Below, in pieces: positions 1-64,000 of a DNA stretch of 64,000 nucleotides (the first letter of the stretch is position 1; every line of letters begins with the position of its first letter). The position numbers were made by a program, and so were the translations under genes. The stretch is from contig JABWCF010000008.1 of assembly GCA_013359255.1 (NCBI GenBank), forward strand, positions 1 through 64,000. Reading direction: 5' to 3'. This stretch comes from Flavobacteriales bacterium (GTDB lineage Bacteria; Bacteroidota; Bacteroidia; Flavobacteriales_E; Vicingaceae). The notes under the pieces were generated by a model. The model did not search any database, had not been told where the DNA came from, and saw only the letters and a list, made by a program, of their open reading frames with translations.

Positions 1-2
1 AA

Positions 3-83
3 AGCGACTTACCGTATCAGACGAGCGGACACACAAATAATAGAAAAACAGAATACCATAACCCACAAAAAAAGGAGGCTTAA
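3..83 (+). CDS. possible 3' end of an upstream gene
   Basis: The window opens in sequence that may be the tail of a plus-strand gene. One frame runs from base 3 to a TAA at 81-83, inside the terminator stem, and would end in ...NRKTEYHNPQKKEA. A second frame stops earlier, at 38-40. The fragment is too short to assign a family or to choose between the two frames. The palindrome just downstream fits a gene ending here. Confidence 0.25.
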   Translation, partial: SDLPYQTSGHTNNRKTEYHNPQKKEA

Positions 84-99
84 GCCTCCTTTTTTTGTG
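64..99. terminator. bidirectional rho-independent terminator
   Basis: A perfect 36-bp palindrome: a GGAGGCTTAAGCCTCC core flanked by a run of seven A on one side and seven T on the other. It gives a GC-rich stem followed by a U tract whichever strand is transcribed. It would end both a plus-strand gene entering from the left and the minus-strand hydrolase, whose stop codon (80-82) lies inside the stem. Confidence 0.85.
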
Positions 100-913
100 T
101 TAGGAAATAAGAGAGGGATTGTTTTGTTTTTTCGTGGAACAGATTATGCCCAAGTTCTAATACTTTTAGAAAAATAAATTTTTCGCAGTTTTTCGTAAAA
201 CGATATGCAATCTTTGGGGGTATTATGGAGTCGTATTTCCCGTAAATCAGCAAACAATTGATTTCGGATTGTTGAATTAATTTTTTTATTTTGGGCAAAT
301 GAGGAATAATGTAAGGATAAACCATCCATACATTATAAACCATTTTTCTTTTTTGCAGAGAATCCATTTGCAATCGCATAAATTTATCGGTACTCTTTTT
401 AATTATACCCAATTTGACCAAAAGGGAGCTAGTGAAAAATAAAATGGCAGGTTTTTTTATAATGAGCCTAAAAATTGCTTTGCAGAGTATGTTTTTAGTA
501 GCTAAGTTGTACCAAGTATTTAATTTAATTCCATCGGGAGCAAGCAGAATAATTTTATCAATATTTTGAGAAAAAAGCTCTACTATTTTCAACGCAATTT
601 TCCCTCCCAAACTATACCCGAATAAACTAAATTCTTTAAATTTTTCCTTTTCAGCAATACGCAACATTAAACAACGCAAATGCTCATCGTTTATAGCTTC
701 TTCTTTTTTTGAAACAGGAAAACTATTTCCATGATAAAGCAGATTGATAGAAATTACTTTGTATTTTTTGAATGCATCGTTAAAGAAAAAAACTTCTTCT
801 GCACCTTTTCCAAAGCCGTTAAAAGCTACTAGAACTTTATCGGATGAACCATTTACAAAGTATTCGTATTGGTATTCGTTAAGCCGAATGATATGTTGCG
901 TAATATTATCCAC
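80..913 (-). CDS. alpha/beta hydrolase fold protein
   Basis: Putative serine hydrolase of the alpha/beta fold, substrate unknown. Visible landmarks are an oxyanion-type stretch VLVAFNGFGKG, the nucleophile elbow LFGYSLGG (G-Y-S-L-G), a late acid in YGKYDSIIPP and a catalytic His in LELGHNLFHEKT. The fold core begins near VLVAFNG. An ATG at 1021 opens the frame but would overlap the divergent carB start by 27 bp and lie over carB's promoter. I therefore prefer the GTG at 913 (VDNITQHIIRLNEY); a TTG at 988 is another option. It is transcribed alone and ends in the palindromic terminator. Confidence 0.7.
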   Translation of the reverse strand: MDNITQHIIRLNEYQYEYFVNGSSDKVLVAFNGFGKGAEEVFFFNDAFKKYKVISINLLYHGNSFPVSKKEEAINDEHLRCLMLRIAEKEKFKEFSLFGYSLGGKIALKIVELFSQNIDKIILLAPDGIKLNTWYNLATKNILCKAIFRLIIKKPAILFFTSSLLVKLGIIKKSTDKFMRLQMDSLQKRKMVYNVWMVYPYIIPHLPKIKKLIQQSEINCLLIYGKYDSIIPPKIAYRFTKNCEKFIFLKVLELGHNLFHEKTKQSLSYFLTQKKEA

Positions 914-954
914 AGTTGTTGAAAAGTAAGAAATTTTAATCGTCCATTTGTCTT

Positions 955-962
955 TAACTTCG
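955..962 (+). promoter_or_regulatory. possible -7 element for carB
   Basis: TAACTTCG resembles the Bacteroidetes -7 consensus TAnnTTTG with one mismatch and would place transcription start about 25 nt before the carB ATG. No TTG at the usual -33 distance is visible, so this is a weak assignment. Confidence 0.3.
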
Positions 963-994
963 CAAGATTTTAGAATAAAGAAATACAATAAAAT

Positions 995-3814
995 ATGCCC
1001 AAAGATACAAGTATAAAACATGTGTTAATCATTGGAAGCGGACCTATTGTGATTGGTCAGGCTTGTGAATTTGATTACTCCGGCTCACAAGCAGCTCGCT
1101 CACTAAGGGAAGAGGGAATTAAAGTAACCCTTATAAATTCCAATCCTGCTACGATAATGACCGATAGCTTTGTGGCAGATAATATTTATCTTCAACCCTT
1201 AGAAGCAGGTTCTATTGAAAAAATATTAGAAGAACATAAAGATATAGATGCCGTATTGCCTACTATGGGAGGGCAAACCGCACTGAACCTTGCCATAAAG
1301 TGCGATGAGTTGGGAATTTGGAAAAAGTACAACATACGCTTAATTGGTGTAGATATTAACGCCATTGAAATAACAGAAGACAGAGAGAAATTCAGAAAGT
1401 TGTTAGAAGAAATAAAGATACCATACGCTCCGTCAAGAATTATCAAATCATTTTTAGAAGGGAAAGCCTACGCTCAGGAAATTGGATTTCCATTAGTGAT
1501 TCGCCCATCCTTTACATTAGGCGGAACCGGAGCCTCTTTTGTGCACACCAAAGAAGAGTTTGATAAATTGCTAACGAGGGGTTTACATGCATCTCCCATT
1601 CACGAAGTGTTAATAGATAAAGCGGTTATTGGTTGGAAAGAGTTTGAGTTAGAATTATTGCGAGATAGTAACGACAATGTTGTTATAATTTGTACCGTAG
1701 AAAATATGGATCCCATGGGCATACATACTGGCGACTCTATTACGGTGGCTCCTGCAATGACTCTTTCCGATACTGTTTTTCAGCGTATGCGAGATATGGC
1801 TATAAAGATGATGCGTTCAATCGGAAATTTTGCAGGGGGCTGTAATGTTCAGTTCGCAGTTAGTCCCGATGAAAACGAAGATATTATTGCCATAGAAATA
1901 AATCCAAGGGTATCACGTTCCTCTGCCCTTGCATCGAAAGCAACCGGATATCCCATAGCCAAAATAGCTGCAAAATTGGCAATAGGATACCATTTAAACG
2001 AATTAAACAATAGAATAACAGGAAACACTTCCGCATTTTTTGAACCTACATTAGACTATGTAATAGTAAAAATACCCCGTTGGAATTTCAATAAATTTGA
2101 AGGTTCCGACCGTACACTAGGTTTGCAAATGAAATCGGTGGGTGAGGTAATGGGTATTGGTCGCTGTTTTCAGGAGGCCTTGCAAAAGGCTTGTCAGTCG
2201 TTAGAAATAAACAGAAATGGTTTAGGAGCCGATGGCAAAGAACTACACGACCATGACCAAATCATGAAAAGTCTTCAATATCCGAGTTGGAACAGAGTTT
2301 TTCATATTTATGATGCCATTAAAATGGGCATGTCGCCTAAAAGTATTTATAATGCCACTAAAATAGACAAGTGGTTTTTGCATCAAATAGAAGAGTTAGT
2401 TTCCCTTGAGAGAGAAATAGAAAAACATACGCTAGATACCATTCCATACGAACTAATGTATGAAGCAAAACAAAAGGGATATGCCGACAGGCAGATTGCT
2501 CACTTGTTGCGTTGCCTTGAAAGCGAGGTGTATAAGAAACGAACCGAAATGAGAATAAAACGGGTGTATAAGTTGGTAGATACTTGTGCCGCAGAATTTC
2601 CTGCACAAACACCCTACTACTATTCAAGCTTCGAAGATGAGAACGAATCTATGGTAAGCGATAAAAAGAAAATAGTAGTATTAGGCTCCGGTCCAAACCG
2701 TATTGGACAGGGCATAGAGTTCGATTACAGTTGTGTGCACGGAGTATTGGCCGCCAAAGAGGCCGGTTTCGAAACCATTATGATTAACTGTAACCCCGAA
2801 ACGGTATCAACCGATTTTGATACCGCAGATAAACTTTATTTTGAACCGGTTTTTTGGGAACATATTTACGATATCATTCAACATGAAAAACCGGAAGGAG
2901 TAATTGTGCAGTTGGGTGGGCAAACCGCTTTAAAGTTGGCCGAGAAACTAAACCGCTATGGTATAAAAATTATTGGCACCAATTTCGAATCGTTAGATTT
3001 AGCCGAAGACAGAGGAAGGTTTTCAAGTCTTTTAAAAGAATTAAATATACCCTATCCAAAATTTGCCTCGGTAGAAACTGCCGAAGAAGCTGTGGAAATA
3101 TGCAAAACACTAGGCTTTCCTCTTTTGGTAAGGCCATCATACGTTCTCGGAGGCCAAAGCATGAAAATTGTAATTAACGAAGAAGAATTAGAAAGGCAAG
3201 TGGTAGAAATTTTACGGCTGATGCCCGGAAATAAAATTCTACTCGACCACTTTTTGGAAGGAGCCATTGAAGCAGAAGCGGACGCCATTTGCGATGGAAA
3301 AGATGTTTACATTATAGGAGTAATGGAACATATAGAACCTGCAGGAATTCATTCAGGAGATTCTTATGCCGTACTTCCTGCATTTGATTTGTCGGAAAGT
3401 GTATTGAATCAGATTGATGAATATACAAAAAGAATTGCCGTAGCCCTTAACACGGTTGGTTTAATAAATATTCAGTATGCAATAAAAAATGAAACGGTTT
3501 ATGTTATTGAAGCAAATCCAAGAGCATCTCGCACAGTACCGTTTATTGCTAAAGCTTACAACGAACCTTATGTAAATTATGCTACCAAAGTAATGCTAGG
3601 AGTAAATAAGGTAAAAGACTTTCATTTTAATCCTCGTAAAAAAGGGTATGCCATTAAAATTCCTGTATTTTCGTTTGATAAATTTCCGAATGTAAACAAA
3701 GAGCTTGGTCCCGAAATGAAATCAACCGGAGAAGCCATTCGGTTTATAGACGATTTAAATGATAACTTCTTTAAAGAAATTTATTCCGAACGAAACTTGT
3801 ATCTAAGCAGGTAA
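995..3814 (+). CDS. carB: carbamoyl-phosphate synthase large subunit
   Basis: Makes carbamoyl phosphate from bicarbonate, ATP and ammonia for pyrimidine and arginine synthesis; the glutaminase CarA supplies the ammonia and is not in the window. The two homologous halves are plain. The first starts SGPIVIGQACEFDYSG and carries the ATP-grasp blocks LVIRPSFTLGGTGASF and EINPRVSRSSALASKATGYPIA. The second starts GSGPNRIGQGIEFDYS and carries LLVRPSYVLGGQSM and EANPRASRTVPF. The protein is 939 residues and ends IYSERNLYLSR, right after the second synthetase half. It therefore lacks the roughly 130-residue C-terminal MGS-like allosteric domain of the 1073-residue E. coli enzyme, as is usual in Bacteroidetes. 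The glycan operon begins 3 bp downstream, so carB may be co-transcribed with it. Confidence 0.97.
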   Translation: MPKDTSIKHVLIIGSGPIVIGQACEFDYSGSQAARSLREEGIKVTLINSNPATIMTDSFVADNIYLQPLEAGSIEKILEEHKDIDAVLPTMGGQTALNLAIKCDELGIWKKYNIRLIGVDINAIEITEDREKFRKLLEEIKIPYAPSRIIKSFLEGKAYAQEIGFPLVIRPSFTLGGTGASFVHTKEEFDKLLTRGLHASPIHEVLIDKAVIGWKEFELELLRDSNDNVVIICTVENMDPMGIHTGDSITVAPAMTLSDTVFQRMRDMAIKMMRSIGNFAGGCNVQFAVSPDENEDIIAIEINPRVSRSSALASKATGYPIAKIAAKLAIGYHLNELNNRITGNTSAFFEPTLDYVIVKIPRWNFNKFEGSDRTLGLQMKSVGEVMGIGRCFQEALQKACQSLEINRNGLGADGKELHDHDQIMKSLQYPSWNRVFHIYDAIKMGMSPKSIYNATKIDKWFLHQIEELVSLEREIEKHTLDTIPYELMYEAKQKGYADRQIAHLLRCLESEVYKKRTEMRIKRVYKLVDTCAAEFPAQTPYYYSSFEDENESMVSDKKKIVVLGSGPNRIGQGIEFDYSCVHGVLAAKEAGFETIMINCNPETVSTDFDTADKLYFEPVFWEHIYDIIQHEKPEGVIVQLGGQTALKLAEKLNRYGIKIIGTNFESLDLAEDRGRFSSLLKELNIPYPKFASVETAEEAVEICKTLGFPLLVRPSYVLGGQSMKIVINEEELERQVVEILRLMPGNKILLDHFLEGAIEAEADAICDGKDVYIIGVMEHIEPAGIHSGDSYAVLPAFDLSESVLNQIDEYTKRIAVALNTVGLINIQYAIKNETVYVIEANPRASRTVPFIAKAYNEPYVNYATKVMLGVNKVKDFHFNPRKKGYAIKIPVFSFDKFPNVNKELGPEMKSTGEAIRFIDDLNDNFFKEIYSERNLYLSR

Positions 3815-3817
3815 ATC

Positions 3818-4498
3818 ATGAATCCAATAATAGCACTGTTACCCATGAAAGGTCACTCAGAAAGAGTGCCCAATAAAAACATGCGAACATTTTGCGGATT
3901 TCCTCTTTACCATGCTATTGTACAAACCCTTCTAAATGTGCCACAAATCCCGTTTATTGTAATTGATACCGATAGTGAAATAATTAAAAATGATGCACTC
4001 TCTAACTATGGAGAAAAAATAAAAATAATAAACAGACCTACAGAACTCCATGGTGATTTTGTTTCGATGAATGAAATTATTGCTCATGATATACAACAAT
4101 TTAAAGAGTATGCATATTTTATTCAAACACATAGTACTAATCCGCTACTCACTTCAGATTCTATAGAAAAAGCGTGTTCCTTTTTTACTCAACAAAAAAA
4201 TAACTACGATAGTGTATTTTCGGTAACACGCCTGCAAACTCGTTTATATGGTTCAAATGGAAATGCATTGAATCACAACCCAAATGAGTTGGTACGCACC
4301 CAAGATTTGCCTCCGGTGTTCGAAGAAAATTCAAACTTTTACATTTTCTCACATCATTCCTTTTTTGAAAATAACAAACAACGAATAGGCAAAAGACCAT
4401 ATATGTACGAAATCAATAAACTCGAAGCCGTAGATATTGATGAAGAGGAAGATTTTATTATTGCCGAAACACTTTATAAAACATTAAAAAAAGCATGA
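3818..4498 (+). CDS. acylneuraminate cytidylyltransferase family protein
   Basis: Predicted to couple CTP to a sugar acid and release pyrophosphate, giving a CMP-activated donor for a surface glycan. The N-terminus IIALLPMKGHSERVPNKNMRTFCGFPL is the nucleotide-binding loop of the NeuA/KdsB fold, with Lys in place of the more common Arg in ARGGS. IQTHSTNPLLTSDSIEKA is the second conserved block, and the tail LEAVDIDEEEDFIIAE supplies the acidic metal-binding residues. The length (226 aa) is normal. No NeuB- or KdsA-type synthase is seen nearby; the only carbon-carbon-forming candidate is the HpcH/HpaI aldolase two genes on. The real substrate is therefore open. Confidence 0.85.
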   Translation: MNPIIALLPMKGHSERVPNKNMRTFCGFPLYHAIVQTLLNVPQIPFIVIDTDSEIIKNDALSNYGEKIKIINRPTELHGDFVSMNEIIAHDIQQFKEYAYFIQTHSTNPLLTSDSIEKACSFFTQQKNNYDSVFSVTRLQTRLYGSNGNALNHNPNELVRTQDLPPVFEENSNFYIFSHHSFFENNKQRIGKRPYMYEINKLEAVDIDEEEDFIIAETLYKTLKKA

Positions 4499-5760
4499 AT
4501 GTTGCTTATTCGGAAAGAAACATTTCAAAAATTAAAAAATTAACTCGTTTTAATTTTTTATTTCAAAGTATAAAATTTGTTTTAAAGAAACTTCTTTTTA
4601 AAGAAAAGAAAATAATCAAAAAGATTAGCATATTTCCTGTTATTAAACGTAAAGAAGAACTCTGCGATGTGGTTAACCGCATATCGTGGGGGCTTCCCAA
4701 TAATTGCGAAATTGCTATTCAGGTAATTCCGGAACTCTCTACTCTTAACATTCAAAACTTAGAAACTCCGGTTACTCAAAAAAAATACAATGCCGGTAGT
4801 AGCAATATTTCTCTTTATAGCAAAAAAAATAAAGAGCATTCAGACGCTTTGTTGGTACATCAGTTTAATATAAAAAATTTCATCAGGCTTTTTTTTAAAC
4901 TTTATAAAACCGAGATAATAGACCCCCACTATTTTTCCGCCACCGAATCGATGGTGTGGCAATACCTCTATTATAGCACATTTTCAGAAGAAAAGAAAGA
5001 GGAATATAGTCTTTTATCCAAACGCAATTACTCGCAAATGCAGCAAATTAAAGCAGGAAAAGAGAAAGCGTATTGTTTTGTAACAGGTCCTAGTTTTGAT
5101 CAATATAAACAGTTTCACTTTGAAAAAAACAGTTTTAAAATAATCTGCAATTCAATAGTAAAAAATACAGATTTTTTAGACTATATCGAAAAGCCCGATT
5201 TACTGGTTTTTGCCGACCCTGTATTTCATTACAGTCCTTGTTTGTATTCGGCAACTTTTCGTGAATACATGATTAAAGTAGTAAATAAATACGATTGCTT
5301 TGTAGCCACCAATATAGAAAGTATTCCACTTTTATTGCATCATTACCCCCAGTTAGAAACTAAAATAATAGGAATAAAAAAAGATAAGAAATACCCAATA
5401 CATTTTCCCAAGTCGGATAATCTCATCGTTAAAAGTACGCATAACATACTTACACTTTTTATGCTTCCTATTGCATCGGCACTTTGCAATGAAATAGTAG
5501 TATTGGGAGCCGATGGCCGAAAGCCCGATGAAAAATATTTTTGGAAACATAGCTCTTCTGTTCAGCTCGATGAATTGATGCAAACCGCTTTTGATACCCA
5601 CCCCTCGTTTTTTAGAGACCGAGATTATGCCGACTATTACTCTGAACATTGCACCTATTTAGAGAAATTAATTACATTTGGAGAAAAGCATGGAAAAAAA
5701 TACTATTCACTTACCGAATCACATATTCCTGCTTTCGCAAAAAGATTAAAACAACCATGA
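4495..5760 (+). CDS. DUF115/MptE-like glycan-associated protein
   Basis: A 421-residue soluble protein with a basic N-terminus and a C-terminal half resembling the DUF115/6-hydroxymethylpterin pyrophosphokinase MptE-like group, which also looks like some sialyltransferases. The supporting segments are CFVTGPSFDQYKQF, IICNSIVKN, PDLLVFADPVFHYSP and VVLGADGRKPDEKYFWKH. Such proteins are common in flagellin- and glycan-modification clusters and are thought to transfer nonulosonic acids, but this is family inference. Its ATG overlaps the stop of the cytidylyltransferase by 4 bp, and its own stop overlaps the aldolase start in the same way. It may be the enzyme that uses the CMP-sugar. Confidence 0.55.
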   Translation: MNVAYSERNISKIKKLTRFNFLFQSIKFVLKKLLFKEKKIIKKISIFPVIKRKEELCDVVNRISWGLPNNCEIAIQVIPELSTLNIQNLETPVTQKKYNAGSSNISLYSKKNKEHSDALLVHQFNIKNFIRLFFKLYKTEIIDPHYFSATESMVWQYLYYSTFSEEKKEEYSLLSKRNYSQMQQIKAGKEKAYCFVTGPSFDQYKQFHFEKNSFKIICNSIVKNTDFLDYIEKPDLLVFADPVFHYSPCLYSATFREYMIKVVNKYDCFVATNIESIPLLLHHYPQLETKIIGIKKDKKYPIHFPKSDNLIVKSTHNILTLFMLPIASALCNEIVVLGADGRKPDEKYFWKHSSSVQLDELMQTAFDTHPSFFRDRDYADYYSEHCTYLEKLITFGEKHGKKYYSLTESHIPAFAKRLKQP

Positions 5761-6527
5761 AACTAAAAGAAAAACTAAAACAAAACAAATTAACCATAGG
5801 TTCTTGGGTTACCATTGGTCATCATTCTATTATAGAAATAATGGCATCGGCAGGTTTTGAATGGTTAACCATTGACATGGAACATAGTCCCATTAGTTTT
5901 GAAACAGCACAAAGTTTAATAGCCACCACAAAATCGTACGGATTATCTTCTTTGGTTCGAGTAGGAAAAAATGATGAACTGATTATAAAAAAAGTAATGG
6001 ATTCCGGAGCCGATGGAGTTATTGTTCCCATGGTAAACTCTAAAGAAGATGCCATTAAAGTGGTACAATCGGTTTATTATCCACCCAAAGGCAAAAGAGG
6101 GGTGGGTTTGGCCCGTGCTCAAGAATACGGGATAGGTTTTGAAAAGTATAAAAATTGGTTAAATAATTCATCGGTAGTAATTGCCCAAATAGAGCATATT
6201 GATGCCGTAAATCAAATCGAAGAAATAATATCTGTAGAAGGAATAGATGGCATTATAATTGGCCCCTACGATTTATCTGCCTCTATGGGTATGCCTGGAG
6301 AGTTTGATATGCCGGAAGTAAAAGACGCAATAAACAAAGTAAAACAAGCGTGTGTAAAAAATAATTTTCCACTTGGTTTTCATGTAATTAAACCAGAAAA
6401 AAAATTACTTGACGAAAAAATTAATGATGGTTTTACATTTCTTGCTTTTAGTTTAGATTTTTTCTTCTTAGGCGAAAAAGCAAGAGAAGAAATGAATTCT
6501 TTTAAGTCTTTAGTTTCAGCAAAATAG
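5757..6527 (+). CDS. HpcH/HpaI-type pyruvate aldolase
   Basis: Class II metal-dependent aldolase family that makes or splits 2-keto-3-deoxy acids from pyruvate and an aldehyde. Hallmarks are GFEWLTIDMEHSP, SLVRVGKND, the ADGVIVPMVNSKEDA phosphate/metal segment, QIEHIDAVNQIEEI with the metal-binding Glu, and IDGIIIGPYDLSASMG. The chosen start (ATG 5757) overlaps the previous stop as ATGA and gives 256 aa, the usual family length; an upstream ATG at 5649 would lie deep in the previous gene. Placed between a cytidylyltransferase and a dehydrogenase, it is more likely biosynthetic than catabolic here. Confidence 0.88.
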   Translation: MKLKEKLKQNKLTIGSWVTIGHHSIIEIMASAGFEWLTIDMEHSPISFETAQSLIATTKSYGLSSLVRVGKNDELIIKKVMDSGADGVIVPMVNSKEDAIKVVQSVYYPPKGKRGVGLARAQEYGIGFEKYKNWLNNSSVVIAQIEHIDAVNQIEEIISVEGIDGIIIGPYDLSASMGMPGEFDMPEVKDAINKVKQACVKNNFPLGFHVIKPEKKLLDEKINDGFTFLAFSLDFFFLGEKAREEMNSFKSLVSAK

Positions 6528-6536
6528 CCTTAATAA

Positions 6537-7436
6537 ATGAGCACAAGCCTTATTCTTACCACTACTTCTTCGTTCTCGTACACTACAGAAAACATTGTTC
6601 AGAACCCTTTTAAACGAAAATTAACCGAAGAAGAACTGATCGAACTTTTAAAAAAATATAATCCTGAAATATTAATTGCCGGAGTAGAACCGATTACAGA
6701 AAAAGCAATGAGTGCATCTCCTAACCTGAGAGTAATAGCCAGAGTGGGGGTGGGTTTAGATAATGTAGATTTAATAGCCGCTCAAAAGAAAAATATTGAA
6801 GTTTTAAATACCCCCGATGCTGTAACCGCTCCGGTAGCAGAACTTACGTTAGGGTTGATGCTTTCTTTACTTCGAAAAATTTATACTTCTCATGCTTCCA
6901 TACTTCAAAAAAAGTGGGATAGACCCATGGGGAGTTTATTGAAAGGTAAAACAGTAGGCATTATGGGGGCAGGAAGAATAGGCAAATATGTGGCAAATCT
7001 TGTTAATGCCTTTGGTGCAGATGTATTGATTTATGACCCCTTTTCATCTATCTATTCTTATTCTACAGAGAATAACATAGAATCTTTTGCCTCAAAAGCC
7101 GATATAGTAACATTGCATATGCCACTTACAAGTGAAAATAAGGAAATACTAAATGAAAAGTTTTTCTCGATGTTAAAAAAAGGTAGTTACATTTTAAATA
7201 CATCTAGAGGAGAACTAGTAAACGAAAACGATTTGTACAAAGCTCTTGTAAGTGGTAAAATTTCAGGTGCAGCATTAGATGTTTATAACCAAGAGCCATA
7301 TACCGGAAAATTAACCGAGTTAGAGAATGTGTTACTTACGGCACACATCGGAAGCTACGCAAAAGAAGCAAGAAATGAAATGGAGAAACAGGCATTTGAG
7401 AATGCAATAAATTACCTAAAAAAAATACAAAAATGA
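6537..7436 (+). CDS. D-isomer-specific 2-hydroxyacid dehydrogenase
   Basis: NAD-dependent oxidoreductase of the phosphoglycerate dehydrogenase family. It shows the Rossmann loop VGIMGAGRIGKYVANL followed by the acidic residue in LIYDPF, the catalytic Arg in NTSRGELVNE, the Glu in DVYNQEPY and the His in LTAHIGSYAKEAR. It is 299 residues, so it has the catalytic and cofactor domains and no C-terminal ACT domain; it is not a regulated SerA. It probably reduces or oxidises a 2-keto/2-hydroxy acid intermediate of the operon's sugar. Its stop overlaps the next ATG by 4 bp. Confidence 0.9.
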   Translation: MSTSLILTTTSSFSYTTENIVQNPFKRKLTEEELIELLKKYNPEILIAGVEPITEKAMSASPNLRVIARVGVGLDNVDLIAAQKKNIEVLNTPDAVTAPVAELTLGLMLSLLRKIYTSHASILQKKWDRPMGSLLKGKTVGIMGAGRIGKYVANLVNAFGADVLIYDPFSSIYSYSTENNIESFASKADIVTLHMPLTSENKEILNEKFFSMLKKGSYILNTSRGELVNENDLYKALVSGKISGAALDVYNQEPYTGKLTELENVLLTAHIGSYAKEARNEMEKQAFENAINYLKKIQK

Positions 7437-8302
7437 AAAATGTAATTGTTTTTGGAGGGGCCGGATTCATTGGCTCGCATGTGGCAGATGAATTGTTAAA
7501 AAGAGGATTCAACGTAACCGTGTTTGATATTAAATCATCACCTTTTTTAAAAGACGGACAAGAAATGGTGATAGGAGATTTACTCGATTTAAAAACGATA
7601 GAAGAAGCAATAAAAGATAAGGATATTGTTTACAACTTTGCAGGAATAGCCGATATAGATGAATGTGCAAAACGCCCCATTGACACCATAAAATATAATG
7701 TTCTGGGAAACGCCCTTTTACTCGATGCGGCTGTACGAATGAATGTAAAAAGATTTGTTTTTGCCAGTTCTGTTTATGTGTACAGCGATTCCGGAGCCTT
7801 TTATAAAAATTCCAAACAAGCTTCAGAACTTTTCATAGAAAGCTATTGGCAACAATTTGGGCTAAAATACACCATACTTCGCTATGGCTCCTTGTATGGC
7901 CCACGGTCCGATGAACGAAACAGTATTTACCGCCTTGTAAAAAATGCACTTGAAAAAGGAGAAATTAATTACAATGGAACAGGCGATGAAATGAGAGAGT
8001 TTATCCATGTGTTAGATGCCGCAAAACTTTCGGTAGATATATTAACCGATGAATTTATAAATGAGTATGTGGTACTTACCGGAAATCAACGTATGAAGTA
8101 CAATGATTTACTTCTGATGATTAAAGAAATATTGAATCAAAAAGTTGAGATTAAATATAATCCGAATAAAGCAAAAACACATTACACTATAACACCCTAT
8201 AACTACACCCCTAAACTCGGAAAAAAAATGGTAAACAACCCTCATATTGATATGGGACAGGGGCTTTTGCAAATGTTAGAGATTCTTCAGAAAAATAAAT
8301 AA
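7433..8302 (+). CDS. NAD-dependent epimerase/dehydratase (extended SDR)
   Basis: Extended short-chain dehydrogenase acting on a nucleotide sugar or related substrate. The Rossmann motif FGGAGFIGSH and acidic VFDIKS are at the N-terminus, followed by GDLLD, the Ser of FASSVYVYS and the catalytic pair in FYKNSKQASE (YxxxK). LRYGSLYGPRSDERN and GTGDEMREFIHVLDAA are the usual substrate-side blocks. At 289 residues it is slightly short for the family. It is translationally coupled on both sides. The exact reaction cannot be told from sequence. Confidence 0.88.
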   Translation: MKNVIVFGGAGFIGSHVADELLKRGFNVTVFDIKSSPFLKDGQEMVIGDLLDLKTIEEAIKDKDIVYNFAGIADIDECAKRPIDTIKYNVLGNALLLDAAVRMNVKRFVFASSVYVYSDSGAFYKNSKQASELFIESYWQQFGLKYTILRYGSLYGPRSDERNSIYRLVKNALEKGEINYNGTGDEMREFIHVLDAAKLSVDILTDEFINEYVVLTGNQRMKYNDLLLMIKEILNQKVEIKYNPNKAKTHYTITPYNYTPKLGKKMVNNPHIDMGQGLLQMLEILQKNK

Positions 8303-8964
8303 TGTCAAATTTTATTTCACTTTCGCATATACTATCGGAAAATACTCCTGCCTATGGAAACGGAGATAAGCCAACATTTGAAAAAGTAAACAGTATTAAA
8401 GAAGGGGCTAGTTCAAATAAAACCAGAATAAACACAGATAGCCATTTAGGCACCCATGTTGATTTTCCTTACCATTTTTTAGAAGAAGGAAAGAAAGGAG
8501 AAGAATTTTTACCCAATGATTTTGTGTTTTCTGCTCCCTTTTTAATCGAATTACCGGTACATCAGAATTTAATTACCAATCAGCATTTATCTACTTTTAC
8601 AATACCCGTTCACACAGATTTGTTGCTTATAAAAACAGGTATGGAACAATTTAGAAACGAAAAAAAGTACTGGGAAAATGGGCCCGGAATGGCTTCGGAA
8701 ACGGCACTTTTTTTTAAAAATAATTTTCCCCGATTAAGAGCAATAGGGTTCGATTTTTTGTCGCTTTCCTCATATCAACACAGAGAAGAGGGGCGTTTGG
8801 CACATAAAAATTATTTATCAAACCATATTCTGATTATTGAAGACATGAAGTTATTGCTGCTATCTAAAAGGAATAAAATAAACAAGGTTTTTGTGGCACC
8901 TCTATTGTTTGCAAATTGTGACGGAGCTCCGGTATATGTTTTAGCAGAAACAGAACAGAAATGA
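8302..8964 (+). CDS. cyclase-family (kynurenine formamidase-like) hydrolase
   Basis: Metal-dependent cyclase/arylformamidase family, diagnosed by the metal-binding motif DSHLGTHVDFPYHF (HxGTHxDxPxH) and the later GFDFLSLSS and EGRLAHKNYL segments. The family includes kynurenine formamidase and polyketide-type cyclases. In a glycan operon the likely job is opening or closing an amide or lactone, for example on an acylated amino sugar. That is inference from context only. It starts on the last base of the previous stop (TAATG). Confidence 0.82.
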   Translation: MSNFISLSHILSENTPAYGNGDKPTFEKVNSIKEGASSNKTRINTDSHLGTHVDFPYHFLEEGKKGEEFLPNDFVFSAPFLIELPVHQNLITNQHLSTFTIPVHTDLLLIKTGMEQFRNEKKYWENGPGMASETALFFKNNFPRLRAIGFDFLSLSSYQHREEGRLAHKNYLSNHILIIEDMKLLLLSKRNKINKVFVAPLLFANCDGAPVYVLAETEQK

Positions 8965-9593
8965 GAAAAGCATTATTTTTTGATTTTGACGGAGTAATAC
9001 TCGATTCCGTAAACATAAAAACAGAAGCATTTTACGATATGTTTTTACCCTTCGGTAAAGAAATGGCCGAAAAAGTGGTTGCTCATCATTTGGCCCACGG
9101 AGGCATTTCTCGATTCGAAAAGTTTACATTTTATTATTCCGAGTATTTGGGAATAGAAATTAATCAGGATAAAATAAATGAACTCTCTAATGAGTTTTCA
9201 AACATTGTTTTCCAAAAGGTGTTATCGGCTGAATTTATTTCGGGAGTGCTTGAATTTTTGGAGTATTATCACAAAACACATGAGTGTTATATTATTTCAG
9301 GTACACCCGAGAATGAATTGAAAAACATTGTCTTTAAGAGAAATATTGCTCACTTTTTTAAAGGTATATACGGAAGCCCTAATACTAAAATTAAAATTCT
9401 AGAAAAATTATTTTATAATCAAGAAATAGACATTACCAACAGTTACTTTATTGGCGATGCCTCTACCGATTTAGAAGCCGCCCAACATTTTAATTTAAAA
9501 TTTATATTGGTAAAAGCTCCACACAACAAAAACTTAGAATCTCAATCCGATTTTGTGGTAGATAATTTTCATTCTTTGCTAAATAAAATTTAA
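8961..9593 (+). CDS. HAD-superfamily phosphatase
   Basis: Phosphoglycolate-phosphatase-like HAD hydrolase. Motif I is FFDFDGVILDS with the nucleophile and acid/base Asp, motif II is the Ser/Thr of IISGTPENE, motif III the Lys near KIKILEKLF, and motif IV the acidic pair in YFIGDASTDLEAA. A helical cap lies between motifs I and II. In the pathway it would remove a phosphate from a sugar-acid phosphate before CMP activation, as KdsC-type enzymes do. The substrate is not proven. ATGA overlap with the gene before. Confidence 0.88.
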   Translation: MRKALFFDFDGVILDSVNIKTEAFYDMFLPFGKEMAEKVVAHHLAHGGISRFEKFTFYYSEYLGIEINQDKINELSNEFSNIVFQKVLSAEFISGVLEFLEYYHKTHECYIISGTPENELKNIVFKRNIAHFFKGIYGSPNTKIKILEKLFYNQEIDITNSYFIGDASTDLEAAQHFNLKFILVKAPHNKNLESQSDFVVDNFHSLLNKI

Positions 9594-9594
9594 C

Positions 9595-10362
9595 ATGCCG
9601 CAACAACCAACAATATCTATTATAACGGTTGTATACAATGGAGAATCGCTTATAGAAAGAACAATGCAGAGCGTTTTACTTCAATCCTATTCTAATATTG
9701 AATATTTAATTATAGACGGAGTTTCTACTGATGGCACTCTTGAAAAAATTCAGCCATATAAAAGCAAAATAAATTATTTCGTTTCTGAACCAGATTCAGG
9801 TATTTATGATGCAATGAACAAGGGCTTAAAAGCTGCTACCGGAGAATATGTATGGTTTATGAATGCAGGTGATACAATTTATAATAAGGATACACTATCC
9901 ACTATTTTTAAAAATGCTACTGATGCCGATATTTATTATGGAGATACAGAAGAAGTGGATGTTGATGGAAAAAAAGTGAGAATGAGAAGAATGAAATATC
10001 CCGAAAACCTTTCATTTGATAGTTTTAAAATGGGCATGGTAGTAAGTCATCAATCTATTATAATTAAAAAAGAAATAACGAGTTTATACAATTTAAAATA
10101 TCTGATAAGTTCAGATATAGATTGGGTGATAAACGCTCTTAAAAAATCGCATAAAATTGTAAATACAAAGCAAACTTTATGCAAGTACCTCATTGGAGGG
10201 AAAGCCAGAAAAAACTTCATTAGAAGCAACACGGAACGTTTTTTTATTTTGGTTAAGCATTATGGGTTTTTACCCACCTTAATGAATCATTTTGTTTTTT
10301 TATTTCGTTTTGTCCGGTTTTACATTATAGCTAAAATAATTCCTTCTCTCGAAAGAAATTAG
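9595..10362 (+). CDS. glycosyltransferase family 2
   Basis: GT-A fold glycosyltransferase for surface polysaccharide assembly. The N-terminal donor site is clear: ISIITVVYNGESLIERTMQSVLLQSY, then YLIIDGVSTDGT, SEPDSGIYDAMNKGLKAATGEYVWFMNAGD with the metal-binding acidic motif, and YYGDTEEVD. This layout is typical of the WcaA/colanic-type GT2 subgroup. The C-terminus has a hydrophobic stretch (LMNHFVFLFRFVRFYIIAKII) that may hold it at the membrane. It sits 1 bp after the HAD gene and 5 bp before the flippase. Confidence 0.92.
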   Translation: MPQQPTISIITVVYNGESLIERTMQSVLLQSYSNIEYLIIDGVSTDGTLEKIQPYKSKINYFVSEPDSGIYDAMNKGLKAATGEYVWFMNAGDTIYNKDTLSTIFKNATDADIYYGDTEEVDVDGKKVRMRRMKYPENLSFDSFKMGMVVSHQSIIIKKEITSLYNLKYLISSDIDWVINALKKSHKIVNTKQTLCKYLIGGKARKNFIRSNTERFFILVKHYGFLPTLMNHFVFLFRFVRFYIIAKIIPSLERN

Positions 10363-10367
10363 CCGAA

Positions 10368-11849
10368 ATGGGTATTATTCAAGATCAGGCCATTAAAAGC
10401 ACCCTGTACTCCTATTTAGGTACAGTACTTGGTTTTATCACAACCGGGGTATGGTTTCCACACATACTCACTACCGACCAAAATGGGTTAATAAAAGTAT
10501 TGTTATCCATTTCTGTGTTGGCTGCTCAGTTTTCGAATGTTGGAATTTCTGGAGTTATTGTTCGTTTATTTCCCATATTTAGAAATAAAGAGAAAGGCCA
10601 TTATGGTTTTTTATTTTATCCGCTTATTGTAACAGCACTTGGCTTTTCGGTTTGCGTTTCTTTATTTTTTATATTTAAAGGTAGTTTAATAGAAAATTAT
10701 CAATCAAAGTCTTTGCTATTAGCAGAATATCTATATTTTTTAATTCCCCTTATTTTGTTTCAGGCCCTCTTTAATATACTTGATGTGTATGCCCGTTCTC
10801 TTTTTAATTCAGTTATAGGAGTGGTGCAAAAAGAATTTGTACAAAGATTAGTAATTCTTTTACTGGCCGTTTTTTATTCACTTAAGTGGATCGATTTTCG
10901 TTGGTTTATGGTGTATTATGTGCTTTGTTTTGCATTGCCGGTAGGCTGGGTAGTATTTTATTTATTTAAACAAGGAGATTTTACTCTAAAGGTTGATTTC
11001 TCTTTTCTTTCTCACTCGTTGAAAAAGGAAATGATGAGTGTAAGTATGTTTTATTTTATTTCAGGTTTTTCGGTTATTGCTGTTGCCAATATCGATAGTA
11101 TTATGGTAAACGAATATTTGGGTTTAAGTGATGCCGGAATATATGGTATTGTTTTTTATTTTGGAACCTTAATAATAATTCCTTCGAGGGCTCTAATGCG
11201 TATTTCGTACACTATACTCGCAGAGGCATGGAAAAAGAACGACCTCAATGAAATTCGAACCATATATGAAAAAAGTTGCATCAACCAACTAATGATAGGT
11301 TTGCTTCTTTTTATTGGTTTATGGGCAAATATCGATACGGTTTTGCAGTTGTTGCCGAGCGAGTACCATGCCGGAAAATATGTTATATTTTTTATTGCAC
11401 TGGGCAACTTGGTAGATATGGCAGCAGGTGTAAATGGTGCTATTTTAATCACCTCTCGCTATTATAAGTACGATTCATATTTTTTAATATTACTGGTAGC
11501 TTTAACCATTGTATCGAATATGATTTTTATACCTCTCTATCATATTACCGGAGCCGCAATTGCCACCTGCATTACACTGGTGTTGTATAATTTATTGCGT
11601 TTTTTATTTTTATACAAAACATTGAATTTACAGCCATTTTCGTATAAAATTTTATGGATTTTCTTAATAGGCTTAGTGGTGTATTTTGTTTCTACGTTAT
11701 TACCCTCTTTTAAAAATTATTTAGCCGATTTGCTTGTGCGAGGAGGGTTTATTTTAATTACATATACAATAGCGGTATATATTTTTAATGTTTCCGATGA
11801 TTTTAAAGCATTGATAAAAAAAGCATTCGGAAAAATTATACGTTTTTAA
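10368..11849 (+). CDS. polysaccharide flippase (Wzx/MATE-like)
   Basis: Integral membrane protein of 493 residues with about 12-14 hydrophobic segments, of the lipopolysaccharide/polysaccharide biosynthesis flippase family. It would move lipid-linked oligosaccharide across the inner membrane. The start MGIIQDQAIKSTLYSYLGTVLGFITTGVWFP is the usual amphipathic plus first-TM region of this family. It is the last gene of the operon. The accessory cassette array begins about 45 bp after its stop, and no terminator hairpin is left between them, so the array end may have replaced the original 3' flank. Confidence 0.9.
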   Translation: MGIIQDQAIKSTLYSYLGTVLGFITTGVWFPHILTTDQNGLIKVLLSISVLAAQFSNVGISGVIVRLFPIFRNKEKGHYGFLFYPLIVTALGFSVCVSLFFIFKGSLIENYQSKSLLLAEYLYFLIPLILFQALFNILDVYARSLFNSVIGVVQKEFVQRLVILLLAVFYSLKWIDFRWFMVYYVLCFALPVGWVVFYLFKQGDFTLKVDFSFLSHSLKKEMMSVSMFYFISGFSVIAVANIDSIMVNEYLGLSDAGIYGIVFYFGTLIIIPSRALMRISYTILAEAWKKNDLNEIRTIYEKSCINQLMIGLLLFIGLWANIDTVLQLLPSEYHAGKYVIFFIALGNLVDMAAGVNGAILITSRYYKYDSYFLILLVALTIVSNMIFIPLYHITGAAIATCITLVLYNLLRFLFLYKTLNLQPFSYKILWIFLIGLVVYFVSTLLPSFKNYLADLLVRGGFILITYTIAVYIFNVSDDFKALIKKAFGKIIRF

Positions 11850-11894
11850 TTTAATAGGAATTTTCTATTTTTAAACTGTACTTTTTAAGGGGAT

Positions 11895-12025
11895 GCTTAC
11901 GTTTTGCCGCTTTGCGAAGGCGGGGATTTTCAGCACTAAACTTCATTAGATGCACAAAGCTTGAATTTAGCACTTCACTGTCATAGAAGCACGAAACCCC
12001 CGCTTTTGCAAAACGGCTGTTAGCA
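11895..12025 (-). repeat. attC-like hairpin 14 (array end)
   Basis: Inner arms CGTTTTGC at both ends, outer core GTTAGCACC at 12019 and a decayed core GCTTACG at 11895. Interior modules include AGCACTAAAC, CACAAAGCTTGAATTTAGCAC and CTTCACTGTCAT. It lies 14 bp after the HEPN gene's stop. Its 12019 end matches the start of its cassette at 13191-13200 over 10 bp. The lower end abuts chromosomal sequence next to the flippase. Confidence 0.75.
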
Positions 12026-12038
12026 CCAGTATTTCTTA

Positions 12039-13157
12039 TCATTTGTCAAAGGTCAAATTAATAAAGTCGTCAGTATTAAATCTTAAGTTTCGCATTTCTG
12101 GATTATTCAGAAGTTTGGAAATACCTTTAATCATCATTACTGCTACAATGGTTTTCATTTTCCAATAAATCATTTGAGCAAGTGTCTCTTTTCCTTCAAG
12201 TTTTACATAATCATAAGGATCATATGAACGTTCTCCGTGAGCAATGTCATTTCTTATTCGATAAGCAACATCTAATAAGCCTTTCATTTGTCGTGCATCT
12301 TTCCTTGTCTTACATAAACTTAGTATGCACATTGATTTAACAAAGTCAGAGGACGTGTTCTTTTCAAATAAACCTTCAAGGGCATAAATCAAATCTAGTA
12401 AATTGTCCATTGAAATTTGGTCTGATTCAACAGCATTGAGGTATCTCTTTAATGGCCATAAATCATAATGCCATACAGATGCAAGTCCCTTAAGATTTAT
12501 ATCAATATTCGATTTTTTACTTGTTTCAATAAGTATTTCGTGCATAAAGGCATTAGAAGCTACCTTAGTTGCATAACTTTTACTACCTGATTTTATTTGA
12601 AAAAATCCGTCATTTAAGGGTGTGTCATTCCGCATCATAATTGATTGAGTTGGAAAACTTAAATGAAGACCAGCGAGAAAAAAAGAAGCCAATTCCTTTA
12701 GGACTGCTAATTGTTGATGATACTTCTCAATGAATTCCATTTCATAATGCGGAATGTAATCATCAGTCAAATCTTTCTTTGAAGGGATATTTTTGGTTTT
12801 GGTATTGTATTCTATTTCAATTATTGAACAACCAATTTGATGAGACCATTCTTTGTAGCTCTTAACTTTTAAATGAGTCGCAATTTTTCCACAAACTTTA
12901 TCAATTATTTCTGGGATTCGTTTTTCATTAATATATCCCGAAATAAAACGAGGATAAACTTTAATTACCGCACTTTTTATTTCTATTTGATTAGTGTTTT
13001 TTAGTCCCGTGCTAAAACCGTAATCAAATTTTCTATTCCAAACTTCATTCTTCAGCATAAGTTTCAAGTGGTCAGTCAAGTCGAAAATCAACTCGTCTGT
13101 TTTATGTTTTTCTTCCGTAAAATAACTCGGAACTACCCATCTTGAAATTGTTGTCAT
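12039..13157 (-). CDS. Apea-like HEPN domain protein
   Basis: A 372-residue soluble protein with no recognised N-terminal domain. Near the C-terminus, KGLLDVAYRIRNDIAHGERSYDP carries the HEPN signature R-x4-H (RNDIAH), as in ApeA-like HEPN proteins, which are often RNases in abortive-infection or toxin systems. A polar Lys/Glu-rich N-terminal half may be a sensor. It is the only gene of the last cassette, 14 bp before its hairpin. No antitoxin-sized partner is present. A defence role is inference from HEPN and context. Confidence 0.65.
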   Translation of the reverse strand: MTTISRWVVPSYFTEEKHKTDELIFDLTDHLKLMLKNEVWNRKFDYGFSTGLKNTNQIEIKSAVIKVYPRFISGYINEKRIPEIIDKVCGKIATHLKVKSYKEWSHQIGCSIIEIEYNTKTKNIPSKKDLTDDYIPHYEMEFIEKYHQQLAVLKELASFFLAGLHLSFPTQSIMMRNDTPLNDGFFQIKSGSKSYATKVASNAFMHEILIETSKKSNIDINLKGLASVWHYDLWPLKRYLNAVESDQISMDNLLDLIYALEGLFEKNTSSDFVKSMCILSLCKTRKDARQMKGLLDVAYRIRNDIAHGERSYDPYDYVKLEGKETLAQMIYWKMKTIVAVMMIKGISKLLNNPEMRNLRFNTDDFINLTFDK

Positions 13158-13194
13158 TCTCTATTTGTTGGTTCTGCAGTCCTTTAATATTGGT

Positions 13195-13299
13195 GCTAAC
13201 GGTCAGGGCTTGTCGTTCCGTTTCAATGGCGACAAGCCATTGATAGACGCATCCCGCAGGGTTGCGGATATTCGGAACGAGAAGCCCTGACCGATAGAG
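13195..13299 (-). repeat. attC-like hairpin 13, variant type
   Basis: Arms GGTCAGGGCTT..GTTCCG at 13201 and its complement ending at 13292 pair at 19 of 20 positions. The inside (an ATGGC/GCCAT sub-hairpin) is unlike the other elements. The left end is the GCTAAC core shared with the HEPN cassette; the right end has GATAGA instead of GTTA. It terminates the ORF-less mini-cassette. Confidence 0.65.
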
Positions 13300-13346
13300 A
13301 TCCCGACCGGTGGGAGGGTCTGCTTTTCCGGAGTAAGGGTTGCGTT
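13300..13346 (-). other. body of an ORF-less mini-cassette
   Basis: About 47 bp between hairpins 13 and 12, too short for a gene. Its minus-strand start reads GATAGA and the end before hairpin 13 is its complement TCTATC, so the matched-terminus rule holds with an altered core (GATAG for GTTA). The whole unit with its hairpin is about 155 bp. Confidence 0.5.
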
Positions 13347-13478
13347 CTATCGTTTTGGCGCTTGGCGCAGTGGCGGATTTCGGAGCACAAAACTGTCAAC
13401 ACATCACAAATGTTGATGCGAGGTAGAATGTTCAATTAACCACGTCACCCGCCATTGAGCCAAACGCCTGTTACAAGC
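13347..13478 (-). repeat. attC-like hairpin 12
   Basis: Arms CGTTTTGGCGCTTGGCG and GAGCCAAACGCC flank TGGCGG/CCGCCA. The right core is GTTACAAGC, matched by the cassette start at 14348-14356; the left core is CTATCG. It is about 97% identical to the hairpin at 35.0 kb (four differences in about 122 bp), pointing to recent shared origin. It lies 11 bp after the lipoprotein gene. Confidence 0.8.
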
Positions 13479-13488
13479 TGGCGTTCTG

Positions 13489-14328
13489 TCAGAAGTCTGT
13501 TGTCCCACCAAGTGCTTCATAAGCGGCCAATACATTTCTAAGGGCTAATTTTTGTTGTTCCGTTATGGTCTTGTCTTTATAATAATCTTTTCCATTAAAC
13601 CTAATTTTTACATCTTTTCCATTGGCAACTGCTTTGATTATTTGATATTCTGAATATCCTACTTTTCTGTCAAGCCATTCCCATATTCCACCACTACCGT
13701 TGTCGGTCTTTATTTCACCGTAAGAGTCTTCGGTTATGTTGTAAGTTTGTCCGTCAACTTTAATGATATACTTTTCGATAAAAAGCCAGTCGTCTGCGGC
13801 ATATTGAATTACTAACCTTAGCCAAGGCTTGCTAGCCTTACTTGTCCCGATATAAGCGTAAAAGCCATTGTAATTTGTATATTGAGGTGAAGTCTTGTCA
13901 TAATACCAAGTGACGTCATTCATATCATCAACTTTCACTCTCATTTTCTTAGCGGCATTTGCAAGTCTTTCTTTTTCCGCTTTTTCTATTTCGAGTTTTG
14001 CTTTTTCTTCTGCTAATTGTTTTTCTTTTATTCCATTGTCAACAATACTTATGAGCTGTTTGGCTTCCGTTGCTTGTTGAGAAGTCGGGTGTTTTTCAAT
14101 TAGGGTTTGAAGTTCGGTTTTGGCACTATTGAAATCCTTACTGTCTATATAATTTTTTGCTTGTGAAAGCAGTTTGTCAGGTCCAAATTTGAGGTCTTCA
14201 ATTTCCTGTTTTAGTTTTTCATTTTCGGCTTTTAAAGTGTCGTATTCATTTTGTGAAACTCCGCCACATCCAATTAGCCCTGTCATAAGGAAACCAATTG
14301 TCAATATTTGTAATGTTCTTTTTTTCAT
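13489..14328 (-). CDS. coiled-coil lipoprotein with TPR-like segment
   Basis: Predicted outer- or inner-membrane lipoprotein of 279 residues. A signal peptide ends in a lipobox (TGLIGC, Cys21). Next come a coiled coil (EYDTLKAENEKLKQEIEDLK), a short TPR-like helix pair (LLSQAKNYIDSKDFNSAKTELQTLIEKHP), a second charged helix (EEKAKLEIEKAEKERLANAAKK) and a C-terminal beta-rich domain with WYYDKTSPQYTNYNGFYAYIG and WLRLVIQYAADDWLFIEKY. The C-terminal part resembles domains seen in other bacterial lipoproteins but I cannot name its function. Single-gene cassette; the leader is 20 bp. Confidence 0.75.
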   Translation of the reverse strand: MKKRTLQILTIGFLMTGLIGCGGVSQNEYDTLKAENEKLKQEIEDLKFGPDKLLSQAKNYIDSKDFNSAKTELQTLIEKHPTSQQATEAKQLISIVDNGIKEKQLAEEKAKLEIEKAEKERLANAAKKMRVKVDDMNDVTWYYDKTSPQYTNYNGFYAYIGTSKASKPWLRLVIQYAADDWLFIEKYIIKVDGQTYNITEDSYGEIKTDNGSGGIWEWLDRKVGYSEYQIIKAVANGKDVKIRFNGKDYYKDKTITEQQKLALRNVLAAYEALGGTTDF

Positions 14329-14349
14329 TGTGTCTGTTTTTACGCTTGC

Positions 14350-14481
14350 TTGTAACGGTTTGCGGCTTGGCGAAGAAGCGGATTTCGGAGCACAAAACTG
14401 TCAACATAGCACAAAAGTTGATGCGAGGTAGAAGGTTCAATTAACCACTGAACCCGCTTTTTTGCAAAACCGCTGTTACCG
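14350..14481 (-). repeat. attC-like hairpin 11
   Basis: Arms GGTTTGCGGCTTGG..GAAGCGG and CCCGCTT..GCAAAACC, with an extra AGC between the right arm and its core. Cores are GCTTGTAAC (14348-14356) and GTTACCGG (14475). The interior has GCACAAAACTGTCAA and CACTGAACCCGC. It follows the DUF262-Schlafen gene by 33 bp. Confidence 0.8.
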
Positions 14482-14513
14482 GTTCGTGCTTTTGTCAAGT
14501 TCAAGTCTAAATA

Positions 14514-16277
14514 TTATTTTTTAAAAAGTTCATATAAAGCAATTAGTCTTTGTCCTTCAATTTTTATGGTCTGTGAATTTTCTCTATAAAAGCAGTCTTT
14601 GTCAACAAAAGAAAGTGCTTTTTGACTTGGAATTTTAAGGCGTATTACTGTCAAACCATTATAATCAATTACATCAAGTTGTGATAACATTTGAGTTTTT
14701 AACGGCTCTGATAATTTCGATTTTTGAATACTTCCTAAAAGAAAATTAACATAGTTGTCCTCCTTACCACCAAAAAATTTGAATTCGCGGTCAACTCCTA
14801 CAACATATCGGGCATTAATATTTAATGCAGTAATCCCGTCCAATTGTTCAACTCTATCCTTATCCGCTTTCTTGTCTGCTACACCCACAAAAATATAGCC
14901 TTCTGAGTTTGGTCCCAAGTTAGCAATACCACATATTGTCTCTATAATAACATTTTGAAGATTATTATCAATTTGTCTGTTGTCTGAGAGGTCAACGAAA
15001 CCTTGCTTGCACTCATATCTATTTGTTTCTGATTTTGAACGTCTTATTGAGTTTTCAAAATCAATAGCAAGTCCAGCCCCATGTTTTAATAAGGCAGGCT
15101 CCTTCTTTATAAAGTATCGTTGTATTAAACCTGTTGTCTTGTCAATGTTTTTTATTCGATCGTCAGTTTTTGCATAATGCGCACTGCTTATCATTTCCTT
15201 TTGCAAGCCTGCAATAGCACTAATAATTTTATCATAATTGTCTGGGGATTTTTCCTCCTTAACAACAAGGTGATAAAATGCCATGAAGATGGAATAGAAC
15301 GATGCTTTAATTGCGTTTGAATTTCCAGGATTAACAATTTTGTTTAATGGTTGAGCAGGTTTACTTTTTTCTAGGATATCTCTAATGACAGAAAAAGTGA
15401 CTTTGATTTCATGTTTCAATCTTTCTTTTCCAAATTTGTTAAGTTGAAGCACTGCGTTTTTATGTAATTCTTCATCAGCCCTATAAATTTCGTCAAGGTA
15501 TTCTCTGCTTTTGGGAATTGGAGTATTAAAAATAATTGAAGCAACTATATCTGCAATTATTTCTTCGTCTTCGCTATCTCTTAAATGAGTTTTCCAAATT
15601 ACTCCTTGTTTGCACCAGAAAATTTCATCAGCTGAGAGTCCGTAACCAATTTTTTCCTTTTTCGAATCAATACTAATAGTTGGCATATCCTTTAGTAAAA
15701 CAATATCGCCCGAAGAATCACCTCTGATTTCTGAAGAGATTTCTCTAACGATTGTTGAAAAATCATCTGTTGATCCTGCTTGTCGTCTTTCTTGGTAGCT
15801 TAACTGCTTTCCACTGGAGTTAATTCTTCCAAAAATTTCTGTAACTGTAGATTCCTCTTGAGCAACATAAGTTGTAACTGCCAATTGATAATCTAATAAA
15901 TTTGCACAACTCTTTGAGTCTAATAAAAGGTTAGCTTCTGTTACAAATTCAAATTCACCTATCTCAGCTATTTGTTTTGCTCGAGCAAATTGATTTACAT
16001 CAAAGTATTTGTCTGAAAATGAAAACCCATTTTCTATGAAGGAAAATAGAGCATTCAATCGTTGCAGTCCATCTACAATTTCAAATTTTTTGTCGCTGAT
16101 TTGAGCAAGAAGAATCAAGGGAATAGGTAGTCCTTTTAAAATACTGTCAATTAAAAACTGCTTTTCCTCAACTGTCCAAACGAGTTTACGTTGATATTTT
16201 CTGTTTACAATAAAGCAGTCGTCACGATAAAGTCGGTAGGCTTCTTGTATGCTCATTCCTCTTGGTGTCAGGCTCAT
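14514..16277 (-). CDS. DUF262 - Schlafen/AlbA_2 fusion protein
   Basis: A 587-residue two-domain protein. The N-terminal third is a DUF262/GmrSD-N domain: VNRKYQRKLVWTVEEKQFLIDSILKGLPIPLILLAQ and EIVDGLQRLNALFSF (the DGQQRL-type motif with Leu for Gln), a ParB-like fold that binds or hydrolyses nucleotides or DNA. The C-terminal part (from about residue 395) is an AlbA_2/Schlafen-like domain: FENSIRRSKSETNRYECKQGFVDLS, TICGIANLGPNSEGYIFVGVADK, IRLKIPSQKALSFVDKDCFYRENSQTIKI. Both domains recur in anti-phage proteins, and the fusion suggests nucleic-acid sensing or cleavage. Single-gene cassette. Function is inferred. Confidence 0.8.
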   Translation of the reverse strand: MSLTPRGMSIQEAYRLYRDDCFIVNRKYQRKLVWTVEEKQFLIDSILKGLPIPLILLAQISDKKFEIVDGLQRLNALFSFIENGFSFSDKYFDVNQFARAKQIAEIGEFEFVTEANLLLDSKSCANLLDYQLAVTTYVAQEESTVTEIFGRINSSGKQLSYQERRQAGSTDDFSTIVREISSEIRGDSSGDIVLLKDMPTISIDSKKEKIGYGLSADEIFWCKQGVIWKTHLRDSEDEEIIADIVASIIFNTPIPKSREYLDEIYRADEELHKNAVLQLNKFGKERLKHEIKVTFSVIRDILEKSKPAQPLNKIVNPGNSNAIKASFYSIFMAFYHLVVKEEKSPDNYDKIISAIAGLQKEMISSAHYAKTDDRIKNIDKTTGLIQRYFIKKEPALLKHGAGLAIDFENSIRRSKSETNRYECKQGFVDLSDNRQIDNNLQNVIIETICGIANLGPNSEGYIFVGVADKKADKDRVEQLDGITALNINARYVVGVDREFKFFGGKEDNYVNFLLGSIQKSKLSEPLKTQMLSQLDVIDYNGLTVIRLKIPSQKALSFVDKDCFYRENSQTIKIEGQRLIALYELFKK

Positions 16278-16332
16278 ATTATAATATTTTAATGTTAGTT
16301 AATATCAATTTTTTTGGGTCGTTTCAGCATGA

Positions 16333-16443
16333 CCGGTAACGTTATCGGGCTTTGCGTTCGGGCGGGTTTCGGAGCACAAAACTGTCAACCTGCACTGAAC
16401 TTGAATAGAAGCACAAAGCTCCAAGTTTGCACGTCACCCCGCC
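16333..16443 (-). repeat. attC-like hairpin 10, truncated
   Basis: The left half is normal (CCGGTAACG core, GGGCTTTGCG, GGGCGGG) and the interior has GGAGCACAAAACTGTCAA. After CCCCGCC at the right the arm and core are missing and coding sequence begins. The matched terminus expected from the cassette start at 18786-18793 (GTTACCGG) is absent. A deletion has joined the P-loop gene to the hairpin. Confidence 0.7.
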
Positions 16444-16962
16444 TTCTGTGTTAATGTGTCCATATACTTTTTCTGCTGTTTGTGTCGGTGTCAGACCTGT
16501 CGTGTTAATTTGTAATTCATTGTCGGGCTTCCATTTTAATACATCATCATTTAATTTCTTACAAATTGAAAAGTCTTTGAACTCTGCATTTGTTCTTAAC
16601 TCTAATCTTTTTCTTAATTCTTCGTCAGTTGTGTAAAGTCCAAATAACTTAATGTCAATATTTTCTTTTTGCTCATAAAGTGTTTGAAGGTAGCGATTGA
16701 TTTTGTCGCCACTAAATGTGTCTATAACAATGACTGGTTTGTAACCGAAATTTAAAAACTCTAAAACCAATTTTGTTGATGCTTGCAACATGTCAATATG
16801 CTCTTGTTGATTTGTCCAGTCAACGGAAATTACCATTTGTCGAATGGTGTCAACTTCTAACCGCACACCTTTTGGAAAATACTTTGTAAGACTTTTCGCA
16901 GTCTGTGATTTTCCCGAACCAGGTGCTCCCCTTAAAATAATTATGTCCGTTGCAACGCTCAT
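16342..16962 (-). CDS. P-loop NTPase / small kinase, 3' end fused into hairpin 10
   Basis: A 206-residue P-loop protein of the AAA_33/zeta-toxin-like kinase type. Walker A is ILRGAPGSGKSQTAKSL, followed by RLEVDTIRQMV, a Walker B-like KPVIVIDTFSG and ELRKRLELR as a lid-like Arg segment. The last 30 or so residues, after VYGHINTEGG, are read entirely from the hairpin element (KLGALCFYSSS...RKAR), so the native C-terminus was lost by a deletion. It follows the radical SAM gene with a 1-bp overlap. It may phosphorylate a small molecule or act as a toxin; neither is shown. Confidence 0.7.
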   Translation of the reverse strand: MSVATDIIILRGAPGSGKSQTAKSLTKYFPKGVRLEVDTIRQMVISVDWTNQQEHIDMLQASTKLVLEFLNFGYKPVIVIDTFSGDKINRYLQTLYEQKENIDIKLFGLYTTDEELRKRLELRTNAEFKDFSICKKLNDDVLKWKPDNELQINTTGLTPTQTAEKVYGHINTEGGVTCKLGALCFYSSSVQVDSFVLRNPPERKAR

Positions 16963-17981
16963 TAGTTAAATAATAAGGTTTGTGGTTTATTGCAAGACAT
17001 ATTCTTACATGGCAAATTACAAGTCTTCATTATTTTAGAAACTTCAGTTGAACGTTTAGTGCAAAGAATTTCAATTATGTCCTTCTTTGCAATGTTTCCT
17101 AATGGTTCCTTTGCTAATGGTATTCTTCTGTGGTCGAAACATTTTACCACATCACCATTTGGATAAATACAGATGTTTTTCCTTGCTGCACAAGGTGTAT
17201 CGTTATCATAATTGACTTCTTCACTTATTGCATTTGTCCAAGTGCCACCAAAGTCCTGATTGTATTGAATATTAAATTGAATACCGTGTTGTTTGCACCA
17301 ATCTCTCACTTTTGGAATTTCTTCTGCTGATTCTTTTGATAGAACAGATTGTATTCTCAATTGGTCGCCTAAAATTTCTTTTGCCAGCATGATTTTGGGC
17401 ATTACTATATCAAAGTTTTTACGCCCCCTAAACTCATTCCATTTTTCTCTCTCAACCGAATCAACTGAAATTACAAGTATGTGTCCGAGTTCTTTGTATC
17501 TCGTTAAGAATGCTTCTTCAAGAAATCGTCCGTTCGTTATTGTTACCATTGGAACATTCAATTTCTTGGCTTCTTCTGCAATTAGCATTACATCTTTTTT
17601 GAAAATTAAGGGTTCACCGCCAGTCAAAGTAACCTGATACAAATTGTGGTGTAGTCTTTTCAAGCAGTTGATGAAATGCTCAATCATTAAATGTTGGTCT
17701 CTTGGTTCAGGTCTTTCCCAAATACCGCATTTCGGGCAACGGTCATTACAAGCATTTGTAATCATGTATATTAGTTCGTTGCCTTTTACTCCATAAAATC
17801 TCCTTATTGGTGTTTTATACCACCGATAGATTCCCCATTCAATAGATTTGAATAGAACCATTGGTAAAAGTAGGTGCGGTTTCCGCACCCGCTTTATAAA
17901 TGGTTTCATTTCTCCGATGTAATCGTAGATTACATGAGTGAAGCTCGGGTCGTTTGATTTGCGTCTGTAAATTAAACTCAT
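16962..17981 (-). CDS. radical SAM protein
   Basis: Radical S-adenosylmethionine enzyme, 339 aa. The [4Fe-4S] motif is ITNACNDRCPKCGIWE (CX3CX2C), followed by the GGEP motif in VTLTGGEPLIFKKD. The C-terminus has extra cysteines (PCAARKNICIYPNGDVVKCFDHRR and CNLPCKNMSC), as in SPASM/twitch enzymes that bind auxiliary clusters. It overlaps the upstream GT2 gene by 4 bp and the downstream kinase by 1 bp, making a three-gene operon in one cassette. No RiPP precursor is visible. Its substrate may be a sugar or nucleotide, given the glycosyltransferase partner. Confidence 0.88.
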   Translation of the reverse strand: MSLIYRRKSNDPSFTHVIYDYIGEMKPFIKRVRKPHLLLPMVLFKSIEWGIYRWYKTPIRRFYGVKGNELIYMITNACNDRCPKCGIWERPEPRDQHLMIEHFINCLKRLHHNLYQVTLTGGEPLIFKKDVMLIAEEAKKLNVPMVTITNGRFLEEAFLTRYKELGHILVISVDSVEREKWNEFRGRKNFDIVMPKIMLAKEILGDQLRIQSVLSKESAEEIPKVRDWCKQHGIQFNIQYNQDFGGTWTNAISEEVNYDNDTPCAARKNICIYPNGDVVKCFDHRRIPLAKEPLGNIAKKDIIEILCTKRSTEVSKIMKTCNLPCKNMSCNKPQTLLFN

Positions 17982-18742
17982 TGCATGTTGCCTTTATATA
18001 TTGATTCAGAAGAGTCCCACATTAGAACGGTGTGACCTTCGTAAACTGTTGCACTTGAACTTTTGTATTTTTTGAACAACCTAACGAATTTACTAAAACC
18101 CGAAAAGGAATTTTTATAACCGTAATCATGCCACAACTTTGCTGTCGGACAAAATCCAATTTTGTATTTACTGCGAAGTCGTAAACACAAATCAACATCT
18201 TCTCCTGCTGCTGTCGGAAATCTTTCGTCAAAGGGAAACTCGTCTGCTGCAAATGCTTTCATTCCGAAATTGAGCGAAGGCATATACCATAATTCTTTTC
18301 TGTCGGGAAGCAACCACTTTCCAGCAAGCGTTCCGTTAATGTCGTGGTAATAGTCGTAAATGGTTTTGCCCCAAGAATAAGTCATGCCGCCAACTGCTGC
18401 AAATTCGGTGCGATCAAGGAACGATGTCATTTGCTCATTCCATTCTTTGTCAAGTATGCAGTCGTGGTCGGTAAAAAGTAAATGTTGAATGTTTAAAGCA
18501 AGTGCTTTGTCAATGCCAACATTTCTTGCTTTGGCAGGTCCGCCATTTTCTTTAAGAATAATGTGTTCTACAAAGTCATGTCTAAGTTTGTATGTCAACG
18601 GACTTGCATCATCAATTAGATAAACTTTGTCAAACTGCTTGGTCTGTGCTTGAACGCTGTCAAATAACCTGTTAAGGCAGTCAATGTCCCACTGCGTTTT
18701 GATGTAACAAGGAATTATTAAAGCACTCATATTTTCTGTCAA
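17978..18742 (-). CDS. glycosyltransferase family 2
   Basis: GT-A glycosyltransferase, 254 aa. SALIIPCYIKTQWDIDCLNRLFDSVQAQ and YLIDDASP form the nucleotide-binding part, ENGGPAKARNVGIDKAL is the usual second block, FTDHDCILDKEW carries the metal-binding acidic motif, and AAGEDVDLCLRLRSKYKIGF is the acceptor-side ED motif. It is the first gene of a cassette with radical SAM and P-loop partners. That is an odd grouping for a mobile cassette and suggests a small modification pathway. Confidence 0.88.
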   Translation of the reverse strand: MTENMSALIIPCYIKTQWDIDCLNRLFDSVQAQTKQFDKVYLIDDASPLTYKLRHDFVEHIILKENGGPAKARNVGIDKALALNIQHLLFTDHDCILDKEWNEQMTSFLDRTEFAAVGGMTYSWGKTIYDYYHDINGTLAGKWLLPDRKELWYMPSLNFGMKAFAADEFPFDERFPTAAGEDVDLCLRLRSKYKIGFCPTAKLWHDYGYKNSFSGFSKFVRLFKKYKSSSATVYEGHTVLMWDSSESIYKGNMQ

Positions 18743-18785
18743 ATTATTATTGTCTGTTTATGGTTTGTGTGGTCGTCAATGCTTG

Positions 18786-18920
18786 CCGGTAACGGTTTCG
18801 GGCTTGGCGAAGGTGGCGATTTTCACCACAAATGTTGATGCGGAGAACCAAAGTTTGATTAACCACAAATGTGTCTGCGGAGCACTGAACCGCCACTTTT
18901 GCCAAACCCGTGTTAGGTGC
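18786..18920 (-). repeat. attC-like hairpin 9
   Basis: Arms GGTTTCGGGCTTGGC and GCCAAACCC; GGTGGCG/CGCCAC inside. Cores are CCGGTAAC (left) and GTTAGGTGC (right, 18912-18920), the latter complementary to the cassette start GCACCTAAC at 21055. The interior repeats ACCACAAATGTTGATGCGGAG and lacks the usual ACTGTCA. Confidence 0.78.
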
Positions 18921-18971
18921 TGGCGTTCTTGTCTCAATAGGTCTGTTAACCAATATTCTCATTTATTTCGT

Positions 18972-19694
18972 TTAATTTTCTTTAATGTCGGTGTCAATAG
19001 CTGTTTTTTGTGATGTCTTTCTGAATAATTCTATAAAATAACCTATTTGAAAAAAGTCCCGACCAGTTTCATCATTTATTTTGTAGTCGAACTGATGTAA
19101 ATAACCAATTTGTATGGTTGTCGCTTTTGATGGTTTGTAGTTAAATGCAAGTAACATTCTGTTTCGTTCAAAATAAGGTTCTTTGTCCGTAAAAAATATT
19201 TCATTACTTGCACTAACTTGAAAGGGTTTGTATTCATTTCGTTCTTTGCCAAAAGGATAAGAAACACCAAGCCTGTAACGAAAACGGTTGCGGTAGCCAT
19301 TATTTGTAAATCTAAATTCTGCACGATAACGTTGTTCTATTTTTAGTTTACTGATTGATTGAAAAAGTATTAGTTGAGGCCAAAGCCTAAATTCATCATT
19401 GTTTTTTGGTAAAACAAAATCACCACCTTCTTTGTAAGTTTGATAACTACCGGCACCCAAGGTCAGCATAACGGCTTTGTGAACTTTGTAGTTAATACCG
19501 CCTTTATATTCATAGTAATGGAAGTTGCTGTAAAACTTCAATGAACGTAACTGTCCTTCACCAAAAAAACTTAGTTTGTCAGTATGGCTATATTTTAAAT
19601 TTAGAATGTTCCAACTGCCTAAATCAAAAGTTTGTGCAACAGTAGTATTTGTCCATAGAATAATAACTATAATTGAGAACAATGTTTGTTTCAT
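18972..19694 (-). CDS. DUF2490 outer-membrane beta-barrel protein
   Basis: A 240-residue protein with a signal peptide (ending near TTVAQ) and alternating amphipathic strands rich in Tyr/Phe, matching DUF2490: FDLGSWNILNLKYSHTDKLSFFGEGQLRS, LTLGAGSYQTYKEGG, IEQRYRAEFRFTNNGYRNRFRYRLG. The family is predicted to form small outer-membrane barrels in Bacteroidetes and Proteobacteria; no function is established. It overlaps the MscS-like gene upstream by 4 bp, so the two are likely co-expressed. Confidence 0.8.
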   Translation of the reverse strand: MKQTLFSIIVIILWTNTTVAQTFDLGSWNILNLKYSHTDKLSFFGEGQLRSLKFYSNFHYYEYKGGINYKVHKAVMLTLGAGSYQTYKEGGDFVLPKNNDEFRLWPQLILFQSISKLKIEQRYRAEFRFTNNGYRNRFRYRLGVSYPFGKERNEYKPFQVSASNEIFFTDKEPYFERNRMLLAFNYKPSKATTIQIGYLHQFDYKINDETGRDFFQIGYFIELFRKTSQKTAIDTDIKEN

Positions 19695-20212
19695 TCAATC
19701 TTTGATTTTATAGTGTTACTCTTTTCAATAACTGAAACCGACTTTTGCAATAAAAGCGAATTCGGTATTGTTGTTATTTCCCCTTCATCAGTTTTAATAT
19801 GAACAAAAAAATAGGTCAAATCGGTAACTTCACCCTCAAATGGATAATCTTTATCCAAGACTTTTATTTTATCTCCAATTTTTACAGGATGATTGAAAAA
19901 AAGCAATAAACTTGATGTTACATTTGAGAGTAATGACCATTGAGCAAAAAAAGCTATGCCTAAAGCCGTTAGAATAGTTCCTACGAAAACAGCAATTTCA
20001 TTTTGTTTAAGTCCCCAGATAGCGGATAATAAAACTATAACCGTCAGAAAAGACAATAGGTGAACAGCTTTGATAATCATTTTTCGTCTACCACGTTGTA
20101 GATGAGTTTGCTTTAAAGAATTATTAACGAATATTTTAGTGATATAGTGGGTGATAATGTAGCCTGCAATCACTACGATAGTCTCAATAATTTGAATTTT
20201 ATATGGTTCCAT
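19691..20212 (-). CDS. small MscS-type mechanosensitive channel
   Basis: A 173-residue inner-membrane protein with about three hydrophobic helices (IETIVVIAGYIITHYI, LLSFLTVIVLLSAIW, the pore-like AVFVGTILTALGIAFFAQWSLLSNVTSSLLLF). The beta domain typical of MscS follows: NHPVKIGDKIKVLDKDYPFEGEVTDLTYFFVHIKTDEGEITTIPNSLLLQKSV. It ends after that domain and so lacks the C-terminal alpha/beta cage of full MscS. Such channels release solutes on membrane stretch. With a Fic protein and a DUF2490 barrel in the same cassette, an envelope-stress or defence role is possible but unproven. Confidence 0.85.
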   Translation of the reverse strand: MEPYKIQIIETIVVIAGYIITHYITKIFVNNSLKQTHLQRGRRKMIIKAVHLLSFLTVIVLLSAIWGLKQNEIAVFVGTILTALGIAFFAQWSLLSNVTSSLLLFFNHPVKIGDKIKVLDKDYPFEGEVTDLTYFFVHIKTDEGEITTIPNSLLLQKSVSVIEKSNTIKSKIE

Positions 20213-20220
20213 TTGCTCCG

Positions 20221-21012
20221 TTATTTAATAGCTTTTTCTCTCTCTTGTCCAATTTTATTAACTGTTTCATATAGTAAAGTAGCATTAACTAATAAACGGT
20301 CAAGTTCTTGTTCAAAAAACGTTTCAGTATGCTCATTCCATTTTTTAGGTGAATTATCAAGTTCTCTAAAACTTTTTGAGAGGGTAGCAATGTATTCTCT
20401 TTTCTGTGTGGCATCATTAATAAATATTGGAGGATATAAATCATACATCAACATCCAGTTTTTCGCAATTCTTGTTACTCGCCCATTTCCGTCAACAAAG
20501 GGGTGAATTCTGATTAACTCGTGATGAAAATAAATAGCTCTGATAATTGGGTTTGTTATGGCTTGCATTTGGTAAAAAAGTTCTCCAACTAATTGAGGAA
20601 CTATGTTTTGGTCTGGGCAAATATGACCTCCAATTTGCACTAATGTTTGTCTGTAACGATTTGGATGAATTGCATTGGTCTCCGGAGAAACTAATCGCAG
20701 AAGTTGAAATAGTTGTACTTCTTTTTGAAAATTATTGTGCAAAATTATTTCTTCAATCACAAAATCTAGTGACACTTTTAAATTTTTTAAATACACTGCA
20801 GCTTCCTCTTCGTTTTGGGCTTCCATTTGTGCATTTTTCAAACTAAGAAGTTCTTCGAGTTCTTGAACACTTGTCAAATAGGTGTCTAAAAGGTCGTCAT
20901 CCAAATGGTGTCGGCTATAAATAATTAGTCTATAAATTGACTTTACAAGATGGTCAATCTTATCAATTTTGGCTTGATTAATTTTTATTTCTTTAACTGG
21001 TAATAATTCCAT
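20221..21012 (-). CDS. Fic family protein
   Basis: Fic-domain enzyme, expected to transfer AMP from ATP to a protein hydroxyl. The catalytic motif HPFVDGNGRVTRIAKN (HxFx[D/E]GNGRxxR) is intact, preceded by RAIYFHHELIRIHPF. I place the start at 21012 (MELLPVKEIKINQ, 263 aa), because the upstream ATG at 21099 would read through the hairpin element. An N-terminal inhibitory motif ([S/T]xxxE[G/N]) is not obvious. First gene of a three-gene cassette; 8 bp separate it from the MscS-like gene. Confidence 0.85.
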   Translation of the reverse strand: MELLPVKEIKINQAKIDKIDHLVKSIYRLIIYSRHHLDDDLLDTYLTSVQELEELLSLKNAQMEAQNEEEAAVYLKNLKVSLDFVIEEIILHNNFQKEVQLFQLLRLVSPETNAIHPNRYRQTLVQIGGHICPDQNIVPQLVGELFYQMQAITNPIIRAIYFHHELIRIHPFVDGNGRVTRIAKNWMLMYDLYPPIFINDATQKREYIATLSKSFRELDNSPKKWNEHTETFFEQELDRLLVNATLLYETVNKIGQEREKAIK

Positions 21013-21054
21013 TTTGTCTTTGAATATATAATGTTGCTGTCGTCCGCCACGCTT

Positions 21055-21189
21055 GCACCTAACGGCTGAGGCTAAAAGCTGGCGGGCATTTAGGAGCACT
21101 TCACTGTCAACTTGCGATGAAGTTTATTAGATGCTCTGCCCTTCAATTTAGCACTTTCCGCCCGCTTGATTTTAGCCTTTGTTACCGTT
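21055..21189 (-). repeat. attC-like hairpin 8
   Basis: Arms GGCTGAGGCTAAAAGCTGGCGGGC and GCCCGCTTGATTTTAGCC. Cores are GCACCTAAC (left) and GTTACCGTT (right), the latter matching the cassette start at 23241 over 9 bp. The left minus-strand core GTTAGGT is the only one fitting the classical GTTRRRY. The interior has CACTTCACTGTCAA. It is 14 bp after the HNH gene. Confidence 0.78.
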
Positions 21190-21202
21190 TCGTGCTTTTT
21201 TT

Positions 21203-21976
21203 TTAATTCAGTCTGTTGAATATTCCATTTGTTTTAATACTGTCAATAAGAACCTGTATTTCTAATGGTTTGTTCCAATTTCTATGTATCATCCTATGAC
21301 AATTTGAACAAACAGGAGTCAGATTTTGCAAAGCAATTTTTAACGTATTCTCAAGGTCTTCATCTTCATATTTAAAAATGGGCTTGGTATGATGTATTTC
21401 GATAAACCCCTTCCCAATCTGCTCTCCATAAAAATCATGAAAATTAAAATTACAACAATTACAAGAAATTTTCTCATTTTTAGTATAATATGCTATTGCA
21501 TAATTTCTCAAAGTACTTGAACGTTCATAAACTGCAACTTCCGTCAATTTTTTTGTCCCTTCTTGAATTATTATATTTTCATCAAATGTTTCAATCTTTT
21601 TCTTGTTTTGATTTTTTTCAACTTTTCTGAGATTTTCAGTCAAGTCCGTATATGAAAAATCGTTGATTAACAAATATTTCAAAATATCTTGATTGTTTTT
21701 CAAATGTGCTTTTCCGTCATTTGTAATTCCTACCTGCCCTGCATCATATTCAGCATAACCAAATCGTTCAAAAGTCCTATGTGCTATTAAATTCCTAACT
21801 TTTTGAGAGAATTTATCATCATTTCTTCCAGCTAAAATCCTTAAATCTTCACCTGTAGGTTTCATTATATCTCGAAGTTTTTGAATTAATTCGCTTGTTG
21901 AAATTACACCATTGTTTAAACTCATCAAATATAAAGAAGGAAGTATCAATTCGGTTTCTGTAATTCTCTTTGCCAT
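21203..21976 (-). CDS. HNH endonuclease (restriction partner)
   Basis: Predicted metal-dependent DNA nuclease of 257 aa. The C-terminal HNH domain has a zinc-type CNCCNFNF pair, the catalytic block [13 protein letters not shown] and the closing [13 protein letters not shown]. The N-terminal 130 residues ([26 protein letters not shown]...[23 protein letters not shown]) look like a winged-helix DNA-binding or specificity region found in HNH restriction enzymes. It follows an adenine methyltransferase by 3 bp in a two-gene cassette, so a Type II restriction-modification pair is the natural reading. Confidence 0.85.
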
Positions 21977-21979
21977 ATT

Positions 21980-23179
21980 TTAATAATTTGTAATTAATAA
22001 ATGCTCAACATCTTTGTCATTTCTATTCATAAAACTAACAAGATATTTTTTATCAAAAGATTGAATATTTAATCCTTTGTTTTTATAAAGTTCCAAAATG
22101 AAATCTGTATTTTTTATTATCATCATCCATTTTCCCTTACATTTTTTTATTAAATAATTTGCGAGTCTGACTTGGTCTTTTTTAGTAAATTCATTTTTGG
22201 CGTAGGTGCTAAATTCACTATCATAGGGAGGGTCTAAAAAAACAAAGTCATTGTTTTCAGGGATATATTGGTTAAAGAAATCTTCAAAATCTAAATTCTC
22301 TATCACAGTATTGTCAAGCAATGATTTTAGTTCCTTAGTTTTTAAATATTCAACTTTTTTAGAAAAGTTTTTGTTGTTGTATGCAATACCACCATAAGGA
22401 ACATTAAAATCCCCATTTGAATTATAACGAAACATACCACTGTATGCAAAATTCCTTATAAATAAAAAAATGGCAGATTTAAAAGCAATGTCAATTTTAT
22501 ATTTTGCTGTATTGTTGTAAATATGACGAAAATGCATATAAAATGCACTTTTTAAAGCAGTTTCTATGTTATCTAAAATATCATTATCCGGCAAAAGATA
22601 TTTTTCTTTTTCTAATTGCTTCATTCGCTTAATTTTGCGAATAAGATTTATTTTTATTTCTTTAATGAAATTTTCAATATTAAAATTGAATATTGATGAA
22701 AACATTCCATTAAATTGTTCCGCATGTTTTAATATAAACTCAAATAAAATATCTTTAAGTTTCGTTTCTTCAATTTTATCACTTGAGTATTTTTTGTATG
22801 TCTCAACGAAAAAAACATCATTTTTCTTTGCAACCAAAGTCAATAAATCCCAATTATGTATTATTTCATCTAATGCTTTAAAAAACAAAATTCTGTCGCC
22901 ATTTGTTATGCTACGATATAAAGAAATAAGTTCTTCAGATTTATCATTAACAAAATATTTATCAGCTTGTAGTGCTGTATAAACTGCTCCGCCACCAACA
23001 AATGGCTCATAATAATTTTTGAACTTTTCAGGCAGATTGGGTACAATGTATTTTAATTCTTGTTCTTTACCACCAGCCCATTTTAAAATAGGGTATAGTT
23101 TTCTCGTTTCAACGTAATTACCAATACCAAGCCCAATTTGGTTATATGTTTCAATAGGTTCTTCTACAGTATTTTTCAT
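21980..23179 (-). CDS. D12-class adenine-N6 DNA methyltransferase
   Basis: Dam-like enzyme that methylates adenine within a target site and would protect host DNA from the neighbouring HNH nuclease. The SAM-binding motif is LYPILKWAGGKEQELKYIVP followed by YYEPFVGGGAVY, and the catalytic motif IV is FVFLDPPYDSEF. PYGGIAYNNKNFS is the usual Dam region before it. At 399 aa it is longer than Dam (278 aa), with a large inserted helical target-recognition region (about residues 90-240). First gene of the cassette. Confidence 0.92.
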   Translation of the reverse strand: MKNTVEEPIETYNQIGLGIGNYVETRKLYPILKWAGGKEQELKYIVPNLPEKFKNYYEPFVGGGAVYTALQADKYFVNDKSEELISLYRSITNGDRILFFKALDEIIHNWDLLTLVAKKNDVFFVETYKKYSSDKIEETKLKDILFEFILKHAEQFNGMFSSIFNFNIENFIKEIKINLIRKIKRMKQLEKEKYLLPDNDILDNIETALKSAFYMHFRHIYNNTAKYKIDIAFKSAIFLFIRNFAYSGMFRYNSNGDFNVPYGGIAYNNKNFSKKVEYLKTKELKSLLDNTVIENLDFEDFFNQYIPENNDFVFLDPPYDSEFSTYAKNEFTKKDQVRLANYLIKKCKGKWMMIIKNTDFILELYKNKGLNIQSFDKKYLVSFMNRNDKDVEHLLITNY

Positions 23180-23240
23180 ACTACAAATTTAATCAAAATT
23201 TTTATACTCTATTCAACAGCGATAATTTTCTTAGCATGAA

Positions 23241-23375
23241 CGGTAACGTTTGGCGGCTTGGCGTAGTGGCGGATTTTTAGCACAAAAGTTCAATCGAAGA
23301 ACTGCACTTGAACCTGCCACAAAACTGTCATACGAAGGACTGCACCCGCCATTACGCCAAACCGCTGTTACCAGC
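23241..23375 (-). repeat. attC-like hairpin 7
   Basis: Arms GTTTGGCGGCTTGGCGTAGTGGCGG and CCGCCATTACGCCAAACCGC. Cores are CGGTAACG (left) and GTTACCAGC (right, 23367-23375), the latter matching the cassette start at 29543-29551 over 9 bp. The interior has TAGCACAAAAGTT and AAAACTGTCAT. Confidence 0.82.
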
Positions 23376-23476
23376 TGGCGTTCTGTCTTCTGTGTCGTGA
23401 AAGTCAGGTCTGATAAGGGTTTCGCTGTCATTGTCAGGTTAGTGTTTTGGTTTTTATGTGTCGGTTGTGCGGTTGC

Positions 23477-23523
23477 GGTTTTAAAAATTTTTGAAGGGGT
23501 GGAAATTTTAAAAAATAATTTTT
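23477..23523 (+). repeat. AT-rich inverted match to 29386-29430
   Basis: GGTTTTAAAAATTTTT and ATTTTAAAAAATAATTTT, separated by a 12-bp G-rich spacer, recur in opposite orientation at 29386-29430 with a 10-bp C-rich spacer. The pair sits outside the second-family hairpins at both ends of this cassette, giving it long diverged terminal inverted repeats. Confidence 0.6.
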
Positions 23524-23536
23524 CTTGGGCAGGAGA

Positions 23537-23605
23537 GGTGGAAGCTCTTTTGCAAACTTTGGTCTGTGCGTTGGGCTTGTAGCGGTTTGCAAATGTGCTT
23601 ACACC
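23537..23605. repeat. second-family hairpin B1
   Basis: GGTGGAAGCTCTTTTGCAAAC pairs with GTTTGCAAATGTGCTTACACC. The pattern is a variable outer stem, GC, a constant TCT/TGT internal loop, then TTTG/CAAA. It lies just after the stop of the nucleoid-associated gene. Copy at the 3' end of the six-gene cassette. Confidence 0.65.
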
Positions 23606-23615
23606 TGTGCGTGGA

Positions 23616-24662
23616 TTAACTTTCTTGGTCATAGTAAATTTTATAGTATTTACGTCCGTCTTTGTCAACTCCTTGTTCTATCATGTCTCTATTGCCATGA
23701 ATGTAAATGTGAAAGTTCTTGTCCAACTTTAGAACGCTTTTAAAAACTCGTGCCTGCTTTTTTACAGCTTGTGGCGAAATGTCGAAACTGTCTGTAATTT
23801 CTATTTCGTTTTCCAGTCTGTAAGAGTTGTCGAAGTTGCGGAATGATTTTATGATTCCTGAATCTTGGAAAACTTCTTGTTCAAACTCTTTCTTGTCAAA
23901 AGTTTCATGTGTCTTGAAATACTCTACGGAACGGTTAAGTAAGTCAATTTTGTCGGCTTTAGTTACTTCAAATTCTTCGTCAAGTTGTTTGGTTACAAAG
24001 TTCTTTGCAATGCCTAAAAACTGATTTGTTTGATGAAATTCATTTGCAATTGGTTTTAGTTTCAGAAAATCATCTTTCCAATATTGTGCCTCTACAGATT
24101 TATTTGAATTGTCAATGACCAAAACCTTGAAGCCTGTTCCCTGATTAGTATTAAAAATAATGCACCCTTTATCTACACCCTTTATCTCAAAACCAAATTC
24201 ATGATTGATGTTATATTTTCCTTTTCCAATTTTCATTTTCAAAAATGGAACATCAGTTTCTGACTTGTAGATACCGATTGCATCAACAAGCTCATCATCT
24301 AATACAACATTTTTAAAGAAAGCTATATTTAATTCACCTCCCTTAATTTTAGGGTGCATTGAGTTTTCATAAAGTAACTTCGCTAAGTCTTTAGAATGAG
24401 TAATAAACTCTGTTGAATCATTGAACATGTCTTTTGAAATCGAATAAACATCATTCATTTCTAGTTTTACTGAATGAGTAAATTCGAAAAATTCTTCAGA
24501 TTTTACAGGCAATAAAAAGTATCTCAACAAAAACTCTTTAGTGTCATTATTATAAAATGTTGCTTCATCAGTTAGTTGGATATTTTCATCTCTTAGTTTG
24601 TTGCCAACTTTATGAGTTATTAAATTTAGTAACTCAATTTGACTAAAATCGATTATATTCAT
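23616..24662 (-). CDS. nucleoid-associated protein (NdpA/YejK family)
   Basis: A 348-residue member of the 37-kD nucleoid-associated family. Characteristic blocks are LITHKVGNKLRDENIQLTDE, LLRYFLLPVKSEEFFEFTHSVKLEMNDVYSISKDMF, KGGELNIAFFKNVVLDDELVDAIGIYKSE, GCIIFNTNQGTGFKVLVIDNSN and the closing AVKKQARVFKSVLKLDKNFHIYIHGNRDMIEQG. The chromosomal homologue binds nucleoids; related proteins also occur in defence loci. It is last in a six-gene cassette, with its start touching the stop of the unknown gene upstream, so it is probably part of that module rather than a housekeeping copy. Confidence 0.85.
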   Translation of the reverse strand: MNIIDFSQIELLNLITHKVGNKLRDENIQLTDEATFYNNDTKEFLLRYFLLPVKSEEFFEFTHSVKLEMNDVYSISKDMFNDSTEFITHSKDLAKLLYENSMHPKIKGGELNIAFFKNVVLDDELVDAIGIYKSETDVPFLKMKIGKGKYNINHEFGFEIKGVDKGCIIFNTNQGTGFKVLVIDNSNKSVEAQYWKDDFLKLKPIANEFHQTNQFLGIAKNFVTKQLDEEFEVTKADKIDLLNRSVEYFKTHETFDKKEFEQEVFQDSGIIKSFRNFDNSYRLENEIEITDSFDISPQAVKKQARVFKSVLKLDKNFHIYIHGNRDMIEQGVDKDGRKYYKIYYDQES

Positions 24663-25810
24663 TAGTTTTCAGTTGGATTGTACTGCTCACTCAGTTTGCT
24701 GTATGAAAACAGTTTATAATTCATCATCTTAATTTTTTCGAATTCCTGCAAAAGATGCATTCTAACCTTTTCCTTATTAGAATTTTTGTGATTTGATGAA
24801 AAATTAATTTCTGAGACATCAATTGAAAATTCAATATTTTGATTGTTTTTCTTACTCAGGTATCCCAAAAAACCAAACCAAACGGTACAATTTCCCTCAG
24901 CAGCATGATAAGAAAAATCGTAAACAACTTCCAATCCAGCTAATTCAACAAATTTGTGATTATTCTTATTTTTTAAGAAATAGTTCTCGTGTAAACTTTC
25001 TCCGTTGATTTTTAATTCCTTTACACCTCCAGACATGAAGTTATTTATTTCTGCTGGTAGGTCTAAAGTTTTATCAGGGCCTAAATCAATATTCTTAACT
25101 CCTTTAAATTTGAACGGGTCAGCATCATTTGTTAGATTTAGAAAAAAAGCAACACGTTCCTCGTTATTAAAGTTTCTGTATAGAATCCTTTCTATTACTG
25201 CATTTGGTTTTGTATACTTTTTCTCCTTAAAAACTTGTTCCAGATGCTTTACCCCCAAGTCAGCAACATTAAATGTCTCGGGAGAGGTATAGAAAATCTT
25301 CATAGCTATTTGATTATTATTTTCGATTTTCTCGACAATAATTTCGCTATCAAACTTTTCTTTATTTCTATACCAACTCGCATTGAAATTATTGGAAATG
25401 CAAGTGAATTTTATACCTACTTTATTTGGATTACCATCAATTGGAGCAAAGTTTGAACTACTGTCAATTTTAATTCTAGGGAATTTTTCAGTAATCAATT
25501 GTTTAAAGTCGATTTTTTCAGGAATTACTTTTATTAAATCTTCGGTATTATGCCATTCAAGCATTCTAGTAGATAATTTTCGGTTATCTTCCTTGGCTTT
25601 TAATGTTTGTCTGATATCTTCAAATTCAAATGGACTTAATATTGTTGATTGAATTATAGGAAATGTAACATTATCCTCAGTTTCTTCAAGAAAGATACCT
25701 CTTGATTTTAAGATTGAATTTAACTTTGGTTTTGTTATAGATGGGTGCTCTATAACTTCCTTAAGTTGAATGCCATAAGGCAAAAATTTGTTCACATTAT
25801 GATTTTCCAT
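24662..25810 (-). CDS. GapS4b-like protein
   Basis: A 382-residue protein whose N-terminus (KFLPYGIQLKEVIEHPSITKPKLNSILKSRGIFLEETEDNVTFPIIQSTILSPFEFEDI) looks like the N-terminal domain of GapS4b, one half of the two-gene GAPS4 anti-phage system. This is from memory of the family and not verified. The rest is beta-rich with no catalytic motif I recognise. It sits between a PD-(D/E)XK-like protein upstream (7 bp) and the nucleoid-associated protein downstream (1-bp overlap), which fits a GAPS4 pair with an added partner. Confidence 0.5.
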   Translation of the reverse strand: MENHNVNKFLPYGIQLKEVIEHPSITKPKLNSILKSRGIFLEETEDNVTFPIIQSTILSPFEFEDIRQTLKAKEDNRKLSTRMLEWHNTEDLIKVIPEKIDFKQLITEKFPRIKIDSSSNFAPIDGNPNKVGIKFTCISNNFNASWYRNKEKFDSEIIVEKIENNNQIAMKIFYTSPETFNVADLGVKHLEQVFKEKKYTKPNAVIERILYRNFNNEERVAFFLNLTNDADPFKFKGVKNIDLGPDKTLDLPAEINNFMSGGVKELKINGESLHENYFLKNKNNHKFVELAGLEVVYDFSYHAAEGNCTVWFGFLGYLSKKNNQNIEFSIDVSEINFSSNHKNSNKEKVRMHLLQEFEKIKMMNYKLFSYSKLSEQYNPTEN

Positions 25811-25817
25811 TTCTTAA

Positions 25818-26726
25818 TTATTTAAGTAAGCCATACGGAAATCTATCAACTTTTAAGTTTCTTGTAAAGTCTGAGTTTCCGAAACTCTGTTTTGCGTTTT
25901 CAACTAGTGGTAGATGCTCACTTTCTTTATAGTCATAAAAACATAATAAAGTGGAGCCTTGAGTATTGTTTCCAATTGTATTTGCTATGCCAAACAGTTT
26001 TAACAAATCATCTTTACTAAAACTATCAATAGAGAAAAGCACGACCGTAGTTTCATTTCCTTTTCTTGCGATAATTGGCAAGATGCTACCATTTATATAT
26101 TCAATAGGAAGTATACTCCCACTTCTTAAGTTGCCATCACCTGCATTCAGACCTGATAGAAAATAAATGAACTCAACCTTATAATCGCCAACTGGGAAAT
26201 TTATTTTCATGTAATTAATTGCGTCATATATGAATAATATACGCTTGTTATCAACCAGAAAAACACCATCATGTACTACACCAGTATTCAGTTCAATTTT
26301 ATTTAATCTTGATATTAAATCGTCATTTTCACTTTCCGCATTGTTTAACCAAAATAAAATACCTCTATAGAAAAAAGTATCTATGTTGTCTGAGTTTGTT
26401 TGTAACTCTTGATTTTGCTCAGATTTTTTATACGACTCAATTGTTTTTACTAAATCTGTATAATGTCCTTTAAAATCTTTAACAAGGCTTGATGGATATG
26501 GATTTTTACTGTATTTAGATGAATAATGTACGACAACTACAGAATTACTAATCATTGGATTTACATAGTGAAATAGTCCATCTAAGCCATTTGAATTTTT
26601 CCTATGTTCTTCATCAATACTTACTATATCAATATTTCGCTGAGGGTCAAACCACCCAATAGATTTAAGAAAATCAATAATTACTTTTTCACCTATGTCA
26701 CCTAATCTTTTTGAAAATTCTCCCAT
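25818..26726 (-). CDS. PD-(D/E)XK-like, GapS4a-like protein
   Basis: A 302-residue protein. The N-terminus MGEFSKRLGDIGEKVIIDFLKSIGWFD with a conserved Glu, then an Asp in NGLDGLFHYV and a hydrophobic strand ending in VVVVHYSSKYSK, follow the E-D-xxK spacing of a degenerate PD-(D/E)XK nuclease core. The arrangement resembles GapS4a. The remainder, with FYRGILFWLNNAESENDD and STLLCFYDYKESEHLPLVENAKQSF, is uncharacterised. Likely a defence nuclease acting with the next gene; the link is inferred from order and partial motifs. Confidence 0.5.
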   Translation of the reverse strand: MGEFSKRLGDIGEKVIIDFLKSIGWFDPQRNIDIVSIDEEHRKNSNGLDGLFHYVNPMISNSVVVVHYSSKYSKNPYPSSLVKDFKGHYTDLVKTIESYKKSEQNQELQTNSDNIDTFFYRGILFWLNNAESENDDLISRLNKIELNTGVVHDGVFLVDNKRILFIYDAINYMKINFPVGDYKVEFIYFLSGLNAGDGNLRSGSILPIEYINGSILPIIARKGNETTVVLFSIDSFSKDDLLKLFGIANTIGNNTQGSTLLCFYDYKESEHLPLVENAKQSFGNSDFTRNLKVDRFPYGLLK

Positions 26727-26738
26727 AGTTTATGTTTT

Positions 26739-27593
26739 TTAAATGTAGCTTTCTAAAAACTTGATACTGTCTTTCTTGTCCTTAAAACTCGCTTCAATTC
26801 TGTCGCCTGTGTTGTATTTGATAATGATTTCGTATTTGCTTAACGGAAGTTTTGGTTTGTCTTCCGAATACTTTTTCAGAAAGTCAATTGCTTCGGTTAC
26901 GCTGTTTGAAATGTTCTCTTGTCCGTGAAGTGGTAAAATGATTATGCGTTCAATGAAACGAGAAACAGAATCGGAAAGTGAACTTAAAAATTCGTCAACG
27001 CCTTTTTTGTTCAGTTTCAATAATTCCTTGGCAACATCTTCTTTATTCGGCAACTTATTCCAACTCTCAATTTTCTTTCTGAAATCGGTTTCAGCTGTTT
27101 TCTCGTCAAACGCTGCATTGATTCCGAATTTTGCAAATGCTTTTACAACGGAATCATAAGGAAAATAAAGCACACCAAAACCAAGTGATTTCAATTGTGT
27201 CAATGCTCCTTCGGTAAACACACCTGCCAACACAACGCCAACAAATGGTGATGAACTTTTGTATTTGGTTGCCAATGGCAAAACTGCACTTTGTATTTCT
27301 TGTGCTTTGTTTCTTGAATGTTTAGTGTATCGTCTCCATGCGGATTCTATAAACGCAACAGGAACACCAATTTTGTTTTCTGTTCCGCCACGTTCAAGCA
27401 CAAAGTCTAAATCGTGTTTGTTGTTGTTGGCATCAGTCCAAGAAACTTTCTTTCCTGAACGTGCTTTGCGTTCACCTTTCTTGTCAAGGTAAAGTTTATG
27501 TTTTCGTGCAAACTTCTGTAAATGTGGCTCCAATGCCAATTCTAAAAGGTCGCCAATTATTTGTCCGAATTTATGTGCTGGTGATTCTGCCAT
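26739..27593 (-). CDS. putative Type II restriction endonuclease
   Basis: A 284-residue protein 3 bp after a DNA methyltransferase. HDLDFVLERGG...GVPVAFIESAWRRYTKHSRNKAQEI gives the D...E spacing of a PD-(D/E)XK nuclease, though Lys of the ExK pair is replaced (ESA). SPFVGVVLAGVFTEGALTQLKSLGFGVLYFPYDSVVKAF resembles the strand-rich core of REases that travel with TSPPY methyltransferases. The order controller, methyltransferase, nuclease supports the call. Recognition site unknown. Confidence 0.65.
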   Translation of the reverse strand: MAESPAHKFGQIIGDLLELALEPHLQKFARKHKLYLDKKGERKARSGKKVSWTDANNNKHDLDFVLERGGTENKIGVPVAFIESAWRRYTKHSRNKAQEIQSAVLPLATKYKSSSPFVGVVLAGVFTEGALTQLKSLGFGVLYFPYDSVVKAFAKFGINAAFDEKTAETDFRKKIESWNKLPNKEDVAKELLKLNKKGVDEFLSSLSDSVSRFIERIIILPLHGQENISNSVTEAIDFLKKYSEDKPKLPLSKYEIIIKYNTGDRIEASFKDKKDSIKFLESYI

Positions 27594-27596
27594 TTC

Positions 27597-28892
27597 TTAA
27601 CTATTTATCCAAAGTCTGCCTTCGTGTAAAGGAACTGTGTGTTTTCTATTTTTCCATTTAATATTTCTGTCTCTCAATTTTTCAAAAGAGTAATCGCTGA
27701 AACCTGCTGAAATTGCCAACTCGCCAAGCCATTTGTCAACAGGAACATAAATTCCGTAAGGTGCTGAATCACCAATCACAAAACACATTTTGCAGTTTTC
27801 ATTTGTTACTCGTCTTAAAGAATGAAACACATCTGCAAGGTCGTTGAAGTATGCTGCTATCATTAAATGATAATTCTTTTTACCACCATGTTTTAAGCGT
27901 TCTTCTTTAAGTGTTCCATACACTTCTAATAGTTCCGATTTAATTATGTCTAATCTCGGATTCTCTAGAATACTGTCAATGCTGTCACCAAGCCTTGAAA
28001 CATGTTGTGTGCAAGCTCTCACTAAATGTTTTCTCACATTGTCTTGTAAGTCAGCCCAACCGCTAATGTCGCCCCAAAAAGTCATTTCAAGTCTTGTTGC
28101 ATCAGCATAGTCGTAATTGTTAGCATAAGGAGGCGAAGTAATTACAAGGTCGCCCCAACCGTCAGGAATTGATTCAATGTTTCTTGCATCTTCATTTAAG
28201 ATAATTGAATCAACTACATTCTTGAAACGGTTTTGAGTTCGTTTCATATCTAGGTACATGTCGTTAACTTTTGCTTCAAAAGCAACGAAAGGGTCAATTA
28301 CTTTTGACTTAGTTTTGTTGGGCTGAATGTATTGCCATTGTGCCGTTCCAACTGGTGAGGTAGTTCTAAGAATTGCAGTAATGATAAACCAATTGAAGTT
28401 TTTAATTTCTTCATCTTGATTGGTGTCGAGCCAAGTTTGTTTAAGTGCTTCCAATTTTTGAATAGTTTCTAATGGATAGCAACTCATTATCAGTTTAGGA
28501 AATTCTGTTTTTGTTATCTTTTTACCCTTTGCTATTTTCAATAACGCAAGTGCTTCTTCTTTGAATTTATCGGCAGGATAATTCCAATTCAACTTTGCTT
28601 TTGCAATTCGATAAATATATGGGTGTGCTTCAACTCCATAAGATTCAACACCTGCAAATTCGCTTTCAATCAGAACAGTTCCTGAACCAGCAAATGGGTC
28701 TATAATTCTTGTCCGTCCGTTGCTTATTTCTTCTCGGATAAGTTCGCTTACCCAAGCTGCTGAAAATCCTGCTGTGTATCTATACCATTTGTGAATTGGC
28801 ATTTTCATGTTGTCGGCAAAAGTGGCGGTGTAATCCTGCTCAACTTTTACTTCATCAGGAAATAAGTCCAAGGTTTGTGTCTGATATGCCAT
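27597..28892 (-). CDS. amino-DNA methyltransferase (TSPPY type)
   Basis: Modifies adenine N6 or cytosine N4 in DNA. I start it at MAYQTQTLDLFPDE (28892, 431 aa), 7 bp after the stop of the regulator gene; the upstream ATG at 28943 would overlap that gene. The SAM motif IDPFAGSGTVLIES is at about residues 64-77 and the catalytic TSPPYANNYDY at about 252-262, so motif I precedes IV, as in alpha/gamma-type enzymes. RYTAGFSAAWVSELI precedes motif I. Protective partner of the nuclease next door. Confidence 0.9.
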   Translation of the reverse strand: MAYQTQTLDLFPDEVKVEQDYTATFADNMKMPIHKWYRYTAGFSAAWVSELIREEISNGRTRIIDPFAGSGTVLIESEFAGVESYGVEAHPYIYRIAKAKLNWNYPADKFKEEALALLKIAKGKKITKTEFPKLIMSCYPLETIQKLEALKQTWLDTNQDEEIKNFNWFIITAILRTTSPVGTAQWQYIQPNKTKSKVIDPFVAFEAKVNDMYLDMKRTQNRFKNVVDSIILNEDARNIESIPDGWGDLVITSPPYANNYDYADATRLEMTFWGDISGWADLQDNVRKHLVRACTQHVSRLGDSIDSILENPRLDIIKSELLEVYGTLKEERLKHGGKKNYHLMIAAYFNDLADVFHSLRRVTNENCKMCFVIGDSAPYGIYVPVDKWLGELAISAGFSDYSFEKLRDRNIKWKNRKHTVPLHEGRLWINS

Positions 28893-28899
28893 ATTCGTT

Positions 28900-29205
28900 C
28901 TATTTAGCTTTTTTGAGGTATTTGATTTCTTCTTCTGCCGCAATTAAAATGTCTTTTGCGTATTTCTCGTCTGCCAGTTGATAAGCAACTTGTTTGCTCA
29001 TAAATCTTATAACCAAATCTTTTTCATCCACCTTGAAAGTCTTGGCAATAAGTGGCAACATTTGTCGACTTACTGGTCGTTCTCCACGTTCCAATTTACT
29101 TAGTGTGCTTTGGTCTATGTCGAGTATTGCAGCAAGTTTGCGTAAAGGCATTTCTGCCTGTTCTCTTAACTGTCTGATGTAGTCGCCTAAATTTTCTGTT
29201 TGCAT
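28900..29205 (-). CDS. XRE-family regulator (controller protein)
   Basis: A 101-residue helix-turn-helix protein: GDYIRQLREQAEMPLRKLAAILDIDQSTLSKLERGERPVSRQMLPLIAKTFKVDEKDLV is a full XRE domain, followed by a charged helical tail. It is first in the restriction-modification operon, the position of Type II controller proteins that time nuclease expression. A 16-bp inverted repeat lies 15 bp before its start. Confidence 0.88.
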   Translation of the reverse strand: MQTENLGDYIRQLREQAEMPLRKLAAILDIDQSTLSKLERGERPVSRQMLPLIAKTFKVDEKDLVIRFMSKQVAYQLADEKYAKDILIAAEEEIKYLKKAK

Positions 29206-29220
29206 CTTGAAATATGTTTC

Positions 29221-29236
29221 TTGACAATGATGTCAA
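29221..29236 (-). promoter_or_regulatory. probable operator of the XRE controller
   Basis: TTGACAATGATGTCAA is an exact inverted repeat (TTGACA, 4 bp, TGTCAA) placed 15 bp upstream of the controller start, where autoregulatory binding of an XRE dimer would act on the whole operon. Confidence 0.55.
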
Positions 29237-29309
29237 ATATATGAAGATGTTTTTTATTGGTTTCCAAAAAAGTCAAATTGTTTTCAACATCTTATTGCGG
29301 GTCGGCAAA

Positions 29310-29373
29310 ATTGGCTCTTTTGGGGTTTGCTCTGGGTAGGGTTGTGCGGTAGGGCAAACCCCAAATGTGCCAA
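29310..29373. repeat. second-family hairpin B2
   Basis: ATTGGCTCTTTTGGGGTTTGC pairs with GCAAACCCCAAATGTGCCAAT, with the same TCT/TGT internal loop as the other copies. It marks the 5' end of the six-gene cassette. The rest of 29206-29542 holds the operator, the AT-rich inverted match (29386-29430) and no gene. Confidence 0.65.
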
Positions 29374-29542
29374 TGTGGGTGGGCATAAAATTATTTTTTA
29401 AAATGTGCGGTGGGAAAAATTTTTAAAACCTTTTGCGTTGGCATGAGAGTCGGGAAAGTCAGGTCAGTTTGTGTCAAAGAACAGCGAAAAAGTCTGTCGA
29501 GTTACTGTCGTTTGGTTGTGGTCGTGTCGGTCAAATACGCTT

Positions 29543-29676
29543 GCTGGTAACGGTCGAGTGTATGTGCCGTAAGGGATTGCGGGGCAGTATCCTGTCCACC
29601 GACACGAAAGTTTGAGCGGGCTACAATGCTTGAATACCCAATGAAACCCTTATGGCATATACACTTTGTTAGCGTT
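29543..29676 (-). repeat. attC-like hairpin 6, divergent interior
   Basis: Arms GTGTATGTGCCGTAAGGG and CCCTTATGGCATATACAC. Cores are GCTGGTAAC (left) and GTTAGCGTT (right). The interior differs from the main family (ATCCTGTCCACC replaces ACTGTCA), yet the matched-terminus rule holds on both sides. Confidence 0.75.
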
Positions 29677-29707
29677 TCGTTGTTCATTTTATCATTATTT
29701 TTCTTTC

Positions 29708-29720
29708 ATTTTTGCTGCAT
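29708..29720 (+). repeat. inverted match to 34962-34974
   Basis: ATTTTTGCTGCAT here and its exact complement at 34962-34974 lie at similar depth inside the two ends of the helicase/PLD cassette, between the outer core and the B hairpin, as part of a diverged terminal inverted repeat. Confidence 0.5.
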
Positions 29721-29747
29721 TGGCATTCTGTCCGTGCGTTGGCAAGA

Positions 29748-29805
29748 CATACTCTTTTGCAATTTTTGGTCAAACGTTGGCTCGTGCGAATTGCAAATGT
29801 GTATG
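29748..29805. repeat. second-family hairpin B3
   Basis: CATACTCTTTTGCAATT pairs with AATTGCAAATGTGTATG around the constant TCT/TGT loop. It ends 3 bp before the stop codon of the PLD gene, at the 3' end of the helicase cassette. Confidence 0.62.
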
Positions 29806-29808
29806 GCT

Positions 29809-31266
29809 TTAGGGCAGGGTTGCATATATTTTTAAGTCTTTCCATTCTGATAATTTATTTATATCGGTATGGTCAAATTTTCCATTTACAACAACAAATT
29901 TAGATTTCTTTCCTTTTTCTTCTTCAACTTCAATTACTTCAAATTTGTCTGCCCCATTGTCTTTGTATTTATTTGGCAAATCCTCAATCTCTGCTGTGAG
30001 TTTAACTTTCAAGGTTTTTGTCGAACTGTCTTTGATGTCAAACTTCTGATTAAAGAAAGAAAACAGGTCGGCAACTTTTACAATTTTTCTGCTATCCGTT
30101 TTCTTATCATCAAGTAAAACTTTCGTTGTGAGTTTTCTGTCTTTGAAAATCTGAATCTCTTTCAGGTCTTTCACATTAGCAACGTTAATTGCTTTTGACG
30201 GAAAATTTTCTTGCCAACTTTGATGAATCGTTGCAAGGTCTTTTGTCTGTTCGACATTTAACTTCACTCCAACTTCAAAACCATTTTCAAGTCCGCTTGC
30301 AATTAGGTTCGCAGTAAAAACAAAACCATCTTTGCCGTCAATCAGCAATGACTTAGAATGTGTGAGTGGATGAAAATAAATTTGAACACCTGCCTCCAAA
30401 AGTTCTTTCAGTTGTTCATTAAATTGCTTTTCAATAGGTCTGCAAAAAAGAGTTACGGAAATATTTTGTTTCGCTTTGTCAGCTATTGCTTTTACCAACT
30501 CAATGCTTTTGTCAATCTGAAAAGTAGAAAACGAAATTGTCAATTTCGCATTGTTCACAGCTGCTAACAAAGATTTATTAAGTGAATTGTTTTTGTTGTT
30601 TGGTGATGTCAGTAAAATGTTTTCAAGTTTCGGCAAACTGAATTTGTTTATTGGTTTCACTTTCGCAAACTCGTTGCTTGCTGATTGTTCGTCTGTTGAA
30701 TGTTCCCAAAAATGATAAACGAATACTTTAAAAAGTTCTTCACATTGTTCGCTGGATAACTCAACCGCTAACTCTGGATTTTTTGTAAATCCGTTTTCAG
30801 TAAAGTTGTTTGTGCAAACAAAACCTTTTGGTTTTGTTGTTGGGTCAATGAGAATGTATTTGCCGTGAAAGTTTTCTGCTGTCCTATGAATAAAATGATT
30901 TCTGAATTTGTTATCTAGCAATGCAATGTAGTTTGCTTTTATAAAGTCCTCTTCTTCTTCAATGGTTTCTTTTAGTCTTGCTTCTGCTGAACTTAATACA
31001 AAAACTTTTACGTCCCTTTCTTCAACTGCTTTTATTAATGTATCAATTATTTCAGTGTCTTGGATTAAGAATGACTGCAAGCATACCATTTGCTTTGCAC
31101 TGTCGACAGCCTTAATGATTTTTGACAACAAAACTTTTCCTTCTCCAGATTCAATCACCGATAGTTTTTCTTTTTCGGTAGATTTCCATCCCAAACCATT
31201 AGGTAATATTGGAAACTGAATTGTTCCTTCGTTAATAATATTTATTTCTTTAATTAAAGTTTTCAT
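29809..31266 (-). CDS. phospholipase D-family nuclease, two HKD motifs
   Basis: A 485-residue PLD-superfamily protein with both half-sites in one chain: FHGKYILIDPTT (HxKx4D) with the following FVCTNNFTENG, and THSKSLLIDGKDGFVFTANLIASG. No signal peptide, so it is cytoplasmic and more likely a nuclease than a lipase. The C-terminal region (after residue 360) is a charged extension of unknown fold. Last of three genes spaced by 2 bp; with the SF1 helicase it matches the helicase-plus-PLD make-up of Mokosh anti-phage systems. Confidence 0.82.
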   Translation of the reverse strand: MKTLIKEINIINEGTIQFPILPNGLGWKSTEKEKLSVIESGEGKVLLSKIIKAVDSAKQMVCLQSFLIQDTEIIDTLIKAVEERDVKVFVLSSAEARLKETIEEEEDFIKANYIALLDNKFRNHFIHRTAENFHGKYILIDPTTKPKGFVCTNNFTENGFTKNPELAVELSSEQCEELFKVFVYHFWEHSTDEQSASNEFAKVKPINKFSLPKLENILLTSPNNKNNSLNKSLLAAVNNAKLTISFSTFQIDKSIELVKAIADKAKQNISVTLFCRPIEKQFNEQLKELLEAGVQIYFHPLTHSKSLLIDGKDGFVFTANLIASGLENGFEVGVKLNVEQTKDLATIHQSWQENFPSKAINVANVKDLKEIQIFKDRKLTTKVLLDDKKTDSRKIVKVADLFSFFNQKFDIKDSSTKTLKVKLTAEIEDLPNKYKDNGADKFEVIEVEEEKGKKSKFVVVNGKFDHTDINKLSEWKDLKIYATLP

Positions 31267-31268
31267 TT

Positions 31269-32342
31269 CTAATAATTGAGATAGTCAATAGTTTCAAGTT
31301 TGGCAATTTGGTAAAAAGCATCTTTTCTTTCATAAAATATTTCCGAAAGTTCTTTTCTTTTTGGAACTTTCACTTTATAATGTAAAAGAATTGGCTTTGC
31401 CAATTCGCTAGTATAATCTTTAAAAATATTTTCGTCAAGAAAATAGTCATTCATATTCTTATAAAGCAACTCCCAATACCACAAATCAGCGTTTTCTTGG
31501 TTGCTTGGAATATGAGAAATACTTTCAAGTTCAACTTGGTTAAATTGATTTCTCCGAAAAATAGGTTTTAAGATTTTTACTTTTCTGTTGAATGAAAGAT
31601 TGTCTTTGTTAAATTCTGAAAGAATTGCTTTTTTGTCTTGGTCATATTCAAATTCTGAACAATTAAGAAGTAATTCCACTTGCAAAGAATTTTCCTCTAT
31701 TTCAAAATCAGTTTGAAATAAAAGTTGATTCTCTTTGCTAATTTTCATTACTGACTCATTTCCATTGGATTGTATTTCCAAATTGCAATTAACTGATTTT
31801 AATTGAAAGCATTTTTCTTCAACATCTTCAATCAAAACTTCTGTTTTATTGATGGAAAGAATTTGATTTTCGTATTGTCTGATTTCTCTTGGTGTTACTA
31901 AAATGTTGTTGTTCCTGTTGTCCTCTGCTCGTTCAACTTTTTCTGTTCTGATAATTCTCTGTTCTATTAAATTAGTTTTTGAAATATAAACATTATAAAC
32001 TCCTTTCTCTCCAATCCAAAATGATTTATCTGTTGCACTTTGCTGTCCTAAGTCAGTAAGAACATAATTAGCAAAAGTATTTTGATATGTTTGGCGGTAG
32101 CCAAACATATTGCTTTGCACTTTTTGCAAATATCCTTGTTGTTCTAAACGTTTCAATAAATTCTCACATGCTCTTACTGGTAATGAAGTCAAAAGATTTT
32201 GTTGCAATGAATTAGCAGTAACTTCTTCTTGCTCCTGAGCAAGGATTAAAACTGAAATAAAAGGACTTTGCTTTGTCTTTAGTTTTAATGCAAGTTCTAC
32301 TTGAAAAACGTCTATGTCTTCGGTTCGTTTAAGTACAATCAT
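31269..32342 (-). CDS. uncharacterised middle protein of helicase/PLD module
   Basis: A 357-residue protein I do not recognise. The N-terminal 110 residues (FQVELALKLKTKQSPFISVLILAQ...LPVRACENLLKRLEQQGYLQKV...YVLTDLGQQSA) read like a winged-helix domain with a closing beta-hairpin. The rest is beta-rich without clear catalytic residues. It is tightly packed between helicase and PLD genes (2 bp each side), so it is an integral third component, perhaps a DNA/RNA sensor or adaptor. Its presence separates this locus from two-gene Mokosh. Confidence 0.6.
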   Translation of the reverse strand: MIVLKRTEDIDVFQVELALKLKTKQSPFISVLILAQEQEEVTANSLQQNLLTSLPVRACENLLKRLEQQGYLQKVQSNMFGYRQTYQNTFANYVLTDLGQQSATDKSFWIGEKGVYNVYISKTNLIEQRIIRTEKVERAEDNRNNNILVTPREIRQYENQILSINKTEVLIEDVEEKCFQLKSVNCNLEIQSNGNESVMKISKENQLLFQTDFEIEENSLQVELLLNCSEFEYDQDKKAILSEFNKDNLSFNRKVKILKPIFRRNQFNQVELESISHIPSNQENADLWYWELLYKNMNDYFLDENIFKDYTSELAKPILLHYKVKVPKRKELSEIFYERKDAFYQIAKLETIDYLNY

Positions 32343-32344
32343 AT

Positions 32345-34831
32345 TTAATAGCGAATAGTTGATTCAAAATTAGTTGCTAAATCCCTTAGTGCTTTAAGTT
32401 TTGCTCTTTCTTTAAACCAAGGTCTGTTTCCAAACAATATAAGTTTATGCCTTGCTCTTGTAAGTGCAACATTCAGTCTATTCGGACTGTTGAAATGTGC
32501 ATCACGGGTGTTTTTTGTAAATCCAAGCAAAACTAAATCTGCTTCTTGTCCTTGAAATTTGTCAACCGTATAAAGATAAATGTCAGCATTGTGCTTATGA
32601 AACTTTGAAAAGAAACCTTGCTTGGTAATTCTTCTGATTCTTCTTCTCAACTCTGTTTCCTGATTCAAGTAGAAAGTCAAAACAGCAACTTCATATTTTT
32701 CTCCGTTTGGTTTTGGATTGTCTTTCGCCCAATCTAAAAACTTTACAAGTTCTCTTTCAATGTCGTTTGCTTCTGTGGGGTTAATTATTTTTTCACCTCG
32801 CTTATTTCCTGTTGAATCGTTATTGTAAATCCATTTTACAATTGGTTCATTCAAAGCATATTTCCAACCTCTGTTTTCTAAAACAGTGTTTGCGGATTTT
32901 AAATTATTTTCGTAAAAATTCTCTTTTGATGTCTTTGCAATGTCAGGGTGCATCCTGTGTTGATAAGTGAGTGAAACAAACCTACTCGTTTTGTAATGAG
33001 GGTGAAACCCGTCACTCAAAACTCTGTTGCTTGCTTGTCCGCTACCTTTACCAATTCCGTTTTGCAAAAGTTCAAGTATGGAAGGAAATACAAGCCGCTT
33101 GATTTGATTGATGTCGTCAAGAATTTTATTTGGGATGAGATAGTTTAATTCTCTATCAATGTTTTCAAACTCTGTCCCTGCATTTCTGAAACTGAAACTT
33201 TGATTCAGTCGGCTTGAAACCATTTCACTCCATTCTTCTTGTCGGCTGTCAAACAAATAGGGTAGTGGATTTTTGTATGACTGCCTTGCATATTCTTGTC
33301 TGTATCGCTGTTGCAAACTGCTTGTTTCTCCATTGATGAAAATGCTTTTCACCTGAATGTTGTTTGAAAGAAGTTGTTTCACTCGGCTTTCATTTTTTGC
33401 AATTACAACATCAGCAGAATTTATTTTTGCAATGTTGATTTCGTTTACTTCCCAATTTTCTTCAACTGTTTCAACTACCAACTCTCTGCTTTCTACAAAT
33501 TGTTTTTCGGTGTTTGGGTTTTGGTCTGTAAAAAAAACTTTGAGGCAATCTTCAAATTTCTTGTCGTCTAATTTTGATTTGAGTTCAAACTGTTTGACTA
33601 TTGATTTTTGAATTTCAGCATCCAACATTGTTGCGATGTTTTCTGAAACATAATCGTTCTCTACATATGGCGAAAGTTGTTTTACATCACCAACCAAAAT
33701 CCATTTCTTGGCATGAAGTGCTGGAACAATGAAGTCAGAGAAAGTAACCTTTGATGCTTCGTCAACAATAAGCACATCAAAACTTGCTCCTTGCTTATTG
33801 GCTCTGATGTCGGGGTGTTGCAAAATTCCAATCATTGTTCCTGCAACAAGATTTGCAGAATCAAGAATGATTTTTTCTATCGGGTCAATTTCTTTTTCCT
33901 CTTTCTTGTAAAGGTTTGTCAAAAGGAACTTTTGACTTTCAAGTTTCTGATTTTTTTTCAGATGCTTTTCAATATCTGCTTTATAAGTCGCAACAAGGTT
34001 GCGAAGTAAATATGGTCTTACATTTTCTTTAACTGGTTTTTCAAAACGACTTATTCTTACTGGCACAATTTCCTTATCGCAAATTTCTTTGTATCTCCCT
34101 TTTATTCTCTCAATCACATTGTCAATTGCTGCATGAGTTGCAGAACAAAGTAAAACTCGTTTGCCTTCTGCTGTGTACTGCATTATCAATTCTATAATTG
34201 TTGTTGTCTTGCCTGAACCTGGCGGTCCCTCCATTAATGCAAAATCTTTTGTCTGCAAACCTTTGAAAACAAATTCTCTTTGCTCCTCAACTCCGTCTTT
34301 TGTTTCGTCTGTGAGAATTGTCCAAGGTAATTCCTTCTCGTAAAAACTCTGTTGCCAAAACCTGTTTTCGGGAAAACCGAATAATTCTAAAAGCGGTTGA
34401 TGCTCTTTAAGTGGTCGGTGACGAAGATTGTCAAGTGCTCTTTTCTGTTGTTCAAGTTGGTAAGTGTCGGGCTTTAAATAAATCGTGTCGCCTTGAATGT
34501 CGGTTTCAAGTGTTATGTAATTTTCATCTTCGTTTTGGTCTTCAATTTCAATAGTAACTTCTCGGTTAAAATTTCGCTTTTGGTCAAATATGCTTTTTGT
34601 ATTTTCGTTGAAAAGCAATTCAATTGCTTTTTCAGATTTCTTGTTTGAAGGAATTTCTGGGATATATCTTGTTTCTCCTTCTACAACTGTTTTTGTTACT
34701 TTTATTGAAAGGGTTTCTCTTTTCAATAATTCAATAGATTTATTTATAAAGTCAGTATAACGCCTAATGTCATAATCTGCATTAAGTAAAACTTTGTTGT
34801 CAACGCCTGTATTTAAGTGAAACAAATTCAT
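32345..34831 (-). CDS. SF1 (COG1112/DNA2-like) helicase
   Basis: An 828-residue superfamily 1 helicase. Motif I is EGPPGSGKTTTIIELI, motif II VLIVDEASKVTFSD, motif III LVGDVKQLSPYV; the QHRMHP block, then KFQGQEADLVLLGFT (V) and NVALTRARHKLILFG (VI) follow. This set is typical of the Upf1/DNA2 clade acting on RNA or DNA. The first 190 residues are a family-specific N-terminal region. It heads a three-gene operon with an unknown protein and a PLD nuclease. Anti-phage defence is the likely role. Confidence 0.9.
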   Translation of the reverse strand: MNLFHLNTGVDNKVLLNADYDIRRYTDFINKSIELLKRETLSIKVTKTVVEGETRYIPEIPSNKKSEKAIELLFNENTKSIFDQKRNFNREVTIEIEDQNEDENYITLETDIQGDTIYLKPDTYQLEQQKRALDNLRHRPLKEHQPLLELFGFPENRFWQQSFYEKELPWTILTDETKDGVEEQREFVFKGLQTKDFALMEGPPGSGKTTTIIELIMQYTAEGKRVLLCSATHAAIDNVIERIKGRYKEICDKEIVPVRISRFEKPVKENVRPYLLRNLVATYKADIEKHLKKNQKLESQKFLLTNLYKKEEKEIDPIEKIILDSANLVAGTMIGILQHPDIRANKQGASFDVLIVDEASKVTFSDFIVPALHAKKWILVGDVKQLSPYVENDYVSENIATMLDAEIQKSIVKQFELKSKLDDKKFEDCLKVFFTDQNPNTEKQFVESRELVVETVEENWEVNEINIAKINSADVVIAKNESRVKQLLSNNIQVKSIFINGETSSLQQRYRQEYARQSYKNPLPYLFDSRQEEWSEMVSSRLNQSFSFRNAGTEFENIDRELNYLIPNKILDDINQIKRLVFPSILELLQNGIGKGSGQASNRVLSDGFHPHYKTSRFVSLTYQHRMHPDIAKTSKENFYENNLKSANTVLENRGWKYALNEPIVKWIYNNDSTGNKRGEKIINPTEANDIERELVKFLDWAKDNPKPNGEKYEVAVLTFYLNQETELRRRIRRITKQGFFSKFHKHNADIYLYTVDKFQGQEADLVLLGFTKNTRDAHFNSPNRLNVALTRARHKLILFGNRPWFKERAKLKALRDLATNFESTIRY

Positions 34832-34864
34832 TTACATCATATCATTATTGAGGGTTGGCAAAAT

Positions 34865-34926
34865 GAAGGCTCTTTTGGCTTTGCGAAGCGTTGGCTTTTG
34901 TGTCGGGCAAAGACAAATGTGCCTGA
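34865..34926. repeat. second-family hairpin B4
   Basis: AAGGCTCTTTTGGCTTTGC pairs with GCAAAGACAAATGTGCCTG; the TCT/TGT internal loop is kept. It marks the 5' end of the helicase cassette. The gene-free stretch 34832-35168 otherwise holds the inverted match at 34962-34974 and hairpin 5. Confidence 0.62.
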
Positions 34927-35016
34927 ATGTGCGGTGGGTTTCCGTTTCCTTTTTTGTCTTTATGCAGCAAAAATACCTTTGTCATTCTGTCGTCTGTTTT
35001 GTCTTTTTACAATGAA

Positions 35017-35150
35017 CGCTAACGTTTTGGCGCTTGGCGCAGTGGCGGATTTCGGAGCACAAAACTGTCAATACACCACATAAGTTGATGCGAGGTAGAA
35101 TGTTCAATTAACCACGTCACCCGCCATTGAGCCAAACGCCTGTTAGCGGC
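35017..35150 (-). repeat. attC-like hairpin 5
   Basis: Arms CGTTTTGGCGCTTGGCGCAGTGGCGG and CCGCCATTGAGCCAAACGCC. Cores are CGCTAACG (left) and GTTAGCGGC (right). The interior GGAGCACAAAACTGTCAA...TTAACCACGTCACCC is almost the same as in hairpin 12. It lies 19 bp after the VWA-like gene. Confidence 0.82.
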
Positions 35151-35168
35151 TGCTTTTCTTTTTATCTG

Positions 35169-36110
35169 TCAACGTTTTATGAGTTTTTGTATGTAGTCAT
35201 TAGGTAAATTTGTCGCTGTTGTTATGGGTCTCCATTCAAAATGTCTAAACCCACTTTCTTTTGCCCAAATTTTCCAAACTAGTCGTAAAATATTGTTGTC
35301 ACTTAAATCTCCTGTATTCTTCAAAGTTCCTTTCTGAACATTAAACCCACGATCATCAGTTTCCAAAATATAAAGATTCACTAGCTTGTTATTTTCTGAA
35401 ACAAGTGGTCTTATCTTGAATTGAGGATTGTTTCTAATTGCTTCTTCTGGAGAAACTTTATTTGTTCTGCAAAACTTTCTTAATGCTTCAATTTGCGGCT
35501 CTCCGTAATAGAAGTCTTTAGAACCCGCTGTGGTTGAAAATTCCAAATAGCCGTCAGTAAAAATGAATAAGTGATTATGAAAATAAAGGGTTGTTGTATC
35601 GGTTTCGCTAATTAAATATTCTGGCTTTTTAATGTGATTGCCTGTATTTACTTCTTGATAAATTAGAGAAAGTAAATCTAAACCACCTTTATCACGCTCG
35701 GCATAGTTACATCTTACAATATTTTTAAATTCTGAAATTGCATCTTTTAAATTTTTGTTGTGGCTTTTATTATTTACAAATTTTTGCTTTTCTTCTAAGT
35801 TTTTAAATTGTCCAATGTCAATTTTAGCTGTGGGACAATTTGAGCGTTGATAATTTGCTCTTGAAAATAAAATTGCTGACCTGTCATTGACTTTAATACC
35901 AGGCTTAACGCAACCCGATACAAAAAAGTCTACAATTTGATTTATAACCAAAGTGTCACTAGGTTTCTTGTTCATTCTACTTGATAAATCAGTATATATC
36001 ATAATATTATCATACTCGATAATGTCAGGTTCGTCATTTGGTATGTCGAATTTGCAACCATAAACGAATATTAATATTGCTATGCTTAAAGCGGTTCTTA
36101 ACTCTCTCAT
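35169..36110 (-). CDS. VWA-like lipoprotein
   Basis: A 313-residue predicted lipoprotein: a short signal ends at IFVYGC (Cys19). The mature part starts a von Willebrand A-like fold with YDNIMIYTDLSSRMNKK (DxS of a MIDAS-like site) and later LFIFTDGYLEFST (the TDG motif). The match is partial, so metal binding is uncertain. It follows the PLD-membrane protein by 3 bp in a two-gene cassette. An envelope-anchored partner to a membrane nuclease is a plausible but unproven arrangement. Confidence 0.65.
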   Translation of the reverse strand: MRELRTALSIAILIFVYGCKFDIPNDEPDIIEYDNIMIYTDLSSRMNKKPSDTLVINQIVDFFVSGCVKPGIKVNDRSAILFSRANYQRSNCPTAKIDIGQFKNLEEKQKFVNNKSHNKNLKDAISEFKNIVRCNYAERDKGGLDLLSLIYQEVNTGNHIKKPEYLISETDTTTLYFHNHLFIFTDGYLEFSTTAGSKDFYYGEPQIEALRKFCRTNKVSPEEAIRNNPQFKIRPLVSENNKLVNLYILETDDRGFNVQKGTLKNTGDLSDNNILRLVWKIWAKESGFRHFEWRPITTATNLPNDYIQKLIKR

Positions 36111-36113
36111 CTC

Positions 36114-38027
36114 TTATTCAAAATTTCTTTTTTCCCAATTTCTATGAGCTGTTTCAAGGCTCTCAATTTTGTTTGTGGCAACTTTGGTTGCGAAGTAATT
36201 ATTTAGAAAGTTGTAGTATCCTGTTTTGAAGGCAGAAATTCTGCCATTGATAACATCTTTCAAGAACTGTCTATTTCCTGATTCTACACTTGATATAAAT
36301 GAATTAAAAACTTCTCTAAGGTTTTTATTTTTTTTCTCGTTATCTTCTTTAAGTTCCAGTTTTTTATTGTTTTCGTAGGAGTTAATCTCGTTCTTCTCAT
36401 CTTCATATTTTGTAATGTTAGTTTTGAACTCTTCTATTTCTGAAGTTAGAGTATCTAGCTTAACTTTGAACACTTCATATTCTTGTTGTTTCTCTGATAG
36501 CTTTCTTCTATTTGAGTTTCTTAACAACGTTTTTTCACGGTCTACTGATTCAGGATTTGATTTATTGTAAGCTAACCAAATGTTTTCAATTAATACTTTG
36601 GTTAGAAATAATGGTAATGCACCAAATATGAAAATCAACCAAAACTCACCGGTTGCAAATGCACTTCCCAATTCCCATTTTTCAGCACCACCTACAAGCA
36701 ACCTTTTAATTTCAAAAGTGTGTTGACTTATTAGAATAGCTACAACAACGTCAATAGCAAAAATTCCTATTATCCAACCAACAGCAATCTCGATAAATTT
36801 ATTTTTGTTGCTCAACAATTTAATGCTTGTTAATAAAACAGGAACAAGGAAAAATAACGCTGCAATAGCCCCATAGAAAACACCCTTTTTACTGAATATT
36901 TTCATCAATGCGTTTGCGTCAAATAGTGGTGGTGATTCGGGTGTTATACCACGTGATAAAAGTTTGATGACTTCAACTTCTTCAAAGAATATCTTCCATA
37001 TTGCACTACTAAAAAACAATGATAGATATAGGAAAAATAATATTGTTAGAAATAGCTTTAATACTGTCGGGAATATCCAAAAACTTCTCACAACAATTTG
37101 TCTATCTAAGTTGTCTATTTCATCAGTTAATTCGGTAATAGTTGCCTTTAATTTGGAAGCTTCTGCATTTATTTTGTTGTAATCTTCTTGTTTTTCCTTA
37201 ACTCGATTTTTTAAAGTGTCAATTTGAGCCTGAAGAATTGATTTCTTTTCATTGCAATAGTTGTTCAATAAGTTTAGGTTATATTCTAAGTCTTTAGAAT
37301 TTGATTCAACTGCCTTTTTTAAAGAAGCAGTCATTTTGGTCTTTACAAGCGTTTTTGTATGGTCTTCCTGACTTAGTTTTGTGTTTACTCTTGATAACGA
37401 GGTATCAAGATATGTAAGAAATACACTTTCAGCTCCAAGATTTTCTTCCGCAAGTTTTCTTCCTTCTTCAACTATTTCGTTATAGTTAAAGTCGTCAAAT
37501 ATTTGTGATATGTGATTTTTTAATTGTTCCGTAAATTTTTCAAGGTAATTGTCGTCTTGGGTTGGCTGAAAAATTGGTTTTTCATTTAAATAGATATTTG
37601 TCACGGTCGCATCTTTAGTAAGTGTGTCAAAAATATTTGAATACTCCGATATTAAATTGTAAGAGTCTGTAATGTTTAATGATTCTTGGTTGTTTTTAGT
37701 TGCGTTGTAGGTGTAGTTATAAGAACCGTGTAGTAAAAGTGAGTTATCAATAATGCAAAATTTATGGTGCATTATCCCACGACCATTCGATTCAAAAATA
37801 ACTAATGAAACTTTCCCTTTTAGTCGGTCTCTAATTTCATTATTAGTAATGTCATTGGATAAAACAATGTTTACTTCAACTCCTTTTTGTCTTGCAGATA
37901 TTAGTTCGTCCGCAATATCTTTGTCAGTAAAGTAAGCCATTGCCACTTTAATTGTGGATTTAGCTTGTGAGATTGATTCAATAATCTTGGCTTTACACGC
38001 CTGTCCGTCAGTTATTACTTGTTCCAT
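36114..38027 (-). CDS. PLD nuclease - membrane - coiled-coil protein
   Basis: A 637-residue protein. Residues 1-160 form a single PLD domain with MHHKFCIIDNSLLLHGSYNYTYNATKNNQES (HxKx4D, G/S), the one-motif type that dimerises. A long coiled coil follows (about 215-310), then four hydrophobic segments (IFPTVLKLFLTILFFLYLSLFF, YGAIAALFFLVPVLLTSI, IAVGWIIGIFAIDVVVAILI, FWLIFIFGALPLFLTKVLI) and a second coiled coil to the C-terminus. A PLD nuclease tied to the membrane and paired with a VWA-like lipoprotein looks like a membrane-linked defence device; I know no named system with this layout. Confidence 0.75.
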   Translation of the reverse strand: MEQVITDGQACKAKIIESISQAKSTIKVAMAYFTDKDIADELISARQKGVEVNIVLSNDITNNEIRDRLKGKVSLVIFESNGRGIMHHKFCIIDNSLLLHGSYNYTYNATKNNQESLNITDSYNLISEYSNIFDTLTKDATVTNIYLNEKPIFQPTQDDNYLEKFTEQLKNHISQIFDDFNYNEIVEEGRKLAEENLGAESVFLTYLDTSLSRVNTKLSQEDHTKTLVKTKMTASLKKAVESNSKDLEYNLNLLNNYCNEKKSILQAQIDTLKNRVKEKQEDYNKINAEASKLKATITELTDEIDNLDRQIVVRSFWIFPTVLKLFLTILFFLYLSLFFSSAIWKIFFEEVEVIKLLSRGITPESPPLFDANALMKIFSKKGVFYGAIAALFFLVPVLLTSIKLLSNKNKFIEIAVGWIIGIFAIDVVVAILISQHTFEIKRLLVGGAEKWELGSAFATGEFWLIFIFGALPLFLTKVLIENIWLAYNKSNPESVDREKTLLRNSNRRKLSEKQQEYEVFKVKLDTLTSEIEEFKTNITKYEDEKNEINSYENNKKLELKEDNEKKNKNLREVFNSFISSVESGNRQFLKDVINGRISAFKTGYYNFLNNYFATKVATNKIESLETAHRNWEKRNFE

Positions 38028-38066
38028 TTAGTTTTCTATTTCTTGTTGTTGTCGTTATTTAAAGTT

Positions 38067-38202
38067 GCCACTAACGGTTCACAGCTTGCCGCAGTGGCGG
38101 ATTTACCACTACAAAACTGTCCCCATGCAACAAAGATAATAGAAAGCAGAAAACTTTCTGTTTGCACGAAAACCGCCATTGAGGCAAGGTGTTGTTATGC
38201 CC
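38067..38202 (-). repeat. attC-like hairpin 4
   Basis: Arms CAGCTTGCCGCAGTGGCGG and CCGCCATTGAGGCAAGGTG. Cores are GCCACTAAC (left) and GTTATGCCC (right, 38194-38202), the latter complementary to the cassette start at 45447-45455 over 9 bp across 7.2 kb. The interior has CACTACAAAACTGTCC. Confidence 0.8.
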
Positions 38203-38292
38203 TGTGCTGTTGTCGTCCGTGTCTGCTGTCCAGTAAGTAAATGCGGACTTGTCTATCGAGATATTTTCTTTTGTTTTTTGTTGTGCGGTCGG

Positions 38293-38312
38293 GCATTTTT
38301 GAAAATTTCTTT
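38293..38312 (+). repeat. 20-bp inverted match to 45265-45284
   Basis: GCATTTTTGAAAATTTCTTT is present here and exactly reverse-complemented at 45265-45284, at the opposite end of the same 7-kb cassette. Both copies sit just outside a B hairpin. Confidence 0.7.
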
Positions 38313-38328
38313 GCTGGATGTGTCGGCA

Positions 38329-38397
38329 GGCACGCTCTTTTGCATTTGCCCGTTCCACTATAAAAATAAAAATCGGGCAAGTGCAAATGTGCGTGCC
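38329..38397. repeat. second-family hairpin B5
   Basis: GGCACGCTCTTTTGCATTTGCC pairs with GGCAAGTGCAAATGTGCGTGCC; the loop TTCCACTATAAAAATAAAAA is nearly the same as in B6. Longest and clearest copy, at the 3' end of the 7-kb cassette. Confidence 0.72.
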
Positions 38398-38424
38398 GTA
38401 GGTGGATTTGTCGGGAGTGACTGT

Positions 38425-38620
38425 CGGTTATGCAGGCGGTCGTCTCCTTTTGTCAGGCGGTAGATTCCTTTTTACAGGTCAAAGTTTCCACTTTGCAGGT
38501 GCATTTCTCTAACTTACAGGTCAAAGTTTCCAACTGTCAGGCGAGAGTTTCCACTTTACAGGCGTAATTGTCCAAAGTGAAGTTGCGTTTTTCCAACTGT
38601 CAGGCGGGAGAAACCTAAAT
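38425..38620. repeat. 21-bp tandem repeat, about nine units
   Basis: Successive 21-bp units of the form NNNNNNCAGGYNNNNNTTTCC run without spacers, for example TTTTTACAGGTCAAAGTTTCC and AACTTACAGGTCAAAGTTTCC; one unit lacks CAGG. On the minus strand one frame reads heptads such as ETLTCKL but is broken by TGA in several units, so it is non-coding now or a decayed heptad-repeat tail. It lies between B5 and the broken gene at 38664. Confidence 0.7.
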
Positions 38621-38663
38621 GAACCTGCTTAGTTCTAATGTAATGTAGGGCGACTCCTGTATT

Positions 38664-39410
38664 TTATTTACCGACTTTGGTAAATTTCAGTCCGCTTACC
38701 TGTTTGTATTGAGGACTTGTCCCGCCAAAGACCGATTTTACATACTTTTTTACCTCCCCTGCTATGTCAACCAATCCTGTCCCGTCTGTATAGAGGATAG
38801 TGTTTCTTGCAATTCGGGCATTACTCAAAGGCGTGAGGGCGTTGATTGCTGCCGTGTTTTTTGTCCGCATATCGGCTAACAAAGTTGTGAGGGTGGCAAC
38901 TTTTAAGGCTGTTTCGTTTGGTGCGTAGCCCGATTGGGATGCCAAAAGTTAAATGAGTTTGTCCATGTTTTCTATTCGCTGGTCAAAACTCATTTGCGAA
39001 GCAGAAATACTCTTTTGCGATTCATCTTCGGGCGTGTTCGGGTCGTCAATCACTGTGGGAAGTTTGTCGCTTCCTCTTTTTCCCTGAAGTTTTCTTGCGA
39101 TTGTTTTTACATCGGCAACAACCTGTTTGGGAACATTGCTTGAAGCAACTGCATTGACAATTCTTGTGATTAGTTTGCTCAATGGTTTGAAAACAATTTC
39201 TCTTGCATTGATTGCATTGGTGGATGGGGGTAACAAAGTGTTGATTGTGGTGAGGGAATTTTTTGCACTTGTAAAAAGCGTGTTTAAAGCAGGCAGTTTG
39301 ATTGATGCTTTGCTCGGATTGTATGCCGAGCCATAGCCAGTGCAGAATGAAATGAGGTCTTCAAAGTTGGCTACATTTTTTGCGTGCCCTGTTTCTGATG
39401 TTGATGCCAT
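38664..39410 (-). pseudogene. broken Bacteroidetes hypothetical gene (in-frame stop)
   Basis: Two parts of one gene in the same frame. The first 153 codons (MASTSETGHAKNVANFEDLISFCTGYG...QMSFDQRIENMDKLI) end at TAA 38949-38951, and reading continues at once with LLASQSGYAPNETALKVATLTTLLADMRTKNTAAINALTPLSNARIARN to GGTSPQYKQVSGLKFTK. Intact relatives in Bacteroidetes read straight through this point, so a CAA-to-TAA change is the simplest cause. Function of the family is unknown. No signal peptide or membrane segment is seen. It sits 12 bp after the transporter gene. Confidence 0.75.
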
Positions 39411-39422
39411 AGTGATAAAGTT

Positions 39423-40280
39423 TTATTGGTTAGTAATTTTAATTTGTGATGATATTTTCGGTTTTGTTTCTGGTTGATGATTTCCTGCCGTGCCTGTTTT
39501 TTTATAGTGCGTTAAATAGAGCAATACACCCGTAAAGAAAAATCCTCCGATGATATTTCCTACCGTTGCCGGAATTTGATTCCAGAGCCACCAATCGGAA
39601 ACTGATATGGGTGCATCCAGCATAATGCCTGTGGGAACAACGAACATGTTCACTACGCAGTGTTCAAGGCCGAGTGCAAAAAAAGTGAAGATGGGTAACC
39701 AGATAGCAGAAATTTTTCCGATTGTAGATGAAGATACTAATCCCATTACTACTCCCATTGTAACCATCCAGTTGCAAAGCATGGCTTTGGTGAAACAAAC
39801 GATAATCCCCTCTGTTCCGAGTTCTTTGTAGACAATAGTTTTGTCAGTTGCAACGGCAATAATTTTTTTGACAATATCTGTATCATAGGTATGTCCGCAT
39901 TTGGTGGCGTAAATGAAAAACATTGCTCCAAAAAAAACACTGCCAATCAGATTCCCTATGAAGGCGAAAGTCCAATTATAAAATAGTTTTGGCAAGGATG
40001 TTTGGCGGCTCATTAATGCCATTGGCACCGTGGCAAAGTTTCCGGTAACGAGTTCTAATCCTATTAGAATTATCATCACAAATCCTACTGGAAACGCCAA
40101 TGCTCCAAGTACGGCTATTCCGGTTTGGTTGGCTGTTATGAATGCAAGCACGGTGGCGAAACCGAGAAATGCGCCTGAAAGAAATCCGCGTATCAGAATA
40201 TCTTTTACAGAAAGTGCGGATTTATAAGCACCCATTTGAGTGAGGTCGGAAACAATCTGAACGGGTTTTATATTGTCCAT
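39423..40280 (-). CDS. formate/nitrite transporter family channel
   Basis: FocA/NirC-type channel, 285 aa, six membrane helices. LSVKDILIRGFLSGAFLGFATVLAF, GFVMIILIGLELVTGNFATVPMALMSRQTSLPKL and LCNWMVTMGVVMG (the conserved N-W segment) plus GLEHCVVNMFVVPTGI are family blocks. It would pass formate, nitrite or a similar small anion. It follows a cNMP-domain gene by 6 bp. Presence of such a transporter in a mobile cassette is unusual; with TehA/SLAC1-like and two-component genes it suggests an anion-response module. Confidence 0.9.
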   Translation of the reverse strand: MDNIKPVQIVSDLTQMGAYKSALSVKDILIRGFLSGAFLGFATVLAFITANQTGIAVLGALAFPVGFVMIILIGLELVTGNFATVPMALMSRQTSLPKLFYNWTFAFIGNLIGSVFFGAMFFIYATKCGHTYDTDIVKKIIAVATDKTIVYKELGTEGIIVCFTKAMLCNWMVTMGVVMGLVSSSTIGKISAIWLPIFTFFALGLEHCVVNMFVVPTGIMLDAPISVSDWWLWNQIPATVGNIIGGFFFTGVLLYLTHYKKTGTAGNHQPETKPKISSQIKITNQ

Positions 40281-40286
40281 TTTATT

Positions 40287-40721
40287 TTATTGTAAATCGT
40301 ATGAAAAAAGTTTGTGTCTCTCATCTGATTTGTTCAATTCATCCAGAAAGAAATTCATAAGATTATTTGAAAGTTCAGCGTTATGGAGACATACCTCATA
40401 TAAAATATTTTTATTAAAGCAGCAGATTTGGGAATCTTCAAAGGCAATGGCGCTGAAGATGTGTTTGGTTGCGCTATAATCTCTGTGTCCGAAAATTTCT
40501 CCGCTTTTAGCCGTGTGTTTTATTATTTGCTTCCCCTCTTTATCTAAATAGAATTCCTTTACGATTCCTTTTTGCACAACATAAAGTCCGGTTACGGGCA
40601 TATCTTCAAGAAAAATATGCTGACCGCTTTGAATAAAAAAGTTTTTCACCCATTTTGAAGAAAGACTATTTCTGAAAATGCAGGAGATATTTTTGCAGTT
40701 TATACAGTTTGCCTGTTTCAT
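40287..40721 (-). CDS. Crp/Fnr-type sensor lacking its DNA-binding domain
   Basis: A 144-residue cyclic-nucleotide-binding-like domain. The N-terminus NCINCKNISCIF has the CX2CX4C spacing seen in Fnr-like sensors, followed by IFLEDMPVTGLYVVQKGIVKEFYLDKEGKQIIKHTAKSGEIFGHRD, the cNMP beta-roll. It stops at LNKSDERHKLFSYDLQ, where the dimer helix would lead into the winged helix. About 80-90 residues are missing and the transporter gene starts 6 bp later. It is either truncated or works as a DNA-independent sensor. Overlaps the upstream gene by 4 bp. Confidence 0.75.
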   Translation of the reverse strand: MKQANCINCKNISCIFRNSLSSKWVKNFFIQSGQHIFLEDMPVTGLYVVQKGIVKEFYLDKEGKQIIKHTAKSGEIFGHRDYSATKHIFSAIAFEDSQICCFNKNILYEVCLHNAELSNNLMNFFLDELNKSDERHKLFSYDLQ

Positions 40722-41230
40722 GGATTGCTTATGTTTCCTGACAGATGGCAGAGATTCTCTGTAAAATATTTCACTTCGTCTTTTTGCATGGATTTGAGCA
40801 TTTGCTTGATTGCTATTGCTTGAAGAAACGGAAAAACTAACATGAATGCGCCAACTGCGAGCGTTATTAGTCGCGTTTCATTCATAAATACACCTGCTGC
40901 CATAATAAGCAGACCTAAAAAAATAAAGTAGGGATAACTCATTTTTTTTATGGTTGACATTTGTTCGTCAATATCAATCTTTATCATAATCGTTACTATG
41001 TTATCCTGCTCAGTAATTTGTCCTTTTACATAAGGGCCATTGCTATAAGGTCCGTATTTTTTGTTGCGAATATCAAATTCGCTGCCTGATATATTGCCGT
41101 AATATTTATACTCAGAATTTTTTATTGCATCGTGAAATTCTTCTGTAGTAATGCGATCGAGTCTGTCCAAAAGTTGTTTGGCAGTCAAATCTGCTGGAAT
41201 GCTTATAATTTGTGGTTGTTTGATTTCCAT
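40718..41230 (-). CDS. uncharacterised two-TM protein, paralogue A
   Basis: A 170-residue protein of unknown function. A soluble N-terminal part (LTAKQLLDRLDRITTEEFHDAIKNSEYKYYGNISGSEFDIRNKKYGPYSNGPYVKGQI) precedes two hydrophobic helices (YFIFLGLLIMAAGVFM, LITLAVGAFMLVFPFLQAIAI). It is a clear paralogue of the gene 40 bp upstream: both have the YYG-I-S-F-I-N-YGP-P-GI pattern before the helices. Its ATGA overlap with the sensor gene implies coupled expression. Confidence 0.6.
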   Translation of the reverse strand: MEIKQPQIISIPADLTAKQLLDRLDRITTEEFHDAIKNSEYKYYGNISGSEFDIRNKKYGPYSNGPYVKGQITEQDNIVTIMIKIDIDEQMSTIKKMSYPYFIFLGLLIMAAGVFMNETRLITLAVGAFMLVFPFLQAIAIKQMLKSMQKDEVKYFTENLCHLSGNISNP

Positions 41231-41270
41231 GATATTTTCTTTTGTGGTATTAGATATGTAGTTTTTTTGT

Positions 41271-41774
41271 TTATGCAGAAATTATTTTACCGTTTATTTT
41301 TGTTGCGAAATTATTTAGCTCCCTTTTTTTCGTGCTGACAAGCGATGATTTTGTTAAAAAGACAACCAGAATGGCACAAACGATGAATGAACTTGAAAAA
41401 ATAAAACCCTGAAGTTGATATTCGGTACCGCCAAGTACCAGAAAGCTGAGCAGCATAACAATAATACCTATTGGAAGAAGCGTGGTGTAATACATTGTTC
41501 GTGATATTTTGTAATTTTCCTCTATGTCCATTTTTATTTTTATAATGGTTTTGTTAACTCCTTCCTGAATTTCACCCCGAATGGGAGGGAAAGAACTCAT
41601 TGGGCCATAACGCACATTCATAATATTAAAACTGTAGGATGTTATTTCTCCGTAATAAGAGGCTGGAGAGGGATTTTGAAGTTGTGAAAAATCAGTAACA
41701 GTCATTGATTGTAACTTCTCCGTTAACTCTTTGGGAGTTAAAGTGGTTTCGATGGTAGTTATTTCTGTATTCAT
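41271..41774 (-). CDS. uncharacterised two-TM protein, paralogue B
   Basis: A 167-residue paralogue of the next gene, with the same layout: soluble N-terminus ([58 protein letters not shown]) and two C-terminal hydrophobic helices. It overlaps the SLAC1/TehA-like gene by 4 bp. The pair probably arose by tandem duplication and may form a hetero-oligomer; no known domain name applies. Confidence 0.6.
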
Positions 41775-42871
41775 GATGTAAGATTTTTAAATGTTTTGAA
41801 TTGTTGTTTTTTGACAACCGAATAAAAATTGCCAATGATTTTATATACTAATCCTCCTAAGGTTACTGTCCACGCAAATAACGCTATGTAGACAAAAATC
41901 ATAGGGATTTTAAATAGGAACTGAATATTTGTCGCATGCGCCAGACGATAAGTGCAAACGGTATACATACCAAGGGGAAAGACCATTCCCCAATATTGGG
42001 GGTGATATATTATTGGGATGAGTTGATAAAAATGTCGCCATGCACCAAGAAAAATAATGATGGGGATCCACCATGTTCCGGTAGCCCAAAACATAAGTGT
42101 AAGTCCTTTAATAAAATGTTGAAGCGAGCTGAGGAATTCCCATTTATCTATATTTAAAATAAGCACAGAGCCAGCAAGAGTTGTAATGGCGACTGCCCCC
42201 ATATTAATCCAAAAAGGTGGAGCAAATTCTTCTGCGCGAAGTTCAAAAAAGGTAAGGCGGTAAAAAATCAGCGTGATGATGATGATGTAAAGCATACAAC
42301 CTATGAGAAAAAGTGTAAGGGATAGAAAGAGAATTATTTCTTTCGGAATAGGAAGGTGTGAAACTAATTGTGCTCCAAGGATTGAAATAGACTGCGTTGC
42401 AACTACCATCAGCAGCCAGATTCCGTTCATTCCTTTTTCAAGAGACGGCTTGCCTCGCTTAACGGTTATTATAATAAAGAAAGAATAAATAAGAATTGTC
42501 CAAAGGATTAATCCGACATAATATAACAGGGCAGCAATGTGATAGTTTTGTTGAATGATAATGAATTGGCTGCCGAGCACATTTGTTCCTGCTACAATAG
42601 TGAGAAAGCCGGGACTGCGCGCGTGGTCGGAAAGGTCATTCAGAAAATTTTTGAAATAAAAAAATACTCGCAGTAACAGCATACTCCATAAAAGACAATA
42701 CGCAACAATATTGAAGTAGAAAAGAGATTCACCCACAAAAGGAATTTTCAGCAAGTTGGCAGCAATGGAAACTATCCCTGTTGCCATCGTCAGGGCAAAA
42801 TAACTTGGGAAAAGATTTGCAATTTCCTGTTTTAGGATGCTGAAAAATATTTTTGGGGCGGATTGTTTCAT
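41771..42871 (-). CDS. SLAC1/TehA (TDT) family anion transporter
   Basis: A 366-residue protein with about ten membrane helices. [21 protein letters not shown] is the family start, followed by further hydrophobic pairs and a late [22 protein letters not shown] segment typical of the TDT/voltage-dependent anion channel family (TehA, SLAC1, Mae1). Likely moves anions such as nitrate, sulfite or C4-dicarboxylates. First transporter gene after the two-component pair, separated from it by about 140 bp that probably hold its promoter. Confidence 0.85.
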
Positions 42872-43012
42872 AACTGTACAAAGTTCAGTTACGAAACTTA
42901 AAGCGGAGTTATTCTTGACTTAAAAAGAATTAAAGTTTAAGGAAGAGAGTAAGATGAGAAGGAGCACAAACTTAAAACGGGATTAAAATACCTTAAAATT
43001 TTTTAAGCCGGA

Positions 43013-44371
43013 TTAAAAACGGCTTAAATTCGGAATAACCAATTCAACGGTGGTGCCTTCGTTGAGTTTTGAGCGTATGAATATTTTTCCTGAATGTAGT
43101 TTGATAATTCTTTGCACAAGGGATAGGCCTATTCCATTACCGGGAATACCCATTGTGTTGTTTCCCCTGTAAAATGGTTCAAAAATATGTTGCAGATATG
43201 CTTCGGGCATCCCGATTCCTTTGTCTGTAAAAAATAAAATGATGTTTGTCTTTTCGGGTGTTATTTTTATTTCTACTGATTTATTGTTTGAAAACTTACA
43301 TGCATTGTCAATGATATTCAGGAAAGCCGTCTTTAATAATTTTTCATCGCCTTTGCATATAAGATATTTTTCGCTGTCCGTGGGTTTTTCATAATTGATG
43401 AGCATGGCGCATTCGGGTTTTTGTTTAGCCATTTCGTCCCGAATGCTCCATAATATTTCATCAATTCTGACTTCTTCAAAGTGCTGAAGAAATGTTTCAT
43501 CGTTATTTGCCAGTTCCAGTAAATTATTAGTAAGCGTTTTCAGATTTTTAATATCCTTGGAAATGACCTGCAATGTTTTTTTATACTCGTCTTTTTCCCT
43601 GTCTTTCATCAGGGCAACATCAATCTGCCCGTTTATGGCAGTTAAAGGATTTCGTAATTCATGAGAAGCATTGGAAACAAATCTTTTTTGAGCATTGAAA
43701 GAGGTTTCAAGCCGTTCGAGCATTTTGTTAAATGTGGAAGTTAATTGTCCGATCTCATCATTCGAATTGCCGTTGCTCAACCGCTGATTCATGTTGCTGT
43801 AAGTAATTTTGCCTGCTTGTTGAACAATTTTGGAAATCGGCTTCAGAAGTCGCCCTACATATAGCCATCCGCAAAGGAGTATTATGAGAAGAATAATAAA
43901 GCCCCTGAATAAGAGGATTTGTTTGAGATTGGCAATATAATTCATGCCATGTTTGTCATACCCAGAGGAGAAAATAAGATATGTGTTTTCTTTGTATGGA
44001 TAGATGAAGCCGATACATTCCGCATTTGTCAGGGAACAGATATGCGGTTGATTAGGTTTAATGGAATTAATAATTTCAGGAGAAGGAACGGGAGCGGCAG
44101 TGTCGCGGTATAGAAGATTTTTATTCCTGTCATAAATAACAAAATTCTCGTTGCTGATGAAATGAATATCCTGGTTGAATGATAAATTATCTGTATCTTC
44201 CTCAGCCGTCAACAATAATTTTAGTTTGGCAATTCCCCTATCTTGCAGTCGTGAATGAAAATCATTTTGCCTGTAATCTTCTGATAAGTAATAAATGGCA
44301 AATGAAAACGAGAAAAGAATAATTCCAACAATTGCTGCAAATATCAGAGTAAACCGGGTTCTAATTTTCAT
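43013..44371 (-). CDS. membrane sensor histidine kinase
   Basis: A 452-residue kinase: one N-terminal TM (FTLIFAAIVGIILFSFSFAIYYL), a periplasmic sensor of about 125 residues, a second TM (FRGFIILLIILLCGWLYVG), HAMP, the phospho-acceptor block FVSNASHELRNPLTAINGQIDVAL and the ATPase motifs NIIDNACKFSNN, FTDKGIGMPEAYLQHIFEPFYRGNN and GNGIGLSLVQRI. Follows its response regulator by 3 bp. It likely controls the adjacent anion-transport genes. Confidence 0.93.
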   Translation of the reverse strand: MKIRTRFTLIFAAIVGIILFSFSFAIYYLSEDYRQNDFHSRLQDRGIAKLKLLLTAEEDTDNLSFNQDIHFISNENFVIYDRNKNLLYRDTAAPVPSPEIINSIKPNQPHICSLTNAECIGFIYPYKENTYLIFSSGYDKHGMNYIANLKQILLFRGFIILLIILLCGWLYVGRLLKPISKIVQQAGKITYSNMNQRLSNGNSNDEIGQLTSTFNKMLERLETSFNAQKRFVSNASHELRNPLTAINGQIDVALMKDREKDEYKKTLQVISKDIKNLKTLTNNLLELANNDETFLQHFEEVRIDEILWSIRDEMAKQKPECAMLINYEKPTDSEKYLICKGDEKLLKTAFLNIIDNACKFSNNKSVEIKITPEKTNIILFFTDKGIGMPEAYLQHIFEPFYRGNNTMGIPGNGIGLSLVQRIIKLHSGKIFIRSKLNEGTTVELVIPNLSRF

Positions 44372-44374
44372 GCT

Positions 44375-45082
44375 TCAATTATCTTTCAGAGTGTAGCCCA
44401 TGCCTACCAATGTGTGCAACAACTTAATCGAAGAATCGGTATCAATTTTTTTTCTGAGAAAATTGATATATACTTCTATGACATTGGTTCCTGAATCAAA
44501 AGTTATATTCCATATTTTTTCTGCAATTTCCGCTTTACTTAATACCCTGTTTTTATTTAAGGCAAGCAGTTCCAACAAAGCATATTCTTTGGCCGTTAAT
44601 CTGATTTCTTCTCCACCTCTTTTAACTCTTTTGGTATGGGTGTTCAGTTCCATATCGGCTACTCTGATAATGTGGTCTGTATTTTTGGAATCATCTGTCG
44701 TCTGTGTTGCTCTTTTAATAAGTGATTTTATTCTTGCGAGCAATTCGGGAAAATCAAATGGTTTCACGAGGTAATCATCAGCGCCTGCTTCAAAACCTTC
44801 CAGTTTATCGTTTAGCGTTCCGAGCGCGGTAAGCATCAGGATTTTTGTAGCCGAATCTATTTCCCTGATTTTTTTACATAATTCAATGCCGTTTAACTGT
44901 GGTATTATGATGTCCAGAATAATGACATCATATTTTTTTGATAGAGCCAGTTTCCTTCCGCATTCACCATCGTAGGCAAAATCAACCTCAAAGCCGTTTT
45001 CCTCCAAACCCTGTTTGATGAATTGCAGTACCCTGGATTCATCTTCAACTATAAGTATTTTCAGATTTTCTATGTCGGTCAT
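44375..45082 (-). CDS. OmpR/PhoB-family response regulator
   Basis: A 235-residue DNA-binding regulator. The receiver domain has ILIVEDESRVLQ (acidic pocket), VIILDIIIPQLNG (phospho-acceptor Asp), MLTALG and YLVKPFDFPEL; the C-terminal winged helix has IRLTAKEYALLELLALNKNRVLSKAEIAEKIW and VIEVYINFLRKKID...LHTLVGMGYTL. Partner of the kinase downstream. First gene of the 7-kb cassette, about 100 bp inside hairpin B6. Confidence 0.95.
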   Translation of the reverse strand: MTDIENLKILIVEDESRVLQFIKQGLEENGFEVDFAYDGECGRKLALSKKYDVIILDIIIPQLNGIELCKKIREIDSATKILMLTALGTLNDKLEGFEAGADDYLVKPFDFPELLARIKSLIKRATQTTDDSKNTDHIIRVADMELNTHTKRVKRGGEEIRLTAKEYALLELLALNKNRVLSKAEIAEKIWNITFDSGTNVIEVYINFLRKKIDTDSSIKLLHTLVGMGYTLKDN

Positions 45083-45183
45083 AGTAGTAGTAAAAAACTA
45101 ATGCAAAGTATCTGACTTTATTTTGTATAAAGTATGATATTAATCAATCTTAACAAATAGGTTTAGAAAATAGGGTGGGGAAA

Positions 45184-45253
45184 AGCAAGCTCTTTTGCCT
45201 TTGCCTATTCCGCTATTAAAAATAAAAAGCAGGCAAAGGCAAATGTGCTTGCT
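45184..45253. repeat. second-family hairpin B6
   Basis: AGCAAGCTCTTTTGCCTTTGCC pairs with GGCAAAGGCAAATGTGCTTGCT around the TCT/TGT loop; the loop contains CTATTAAAAATAAAAA, as in B5. It marks the 5' end of the 7-kb cassette. The gene-free stretch 45083-45637 holds this hairpin, the 20-bp match at 45265-45284, about 160 bp with nothing recognisable, and hairpin 3. Confidence 0.72.
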
Positions 45254-45446
45254 GTGGGATGGCAAAAGAAATTTTCAAAAATGCGAAGCGGAGATTTTCT
45301 GTTTTTTTCTTTTGTCCGCAGTCAATTACTTGCGCCATTGTCCGCGAAGCGCGGAACTGTTGTCCTGTTTTTTTGTTTGCTTGTTGCTTGCAGGGAGTGT
45401 CAGGTTACTGCGTCAAAGTCCACGGGGAACGGTCGGTTTTAGCATT

Positions 45447-45581
45447 GGGCATAACGGTTTGCAAATTGCCGCAGGTGGGCTTTTTAGCACTTATTTTGCT
45501 ACGAAGAAGAAAGTTTGATTAAGCACTTTTCTGTCCTCCGAAGCACTGCACCCCCGCTTGAGGCAATTTGCTGTTAGCGTT
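45447..45581 (-). repeat. attC-like hairpin 3
   Basis: Arms GGTTTGCAAATTGCCGCAGGTGGGC and CCCCGCTTGAGGCAATTTGC. Cores are GGGCATAAC (left) and GTTAGCGTT (right). The interior has TAGCACTT, AAAGTTTGATTAAGCAC and TTTTCTGTCC. It is followed on the plus strand by a flank (TTTCGTTGTTCATT) shared with hairpin 6. Confidence 0.8.
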
Positions 45582-45637
45582 TCGTTGTTCATTCTTGTCA
45601 TTGTCGGTATGCATTACATTTATGTCTTGTTGTTAAA

Positions 45638-46117
45638 TTATGCAGTCCCGGCAATGGCTCCAGACATAACTGCTATGTAATAGTTTGAAGCATAAACCCC
45701 AAGTAAAATAAATAAACTGTCTTGCGGTTTATTCTCATATGAAATGTCATAATTGTAATTGAATTTACCCCAATTAAATTTCGGGTCAAATTGAATTAAT
45801 CTTTCTTCGTCTTTGTTTTCAATTACATATTTGTTGTGAAATGCACCCTTTGCCTTAAAAACAAATTCCTGTCCGTCTTGAAAGGTTATAACTATATGTC
45901 CTTTCCAATTCATTTTTAAATTGGCTACTTCTGTTTTATTTTTTGTCACGGTTATACTTGTCCCGAAAAAACCAACTGGTTTGATTTCGTAACTGTCGGA
46001 ATTTGTCAATGTAATTTTAGCATTGTAAGAAAACAAATTCTTATAGGTCAGTTGTCCTAATGGTTGTCCTTTTTCGGTCAACTGAAATGTTCTTTTGTCG
46101 GTGCATTTTACTTCCAT
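45638..46117 (-). CDS. small beta-rich protein, possibly tubby/LURP-like
   Basis: A 159-residue protein with strongly alternating beta pattern (FQLTEKGQPLGQLTYKNLFSYNAKITLTNSDSYEIKPVGFFGTSITVTKNKTEVANLKMNWKGHIVITF) and a C-terminal hydrophobic helix (SLFILLGVYASNYYIAVMSGAIAGT). This recalls the tubby C-terminal/LURP-one fold, a beta-barrel around one hydrophobic helix, but no motif proves it. Single-gene cassette. Function unknown. Confidence 0.55.
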   Translation of the reverse strand: MEVKCTDKRTFQLTEKGQPLGQLTYKNLFSYNAKITLTNSDSYEIKPVGFFGTSITVTKNKTEVANLKMNWKGHIVITFQDGQEFVFKAKGAFHNKYVIENKDEERLIQFDPKFNWGKFNYNYDISYENKPQDSLFILLGVYASNYYIAVMSGAIAGTA

Positions 46118-46182
46118 TTTATTTTACTTTTTTTGGTTTATTTTCAATTTTCTGTCGAGCAGTTTTGTCGTCCTACAATGAA

Positions 46183-46367
46183 CGCTAACGTTTTCAGGCT
46201 ACACGCAGTGCGGAATAAATAACCACAAAACTGTCTTGAGCGAAAACCTATATTAAATGTACTGAACTTAATCGCAAATGCAAAAAATAATGCGCAGAGC
46301 GCACCTTTAAAAAATGCATTTGCAACTTGCTGGAACTCCGCATTGCGTGTAGCCTGTGTTACCAGTA
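46183..46367 (-). repeat. attC-like hairpin 2, long form
   Basis: At 185 bp the longest element. Arms CAGGCTACACGCAGTGCGGA and TCCGCATTGCGTGTAGCCTG pair almost perfectly (19 of 20). Cores are CGCTAACG (left) and GTTACCAGTA (right), the latter matched by 46917-46926 over 10 bp. An inner sub-hairpin (AAATGCAAAAAATAATGCGC against GCGCACCTTTAAAAAATGCATTT) extends it. Confidence 0.82.
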
Positions 46368-46388
46368 TGGTGTCGGCACACAGGTTTG

Positions 46389-46880
46389 TCAGGATTTTTT
46401 TAGTTTGTCAGCTATTTTAAAGAGTAATTCTATTCTTCGAAGTCCAGTTTTTTTCTGATAATCAAATTCTTCAAGATGATAATTACAAAGTTCTGCTAAG
46501 TCTGGAAATTTCAATTTTACCTTTTCAAGTACCTTTATATTTTCTTCTCTGTCTTGTCTTGGGAACCAGTCTTGCCTTAAGAGAATAATTTGAACTTTTG
46601 TTTTGTTGTCAGACGTAATCCAGTCGTGCACTAATTCTTCAAGTCTCGTTCCATTGTCTGGAGTAGACCAAACAAGAACATCAAGAAGAGTTGCTACTTT
46701 TGATAAGTCCGTGTCTTTTGTTATTGAATTGTAAATTATTTCAGCGAAGTCCTCATTAAAGTAACGGTCAACAAAGATGTCGGTTTGGTCAAAGCCTTGC
46801 TGATTAGCTCGACTAACTCCCGAGTCTTCGTAATAAAAGCCGTCTAAAATTTTGTCTACAAGTTCAAAGTCTGAAGTCAT
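46389..46880 (-). CDS. small helical protein of unknown function
   Basis: A 163-residue acidic, helix-rich soluble protein (DFELVDKILDGFYYEDSG..., LSKVATLLDVLVWSTPDNGTRLEELVHDWITSD, TGLRRIELLFKIADKLKKS). No signal peptide, membrane segment or catalytic motif. The size and helical layout recall immunity or adaptor proteins, but there is no toxin beside it. Single-gene cassette, stop 22 bp before its hairpin, leader about 40 bp. Confidence 0.6.
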   Translation of the reverse strand: MTSDFELVDKILDGFYYEDSGVSRANQQGFDQTDIFVDRYFNEDFAEIIYNSITKDTDLSKVATLLDVLVWSTPDNGTRLEELVHDWITSDNKTKVQIILLRQDWFPRQDREENIKVLEKVKLKFPDLAELCNYHLEEFDYQKKTGLRRIELLFKIADKLKKS

Positions 46881-46916
46881 GTTAAATTCTTTTATGTCGA
46901 GGTCTTGTCCGCCACT

Positions 46917-47054
46917 TACTGGTAACGTTTTGCAGCTACACGCAGGTGGCGATTTCGAAGCACTTCACTGTCATTCAAGCACAATCTTTGATAGAAGTAC
47001 AAAGCTTGATTTAACCACTGAACCGCCACTTGCGTGTAGGTGCTGTTGGTGGCA
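46917..47054 (-). repeat. attC-like hairpin 1 (of the beta-lactamase cassette)
   Basis: Arms GCAGCTACACGCAGGTGGCG and CGCCACTTGCGTGTAGGTGC. Cores are TACTGGTAAC (left) and GTTGGTGGCA (right, 47045-47054), the latter exactly complementary to 48004-48013, the outer edge of the array. The interior has AGCACTTCACTGTCATT and CACAATCTTTGATAGAAG. It starts 4 bp after the gene's stop. Confidence 0.83.
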
Positions 47055-47057
47055 GTT

Positions 47058-47963
47058 TTATTTTACTTTCTTTATGAAATAGTCCCAAGTTACTTTTGAA
47101 ATATCAGAAATTATCTTTTCGTTTGTTTCATTGTTTTCGGTTGATTTCGTCACAAAAACACTAATAAAATAATGTTGTCCATTTGGCAAAAACACAACTC
47201 CAATGTCGTTTACGGCTTCTGTTAAACCTGCTTTGTTTGCTCCCGAAGTACCAGTTTTGTGTGCAACAATAGCGTTTTTGGGTAATTGTCCCTTTAGTCT
47301 TGCTTTACCCGTTTTGGTTCCCTTCATAGTTTTCCAAATAAAGTCGTAGCTTTTTTTAGACAGTAGTTTTGTTTTGTTATAATAAAACTTTGACAAGACT
47401 TCGTTTGCTGCTTTTGGTGTCGTCCAATTTTCAAATTGTAAATCCCAATTCGCCTGTTGTACCTCTTCATTAATTTTTATTGATACGTCTTTAATATTAT
47501 TTTTAATGAAGTATTCTTCAACTACTTCAGGTCCGCCAATTAGTTTCAATAAAAGGTCACAGCCTACATTGTCACTTTGAGAAACAGTGTATTCCAGAAT
47601 TTTTGAAATTGGCAAAATCGTTCCGTTAGGATATTTGTCTCTAATCGGACTATAAAGATTTGGTATCAAGTCTTTCTTTTCAATTTTAATTTTTTGATTT
47701 AGGGAAAAGTTTCCTTGGTCAATTTGTGATAAGACTGCAAGTGCAATATGAAACTTAAATACACTTTGCAATGGGAAATGTCTATCTCCATTTATTGTTA
47801 AAGTGTCTTTTCCATTGTCGCCAATAATTGCAACACCGACAATAGCGTTCTTTGTCGAAACAATTTGTTCTATTTTTTGTCTTAATGAATTTACCGTTTG
47901 AGCAGATGTCTGGCAAGAAATAAATAAAAATAGTAAAGTTGTTAAGTGTAATGTTTTAATCAT
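47058..47963 (-). CDS. class A beta-lactamase (A2-like)
   Basis: Serine beta-lactamase, 301 aa, hydrolysing beta-lactams in the periplasm. The signal region LLFLFISCQTSAQ could be cleaved or lipidated at Cys17. Catalytic motifs are complete: SVFK (Ser67-Lys70), SDN (130-132), an omega-loop Glu in INEEVQQANWDLQFENW and HKTGTSG (Lys236-Gly238). The omega region and spacing resemble the subclass A2 (CfxA/CblA/PER) enzymes common in Bacteroidetes rather than TEM. First cassette of the array and a single-gene unit, with stop 4 bp from its hairpin. Spectrum cannot be told from sequence. Confidence 0.92.
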   Translation of the reverse strand: MIKTLHLTTLLFLFISCQTSAQTVNSLRQKIEQIVSTKNAIVGVAIIGDNGKDTLTINGDRHFPLQSVFKFHIALAVLSQIDQGNFSLNQKIKIEKKDLIPNLYSPIRDKYPNGTILPISKILEYTVSQSDNVGCDLLLKLIGGPEVVEEYFIKNNIKDVSIKINEEVQQANWDLQFENWTTPKAANEVLSKFYYNKTKLLSKKSYDFIWKTMKGTKTGKARLKGQLPKNAIVAHKTGTSGANKAGLTEAVNDIGVVFLPNGQHYFISVFVTKSTENNETNEKIISDISKVTWDYFIKKVK

Positions 47964-48003
47964 TTTTGTCTGTTTGGTTATGTTTTAGGGTGTCCGCAAA
48001 AAT

Positions 48004-48013
48004 TGCCACCAAC
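48004..48013 (-). other. upper boundary of the cassette array
   Basis: TGCCACCAAC here is the exact complement of the right core of hairpin 1 (GTTGGTGGCA at 47045). By analogy with integrons the junction lies between 48013 (G on the minus strand) and 48012 (TT...). The 80 bp beyond, up to the YfhO stop at 48096, hold a small CCGATT/AATCGG stem at 48025-48041 and would be the attI-equivalent or insertion site. Confidence 0.6.
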
Positions 48014-48095
48014 TTGTTTATACCCGATTAAAAAAATCGGCAAGTATGTTCAATTTTAGATGTATTGCCGCCATACAAAAAATATTTTTTACATA

Positions 48096-50528
48096 TTATT
48101 TCTCTTTTAATTCTTTATACAAAGCAAATCCAACAAAAGCAAAAAGCAATATGCTGCTTGCTAAGCCAATATTTTCTCCTGTACGGTACACTTTCGGTTC
48201 AAACCTAAATTCTATTTTATGGTTTCCGGCAGGTATTCGCATAGCCCGCAACACATAATTGGCTCTAAAGTATTCGGCAGGTTTATCGTTTATAAAAACA
48301 TTCCAGCCTTTATCGTAGTGTATTTCTGAAAAAATAGCAATTTGCTCGTTAGCAGCACTAGATTGGTAAATGAGTTTGTTGGGAGCATACGAGGTTAAAA
48401 CAATTTTTGCCATGCTATCTTCTTTAAAAGAAAATTCGGAAAGCATGCCCTCGAACCGTTTGTCTATAACAGCAGAATCTTTTAAATTAAATTTTTCCAT
48501 GCCGGTAATTTCTTCATCGGCATTGGCTGCTACTTTATAACCCTTAATAAACCATGCATTTCCAAATGCTTCGGGGTTAAATTGTGCTACCGGTTGTTTG
48601 TTGTTATCGGGCACAATAAAGTATTTTGTATTCAGCATATTTAGCACTTGCATATTGTTTTTGGCAATATGAAAATCAATAAGTTCCTGATAGCGTTTTA
48701 ATTTGGCTCCATGGTATCCTCCAATAGATTTATGAAAGTACGAAGTGCTGGCATCGGTAAAAGCATTACGGGTTACGTTATACACGCGGAAATTGGGATC
48801 GGTGTCTTCTAATATTTTAAGATTGGCACTGGTAAGCGGATAGGGTTTTTCCAGTTCCCTCTTCGATACGTAATTCTCTTTGTTAAGATAACGTGTATTT
48901 ACCGACCATAAATCGATAAGCAAAAGAAGAGCTACCACATAAAAAGCGTGTGTAGTTTTAATTTTGTTTTTCCATATTAAAAACAAAAGTCCAATTCCTG
49001 CCACAATAAAAAATAAACTTCTCAACACATCGGCATTTAAAATAGCTCTACGTGCTTTTTCGAGTTCGGAAAACACTTCGGGTATGGCATTTTCCGGAAA
49101 GCCTGCCGATTTAAGCATTTGCGAATATTGTTCGGTTTGCCCTTCGCCAAAAAAATCGGTAAACAATCCGGGCATTAAGTAATATAAAATGCAAATGCCA
49201 AGCGAAATACCTGCTCCGTAGTATATTTTCTTTTTGTGTGTGTTAAACAAGGTGGGTTTATCGGCCAACTGTTGCAAGGTAAGTATGGCCATAAACGGAA
49301 TGGTAAATTCGGCAATAATTAAAATCATAGAAACGGTGCGGAATTTATTATATCCCGGAACGTAGTCGAGAAAAAAATCGGTTAATGGCATAAAGTTTTT
49401 ACCCCAAGCCAGCATTAGAGAAAGTACGGTAGATGCAATAAGCCACCATTTAAGTGGTCCTTCTAAAATAAATAACCCTATAAAAAATAAAAGCATCACA
49501 AAAGCTCCGGCATACACGGGTCCCGAGGTAAAGGGCTGGTCGCCCCAGTATTGGTCCATTTGGGCAATAACCTGCCTTTGTTGTGGTGCTATTTTTTCCA
49601 GCACATTTTCGTGCTCTTTTCCAATGGGTCCATTACCTCCTCCTTTTACATTGGGTATGATTAAAGAAAAGGTTTCGCTTATTCCATAGCTCCACGAGGT
49701 GGCATAATCTTTATCTAAGCCAGTGGTTTTATTTTCTTTGTTAAAGGTTAATTCAGAAGGTCCGCGTGTGGTATATTTCCCGTATTCGTAAGTAGCCAAT
49801 ATGTTTCCCATATTAGGGCCAATGGCTAATAGGGCTGCAATGGCAAGAAAACCGGAAGCTTTGGCAAAGTGTACCAGTTTTTTTTCTTTCCACGAAAAAT
49901 AGAAATGGATACCACCAAAAATTAATAGTATTAAAAGCAAATAGTAAGTTATTTGCAAGTGATTGGCTGAAATTTGAAACGATAATGCTAGTGCGGTAAG
50001 GGCACCTCCCGATAAATAATTTCCTTTAAAGGTGTGTAGCACTCCGGCCACCACTAAAGGCAGATAGGCCATGGCGTAGGCTTTGGTAATATGCCCTGCT
50101 TCAATAATAATAAAAAAGTAACTGGAAAAAGCATAGGCAATGGCTCCTGCTACCGCCAACACAGGATGTACTCTGTGCATTACCAGTAAAATGTAAAAGC
50201 ATAGCATGGCGGTAAAAATAATAGTAGATGGATACGGAACTATTTTTCGTATAAACAAACCTATGCGTTGTACCCAGTTATTGTAATATTTAACCGAAAT
50301 TTGATAGGCCGGCATTCCGCCAAACATGGAGTTTGTCCAAAGGGCTTCTTCTCCGGTTTTCTCTCTAAAGTCGTTTATTTCTTTAGCCATTCCTTCGTAA
50401 TTCAGCATATCGCCCATACGTATTTGTTTGCCTTGTAACAGAGGATTAAAATAGGCAATAGTGATGGCAAAAAATACCAATACGGCTACAAAGTGAGGTA
50501 GTAATTTTTTTAGAATATTCTTTTTCAT
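48096..50528 (-). CDS. YfhO family membrane protein
   Basis: An 810-residue integral membrane protein of the YfhO family. The N-terminus KLLPHFVAVLVFFAITIAYFNPLLQGKQIRMGDMLNYEGMAKEI is typical, followed by about a dozen membrane helices, a soluble extracytoplasmic part (DPNFRVYNVTRNAFTDASTSYFHKSIGGYHGAKLKRYQEL...MLNTKYFIV) and a final beta-rich piece ending in one TM (IGLASSILLFAFVGFALY). The family is linked to lipid-linked sugar transfer onto envelope polymers. Last chromosomal gene before the array. Confidence 0.88.
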   Translation of the reverse strand: MKKNILKKLLPHFVAVLVFFAITIAYFNPLLQGKQIRMGDMLNYEGMAKEINDFREKTGEEALWTNSMFGGMPAYQISVKYYNNWVQRIGLFIRKIVPYPSTIIFTAMLCFYILLVMHRVHPVLAVAGAIAYAFSSYFFIIIEAGHITKAYAMAYLPLVVAGVLHTFKGNYLSGGALTALALSFQISANHLQITYYLLLILLIFGGIHFYFSWKEKKLVHFAKASGFLAIAALLAIGPNMGNILATYEYGKYTTRGPSELTFNKENKTTGLDKDYATSWSYGISETFSLIIPNVKGGGNGPIGKEHENVLEKIAPQQRQVIAQMDQYWGDQPFTSGPVYAGAFVMLLFFIGLFILEGPLKWWLIASTVLSLMLAWGKNFMPLTDFFLDYVPGYNKFRTVSMILIIAEFTIPFMAILTLQQLADKPTLFNTHKKKIYYGAGISLGICILYYLMPGLFTDFFGEGQTEQYSQMLKSAGFPENAIPEVFSELEKARRAILNADVLRSLFFIVAGIGLLFLIWKNKIKTTHAFYVVALLLLIDLWSVNTRYLNKENYVSKRELEKPYPLTSANLKILEDTDPNFRVYNVTRNAFTDASTSYFHKSIGGYHGAKLKRYQELIDFHIAKNNMQVLNMLNTKYFIVPDNNKQPVAQFNPEAFGNAWFIKGYKVAANADEEITGMEKFNLKDSAVIDKRFEGMLSEFSFKEDSMAKIVLTSYAPNKLIYQSSAANEQIAIFSEIHYDKGWNVFINDKPAEYFRANYVLRAMRIPAGNHKIEFRFEPKVYRTGENIGLASSILLFAFVGFALYKELKEK

Positions 50529-50606
50529 ACGATGGAAATTGGTTTGTATTTAGGTGTTGAATAATTTTTTTTTCAGATTGCGTTTTTCATTTTTTTCTCA
50601 ATTATT

Positions 50607-53600
50607 TTAGAATGCCCTGCTGATGCCTAATACCCATCTGAATTGAAAATATTCTTCTACTGCGGGTGGGCGGTTTAAAAAGAAAGGCATATCAAAGCGA
50701 ATGGTAAGTGGTTTAACTAAATCGAGTGGCCCCCAACGTTTAATTGTAAAAGTAGTTCCCAAACCAGCATCGGCTCTCACATCAGAAATCCATGTGTTAT
50801 TAATGGCAGTTCCGTAATCAACCACCCCGGCATCGGCAAATAGGTACATATCAATTGCAAAATACTTGGAAAGTTTTTTAGGGCGGAAAGGAATGAGTTT
50901 TCCGAATGCTAATTCTGTACTTACCGAAGCCCCAGAATTAGTGCGATATGTATAAACGATGCTATCCTTATACATTTCTGGGTTCAGATATCCGGCATAT
51001 CCGCGTAAATTGAGCCCGCCTCCATATTGCAGATGGTTGGTGGCAGTTCCATAGCCTAGCCATTCTTCTGGTATGGCTGTTTGCGAACGAAGGTATTTGT
51101 TTTCCATCATCTCTTCGGGGTTGGCTCCTGCCAAATACAACGATGATTCGTAGGGTACATTCTTTCCTGTACCATACTGCATAAAGAGGCGTGTGTTGAG
51201 ACCTATTTTGCCAAAAGTGTTTTTATTGTCGGCACTAAAGCTAAGCTGGGCATAATCATAATCGCTGGCAATAGCCGATGTTTTAGAGAACAGACTAATG
51301 ATTCCGTAGCCTTTTGTGTATTCGTAAATATGATTTAAGCCTAGGTTTAATGTGTTATTTAATTTATTGTATTGCCATTCGGAAGGATAGAGAAGGTAGT
51401 TTAAATCCTGACGGTCGTACCGCATCATAGACTTAAAATAGGCATATAGTATGTTTTTCTCTTTTCTATCGGAGAACGAAAATCCTATTTTGTAAAGATT
51501 TAGTCCATCTAAGATTCTGGTTGTACCAAAAATTTCGGAGCCTTTCAGAAATTTATGTGTAGAGGTTTTGTAATCGAAATGAAAAGAATATTTATCGAAG
51601 TTCCCGGCATCTTCTTTTATGTTGTATTGGCCAAGACCACTATTCATCCAAACACTTAAATTAAAAACATGAAATTTAGTAAGATAATTTCCGTTTAGGT
51701 GGGCACCGGCTTTTAAACCATCGTATGCATTGTACCAAAAGTCGGGGCGACCAAATAATTCGTAGTTTTTACGGTCGGGTGAATTGTAAATTCTATGGTC
51801 GTATTCCAAGAGATATGGAAATTTTTTGGAGTTGTTTAGCTGGTTTACATCAGCCAGGCGGTAAGTGGGGTCTATTTGTACATCTTTGATGCCGTTTGGA
51901 ATACTAACGGTAGCAGTGTACGTAGGATTGAGATTATTATCCCATCCAATCCACCTTGGTAAAACAGATGCATTGGTTTCTTTTACAAACCAAGAGTTCG
52001 GTATATGAAAAGAATGAGAGGAGTCTTTTTTATCAATCACTACAAAATCTATAGGCATCTGCATATCGGCTTTCCGGTGAAAGGTAATTTGGTATTCGTT
52101 TTTATTTTCCGTTGGCCGTATTTTACCTACTTTGTAATCTATGTTTTTGGTGGTTTCGAACCATTGGTCGAAAAACCAGTTTAAATCTACTTTGGTGTAT
52201 TGAATAATGGAATTTCTAAAATCTTCCATGTAAGGGTGTGCAATTTTCCATTGACTAACGTAGTGTTGCATTGCTTTCAAAAAAAGTTCATCGCCCAATA
52301 CATATTGCAGGTTGTAGAGCATTACGGCTGTTTTGTAATATACATGGCGGTAGCCTCCACCGTGCCTTATCGCTCCATTAAAACCATCGGAATGAGTGTT
52401 TAGTGAGGCATCTTCTTTTAGTATAGCATCGCTCATGTATCCATTGTAAACATTAGATTCTCTTACTAATTGAGGGCGGGTAAATTCGTTTCGGTATTTC
52501 GATTTGTAATTTCTGGAAATAACGGTATCTCCGTCAATCTTTTCTAATCCCCACGATGTTAAAAATTGGGTAAACCCTTCGTCCATAGCGGCACGATAGG
52601 TTTCGTTGCTGCCTAGCATTCCAAAAAACCAGTTGTGAGCAATTTCATGAACAAAAAGCCCGTGATTACTGGGTTCTAGACCACCATCGAGGGTAATCAT
52701 GGGGTATTCCATTCCATCTTGAGCATCGGCAGCTACCATTTTATTGTAGGCATACATTCCAAAATCTTCCGAAAAAGTTTTAATGATTTTTGCAACGTAA
52801 AGGGCTGAATTTTGCCATCGTGAGGCATGTGGTTCCTGAACCAAACCAATGCACTGAATATCGTTCCACCATACTTCGGCAATGCGGTAAGTGGGGTCGG
52901 CAGTAAATGCAAAATCGTGTACATTTTCGGCATGGTATTTCCATGTTTTTCGTTCGTTGGGGTTATAGGGTGTAATAATGGAGGGTTCAGAAAATAAAGG
53001 TTTGTTTTTAAAATTAGTTATATCAAGTTGTTGTCTCAGAGCATCGGGTAACACCTGATTTTTATTGAGAAGAAAGCCGGTTGCTTCTACCACAAAATCG
53101 GAGGAGAAGGTTAGTTCTACATCATACGTTCCAAAATCACCGTAAAATTCGTGCCCAAGATGTTGGTCGGTAGTCCACCCAAATTTGCGATCGTAAACCG
53201 AAATACGTGGATACCAATGTACTCCATCGTAATGTTTGTATCCGTAGGCATTAAACTGTTTCATTCTTCTGCGGGTGCCGCCCAACCCATCGAAATAGGT
53301 TTTAAATTCAATATCGAAAACAATGCTTTCTCCGCTTTTAAGAGGCTTTGGTAGCCAAACTTTCAGAATGGTATTATCGAGTTCTCTTTTTAAATTTTGA
53401 CCATCAGCTTGAAGTTTCAGTATTTCGGTACCTTTTCCTTCCTTTTCGTATCGTCCCCATTTGGGTTTTATTCCGTTATGGTGTATTAGGTTTTCGTAGT
53501 AAGAGCCAGGCTGAAAGGCGTTTTGGTAAAGATGAAAAAATACAAATTCAAGTTCATCGGGCGAGTTGTTCCAGTATTCTAATTGCTGAGTTCCTGAAAT

Positions 53601-53804
53601 AATATCGGTAAGCTCGTCAATATTGGCTTTTATGTTGTAGTGAACATCTTGCTGCCAGTATCCTTCAAAGGGTAATTTATTTTTCCAGTAATAGGGGTTG
53701 TCGGCATTTCTAAAAGTGTTTGGTGGTAATAAGGGGTTAAAGGGTTGTGCAGAAACGACTACACTAAGCAGCCACATCATAAGCCCGGAGAATATACTTT
53801 TCAT
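50607..53804 (-). CDS. M1 family metallopeptidase
   Basis: A 1065-residue secreted or surface zinc aminopeptidase-like protein. A signal peptide (MKSIFSGLMMWLLSVVVSAQ) precedes an N-terminal beta domain. The catalytic part has an MEY exopeptidase-type motif (DGMEYPMITLDGG), the zinc site HEIAHNWFFGMLGSNETYRAAMDEGFTQF (HExxH-18-E) and YKTAVMLYNLQYVLG. The last 400 residues are rich in Tyr strands and close with FRWVLGISRAF, an ending like that of outer-membrane barrels (aromatic C-terminal strand), so it may be anchored in the outer membrane. Long for M1 because of this extension. Confidence 0.9.
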   Translation of the reverse strand: MKSIFSGLMMWLLSVVVSAQPFNPLLPPNTFRNADNPYYWKNKLPFEGYWQQDVHYNIKANIDELTDIISGTQQLEYWNNSPDELEFVFFHLYQNAFQPGSYYENLIHHNGIKPKWGRYEKEGKGTEILKLQADGQNLKRELDNTILKVWLPKPLKSGESIVFDIEFKTYFDGLGGTRRRMKQFNAYGYKHYDGVHWYPRISVYDRKFGWTTDQHLGHEFYGDFGTYDVELTFSSDFVVEATGFLLNKNQVLPDALRQQLDITNFKNKPLFSEPSIITPYNPNERKTWKYHAENVHDFAFTADPTYRIAEVWWNDIQCIGLVQEPHASRWQNSALYVAKIIKTFSEDFGMYAYNKMVAADAQDGMEYPMITLDGGLEPSNHGLFVHEIAHNWFFGMLGSNETYRAAMDEGFTQFLTSWGLEKIDGDTVISRNYKSKYRNEFTRPQLVRESNVYNGYMSDAILKEDASLNTHSDGFNGAIRHGGGYRHVYYKTAVMLYNLQYVLGDELFLKAMQHYVSQWKIAHPYMEDFRNSIIQYTKVDLNWFFDQWFETTKNIDYKVGKIRPTENKNEYQITFHRKADMQMPIDFVVIDKKDSSHSFHIPNSWFVKETNASVLPRWIGWDNNLNPTYTATVSIPNGIKDVQIDPTYRLADVNQLNNSKKFPYLLEYDHRIYNSPDRKNYELFGRPDFWYNAYDGLKAGAHLNGNYLTKFHVFNLSVWMNSGLGQYNIKEDAGNFDKYSFHFDYKTSTHKFLKGSEIFGTTRILDGLNLYKIGFSFSDRKEKNILYAYFKSMMRYDRQDLNYLLYPSEWQYNKLNNTLNLGLNHIYEYTKGYGIISLFSKTSAIASDYDYAQLSFSADNKNTFGKIGLNTRLFMQYGTGKNVPYESSLYLAGANPEEMMENKYLRSQTAIPEEWLGYGTATNHLQYGGGLNLRGYAGYLNPEMYKDSIVYTYRTNSGASVSTELAFGKLIPFRPKKLSKYFAIDMYLFADAGVVDYGTAINNTWISDVRADAGLGTTFTIKRWGPLDLVKPLTIRFDMPFFLNRPPAVEEYFQFRWVLGISRAF

Positions 53805-53902
53805 TACGAGTAGATAAATAAAGTACGAATTTACAAATTTGGGCTTTATGCTTTGTTTAATAGCAGAAAATAGTTGTGTGTGAAAAATGAAAACTATTCT
53901 GT

Positions 53903-54700
53903 TTACTCTTTTTCAATCTTACCGTAATTTTCGGCAATAAGAATTAGTGCATTAAAATCGGATTCTTTAACGGCTATTATATTTCCCCATGCTTTAGGAT
54001 TTACGTTAGTTGCCGATAGGCAAAAGCGTTTCCATTGATGCACTTGCCCGTATTCCACAATGGGATACCATTCGGAAATGAGTAATTTGTAGCCTTTATC
54101 GGAAAGAAATTGTACTTGCTCTTTAATAGAGTAATTTAGTTTTTCGGATTTCAGATTGTCGAATTCGCAAACAATAACACGAGGATGTGGGTTGTTCCAG
54201 TTGAAGCCTTTAAGTACAGGCAAGTCGTACCCTTCGGTGTCAGATTTTAAGAAACTAATGTGCTGTAGTTTCTTTTTTTCGCAGAAATTTTTTAATGTAA
54301 TCACTTGTACTTTTTTTATTTCTGCATGCGAACTATGAAAATTTAATAACCCGCTGATGCCACTGGAAACATTGCTGGAATAATAAGGCATTTCTGATAT
54401 TTCTTGTTCGCCAACGGCACTTTCTTCGAGGGTAACATTCGGGTATTTTTTTACGAGTGGTATTAGTTCAATTAGGTTTTTAGGGTCGGGTTCAAAAGCA
54501 AAAACATTCCATTTTTTTTTGGCAAAAATTTCTAATGATTCACCAAAATGGGCTCCCACATCAAGCATGGTTTGGTGTTTATCGCCCTTAAATAGAAGTT
54601 TTGCGGCAATCTCTACTTCGTCAATAATTCCCGGGTTTTTTAATTGATACCATTTTTTTTGCCAACTTATGGGGATATAACGTAGAAGTATTTTTTTCAT
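53903..54700 (-). CDS. FkbM family methyltransferase
   Basis: A 265-residue SAM-dependent methyltransferase of the FkbM type: MLDVGAHFGESLEIFAKK (motif I), VFAFEPDPKNLIEL, LEESAVGEQE, ISFLKSDTEGYDLPVLKGF (the DTEG block) and PRVIVCEFDN. It probably O-methylates a sugar of a surface glycan. The basic N-terminus KKILLRYIPISWQKKWYQLKN may sit at the membrane. Monocistronic, about 70 bp after YihY on the same strand. Confidence 0.88.
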   Translation of the reverse strand: MKKILLRYIPISWQKKWYQLKNPGIIDEVEIAAKLLFKGDKHQTMLDVGAHFGESLEIFAKKKWNVFAFEPDPKNLIELIPLVKKYPNVTLEESAVGEQEISEMPYYSSNVSSGISGLLNFHSSHAEIKKVQVITLKNFCEKKKLQHISFLKSDTEGYDLPVLKGFNWNNPHPRVIVCEFDNLKSEKLNYSIKEQVQFLSDKGYKLLISEWYPIVEYGQVHQWKRFCLSATNVNPKAWGNIIAVKESDFNALILIAENYGKIEKE

Positions 54701-54772
54701 TTTAACCGTTAAAACAAGTGCAGCGAAATTAAACAGAAATATTTTCTAAAATAAATAAGAAATGATTAGTCT

Positions 54773-55699
54773 CTAAACCTCTTTTTTTAGTTTAGCTTCT
54801 TTAATGCTGGCATTCAGTTCGTATCCTACAAGTAAAATCAAGGAGTTTAAATAAATCCACAACATTAAAACAATTAATATTCCTAAGGAACCGTAGAGCT
54901 TATTGTATGAGGCAAAATTATTTACGTAAAAGGCAAAACCTAAAGATACAATAATAGAAGCGAAACTTGCTAAAGAAGAGCCTGCCGAAATAAACCTGAA
55001 TTTTTGTATGCGGTTGCTTCCAAAATAGTAAATGCAAGAGATACCCATAAAGTAGAAAGCCAGTATTACAATCCATTTGCCGGCCTGTATAAGGAATAGG
55101 GTCATTTGGTCTTCAATAATTCCGAAATTTTTTAATTCATTTATGGCAATACCGCTAAATACAATTAATCCAATGGATACCGTCATTAATAGAATAAGTA
55201 TAAAGAGAAGAGTGATTGCTTTAATTTTTATTTTAAGAGGAGGGATTGGAACATGTACGTGGTATGATTGATTAAAAGACGAAATCATTGCTTCTATACC
55301 ATTCGTGGCAAGGTAAAGAGCAAAAATAAAACCGAATGATAGTAAACCACCCCGTTGATTGGTAAGTAAGTCTTTAATCGTTTCGTGCAGAGTATCGGCC
55401 AACGATTCGGGTAGTACGCTTTCCAGCATTTCCAACAAATGTTCCTGAAAATTTTCTATAGGAATGTAAGGAATAAGGGTAAATAAAAAAATGATGGTAG
55501 GAAAAAGAGCCATAAAAAATTTAAAGGCCAGAGAGGAAGCCCGGGTAGTAAGGTATCCTTTTTGAAGCCCTTCTATAAAAAACAATACCACATCGTAAAG
55601 CGGAATTTTATCGAAGCCCGGTAAGACGGTTTTTTTCGACAAGGCAATGGCATTACAAACAATGGGCAGAGAGAGTAATATGGCAACAATCTTTTTCAA
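54773..55699 (-). CDS. YihY/BrkB-like membrane protein
   Basis: A 308-residue inner-membrane protein with six helices of the YihY/virulence-factor BrkB family. The signature region is GYLTTRASSLAFKFFMALFPTIIFLFTLIPYIP, then LATNGIEAMISSFNQSYHV, MGISCIYYFGSNRIQKFRFISAGSSLASFASIIVSLGFAFYVNNFASYNKLYGSLGILIVLMLWIYLNSLILLVGYELNAS. Wrongly called ribonuclease BN in old annotations; the real role is unknown, perhaps lipid transport. Starts 2 bp after the nadC stop, so the two are co-transcribed. Confidence 0.9.
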   Translation of the reverse strand: MKKIVAILLSLPIVCNAIALSKKTVLPGFDKIPLYDVVLFFIEGLQKGYLTTRASSLAFKFFMALFPTIIFLFTLIPYIPIENFQEHLLEMLESVLPESLADTLHETIKDLLTNQRGGLLSFGFIFALYLATNGIEAMISSFNQSYHVHVPIPPLKIKIKAITLLFILILLMTVSIGLIVFSGIAINELKNFGIIEDQMTLFLIQAGKWIVILAFYFMGISCIYYFGSNRIQKFRFISAGSSLASFASIIVSLGFAFYVNNFASYNKLYGSLGILIVLMLWIYLNSLILLVGYELNASIKEAKLKKEV

Positions 55700-55700
55700 T

Positions 55701-56534
55701 TTAAAAAGCTTTTAAACTTAAATCTAAACTCTTAATCTGATGTGTTAAAGCTCCTACCGAAATAAAGTCTACTCCGGTATTTGCATAGCTTACAATGTTA
55801 TTTTCTGTAATACCTCCGGAGGCTTCGGTTTCCACTTTTTTATTTATAAAACTCACAGCCTTCGCCATTTCTTCAGGTGTAAAGTTATCGAGTAAAATAC
55901 GATGAACGGAATGTAGGGTTAGAATTTCTTTTACTTCGTCTATATTTCTTGCTTCAACTACTATTTTCAGAGAAAGGTTTTTTTCTTTCAGATAATTTAC
56001 CGCAGCATTTACGGCTTGGGTAATACTGCCTGCATAGTCTATATGATTATCTTTAATCATTATCATATCGAAAAGACCAAATCGATGATTTTGCCCACCG
56101 CCTATTTTAACTGCCCACTTTTCGAAATACCTGAAACAGGGAGTTGTTTTTCGGGTATCGAGTAATTGAGCTCCGGTTCCTTCTATTAATTTATTAAGTT
56201 TAGCAGTATAAGTAGCAATACCACTCATGCGTTGCATGCAATTTAGCACAAGCCTTTCGGTAGTAAGTATAGAGCGGGCTTTTCCTGTAACGGTAAAAAC
56301 AATTTCTCCTTTATGAACAGGAGTTCCGTCCGGAATATTTTCTTCAAACTGTAAGGTGTTGTCAAATTGATTAAAAATATTTTTAGCCAGTTCCACTCCG
56401 GCAATCATGCCTTGTTCTTTTACAAGAAGTTTGGCTTTTTGTGTTGTATTTTCAGGAATGCAGGCTAAGGTCGTGTGGTCGCCATTGCCAATATCTTCTT
56501 TTAAAGCAAGAGTTATAAATTCTTTAAGATTCAT
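55701..56534 (-). CDS. nadC: nicotinate-nucleotide pyrophosphorylase (quinolinate phosphoribosyltransferase)
   Basis: Converts quinolinate and PRPP to nicotinate mononucleotide in de novo NAD synthesis. The 277-aa protein has LKEDIGNGDHTTLACI, the substrate Arg in ERLVLNCMQRMSGIATYT, LLDTRKTTPCFRYFEKWAVKIGGGQNHRFGLFDMIMIKDNHI, VVEARN and VETEASGGITENNIVSYANTGVDFISVGALTH. Full family length. Second in a minus-strand run after the DUF4783 gene (11 bp). Confidence 0.96.
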   Translation of the reverse strand: MNLKEFITLALKEDIGNGDHTTLACIPENTTQKAKLLVKEQGMIAGVELAKNIFNQFDNTLQFEENIPDGTPVHKGEIVFTVTGKARSILTTERLVLNCMQRMSGIATYTAKLNKLIEGTGAQLLDTRKTTPCFRYFEKWAVKIGGGQNHRFGLFDMIMIKDNHIDYAGSITQAVNAAVNYLKEKNLSLKIVVEARNIDEVKEILTLHSVHRILLDNFTPEEMAKAVSFINKKVETEASGGITENNIVSYANTGVDFISVGALTHQIKSLDLSLKAF

Positions 56535-56545
56535 GGAAAACAGGC

Positions 56546-56926
56546 TTATTCTTGCTCCAAGCGAAGTTCCTGAATGGTAATGTTTGCTCCCTCTTTTTTG
56601 TAAAGCACATAGGTTCTGAAGGTTCCTTTGGCAGTTATTAAACTGCCTATGGCGTAGTGCGAATCTTTCGATGTGCCGTTGTGGAGCGAATTGTAAGATT
56701 TTGTGGTATTCTTAGTAAAAAAGTCTTTTAAAATTTGTTCGGCCTGAGCTTTGCTGTAAACCCCTTCGCTGCCGGGTATATTTAAGTCTACACTATTGCC
56801 AAAATATTTTGCAATTTCTTTAGCATTGCCTGTTTTAAAGGCGGTTGAAAAAATATCGTTTTCTGGAAATGGATTAAAAAAGAAGGCAGAAATCGAAAGC
56901 AGAAATATGGTAATTGTTAGTTTCAT
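56546..56926 (-). CDS. DUF4783 family protein
   Basis: A 126-residue secreted protein. The signal peptide (KLTITIFLLSISAFFFNPF) leads into a small NTF2/SnoaL-like alpha+beta fold: IFSTAFKTGNAKEIAKYFGNSVDLNIPGSEGVYSKAQAEQILKDFFTKNTTKSYNSLHNG and AIGSLITAKGTFRTYVLYKKEG. The family is conserved in Bacteroidetes next to nadC and rlmH, with no known function. Confidence 0.85.
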   Translation of the reverse strand: MKLTITIFLLSISAFFFNPFPENDIFSTAFKTGNAKEIAKYFGNSVDLNIPGSEGVYSKAQAEQILKDFFTKNTTKSYNSLHNGTSKDSHYAIGSLITAKGTFRTYVLYKKEGANITIQELRLEQE

Positions 56927-57045
56927 TTTATTTTATTTGTTAGATTTTAAGCAAATACCGAGCCATAATTATGGTGTAAGCAATCGTAATGAATGGTGTA
57001 AAGGTAATTTTTTTATAAATTGCATAAAATATTATTTCTTAAATT

Positions 57046-57507
57046 ATGAAGATTCATGTGTTAATGGCAGGGAAGCACGACTCTGTGTGTACCGAAAATA
57101 GTGTGAAAGAATATGAAAAAAGGATTAAACATTATATCCCTTTTTGTTTAGATATTATACCTGCTTCGAAAGAACAAAATATCTTACAGTATAAGGAAAA
57201 AGAAGGGATACGAATGTTGAGTAAGCTAAACAAAAGCGATTTTCTGATTTTACTCGATGAAAGAGGAGACGAATATACTTCTGTGCAGATGGCCGGGTAT
57301 ATTCAAAAACTGCAAAATCAAAATAAAGCCAACATTTTTTTTGTAATTGGAGGAGCTCATGGTTTTAGCGAAGAAGTGTACCAAAGGGCCGATGCCCGTA
57401 TTTCCTTATCAAAACTTACTTTTCCGCATCAGTTGGCTCGCGTTATTTTTATGGAGCAACTTTATAGGGTGTTTACTATTTTAAAAGGAGAAAAATACCA
57501 TCATTGA
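57046..57507 (+). CDS. rlmH: 23S rRNA pseudouridine-1915 N3-methyltransferase
   Basis: SPOUT-class enzyme methylating pseudouridine 1915 in helix 69 of 23S rRNA on the assembled ribosome. The 153-aa protein has LLDERGDEYTSVQMAGYI, FVIGGAHGFSEEVYQRADARISLSKLTFPHQLARVIFMEQLYRVFTILKGEKYHH, the trefoil-knot SAM site and the fixed C-terminal YHH. Convergent with galE, overlapping its stop by 7 bp. Confidence 0.96.
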   Translation: MKIHVLMAGKHDSVCTENSVKEYEKRIKHYIPFCLDIIPASKEQNILQYKEKEGIRMLSKLNKSDFLILLDERGDEYTSVQMAGYIQKLQNQNKANIFFVIGGAHGFSEEVYQRADARISLSKLTFPHQLARVIFMEQLYRVFTILKGEKYHH

Positions 57508-58523
57508 AGTATGTTTTCTTCTTTCATTTTACAAAGCCAACGCCATGCGGTTTTCATTGTTTCATCGAGGGAATAGAGAGGTTGCCATTGCAGTATTTTT
57601 TTTGCTTTGGAAATATCGGCATAAATTTGAGCTATATCACCAGTTCTTTTTTCGCCCACAGAATAATGGAGTTTTATACTGCTTGCTTTTTCAAAACTAT
57701 GAATGAGTTCGAATACAGAATTTCCTGTTTCGGTACCAATGTTAAAAACATCGAGGCGATTTTCGGAATTCATTTTATCTAAAAATGCTAAGGCAGCCAC
57801 ATGAGCTTTGGCCACATCTGAAACGTGAATATAATCGCGAATACAAGTGCCATCGGGGGTAGGGTAGTGGTTGCCAAAAACGATAAAGGGCTTGTTTTTG
57901 ATTACCGAATGCATAATAACCGGAAGCAGGTTGTTGGGAGTTTGTTGTATTTCGCCAATTAAACCAGAAGAGTGTGCCCCCACGGGGTTAAAATATCGGA
58001 GCGAAATGCATTTAGAAAGGGCTTGTGTTTTAATAAAACTTTGCAGCAGTATTTCCGAAATCTGCTTGGTGGCGGCATAGGGCGATTCCGGAAAACCAAA
58101 AGGTTCTTTTTCCGTAACGGGTATATGCGGAGAGTTTCCGTAAACAGAGCAGGAAGATGAGAAAATTAAATTTCTGCACGAATATTTCTCTATACATTGG
58201 AGTATATTAATGAGTGCATTGAGGTTGTTTCGGTAATATAAAGTGGGGTTTAAAACGGATTCGCCTACCAGTTTCAGAGCCGCAAAATGTATTACTGCAT
58301 CAAACTGATGTTTATGAAAAATAGCCTCTGTTTCTTCGGGCGAAGTTAAATCGCACTGATAATGGAGTACTTCTTTTCCGGTAACGGATTTGATGCGTTT
58401 ATAGGTATCGGGCGAAGAGGTGAGGTAATTATCAACAGAGACTACATGATGCCCATCGTTTTGTAATTCAATAATAGTGTGAGAACCAATGTAGCCGGCA
58501 CCACCGGTAACTAAAATATTCAT
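57501..58523 (-). CDS. galE: UDP-glucose 4-epimerase
   Basis: Interconverts UDP-glucose and UDP-galactose (possibly the N-acetyl forms) with bound NAD. NILVTGGAGYIGSHTIIELQNDGHHVVSVDNY is the cofactor site, SSSCSVYGNSP and the catalytic YAATKQISE (YxxxK) follow, then LRYFNPVGAHSSGLIGE, GTCIRDYIHVSDVA and AWRW near the end. 340 aa, standard length. Divergent from the second flippase gene with only 38 bp between them; it likely supplies galactose donor to that cluster. Confidence 0.94.
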   Translation of the reverse strand: MNILVTGGAGYIGSHTIIELQNDGHHVVSVDNYLTSSPDTYKRIKSVTGKEVLHYQCDLTSPEETEAIFHKHQFDAVIHFAALKLVGESVLNPTLYYRNNLNALINILQCIEKYSCRNLIFSSSCSVYGNSPHIPVTEKEPFGFPESPYAATKQISEILLQSFIKTQALSKCISLRYFNPVGAHSSGLIGEIQQTPNNLLPVIMHSVIKNKPFIVFGNHYPTPDGTCIRDYIHVSDVAKAHVAALAFLDKMNSENRLDVFNIGTETGNSVFELIHSFEKASSIKLHYSVGEKRTGDIAQIYADISKAKKILQWQPLYSLDETMKTAWRWLCKMKEENILQ

Positions 58524-58561
58524 TCCTAAAGTTTTTGTTTAATTTGTGTTATAATATTTAT

Positions 58562-59872
58562 ATGTCTATTACCAAGCATATTGGAAGTACCATTGGTACA
58601 AATGTATTGAATTTGCTGTTTAATGTGGCAAATTCTGTGTTGTTGGCCCGTTTGCTTGGAGTTGAAGGAAGGGGAGAATATGCTTTTTTTATTGCTTCAG
58701 CTTCATTACTTGCATTGGTGTTAGGTTTTGGTTCGGCTTCCGGTAGCATTTATTTTTCGGCTAAAAATAAAACCGATGCTTATCCCTTATTGATTGCTTA
58801 TTTTATTCAAATAGGGTTGGTGTCTTTGATTTTGTGTGCAGTGTTGTTTTTATTTCCCGGTCATTCATTGTATCGGCTTTTGTTGCCCGAAAATTTAATA
58901 CACATGACAGCCGTATTCATTTTATCGACTTCCGTTTTTATTCAGTTACTGGGCAATGTTATTTCGGGCATCCTAACAGGAAATTTGGTCATTCATAAAG
59001 TAAATGCTATTAGGGTGGCACATATTATTATTACTTTTTTTGCTTATGTGTATTTGTATTTTTTGTACGGTAATACAGGCAATACCTTATTGCTGTTAAA
59101 AGTTTATTTGGCATTGCAGGTTGTACTTTTATTGGCTTATGCTTTTTTATTTTATCATTGTTTTGGAATGCCAATATTGCAAAAACTTTATAGTTTAAAT
59201 GAGTATAAACACCTTGTTTTTTGGGGAGGCATTACTTATTTTGCCACTATATTTCAGTTTTTAAATTACCGTTTGGATTTTTGGTTTGTTGAGTATTATC
59301 AGGGAACACATGGGTTAGGGATATACTCCCTAAGTTCGGGTTTAGCCCAGTTACTTTGGGTATTGCCTGCAGCAGTTACCTCGGTACTATTTCCCTATGT
59401 TTCGGGTGGAAGCGAAAAATTTTCACCACAAAAGGCGGCTCTGATTGCTAGAGTAGTTTCTTTTTTATGTTTTATTATTTCTGTGTTTGCAGTTGTTAGT
59501 ACTTACTGGCTTATTCCTATACTATACGGCAGAGAGTTTTTTTCATCGTATGGAGTTTTTGCCGTTTTGCTTTTAGGCACTATGCCCTTTTGTGTTACCA
59601 ATGTAATTGCGGGGTATTTTTCAGGAAAAAACATGGTTAAAATAAATCTTTGGGCATCTTTATTTGGTTTTGTATTAACGGTTGCTTTTGATATGATTCT
59701 TATCCCTCTTTGGGGGTTGCAGGGAGCCGCCATAGCTTCGGTAATTTCGTATCTTGGCACTACCTTTTGGGTAGTGTATAAATTTTATAAAATATATACT
59801 ATTCCTTTTTGGCAATTGTATTTTATTACATTTTCGGATATAAAGGAAGTGAAGCAAATAGTGAAACGATGA
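58562..59872 (+). CDS. polysaccharide flippase
   Basis: A membrane protein of about 436 residues with 12 or more helices, of the oligosaccharide flippase (Wzx/PST) family. I start it at MSITKHIGSTIGTNVLNLLFNVANSVLLARLLGVEGRGEY (58562), which matches the family N-terminus; an ATG at 58535 adds nine residues. The LARLLGVEGRGEYAFF segment after TM1 is diagnostic. It leads a plus-strand glycan cluster and overlaps the methyltransferase start (ATGA). Confidence 0.9.
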   Translation: MSITKHIGSTIGTNVLNLLFNVANSVLLARLLGVEGRGEYAFFIASASLLALVLGFGSASGSIYFSAKNKTDAYPLLIAYFIQIGLVSLILCAVLFLFPGHSLYRLLLPENLIHMTAVFILSTSVFIQLLGNVISGILTGNLVIHKVNAIRVAHIIITFFAYVYLYFLYGNTGNTLLLLKVYLALQVVLLLAYAFLFYHCFGMPILQKLYSLNEYKHLVFWGGITYFATIFQFLNYRLDFWFVEYYQGTHGLGIYSLSSGLAQLLWVLPAAVTSVLFPYVSGGSEKFSPQKAALIARVVSFLCFIISVFAVVSTYWLIPILYGREFFSSYGVFAVLLLGTMPFCVTNVIAGYFSGKNMVKINLWASLFGFVLTVAFDMILIPLWGLQGAAIASVISYLGTTFWVVYKFYKIYTIPFWQLYFITFSDIKEVKQIVKR

Positions 59873-60555
59873 GCGATATAAAAAAATGGTACAACAATTA
59901 TGCTCCTTTACAGCAAAAAATAGGAGTAAATGCACGTCACCACCACATTGTAAAATGGCTTAAGAAATTTGGTCTTAAAAAAGAACACCATGTGCTTGAA
60001 ATTGGTTGTGGTATTGGCACGGTTACCGGTTTACTAGCCAAGCACCTTTTTTCCTCAACACAAATTACAGCAGCCGATATTAGCGATGAAAGTATACGTA
60101 TTGCAAGAGAGCGATTAAAAAAATATAAGGGAATAAAATGGATAACAGGCGATATTCTTTTTTCCGAACTGAAAGATACCTTTGATGTGATATTTTTACC
60201 CGATGTATTAGAACATATTCCTGCAGAACGGCATGATGTTCTTTTTAATAAATTAAATTTTTTATTGAAAGAGGATGGTTTTATTCTCATTCATATTCCT
60301 TTTCCAAATTATTTAGAGTGGTGTAAAATACATACTCCCGAAACCCTTCAGGTAATAGATCAACCTCTGCATTTAAATCTTTTAACCGAAGCAATTTACC
60401 GAAATCATTTTTATATAAAACACATAGAAACATACAGTATTTGGATGAAACCAGCCGATTATCAGGTAATTGTATTGGAAAAGAAAATGGAAAAGGAGCA
60501 TTTTTTTAAGGATACTTCTTTTGTAAAAAAAATTCGTGAAAAGACAATACGCTAA
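59869..60555 (+). CDS. class I SAM methyltransferase
   Basis: A 228-residue methyltransferase, start chosen at MSDIKKWYNNYAPLQQKIG because it overlaps the flippase stop by 4 bp and an upstream ATG at 59809 lies in the flippase. HHVLEIGCGIGTVTGLLAKHL is the SAM motif I, ITAADISDESIRIARERL motif II, WITGDILF and FDVIFLPDVLEHIPAERHDVLFNKL follow. Substrate probably a sugar or lipid carrier in the glycan pathway. Confidence 0.88.
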   Translation: MSDIKKWYNNYAPLQQKIGVNARHHHIVKWLKKFGLKKEHHVLEIGCGIGTVTGLLAKHLFSSTQITAADISDESIRIARERLKKYKGIKWITGDILFSELKDTFDVIFLPDVLEHIPAERHDVLFNKLNFLLKEDGFILIHIPFPNYLEWCKIHTPETLQVIDQPLHLNLLTEAIYRNHFYIKHIETYSIWMKPADYQVIVLEKKMEKEHFFKDTSFVKKIREKTIR

Positions 60556-61790
60556 TGTCACTTTTTAAAAGCATTTCCATATACACCGCCATAAGTTTTT
60601 TTACCGGTGGAATATCTTTTCTGCTCCTGCCTGTGCTTACTCAGTATCTTAGTCCGGCAGATTATGGACTGCTGGCTTTATTTAATGCAAGCGTAAACCT
60701 ATTTTCGGTATTAATTCCATTGGGTATGGGATATTTATTGGGAGTTTATATAATTGAGAAAGAAGCATTATTTCCGATGATTTTAAGATCGTATATTCAA
60801 ATCACATTTATTATTAGTTTGCTGCTTACCCTTGTATTATTTTTCCTTTCGCTGTTTTTTAAAAATTTCACTTCTTTGCCCAACTATGTTTTACTTGCAT
60901 TACCATTGGTAGCTTTGTTGGTTGTTTATTTTGACACATGCACAACGTATTTTGTTTACAAGCGAACAATAAAGCAGTATAGTTTCTTTTTTCTGTCAAA
61001 GTTTTTTATTGAAATAGCTCTTATTTTATTACTTGTAGTTGTTTTTCCTTTTTCTTGGAAAGGAAGGGTGGCCTCTTTAGTTATTAGTTTACTTTTCATA
61101 AATAGTGTAGCTCTAATTTATTTTGTGAAGAGAAAAATAATGGCTAAACAGAAATCAAAAATTAAAATCTCTAAGGAGTTAATTAGTAAAGGTTACCCTT
61201 TGTTGTTTATGGGTATTTCCATTATGGTTATAAACCTCTCCGACCGATTTTTCTTAGAACAATTGGTTGGCTTATCTGAAACAGGAATTTACAATATAGC
61301 AAGTACAGTAGCGGGTATTATGTTAATTATTATTGGAGCCTCAGTAAATGTAGTACGCACAGCAATATTTGGTTTTTATAAGGAAAAGAAAGGTATTCGT
61401 GAATTAGTAGGTTTATTTGTAAAATACGCTTTAATTTTAATTTTGGTTATGGTGGTATTGTTGCTAACCACTCCGCTTATTTTTAAATATCTTATAAATG
61501 AGCGATACATAGAGGCAAAGCAATATGTCCCTATTTTAGTATTCGGGTTATTTTTTTGGGGACTCTATAACTTCTTAGTGTCGATGCCAATGTATTTTAA
61601 ACAAAATAAACAGATAGGAATTATTTCTATTTTAGGGATAGTGGTAAATTTACTGCTAAACTATTTTTTTATTTCGTCATACAAAACAATAGGTGCTGCT
61701 TATTCTACACTTTGTACGTATGCTTTTATTTCTGTTTCGATGCTTTTACTTATTTTATTTAATCCTAAATTAAAACCCGATGTTCTTTAG
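60555..61790 (+). CDS. second polysaccharide flippase
   Basis: A 411-residue, 12-helix membrane protein of the flippase family: FKSISIYTAISFFTGGISFLLLPVLTQYLSPADYGLLALFNASVNLFSVLIPLGMGYLLGVYII is the standard opening with TQYLSPADYG. Its ATG uses the last A of the previous stop (TAATG). Two flippases in one cluster suggest two glycans, or one acting as a polymer exporter partner. About 110 bp without features separate it from the next gene. Confidence 0.9.
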   Translation: MSLFKSISIYTAISFFTGGISFLLLPVLTQYLSPADYGLLALFNASVNLFSVLIPLGMGYLLGVYIIEKEALFPMILRSYIQITFIISLLLTLVLFFLSLFFKNFTSLPNYVLLALPLVALLVVYFDTCTTYFVYKRTIKQYSFFFLSKFFIEIALILLLVVVFPFSWKGRVASLVISLLFINSVALIYFVKRKIMAKQKSKIKISKELISKGYPLLFMGISIMVINLSDRFFLEQLVGLSETGIYNIASTVAGIMLIIIGASVNVVRTAIFGFYKEKKGIRELVGLFVKYALILILVMVVLLLTTPLIFKYLINERYIEAKQYVPILVFGLFFWGLYNFLVSMPMYFKQNKQIGIISILGIVVNLLLNYFFISSYKTIGAAYSTLCTYAFISVSMLLLILFNPKLKPDVL

Positions 61791-61902
61791 AATGTATAGA
61801 AAAATAGTAGAGAAACTATATATTGCTTTGCTTCTTTTTGATACAGCATTCAATGGTATTATTTTATAGGTTTACCTAAAACATTAAACAAAGTTAAATT
61901 AG

Positions 61903-62625
61903 ATGGGAATACAATTGCAAAGAAAAAAGCAGAAGCATTTATTGCTATCCATTTTTTATAGATTATCTAAAATTCCTTGGATTAGCAATAAATTCAAACT
62001 TAAACTGTTCTTGGATTTAGCTTGGATATTTGAAAGACTTGCACATTCTTCATCAGTAGTTTATTATAAAGCAATTAATCACCCTGGAAGACTTGGAACA
62101 TGGAATTTTTTATCAAAATTTATTTCCGAAGATTATTTGGTTTTAGATTTAGGTTGCAGTTCTGGTGATTTGACCAATATTATTTCAAAAAAGGTTAAAA
62201 AAATTGATGGAATAGATCATGATATTACTTCGATTAATCATGCAAAAATGAAATATGCAGGAGGTAATATTTCGTTTATACATGATGATGCACTTCAATA
62301 CTTACAAAATTTAAGCTTTAAGTACGATATGATAATTATGTCTCATGTTTTAGAGCATATAGATAATCCTAAGAATTTTATTAAGGGTTACACCCCATTT
62401 ACTTCTTATTTTTACATAGAAGTACCTGATTTTGAAAAAACATATCATAATATTTACAGAAAAGATGTCGGATGTAAATTGATTCATACAGATGATGACC
62501 ATGTAGCAGAATTTGATAGAGAAGAGATGGAAGAAATTTTTAATGAATTAAACCTTTCAATTATTGCTCAAGAACTTAGATTTGGTGTGATGAAATTTAT
62601 ACTCAAAACAAATAACGAACAATAA
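61903..62625 (+). CDS. class I SAM methyltransferase
   Basis: A 240-residue methyltransferase: YLVLDLGCSSGDLTNIISKKVKKIDGIDHDITSINHAKMKY carries motif I and the acidic ribose-binding residue, followed by ISFIHDDALQYLQNLSFKYDMIIMSHVLEHIDNPKNFIKGY and YFYIEVPDFEKTY. The last two blocks resemble the SAM_MT/Methyltransf_23 group common in glycan loci. Basic N-terminus. Six bp before the FkbM gene. Confidence 0.87.
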   Translation: MGIQLQRKKQKHLLLSIFYRLSKIPWISNKFKLKLFLDLAWIFERLAHSSSVVYYKAINHPGRLGTWNFLSKFISEDYLVLDLGCSSGDLTNIISKKVKKIDGIDHDITSINHAKMKYAGGNISFIHDDALQYLQNLSFKYDMIIMSHVLEHIDNPKNFIKGYTPFTSYFYIEVPDFEKTYHNIYRKDVGCKLIHTDDDHVAEFDREEMEEIFNELNLSIIAQELRFGVMKFILKTNNEQ

Positions 62626-62631
62626 TTTCTT

Positions 62632-63507
62632 GTGAAAAATATTTTTAAATTCATATATCGTATCATTCCTTTCAAGCTTTCTATTTTCAAAATAATTAGA
62701 ATGTTTAATCTACCAGAGTCAATATACAAACATCTGTATTTCAAAGATGTCTTTAAGGTTAAAATAAAAGGGGGAAATACTTTTTTAATCCATCATTATG
62801 GATTTCAAGTAGAAAACGAAATATTTTGGTCAGGTTTATTTGGACGGTGGGAAAAGGATTCGTTGTTGTTATGGAATAAACTGTGTGAAAATTCAGATGT
62901 TATTTTTGATATTGGTGCCAACACAGGAATTTACGCTTTAATTGCCAAAACAGCAAAAAAAAATAATAATGTATATGCATTTGATCCTGTTTGTAGAGTT
63001 TATAAAAAGTTAGTAAAGAACATAGCATTGAATCATTATGATATTAAAGCATATCCAATTGCATTATCTAACCAGAGCGGAAAGGCGATTATATACGACA
63101 CAGATACTGAACATACGTATTCTGTTACAGTAAATAAAAACCTAAACACTACAAAAAGTTTGGTTAAAGAGATCCCAATAGATACGCTTCGTTTAGATGA
63201 GTTTATAGTTTCCAATAACATTAAAAAAATAGACTTGATGAAAATTGATGTAGAAACTCATGAGCCTGAAGTATTAGAAGGTATGGGGAGATACTTAAAA
63301 GATTTCAAACCAACTCTTTTGATAGAAATACTAAATAACGAGATAGCTGTAAAGATAGAAAATCTTATTAAAGGGTTAGGTTATATATACTTTAATATAA
63401 ATGAACAAGGTGCAATTAAAAAGGTGGATTGCTTAACCAAAAGCGATTATCATAATTTTTTAATTTGTTCAACAGATGTAGCATATAGTTTAAATCTCGA
63501 AAATTGA
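62632..63507 (+). CDS. FkbM family methyltransferase
   Basis: A 291-residue FkbM methyltransferase with a GTG start (62632). DVIFDIGANTGIYALIAKTAKKNNNVYAFDPVCRVYKKLVKNIALN is the SAM site, KIDLMKIDVETHEPEVLEGMGRYLKDFKPTLLIEILN the family's second block (DVETHE). Likely O-methylates a sugar of the surface glycan. Its stop overlaps the next gene's TTG start. Confidence 0.88.
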   Translation: MKNIFKFIYRIIPFKLSIFKIIRMFNLPESIYKHLYFKDVFKVKIKGGNTFLIHHYGFQVENEIFWSGLFGRWEKDSLLLWNKLCENSDVIFDIGANTGIYALIAKTAKKNNNVYAFDPVCRVYKKLVKNIALNHYDIKAYPIALSNQSGKAIIYDTDTEHTYSVTVNKNLNTTKSLVKEIPIDTLRLDEFIVSNNIKKIDLMKIDVETHEPEVLEGMGRYLKDFKPTLLIEILNNEIAVKIENLIKGLGYIYFNINEQGAIKKVDCLTKSDYHNFLICSTDVAYSLNLEN

Positions 63508-64000
63508 AAATAAAAGTTATTCAAATAATAGCTAACACGAATAAATCACTTGCTTTTGAAATAATAGCGAAAGGATTGATGGGAAATAATATAGAGTTAC
63601 ATTATATTTTACTTCAAAACGGGGAAACCGAGTTTTCTAAATATTTGGAATCTATTGGGGTAAAACATTACATCATTTCTATTAAAGGAAAGACAAATAT
63701 TATAAAAGCATTTTTCAATTTATTCTCTTTGTTAATAAGCATCAAGCCAGATATTGTGCACACCCACATGAGGGAAGCAAACTTAATAGGATTGTTGGTT
63801 GCAAAAATAGTATTCATTAAAAATAGAATTTATACTAGACACCATTCTACTTCAAATTGGGAATACCATCCAAAAGCTGTAAAATGGGATAAGTTTACTA
63901 ATTATTTATCAACGCACATTGTTTCCATTTCTCATAATGTTACAACTGTGTTAACCTTAAAAGAGGACGTAGTATCGGAAAAGATAACCTATATTCCGCA
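63504..64000 (+). CDS. glycosyltransferase family 4, N-terminal part
   Basis: Runs off the window. From a TTG at 63504 (overlapping the previous TGA as TTGA) it reads MKIKVIQIIANTNKSLAFEIIAKGLMGNNIELHYILLQNG...FSLLISIKPDIVHTHMREANLIGLLVAKIVFIKNRIYTRHHSTSNWEYH...THIVSISHNV. KPDIVHTHMREANLIG and RIYTRHHS are typical of the GT-B family 4 N-domain. The donor-binding C-terminal domain lies outside the window. Confidence 0.82.
   Translation, partial: MKIKVIQIIANTNKSLAFEIIAKGLMGNNIELHYILLQNGETEFSKYLESIGVKHYIISIKGKTNIIKAFFNLFSLLISIKPDIVHTHMREANLIGLLVAKIVFIKNRIYTRHHSTSNWEYHPKAVKWDKFTNYLSTHIVSISHNVTTVLTLKEDVVSEKITYIP

Follow-up and report, generated by a model that had tools for sequence, protein, structure and literature searches.

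Class 1 and sedentary integrons gather units made of a gene and a hairpin, with complementary unit ends and a G/TT crossover, into arrays that have an attI head, hold their genes in one orientation toward attC and include resistance cassettes. The insertion specific to IntI integrases has been described as essential to integron function (PMC8138268), and one complete Bacteroidetes integron was reported by IntegronFinder 2.0. A CALIN is made up of several attC sites that have no integrase adjoining them; at least two attC and no integrase nearby are required. The blaVEB-1 cassette is known from proteobacterial class 1 integrons; the veb1 attC, which is long and divergent, functions with IntI1, though badly, and performed better once part of another attC had been put into it (PMC3518468). 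A study of cassette origin based on attC sites does not name blaVEB in its main text and has no Bacteroidota model (PMC8352920). Finally, the xerD-tet(X3) module found on Acinetobacter plasmids is spread by ISCR2/ISVsa3 (PMC9784759).

The stretch of DNA analysed here (the window; positions 1 to 64,000 of contig JABWCF010000008.1, assembly GCA_013359255.1, from a Flavobacteriales bacterium of the Vicingaceae) is 64,000 nucleotides long and belongs to a draft genome of 34 contigs. It shares with class 1 and sedentary integrons all the features of units and arrays named above. However, the integrase of the system has no IntI insertion and its transcription runs toward attI, the attC-like sites are about 130 bp long, their outer boxes of 9-10 bp (compared with 7 bp in the usual integron) are not GTTRRRY, and attI arrays without an integrase occur on several contigs of one genome. 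Like a CALIN, the locus contains several attC without an adjoining integrase but, unlike a CALIN, it has retained an attI-like head, and the genome encodes a matching integrase at another place. We conclude that a beta-lactamase gene in the window is the first mobile cassette of an integron-like array of a kind widespread in Bacteroidota. To the fuller reading, in which the array is of integron type and is most likely served in trans by the recombinase encoded on another contig (C31), we assign a probability of about 0.88.

The array spans 36 kb (11850-48012, minus strand), and both of its flanks align to a congener, G001. The listed cassette genes of at least 150 aa are all on the minus strand, the larger ORFs extending from 12039 to 47963, and the hairpin is placed after the gene or genes of a unit. 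A covariance model (R1), built from an alignment (A3) of ten window hairpins, matched 13 window hairpins, every one on the minus strand, including three that were not used in building it: 13345-13476 (E=2e-24), the weaker 16334-16456 (E=9e-10) and the long-looped hairpin of cassette 2 at 46183-46364 (E=1e-8). Apart from the hairpin of the beta-lactamase cassette, the other R1 matches lie at 45449-45579, 38069-38200, 35017-35148, 29545-29674, 23241-23373 (91% identical to a hairpin of an Empedobacter plasmid), 21057-21187, 18787-18918, 14350-14481 and 11894-12025, the last of the array. The whole genome contains 29 R1 hairpins on six contigs; 13 of them lie in the window, whose contig encodes no tyrosine recombinase, and the locus thereby fulfils the definition of a CALIN.

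The hairpins are imperfect inverted repeats bounded by AAC...GTT, as is attC. The R box consensus, RYYYAAC / GTTRRRY, is not met (GTTACCA and GTTGGTG occur, for example), with only AAC and GTT holding, and no Rfam family matched above its gathering score in the window. Over 83 distinct hairpin sequences, 93.7% of the pairs are formed, compared with 56.7% in shuffles and 31-41% when the sequences are slid, and 17 of the 18 stem pairs show changes on both sides; these covariation counts lean towards the stem because the alignment was fitted to that structure. For 35 successive cassettes of two genomes, we compared the start of a cassette's own hairpin with the end of the hairpin before it: in 27, the two are complementary over 10 bp with no more than one mismatch, and good matched ends are missing from the remaining eight. 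Such matched ends are the pattern of integron cassettes, both ends of which derive from one circular attC.

Anti-phage-type genes are common among the cassettes between 12039 and 47963. They include a type II methylase with a restriction enzyme (26739-28943), a D12 methylase with HNH (21203-23179), a Mokosh-like helicase with a PLD protein (29809-34831), a GmrSD/NsnA-like protein (14514-16277) and a Fic protein (20221-21099). Between 38196 and 45449, a single cassette interval of 7.4 kb encodes, among others, a two-component system and a formate/nitrite transporter; it could be one cassette with several genes, or else reflect an insertion.

The gene at 47058-47963 (minus strand) is a complete ORF of 301 aa that matched Pfam Beta-lactamase2 in a profile search (E=9e-41) and scored above the cut-off of NCBIfam NF012099, the subclass A2 of class A beta-lactamases (378.3 bits against 320). 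An initial annotation, made from the sequence alone, had called it a complete A2-like beta-lactamase with exact 10-bp matched ends, and both statements hold. The 5' matched end, GTTGGTGGCA, is located at 48004-48013 (minus strand) and its inverted copy, the 3' matched end (R''), at 47045-47054 (plus strand); beyond one mismatch, four more bases match (GTTGGTGGCA-A-TTTT / GTTGGTGGCA-G-TTTT). A third copy in the window, at 51036, is unrelated, and there are no further ones there; 0.07 copies are expected by chance, and three were reached in none of 100 shuffles. The attC-like hairpin of the unit (46920-47051, minus strand) is more stable than its shuffles (z=-3.1) and obtains 127.4 bits with R1, a score that is not independent, the hairpin being one of the ten training sequences. 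All of S67-x-x-K, SDN130, E166 and KTG236 are present in the alignment with VEB-1; these are the catalytic motifs, and hydrolysis of beta-lactams by the enzyme is predicted from sequence alone.

Two details of the initial annotation need amendment. The gene was said to end 4 bp before its hairpin, and its stop codon is actually 3 bp from the matched end. The cassette had been given as 47058-48013, which includes the gene and the correct edge and omits the cassette's own hairpin; the recombination unit indicated by the matched ends and the hairpin runs from TT... to ...G at 46926-48012 (minus strand, 1087 bp), with the crossover between the G at 48013 and the TT at 48012-48011. On the same strand, cassette 2 has matched ends GTTACCAGTA and encodes a 163-aa protein (46389-46880), and cassette 3 a 159-aa protein (45638-46117); no family was found for either.

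Upstream of the array, the chromosomal flank encodes a YfhO-family membrane protein (48096-50528, minus strand), a gene that is present in 21 of 21 family genomes and is 97% identical in G001. The two flanks align to G001 with 93.5% identity on the yfhO side and 93.1% on the other. On the yfhO side the homology runs up to ...TATAAACAAG/TT and breaks exactly at G/TT (the same stop, again in comparison with G001, has been read as ...AATCGGGTATAAACAAG/TT), which bears out the chromosomal edge that the initial annotation had set at 48013. Immediately after G/TT, the first cassette is the beta-lactamase in the window and a different gene in G001. The same locus comprises 36 kb and 13 hairpins in the window genome versus 2.5 kb and two hairpins in G001, and no cassette gene is common to the two arrays. 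By this comparison of two congeners, the crossover lies at G/TT, as is expected of an integron. The annotation was right to place the beta-lactamase at the head of the array, proximal to attI; that it is also the newest cassette, as was further claimed, is backed only by the differing first cassette in G001. The structure of the units, the precise insertion point and the exchange of the first cassette are thus demonstrated, in so far as comparison of genomes can do so.

The head of the array is an attI-like site (TATGGCGGCAATACATCTAAAAT...TTTTTTAATCGGGTATAAACAAG; 48013-48075, minus strand) common to the G001 locus and to contig C31 of the same genome. No integrase adjoins it in the window array. 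On C31, the 63-bp sequence, diverged in its middle, recurs 3' of a 382-aa tyrosine recombinase with an open ORF, where this intact copy lies about 100 bp past the recombinase stop and shortly before the contig end. The motif CGRGTATAAACAAGTT is found near other array heads of the family, in the richest genomes far above a reversed-pattern control, and some of its single matches are clearly not attI. Among 38 attI-like sites, from family genomes (including L116, L117, L123, L124, L129 and L135-L139) and integrase loci, 20 contain the box TAnnTTTG, of the Bacteroidota -7 type, compared with about three in mononucleotide shuffles; in many sites it is positioned about 85-102 bp before the crossover, and the window site has no exact match to it. 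It is possible that this box belongs to an outward cassette promoter. Some sites (L117, L123, L129) also contain an inverted repeat, e.g. GGTTATCTACC...GGTAGATAACC, 20-60 bp before the crossover, possibly a recombinase binding site.

The lack of an adjoining integrase might also mean that the array is a relic, which exchanged cassettes in the past and whose attI no longer recombines. Decay is indeed seen in the R' of the last hairpin (GTAAGC), and matched ends are gone from some cassettes. Nevertheless, we consider this unlikely, given the open integrase ORF on C31 with an intact attI after it and a cassette content that is wholly different between two close relatives.

The window enzyme is a cousin of VEB rather than a VEB: the two share 58-60% amino acid identity, the score with the VEB family model NF000390 is below the cut-off (383 against 670 bits), and in a tree the enzyme falls outside the VEB clade. 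This identity and the separate clade rule out that VEB descends directly from the window gene. The attC of blaVEB-1 from class 1 integrons belongs to the same covariance family, with a match to R1 at E=5e-8 and, with a wider model of 85 hairpins from which VEB had been left out, at 1e-8, whereas all the other attC sites of six class 1 integron regions failed to reach E=10; these regions and one Pseudomonas genome formed the comparison set outside Bacteroidota. The ends of the VEB cassette (GTTAGCGGTA-A-TTT / GTTAGCGGTA-G-TTT) show the same long match as the window unit, 10 bp followed by a mismatch and more. Furthermore, in a Bacteroidota-labelled metagenome-assembled genome (MAG; L165), blaVEB comes directly after an attI of Bacteroidota type and a 3' remnant of the recombinase (RAELRFAQELLGHNISKTTEIYTHI...). 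This cassette and that of the class 1 integron differ at 2 of 1070 bases, and the transfer must therefore be recent. From the attC type and the home context we infer that VEB originated in Bacteroidota and was transferred from there. The reverse, that blaVEB arose elsewhere and the MAG acquired it from a class 1 integron, is compatible with so recent a transfer and with the contig coming from a single MAG. We nonetheless find it doubtful, considering that the attC and the long matched ends are of Bacteroidota type, that none of the other attC in the six class 1 integron regions scores, and that the MAG contains four further such hairpins and the Pseudomonas genome only the VEB one.

The strong tyrosine recombinases of the window genome are only XerC, XerD and the C31 recombinase, with two weak matches on contig C8. 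For the C31 protein the best match is NF040815 (225.8 bits, cut-off 220); the NCBI name of this model, 'site-specific tyrosine recombinase/integron integrase', is broad, and XerA-like proteins fit it too. The protein remains below the cut-off of the integron-integrase model TIGR02249 (205.8 against 265), and the insertion specific to IntI1 is not present in its alignment. We make no claim on the deeper kinship of these integrases because the branches of IntI1 and of XerC/XerD in the tree are very long. Twenty loci with a close C31 homologue were compared in other Bacteroidota, with similar amounts of sequence available on both sides: 68 hairpins lie downstream on the integrase strand, none on the opposite strand and none upstream, and it is the 3' end of the integrase gene that faces attI. 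The first cassette begins 72-129 bp past the integrase stop in 18 of the 20 loci, usually preceded by TATAAACAA or a near form; in these and on contig C31, an attI beside the integrase at the start of the first cassette, as integrons require, is found. On a Chryseobacterium plasmid, integrase, first-cassette start and hairpins together form a complete unit. In a sample of 296 Bacteroidota genomes the covariance model detected hairpins in 142. Of the genomes that have a close integrase, 28 of 29 contain hairpins, versus 113 of 266 others (p=4e-9, uncorrected for kinship).

Near hairpins on Myroides and Chryseobacterium plasmids (L036, L038, L146), we also observed a pair of a tyrosine recombinase and an IS91-type transposase, which may use the hairpins or attI-like ends. 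As a driver of the system the Myroides pair was rejected: its recombinase is a more distant relative (154 bits) and is not needed. IntI was likewise rejected, for want of IntI-grade matches: none above E=1e-40 was found in 46 family genomes, the control giving no match at that threshold either. A wider form of this proposal is that a canonical IntI visiting on plasmids, or the host XerC/XerD, moves the cassettes and the C31-type recombinase is merely nearby. IntI1 can recombine foreign attC, the veb1 site badly (PMC3518468), and XerC and XerD are strong recombinases of the genome. This proposal still seems to us distinctly improbable, in view of the missing IntI (with the silent control) and of the C31 family, which in 18 of 20 loci adjoins attI directly and which co-occurs with the hairpins.

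When one window hairpin was compared with plasmids by blastn, mostly Bacteroidota plasmids were matched. On Riemerella NZ_CP073240 (L035), units with lnu(I), RelE-HTH, tet(X), estT, a phosphotransferase and aph(3') all consist of a gene, the hairpin and matched ends of 9-10 bp, while a blaOXA unit on the same plasmid has the hairpin and not the matched ends. The conjugative plasmid NZ_CP072214 of Bacteroides xylanisolvens (L039) carries aadS, ere(D) and tet(X2) in the same form. The suggestion of the initial annotation that the system can carry resistance genes in Bacteroidota is borne out by these plasmids. Further Bacteroidota plasmid loci with resistance units include L037 and L036, with ends mostly of 9-10 bp. 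In the Acinetobacter xerD-tet(X3) module (L147, 6226-7100; L148), XerD is a truncated homologue of the C31 recombinase with 42% identity, followed by a TAnnTTTG box and then by the tet(X) cassette start GTTATGTGCCATTTTT, which is identical to the end of the tet(X) cassette in Riemerella and Bacteroides; the attC of the module, unlike those of the window, is cut short by the ISCR2 region. The module has the look of a Bacteroidota unit of integrase, attI and first cassette that has been truncated. As with the structure of the units, the co-location of integrase, attI and array and the existence of plasmid-borne resistance cassettes are established by comparison.

The window beta-lactamase was not found in the 36 other family genomes searched, and among 60 genomes there was one match, with 51% identity and no adjoining hairpin. 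A genome scan recovered 21 loci with relatives of up to 76% identity, mostly in Bacteroidota, with three in Acidobacteriota-labelled MAGs (L155, L156, L157). The Aquimarina relative sits between two hairpins and that of a Bacteroidia MAG closely follows one, whereas several others (e.g. L150, L151, L154) have no recognised hairpin nearby. Like the window gene, L155 and L156 retain TAAAACTGC..AAC past the stop, and these may be scars; no hairpin matches were obtained in the genomes of L155, L156 and L157. Since some relatives lie beside hairpins and others are without a trace of them, this beta-lactamase family lives both inside and outside cassettes. That the window gene is simply an ordinary chromosomal beta-lactamase next to a chance or regulatory repeat, for which one could cite the relatives without a recognised hairpin and the frequency of subclass A2 in Bacteroidota chromosomes, can practically be discarded given its absence from all 36 other family genomes, the different first cassette at the same base in the congener, the 29 hairpins of the genome and the 36-kb and 2.5-kb arrays of the two congeners. 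The finding that would have refuted the initial annotation, a gene fixed at the locus with no hairpins elsewhere, is not made: hairpins are present in 38 of 46 family genomes.

On the reading we prefer, that of a first cassette in an integron-type array, a cassette would consist of a gene and one attC-like hairpin of about 130 bp, and in the circular cassette the two ends would pair through their complementary outer boxes. A tyrosine recombinase would then join the hairpin to the attI-like site at the G/TT crossover, so that new units would arrive at the attI end. The integrase would belong to a Bacteroidota family without the IntI insertion, its 3' end towards attI, and the window array, having none of its own, would most likely be served in trans by the 382-aa recombinase of C31. 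No excision or insertion has been observed, and recombination by the system is an inference; the action of the recombinase, the folding of single-stranded attC, the continuing activity of the array and the resistance conferred by the beta-lactamase are likewise inferred. The system is not described in the open-licence literature searched; preprints (bioRxiv) were outside the search, and a prior description is not excluded.

If a recombinase of the C31 type drives these hairpins, integron-like capture of cassettes exists without the IntI insertion. We think it rather probable, though far from settled, that Bacteroidota have an integron kind of their own, spread through the phylum and using a non-IntI recombinase, and that the blaVEB and tet(X) cassettes of proteobacterial pathogens had their original home in it; if this is true, surveys based on IntI would not see it. 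Because the same type of cassette end is attached to blaVEB and to tet(X), our results suggest that an overlooked system supplied resistance genes that were later to reach human pathogens, and the system offers a testable origin for blaVEB and likewise for tet(X).
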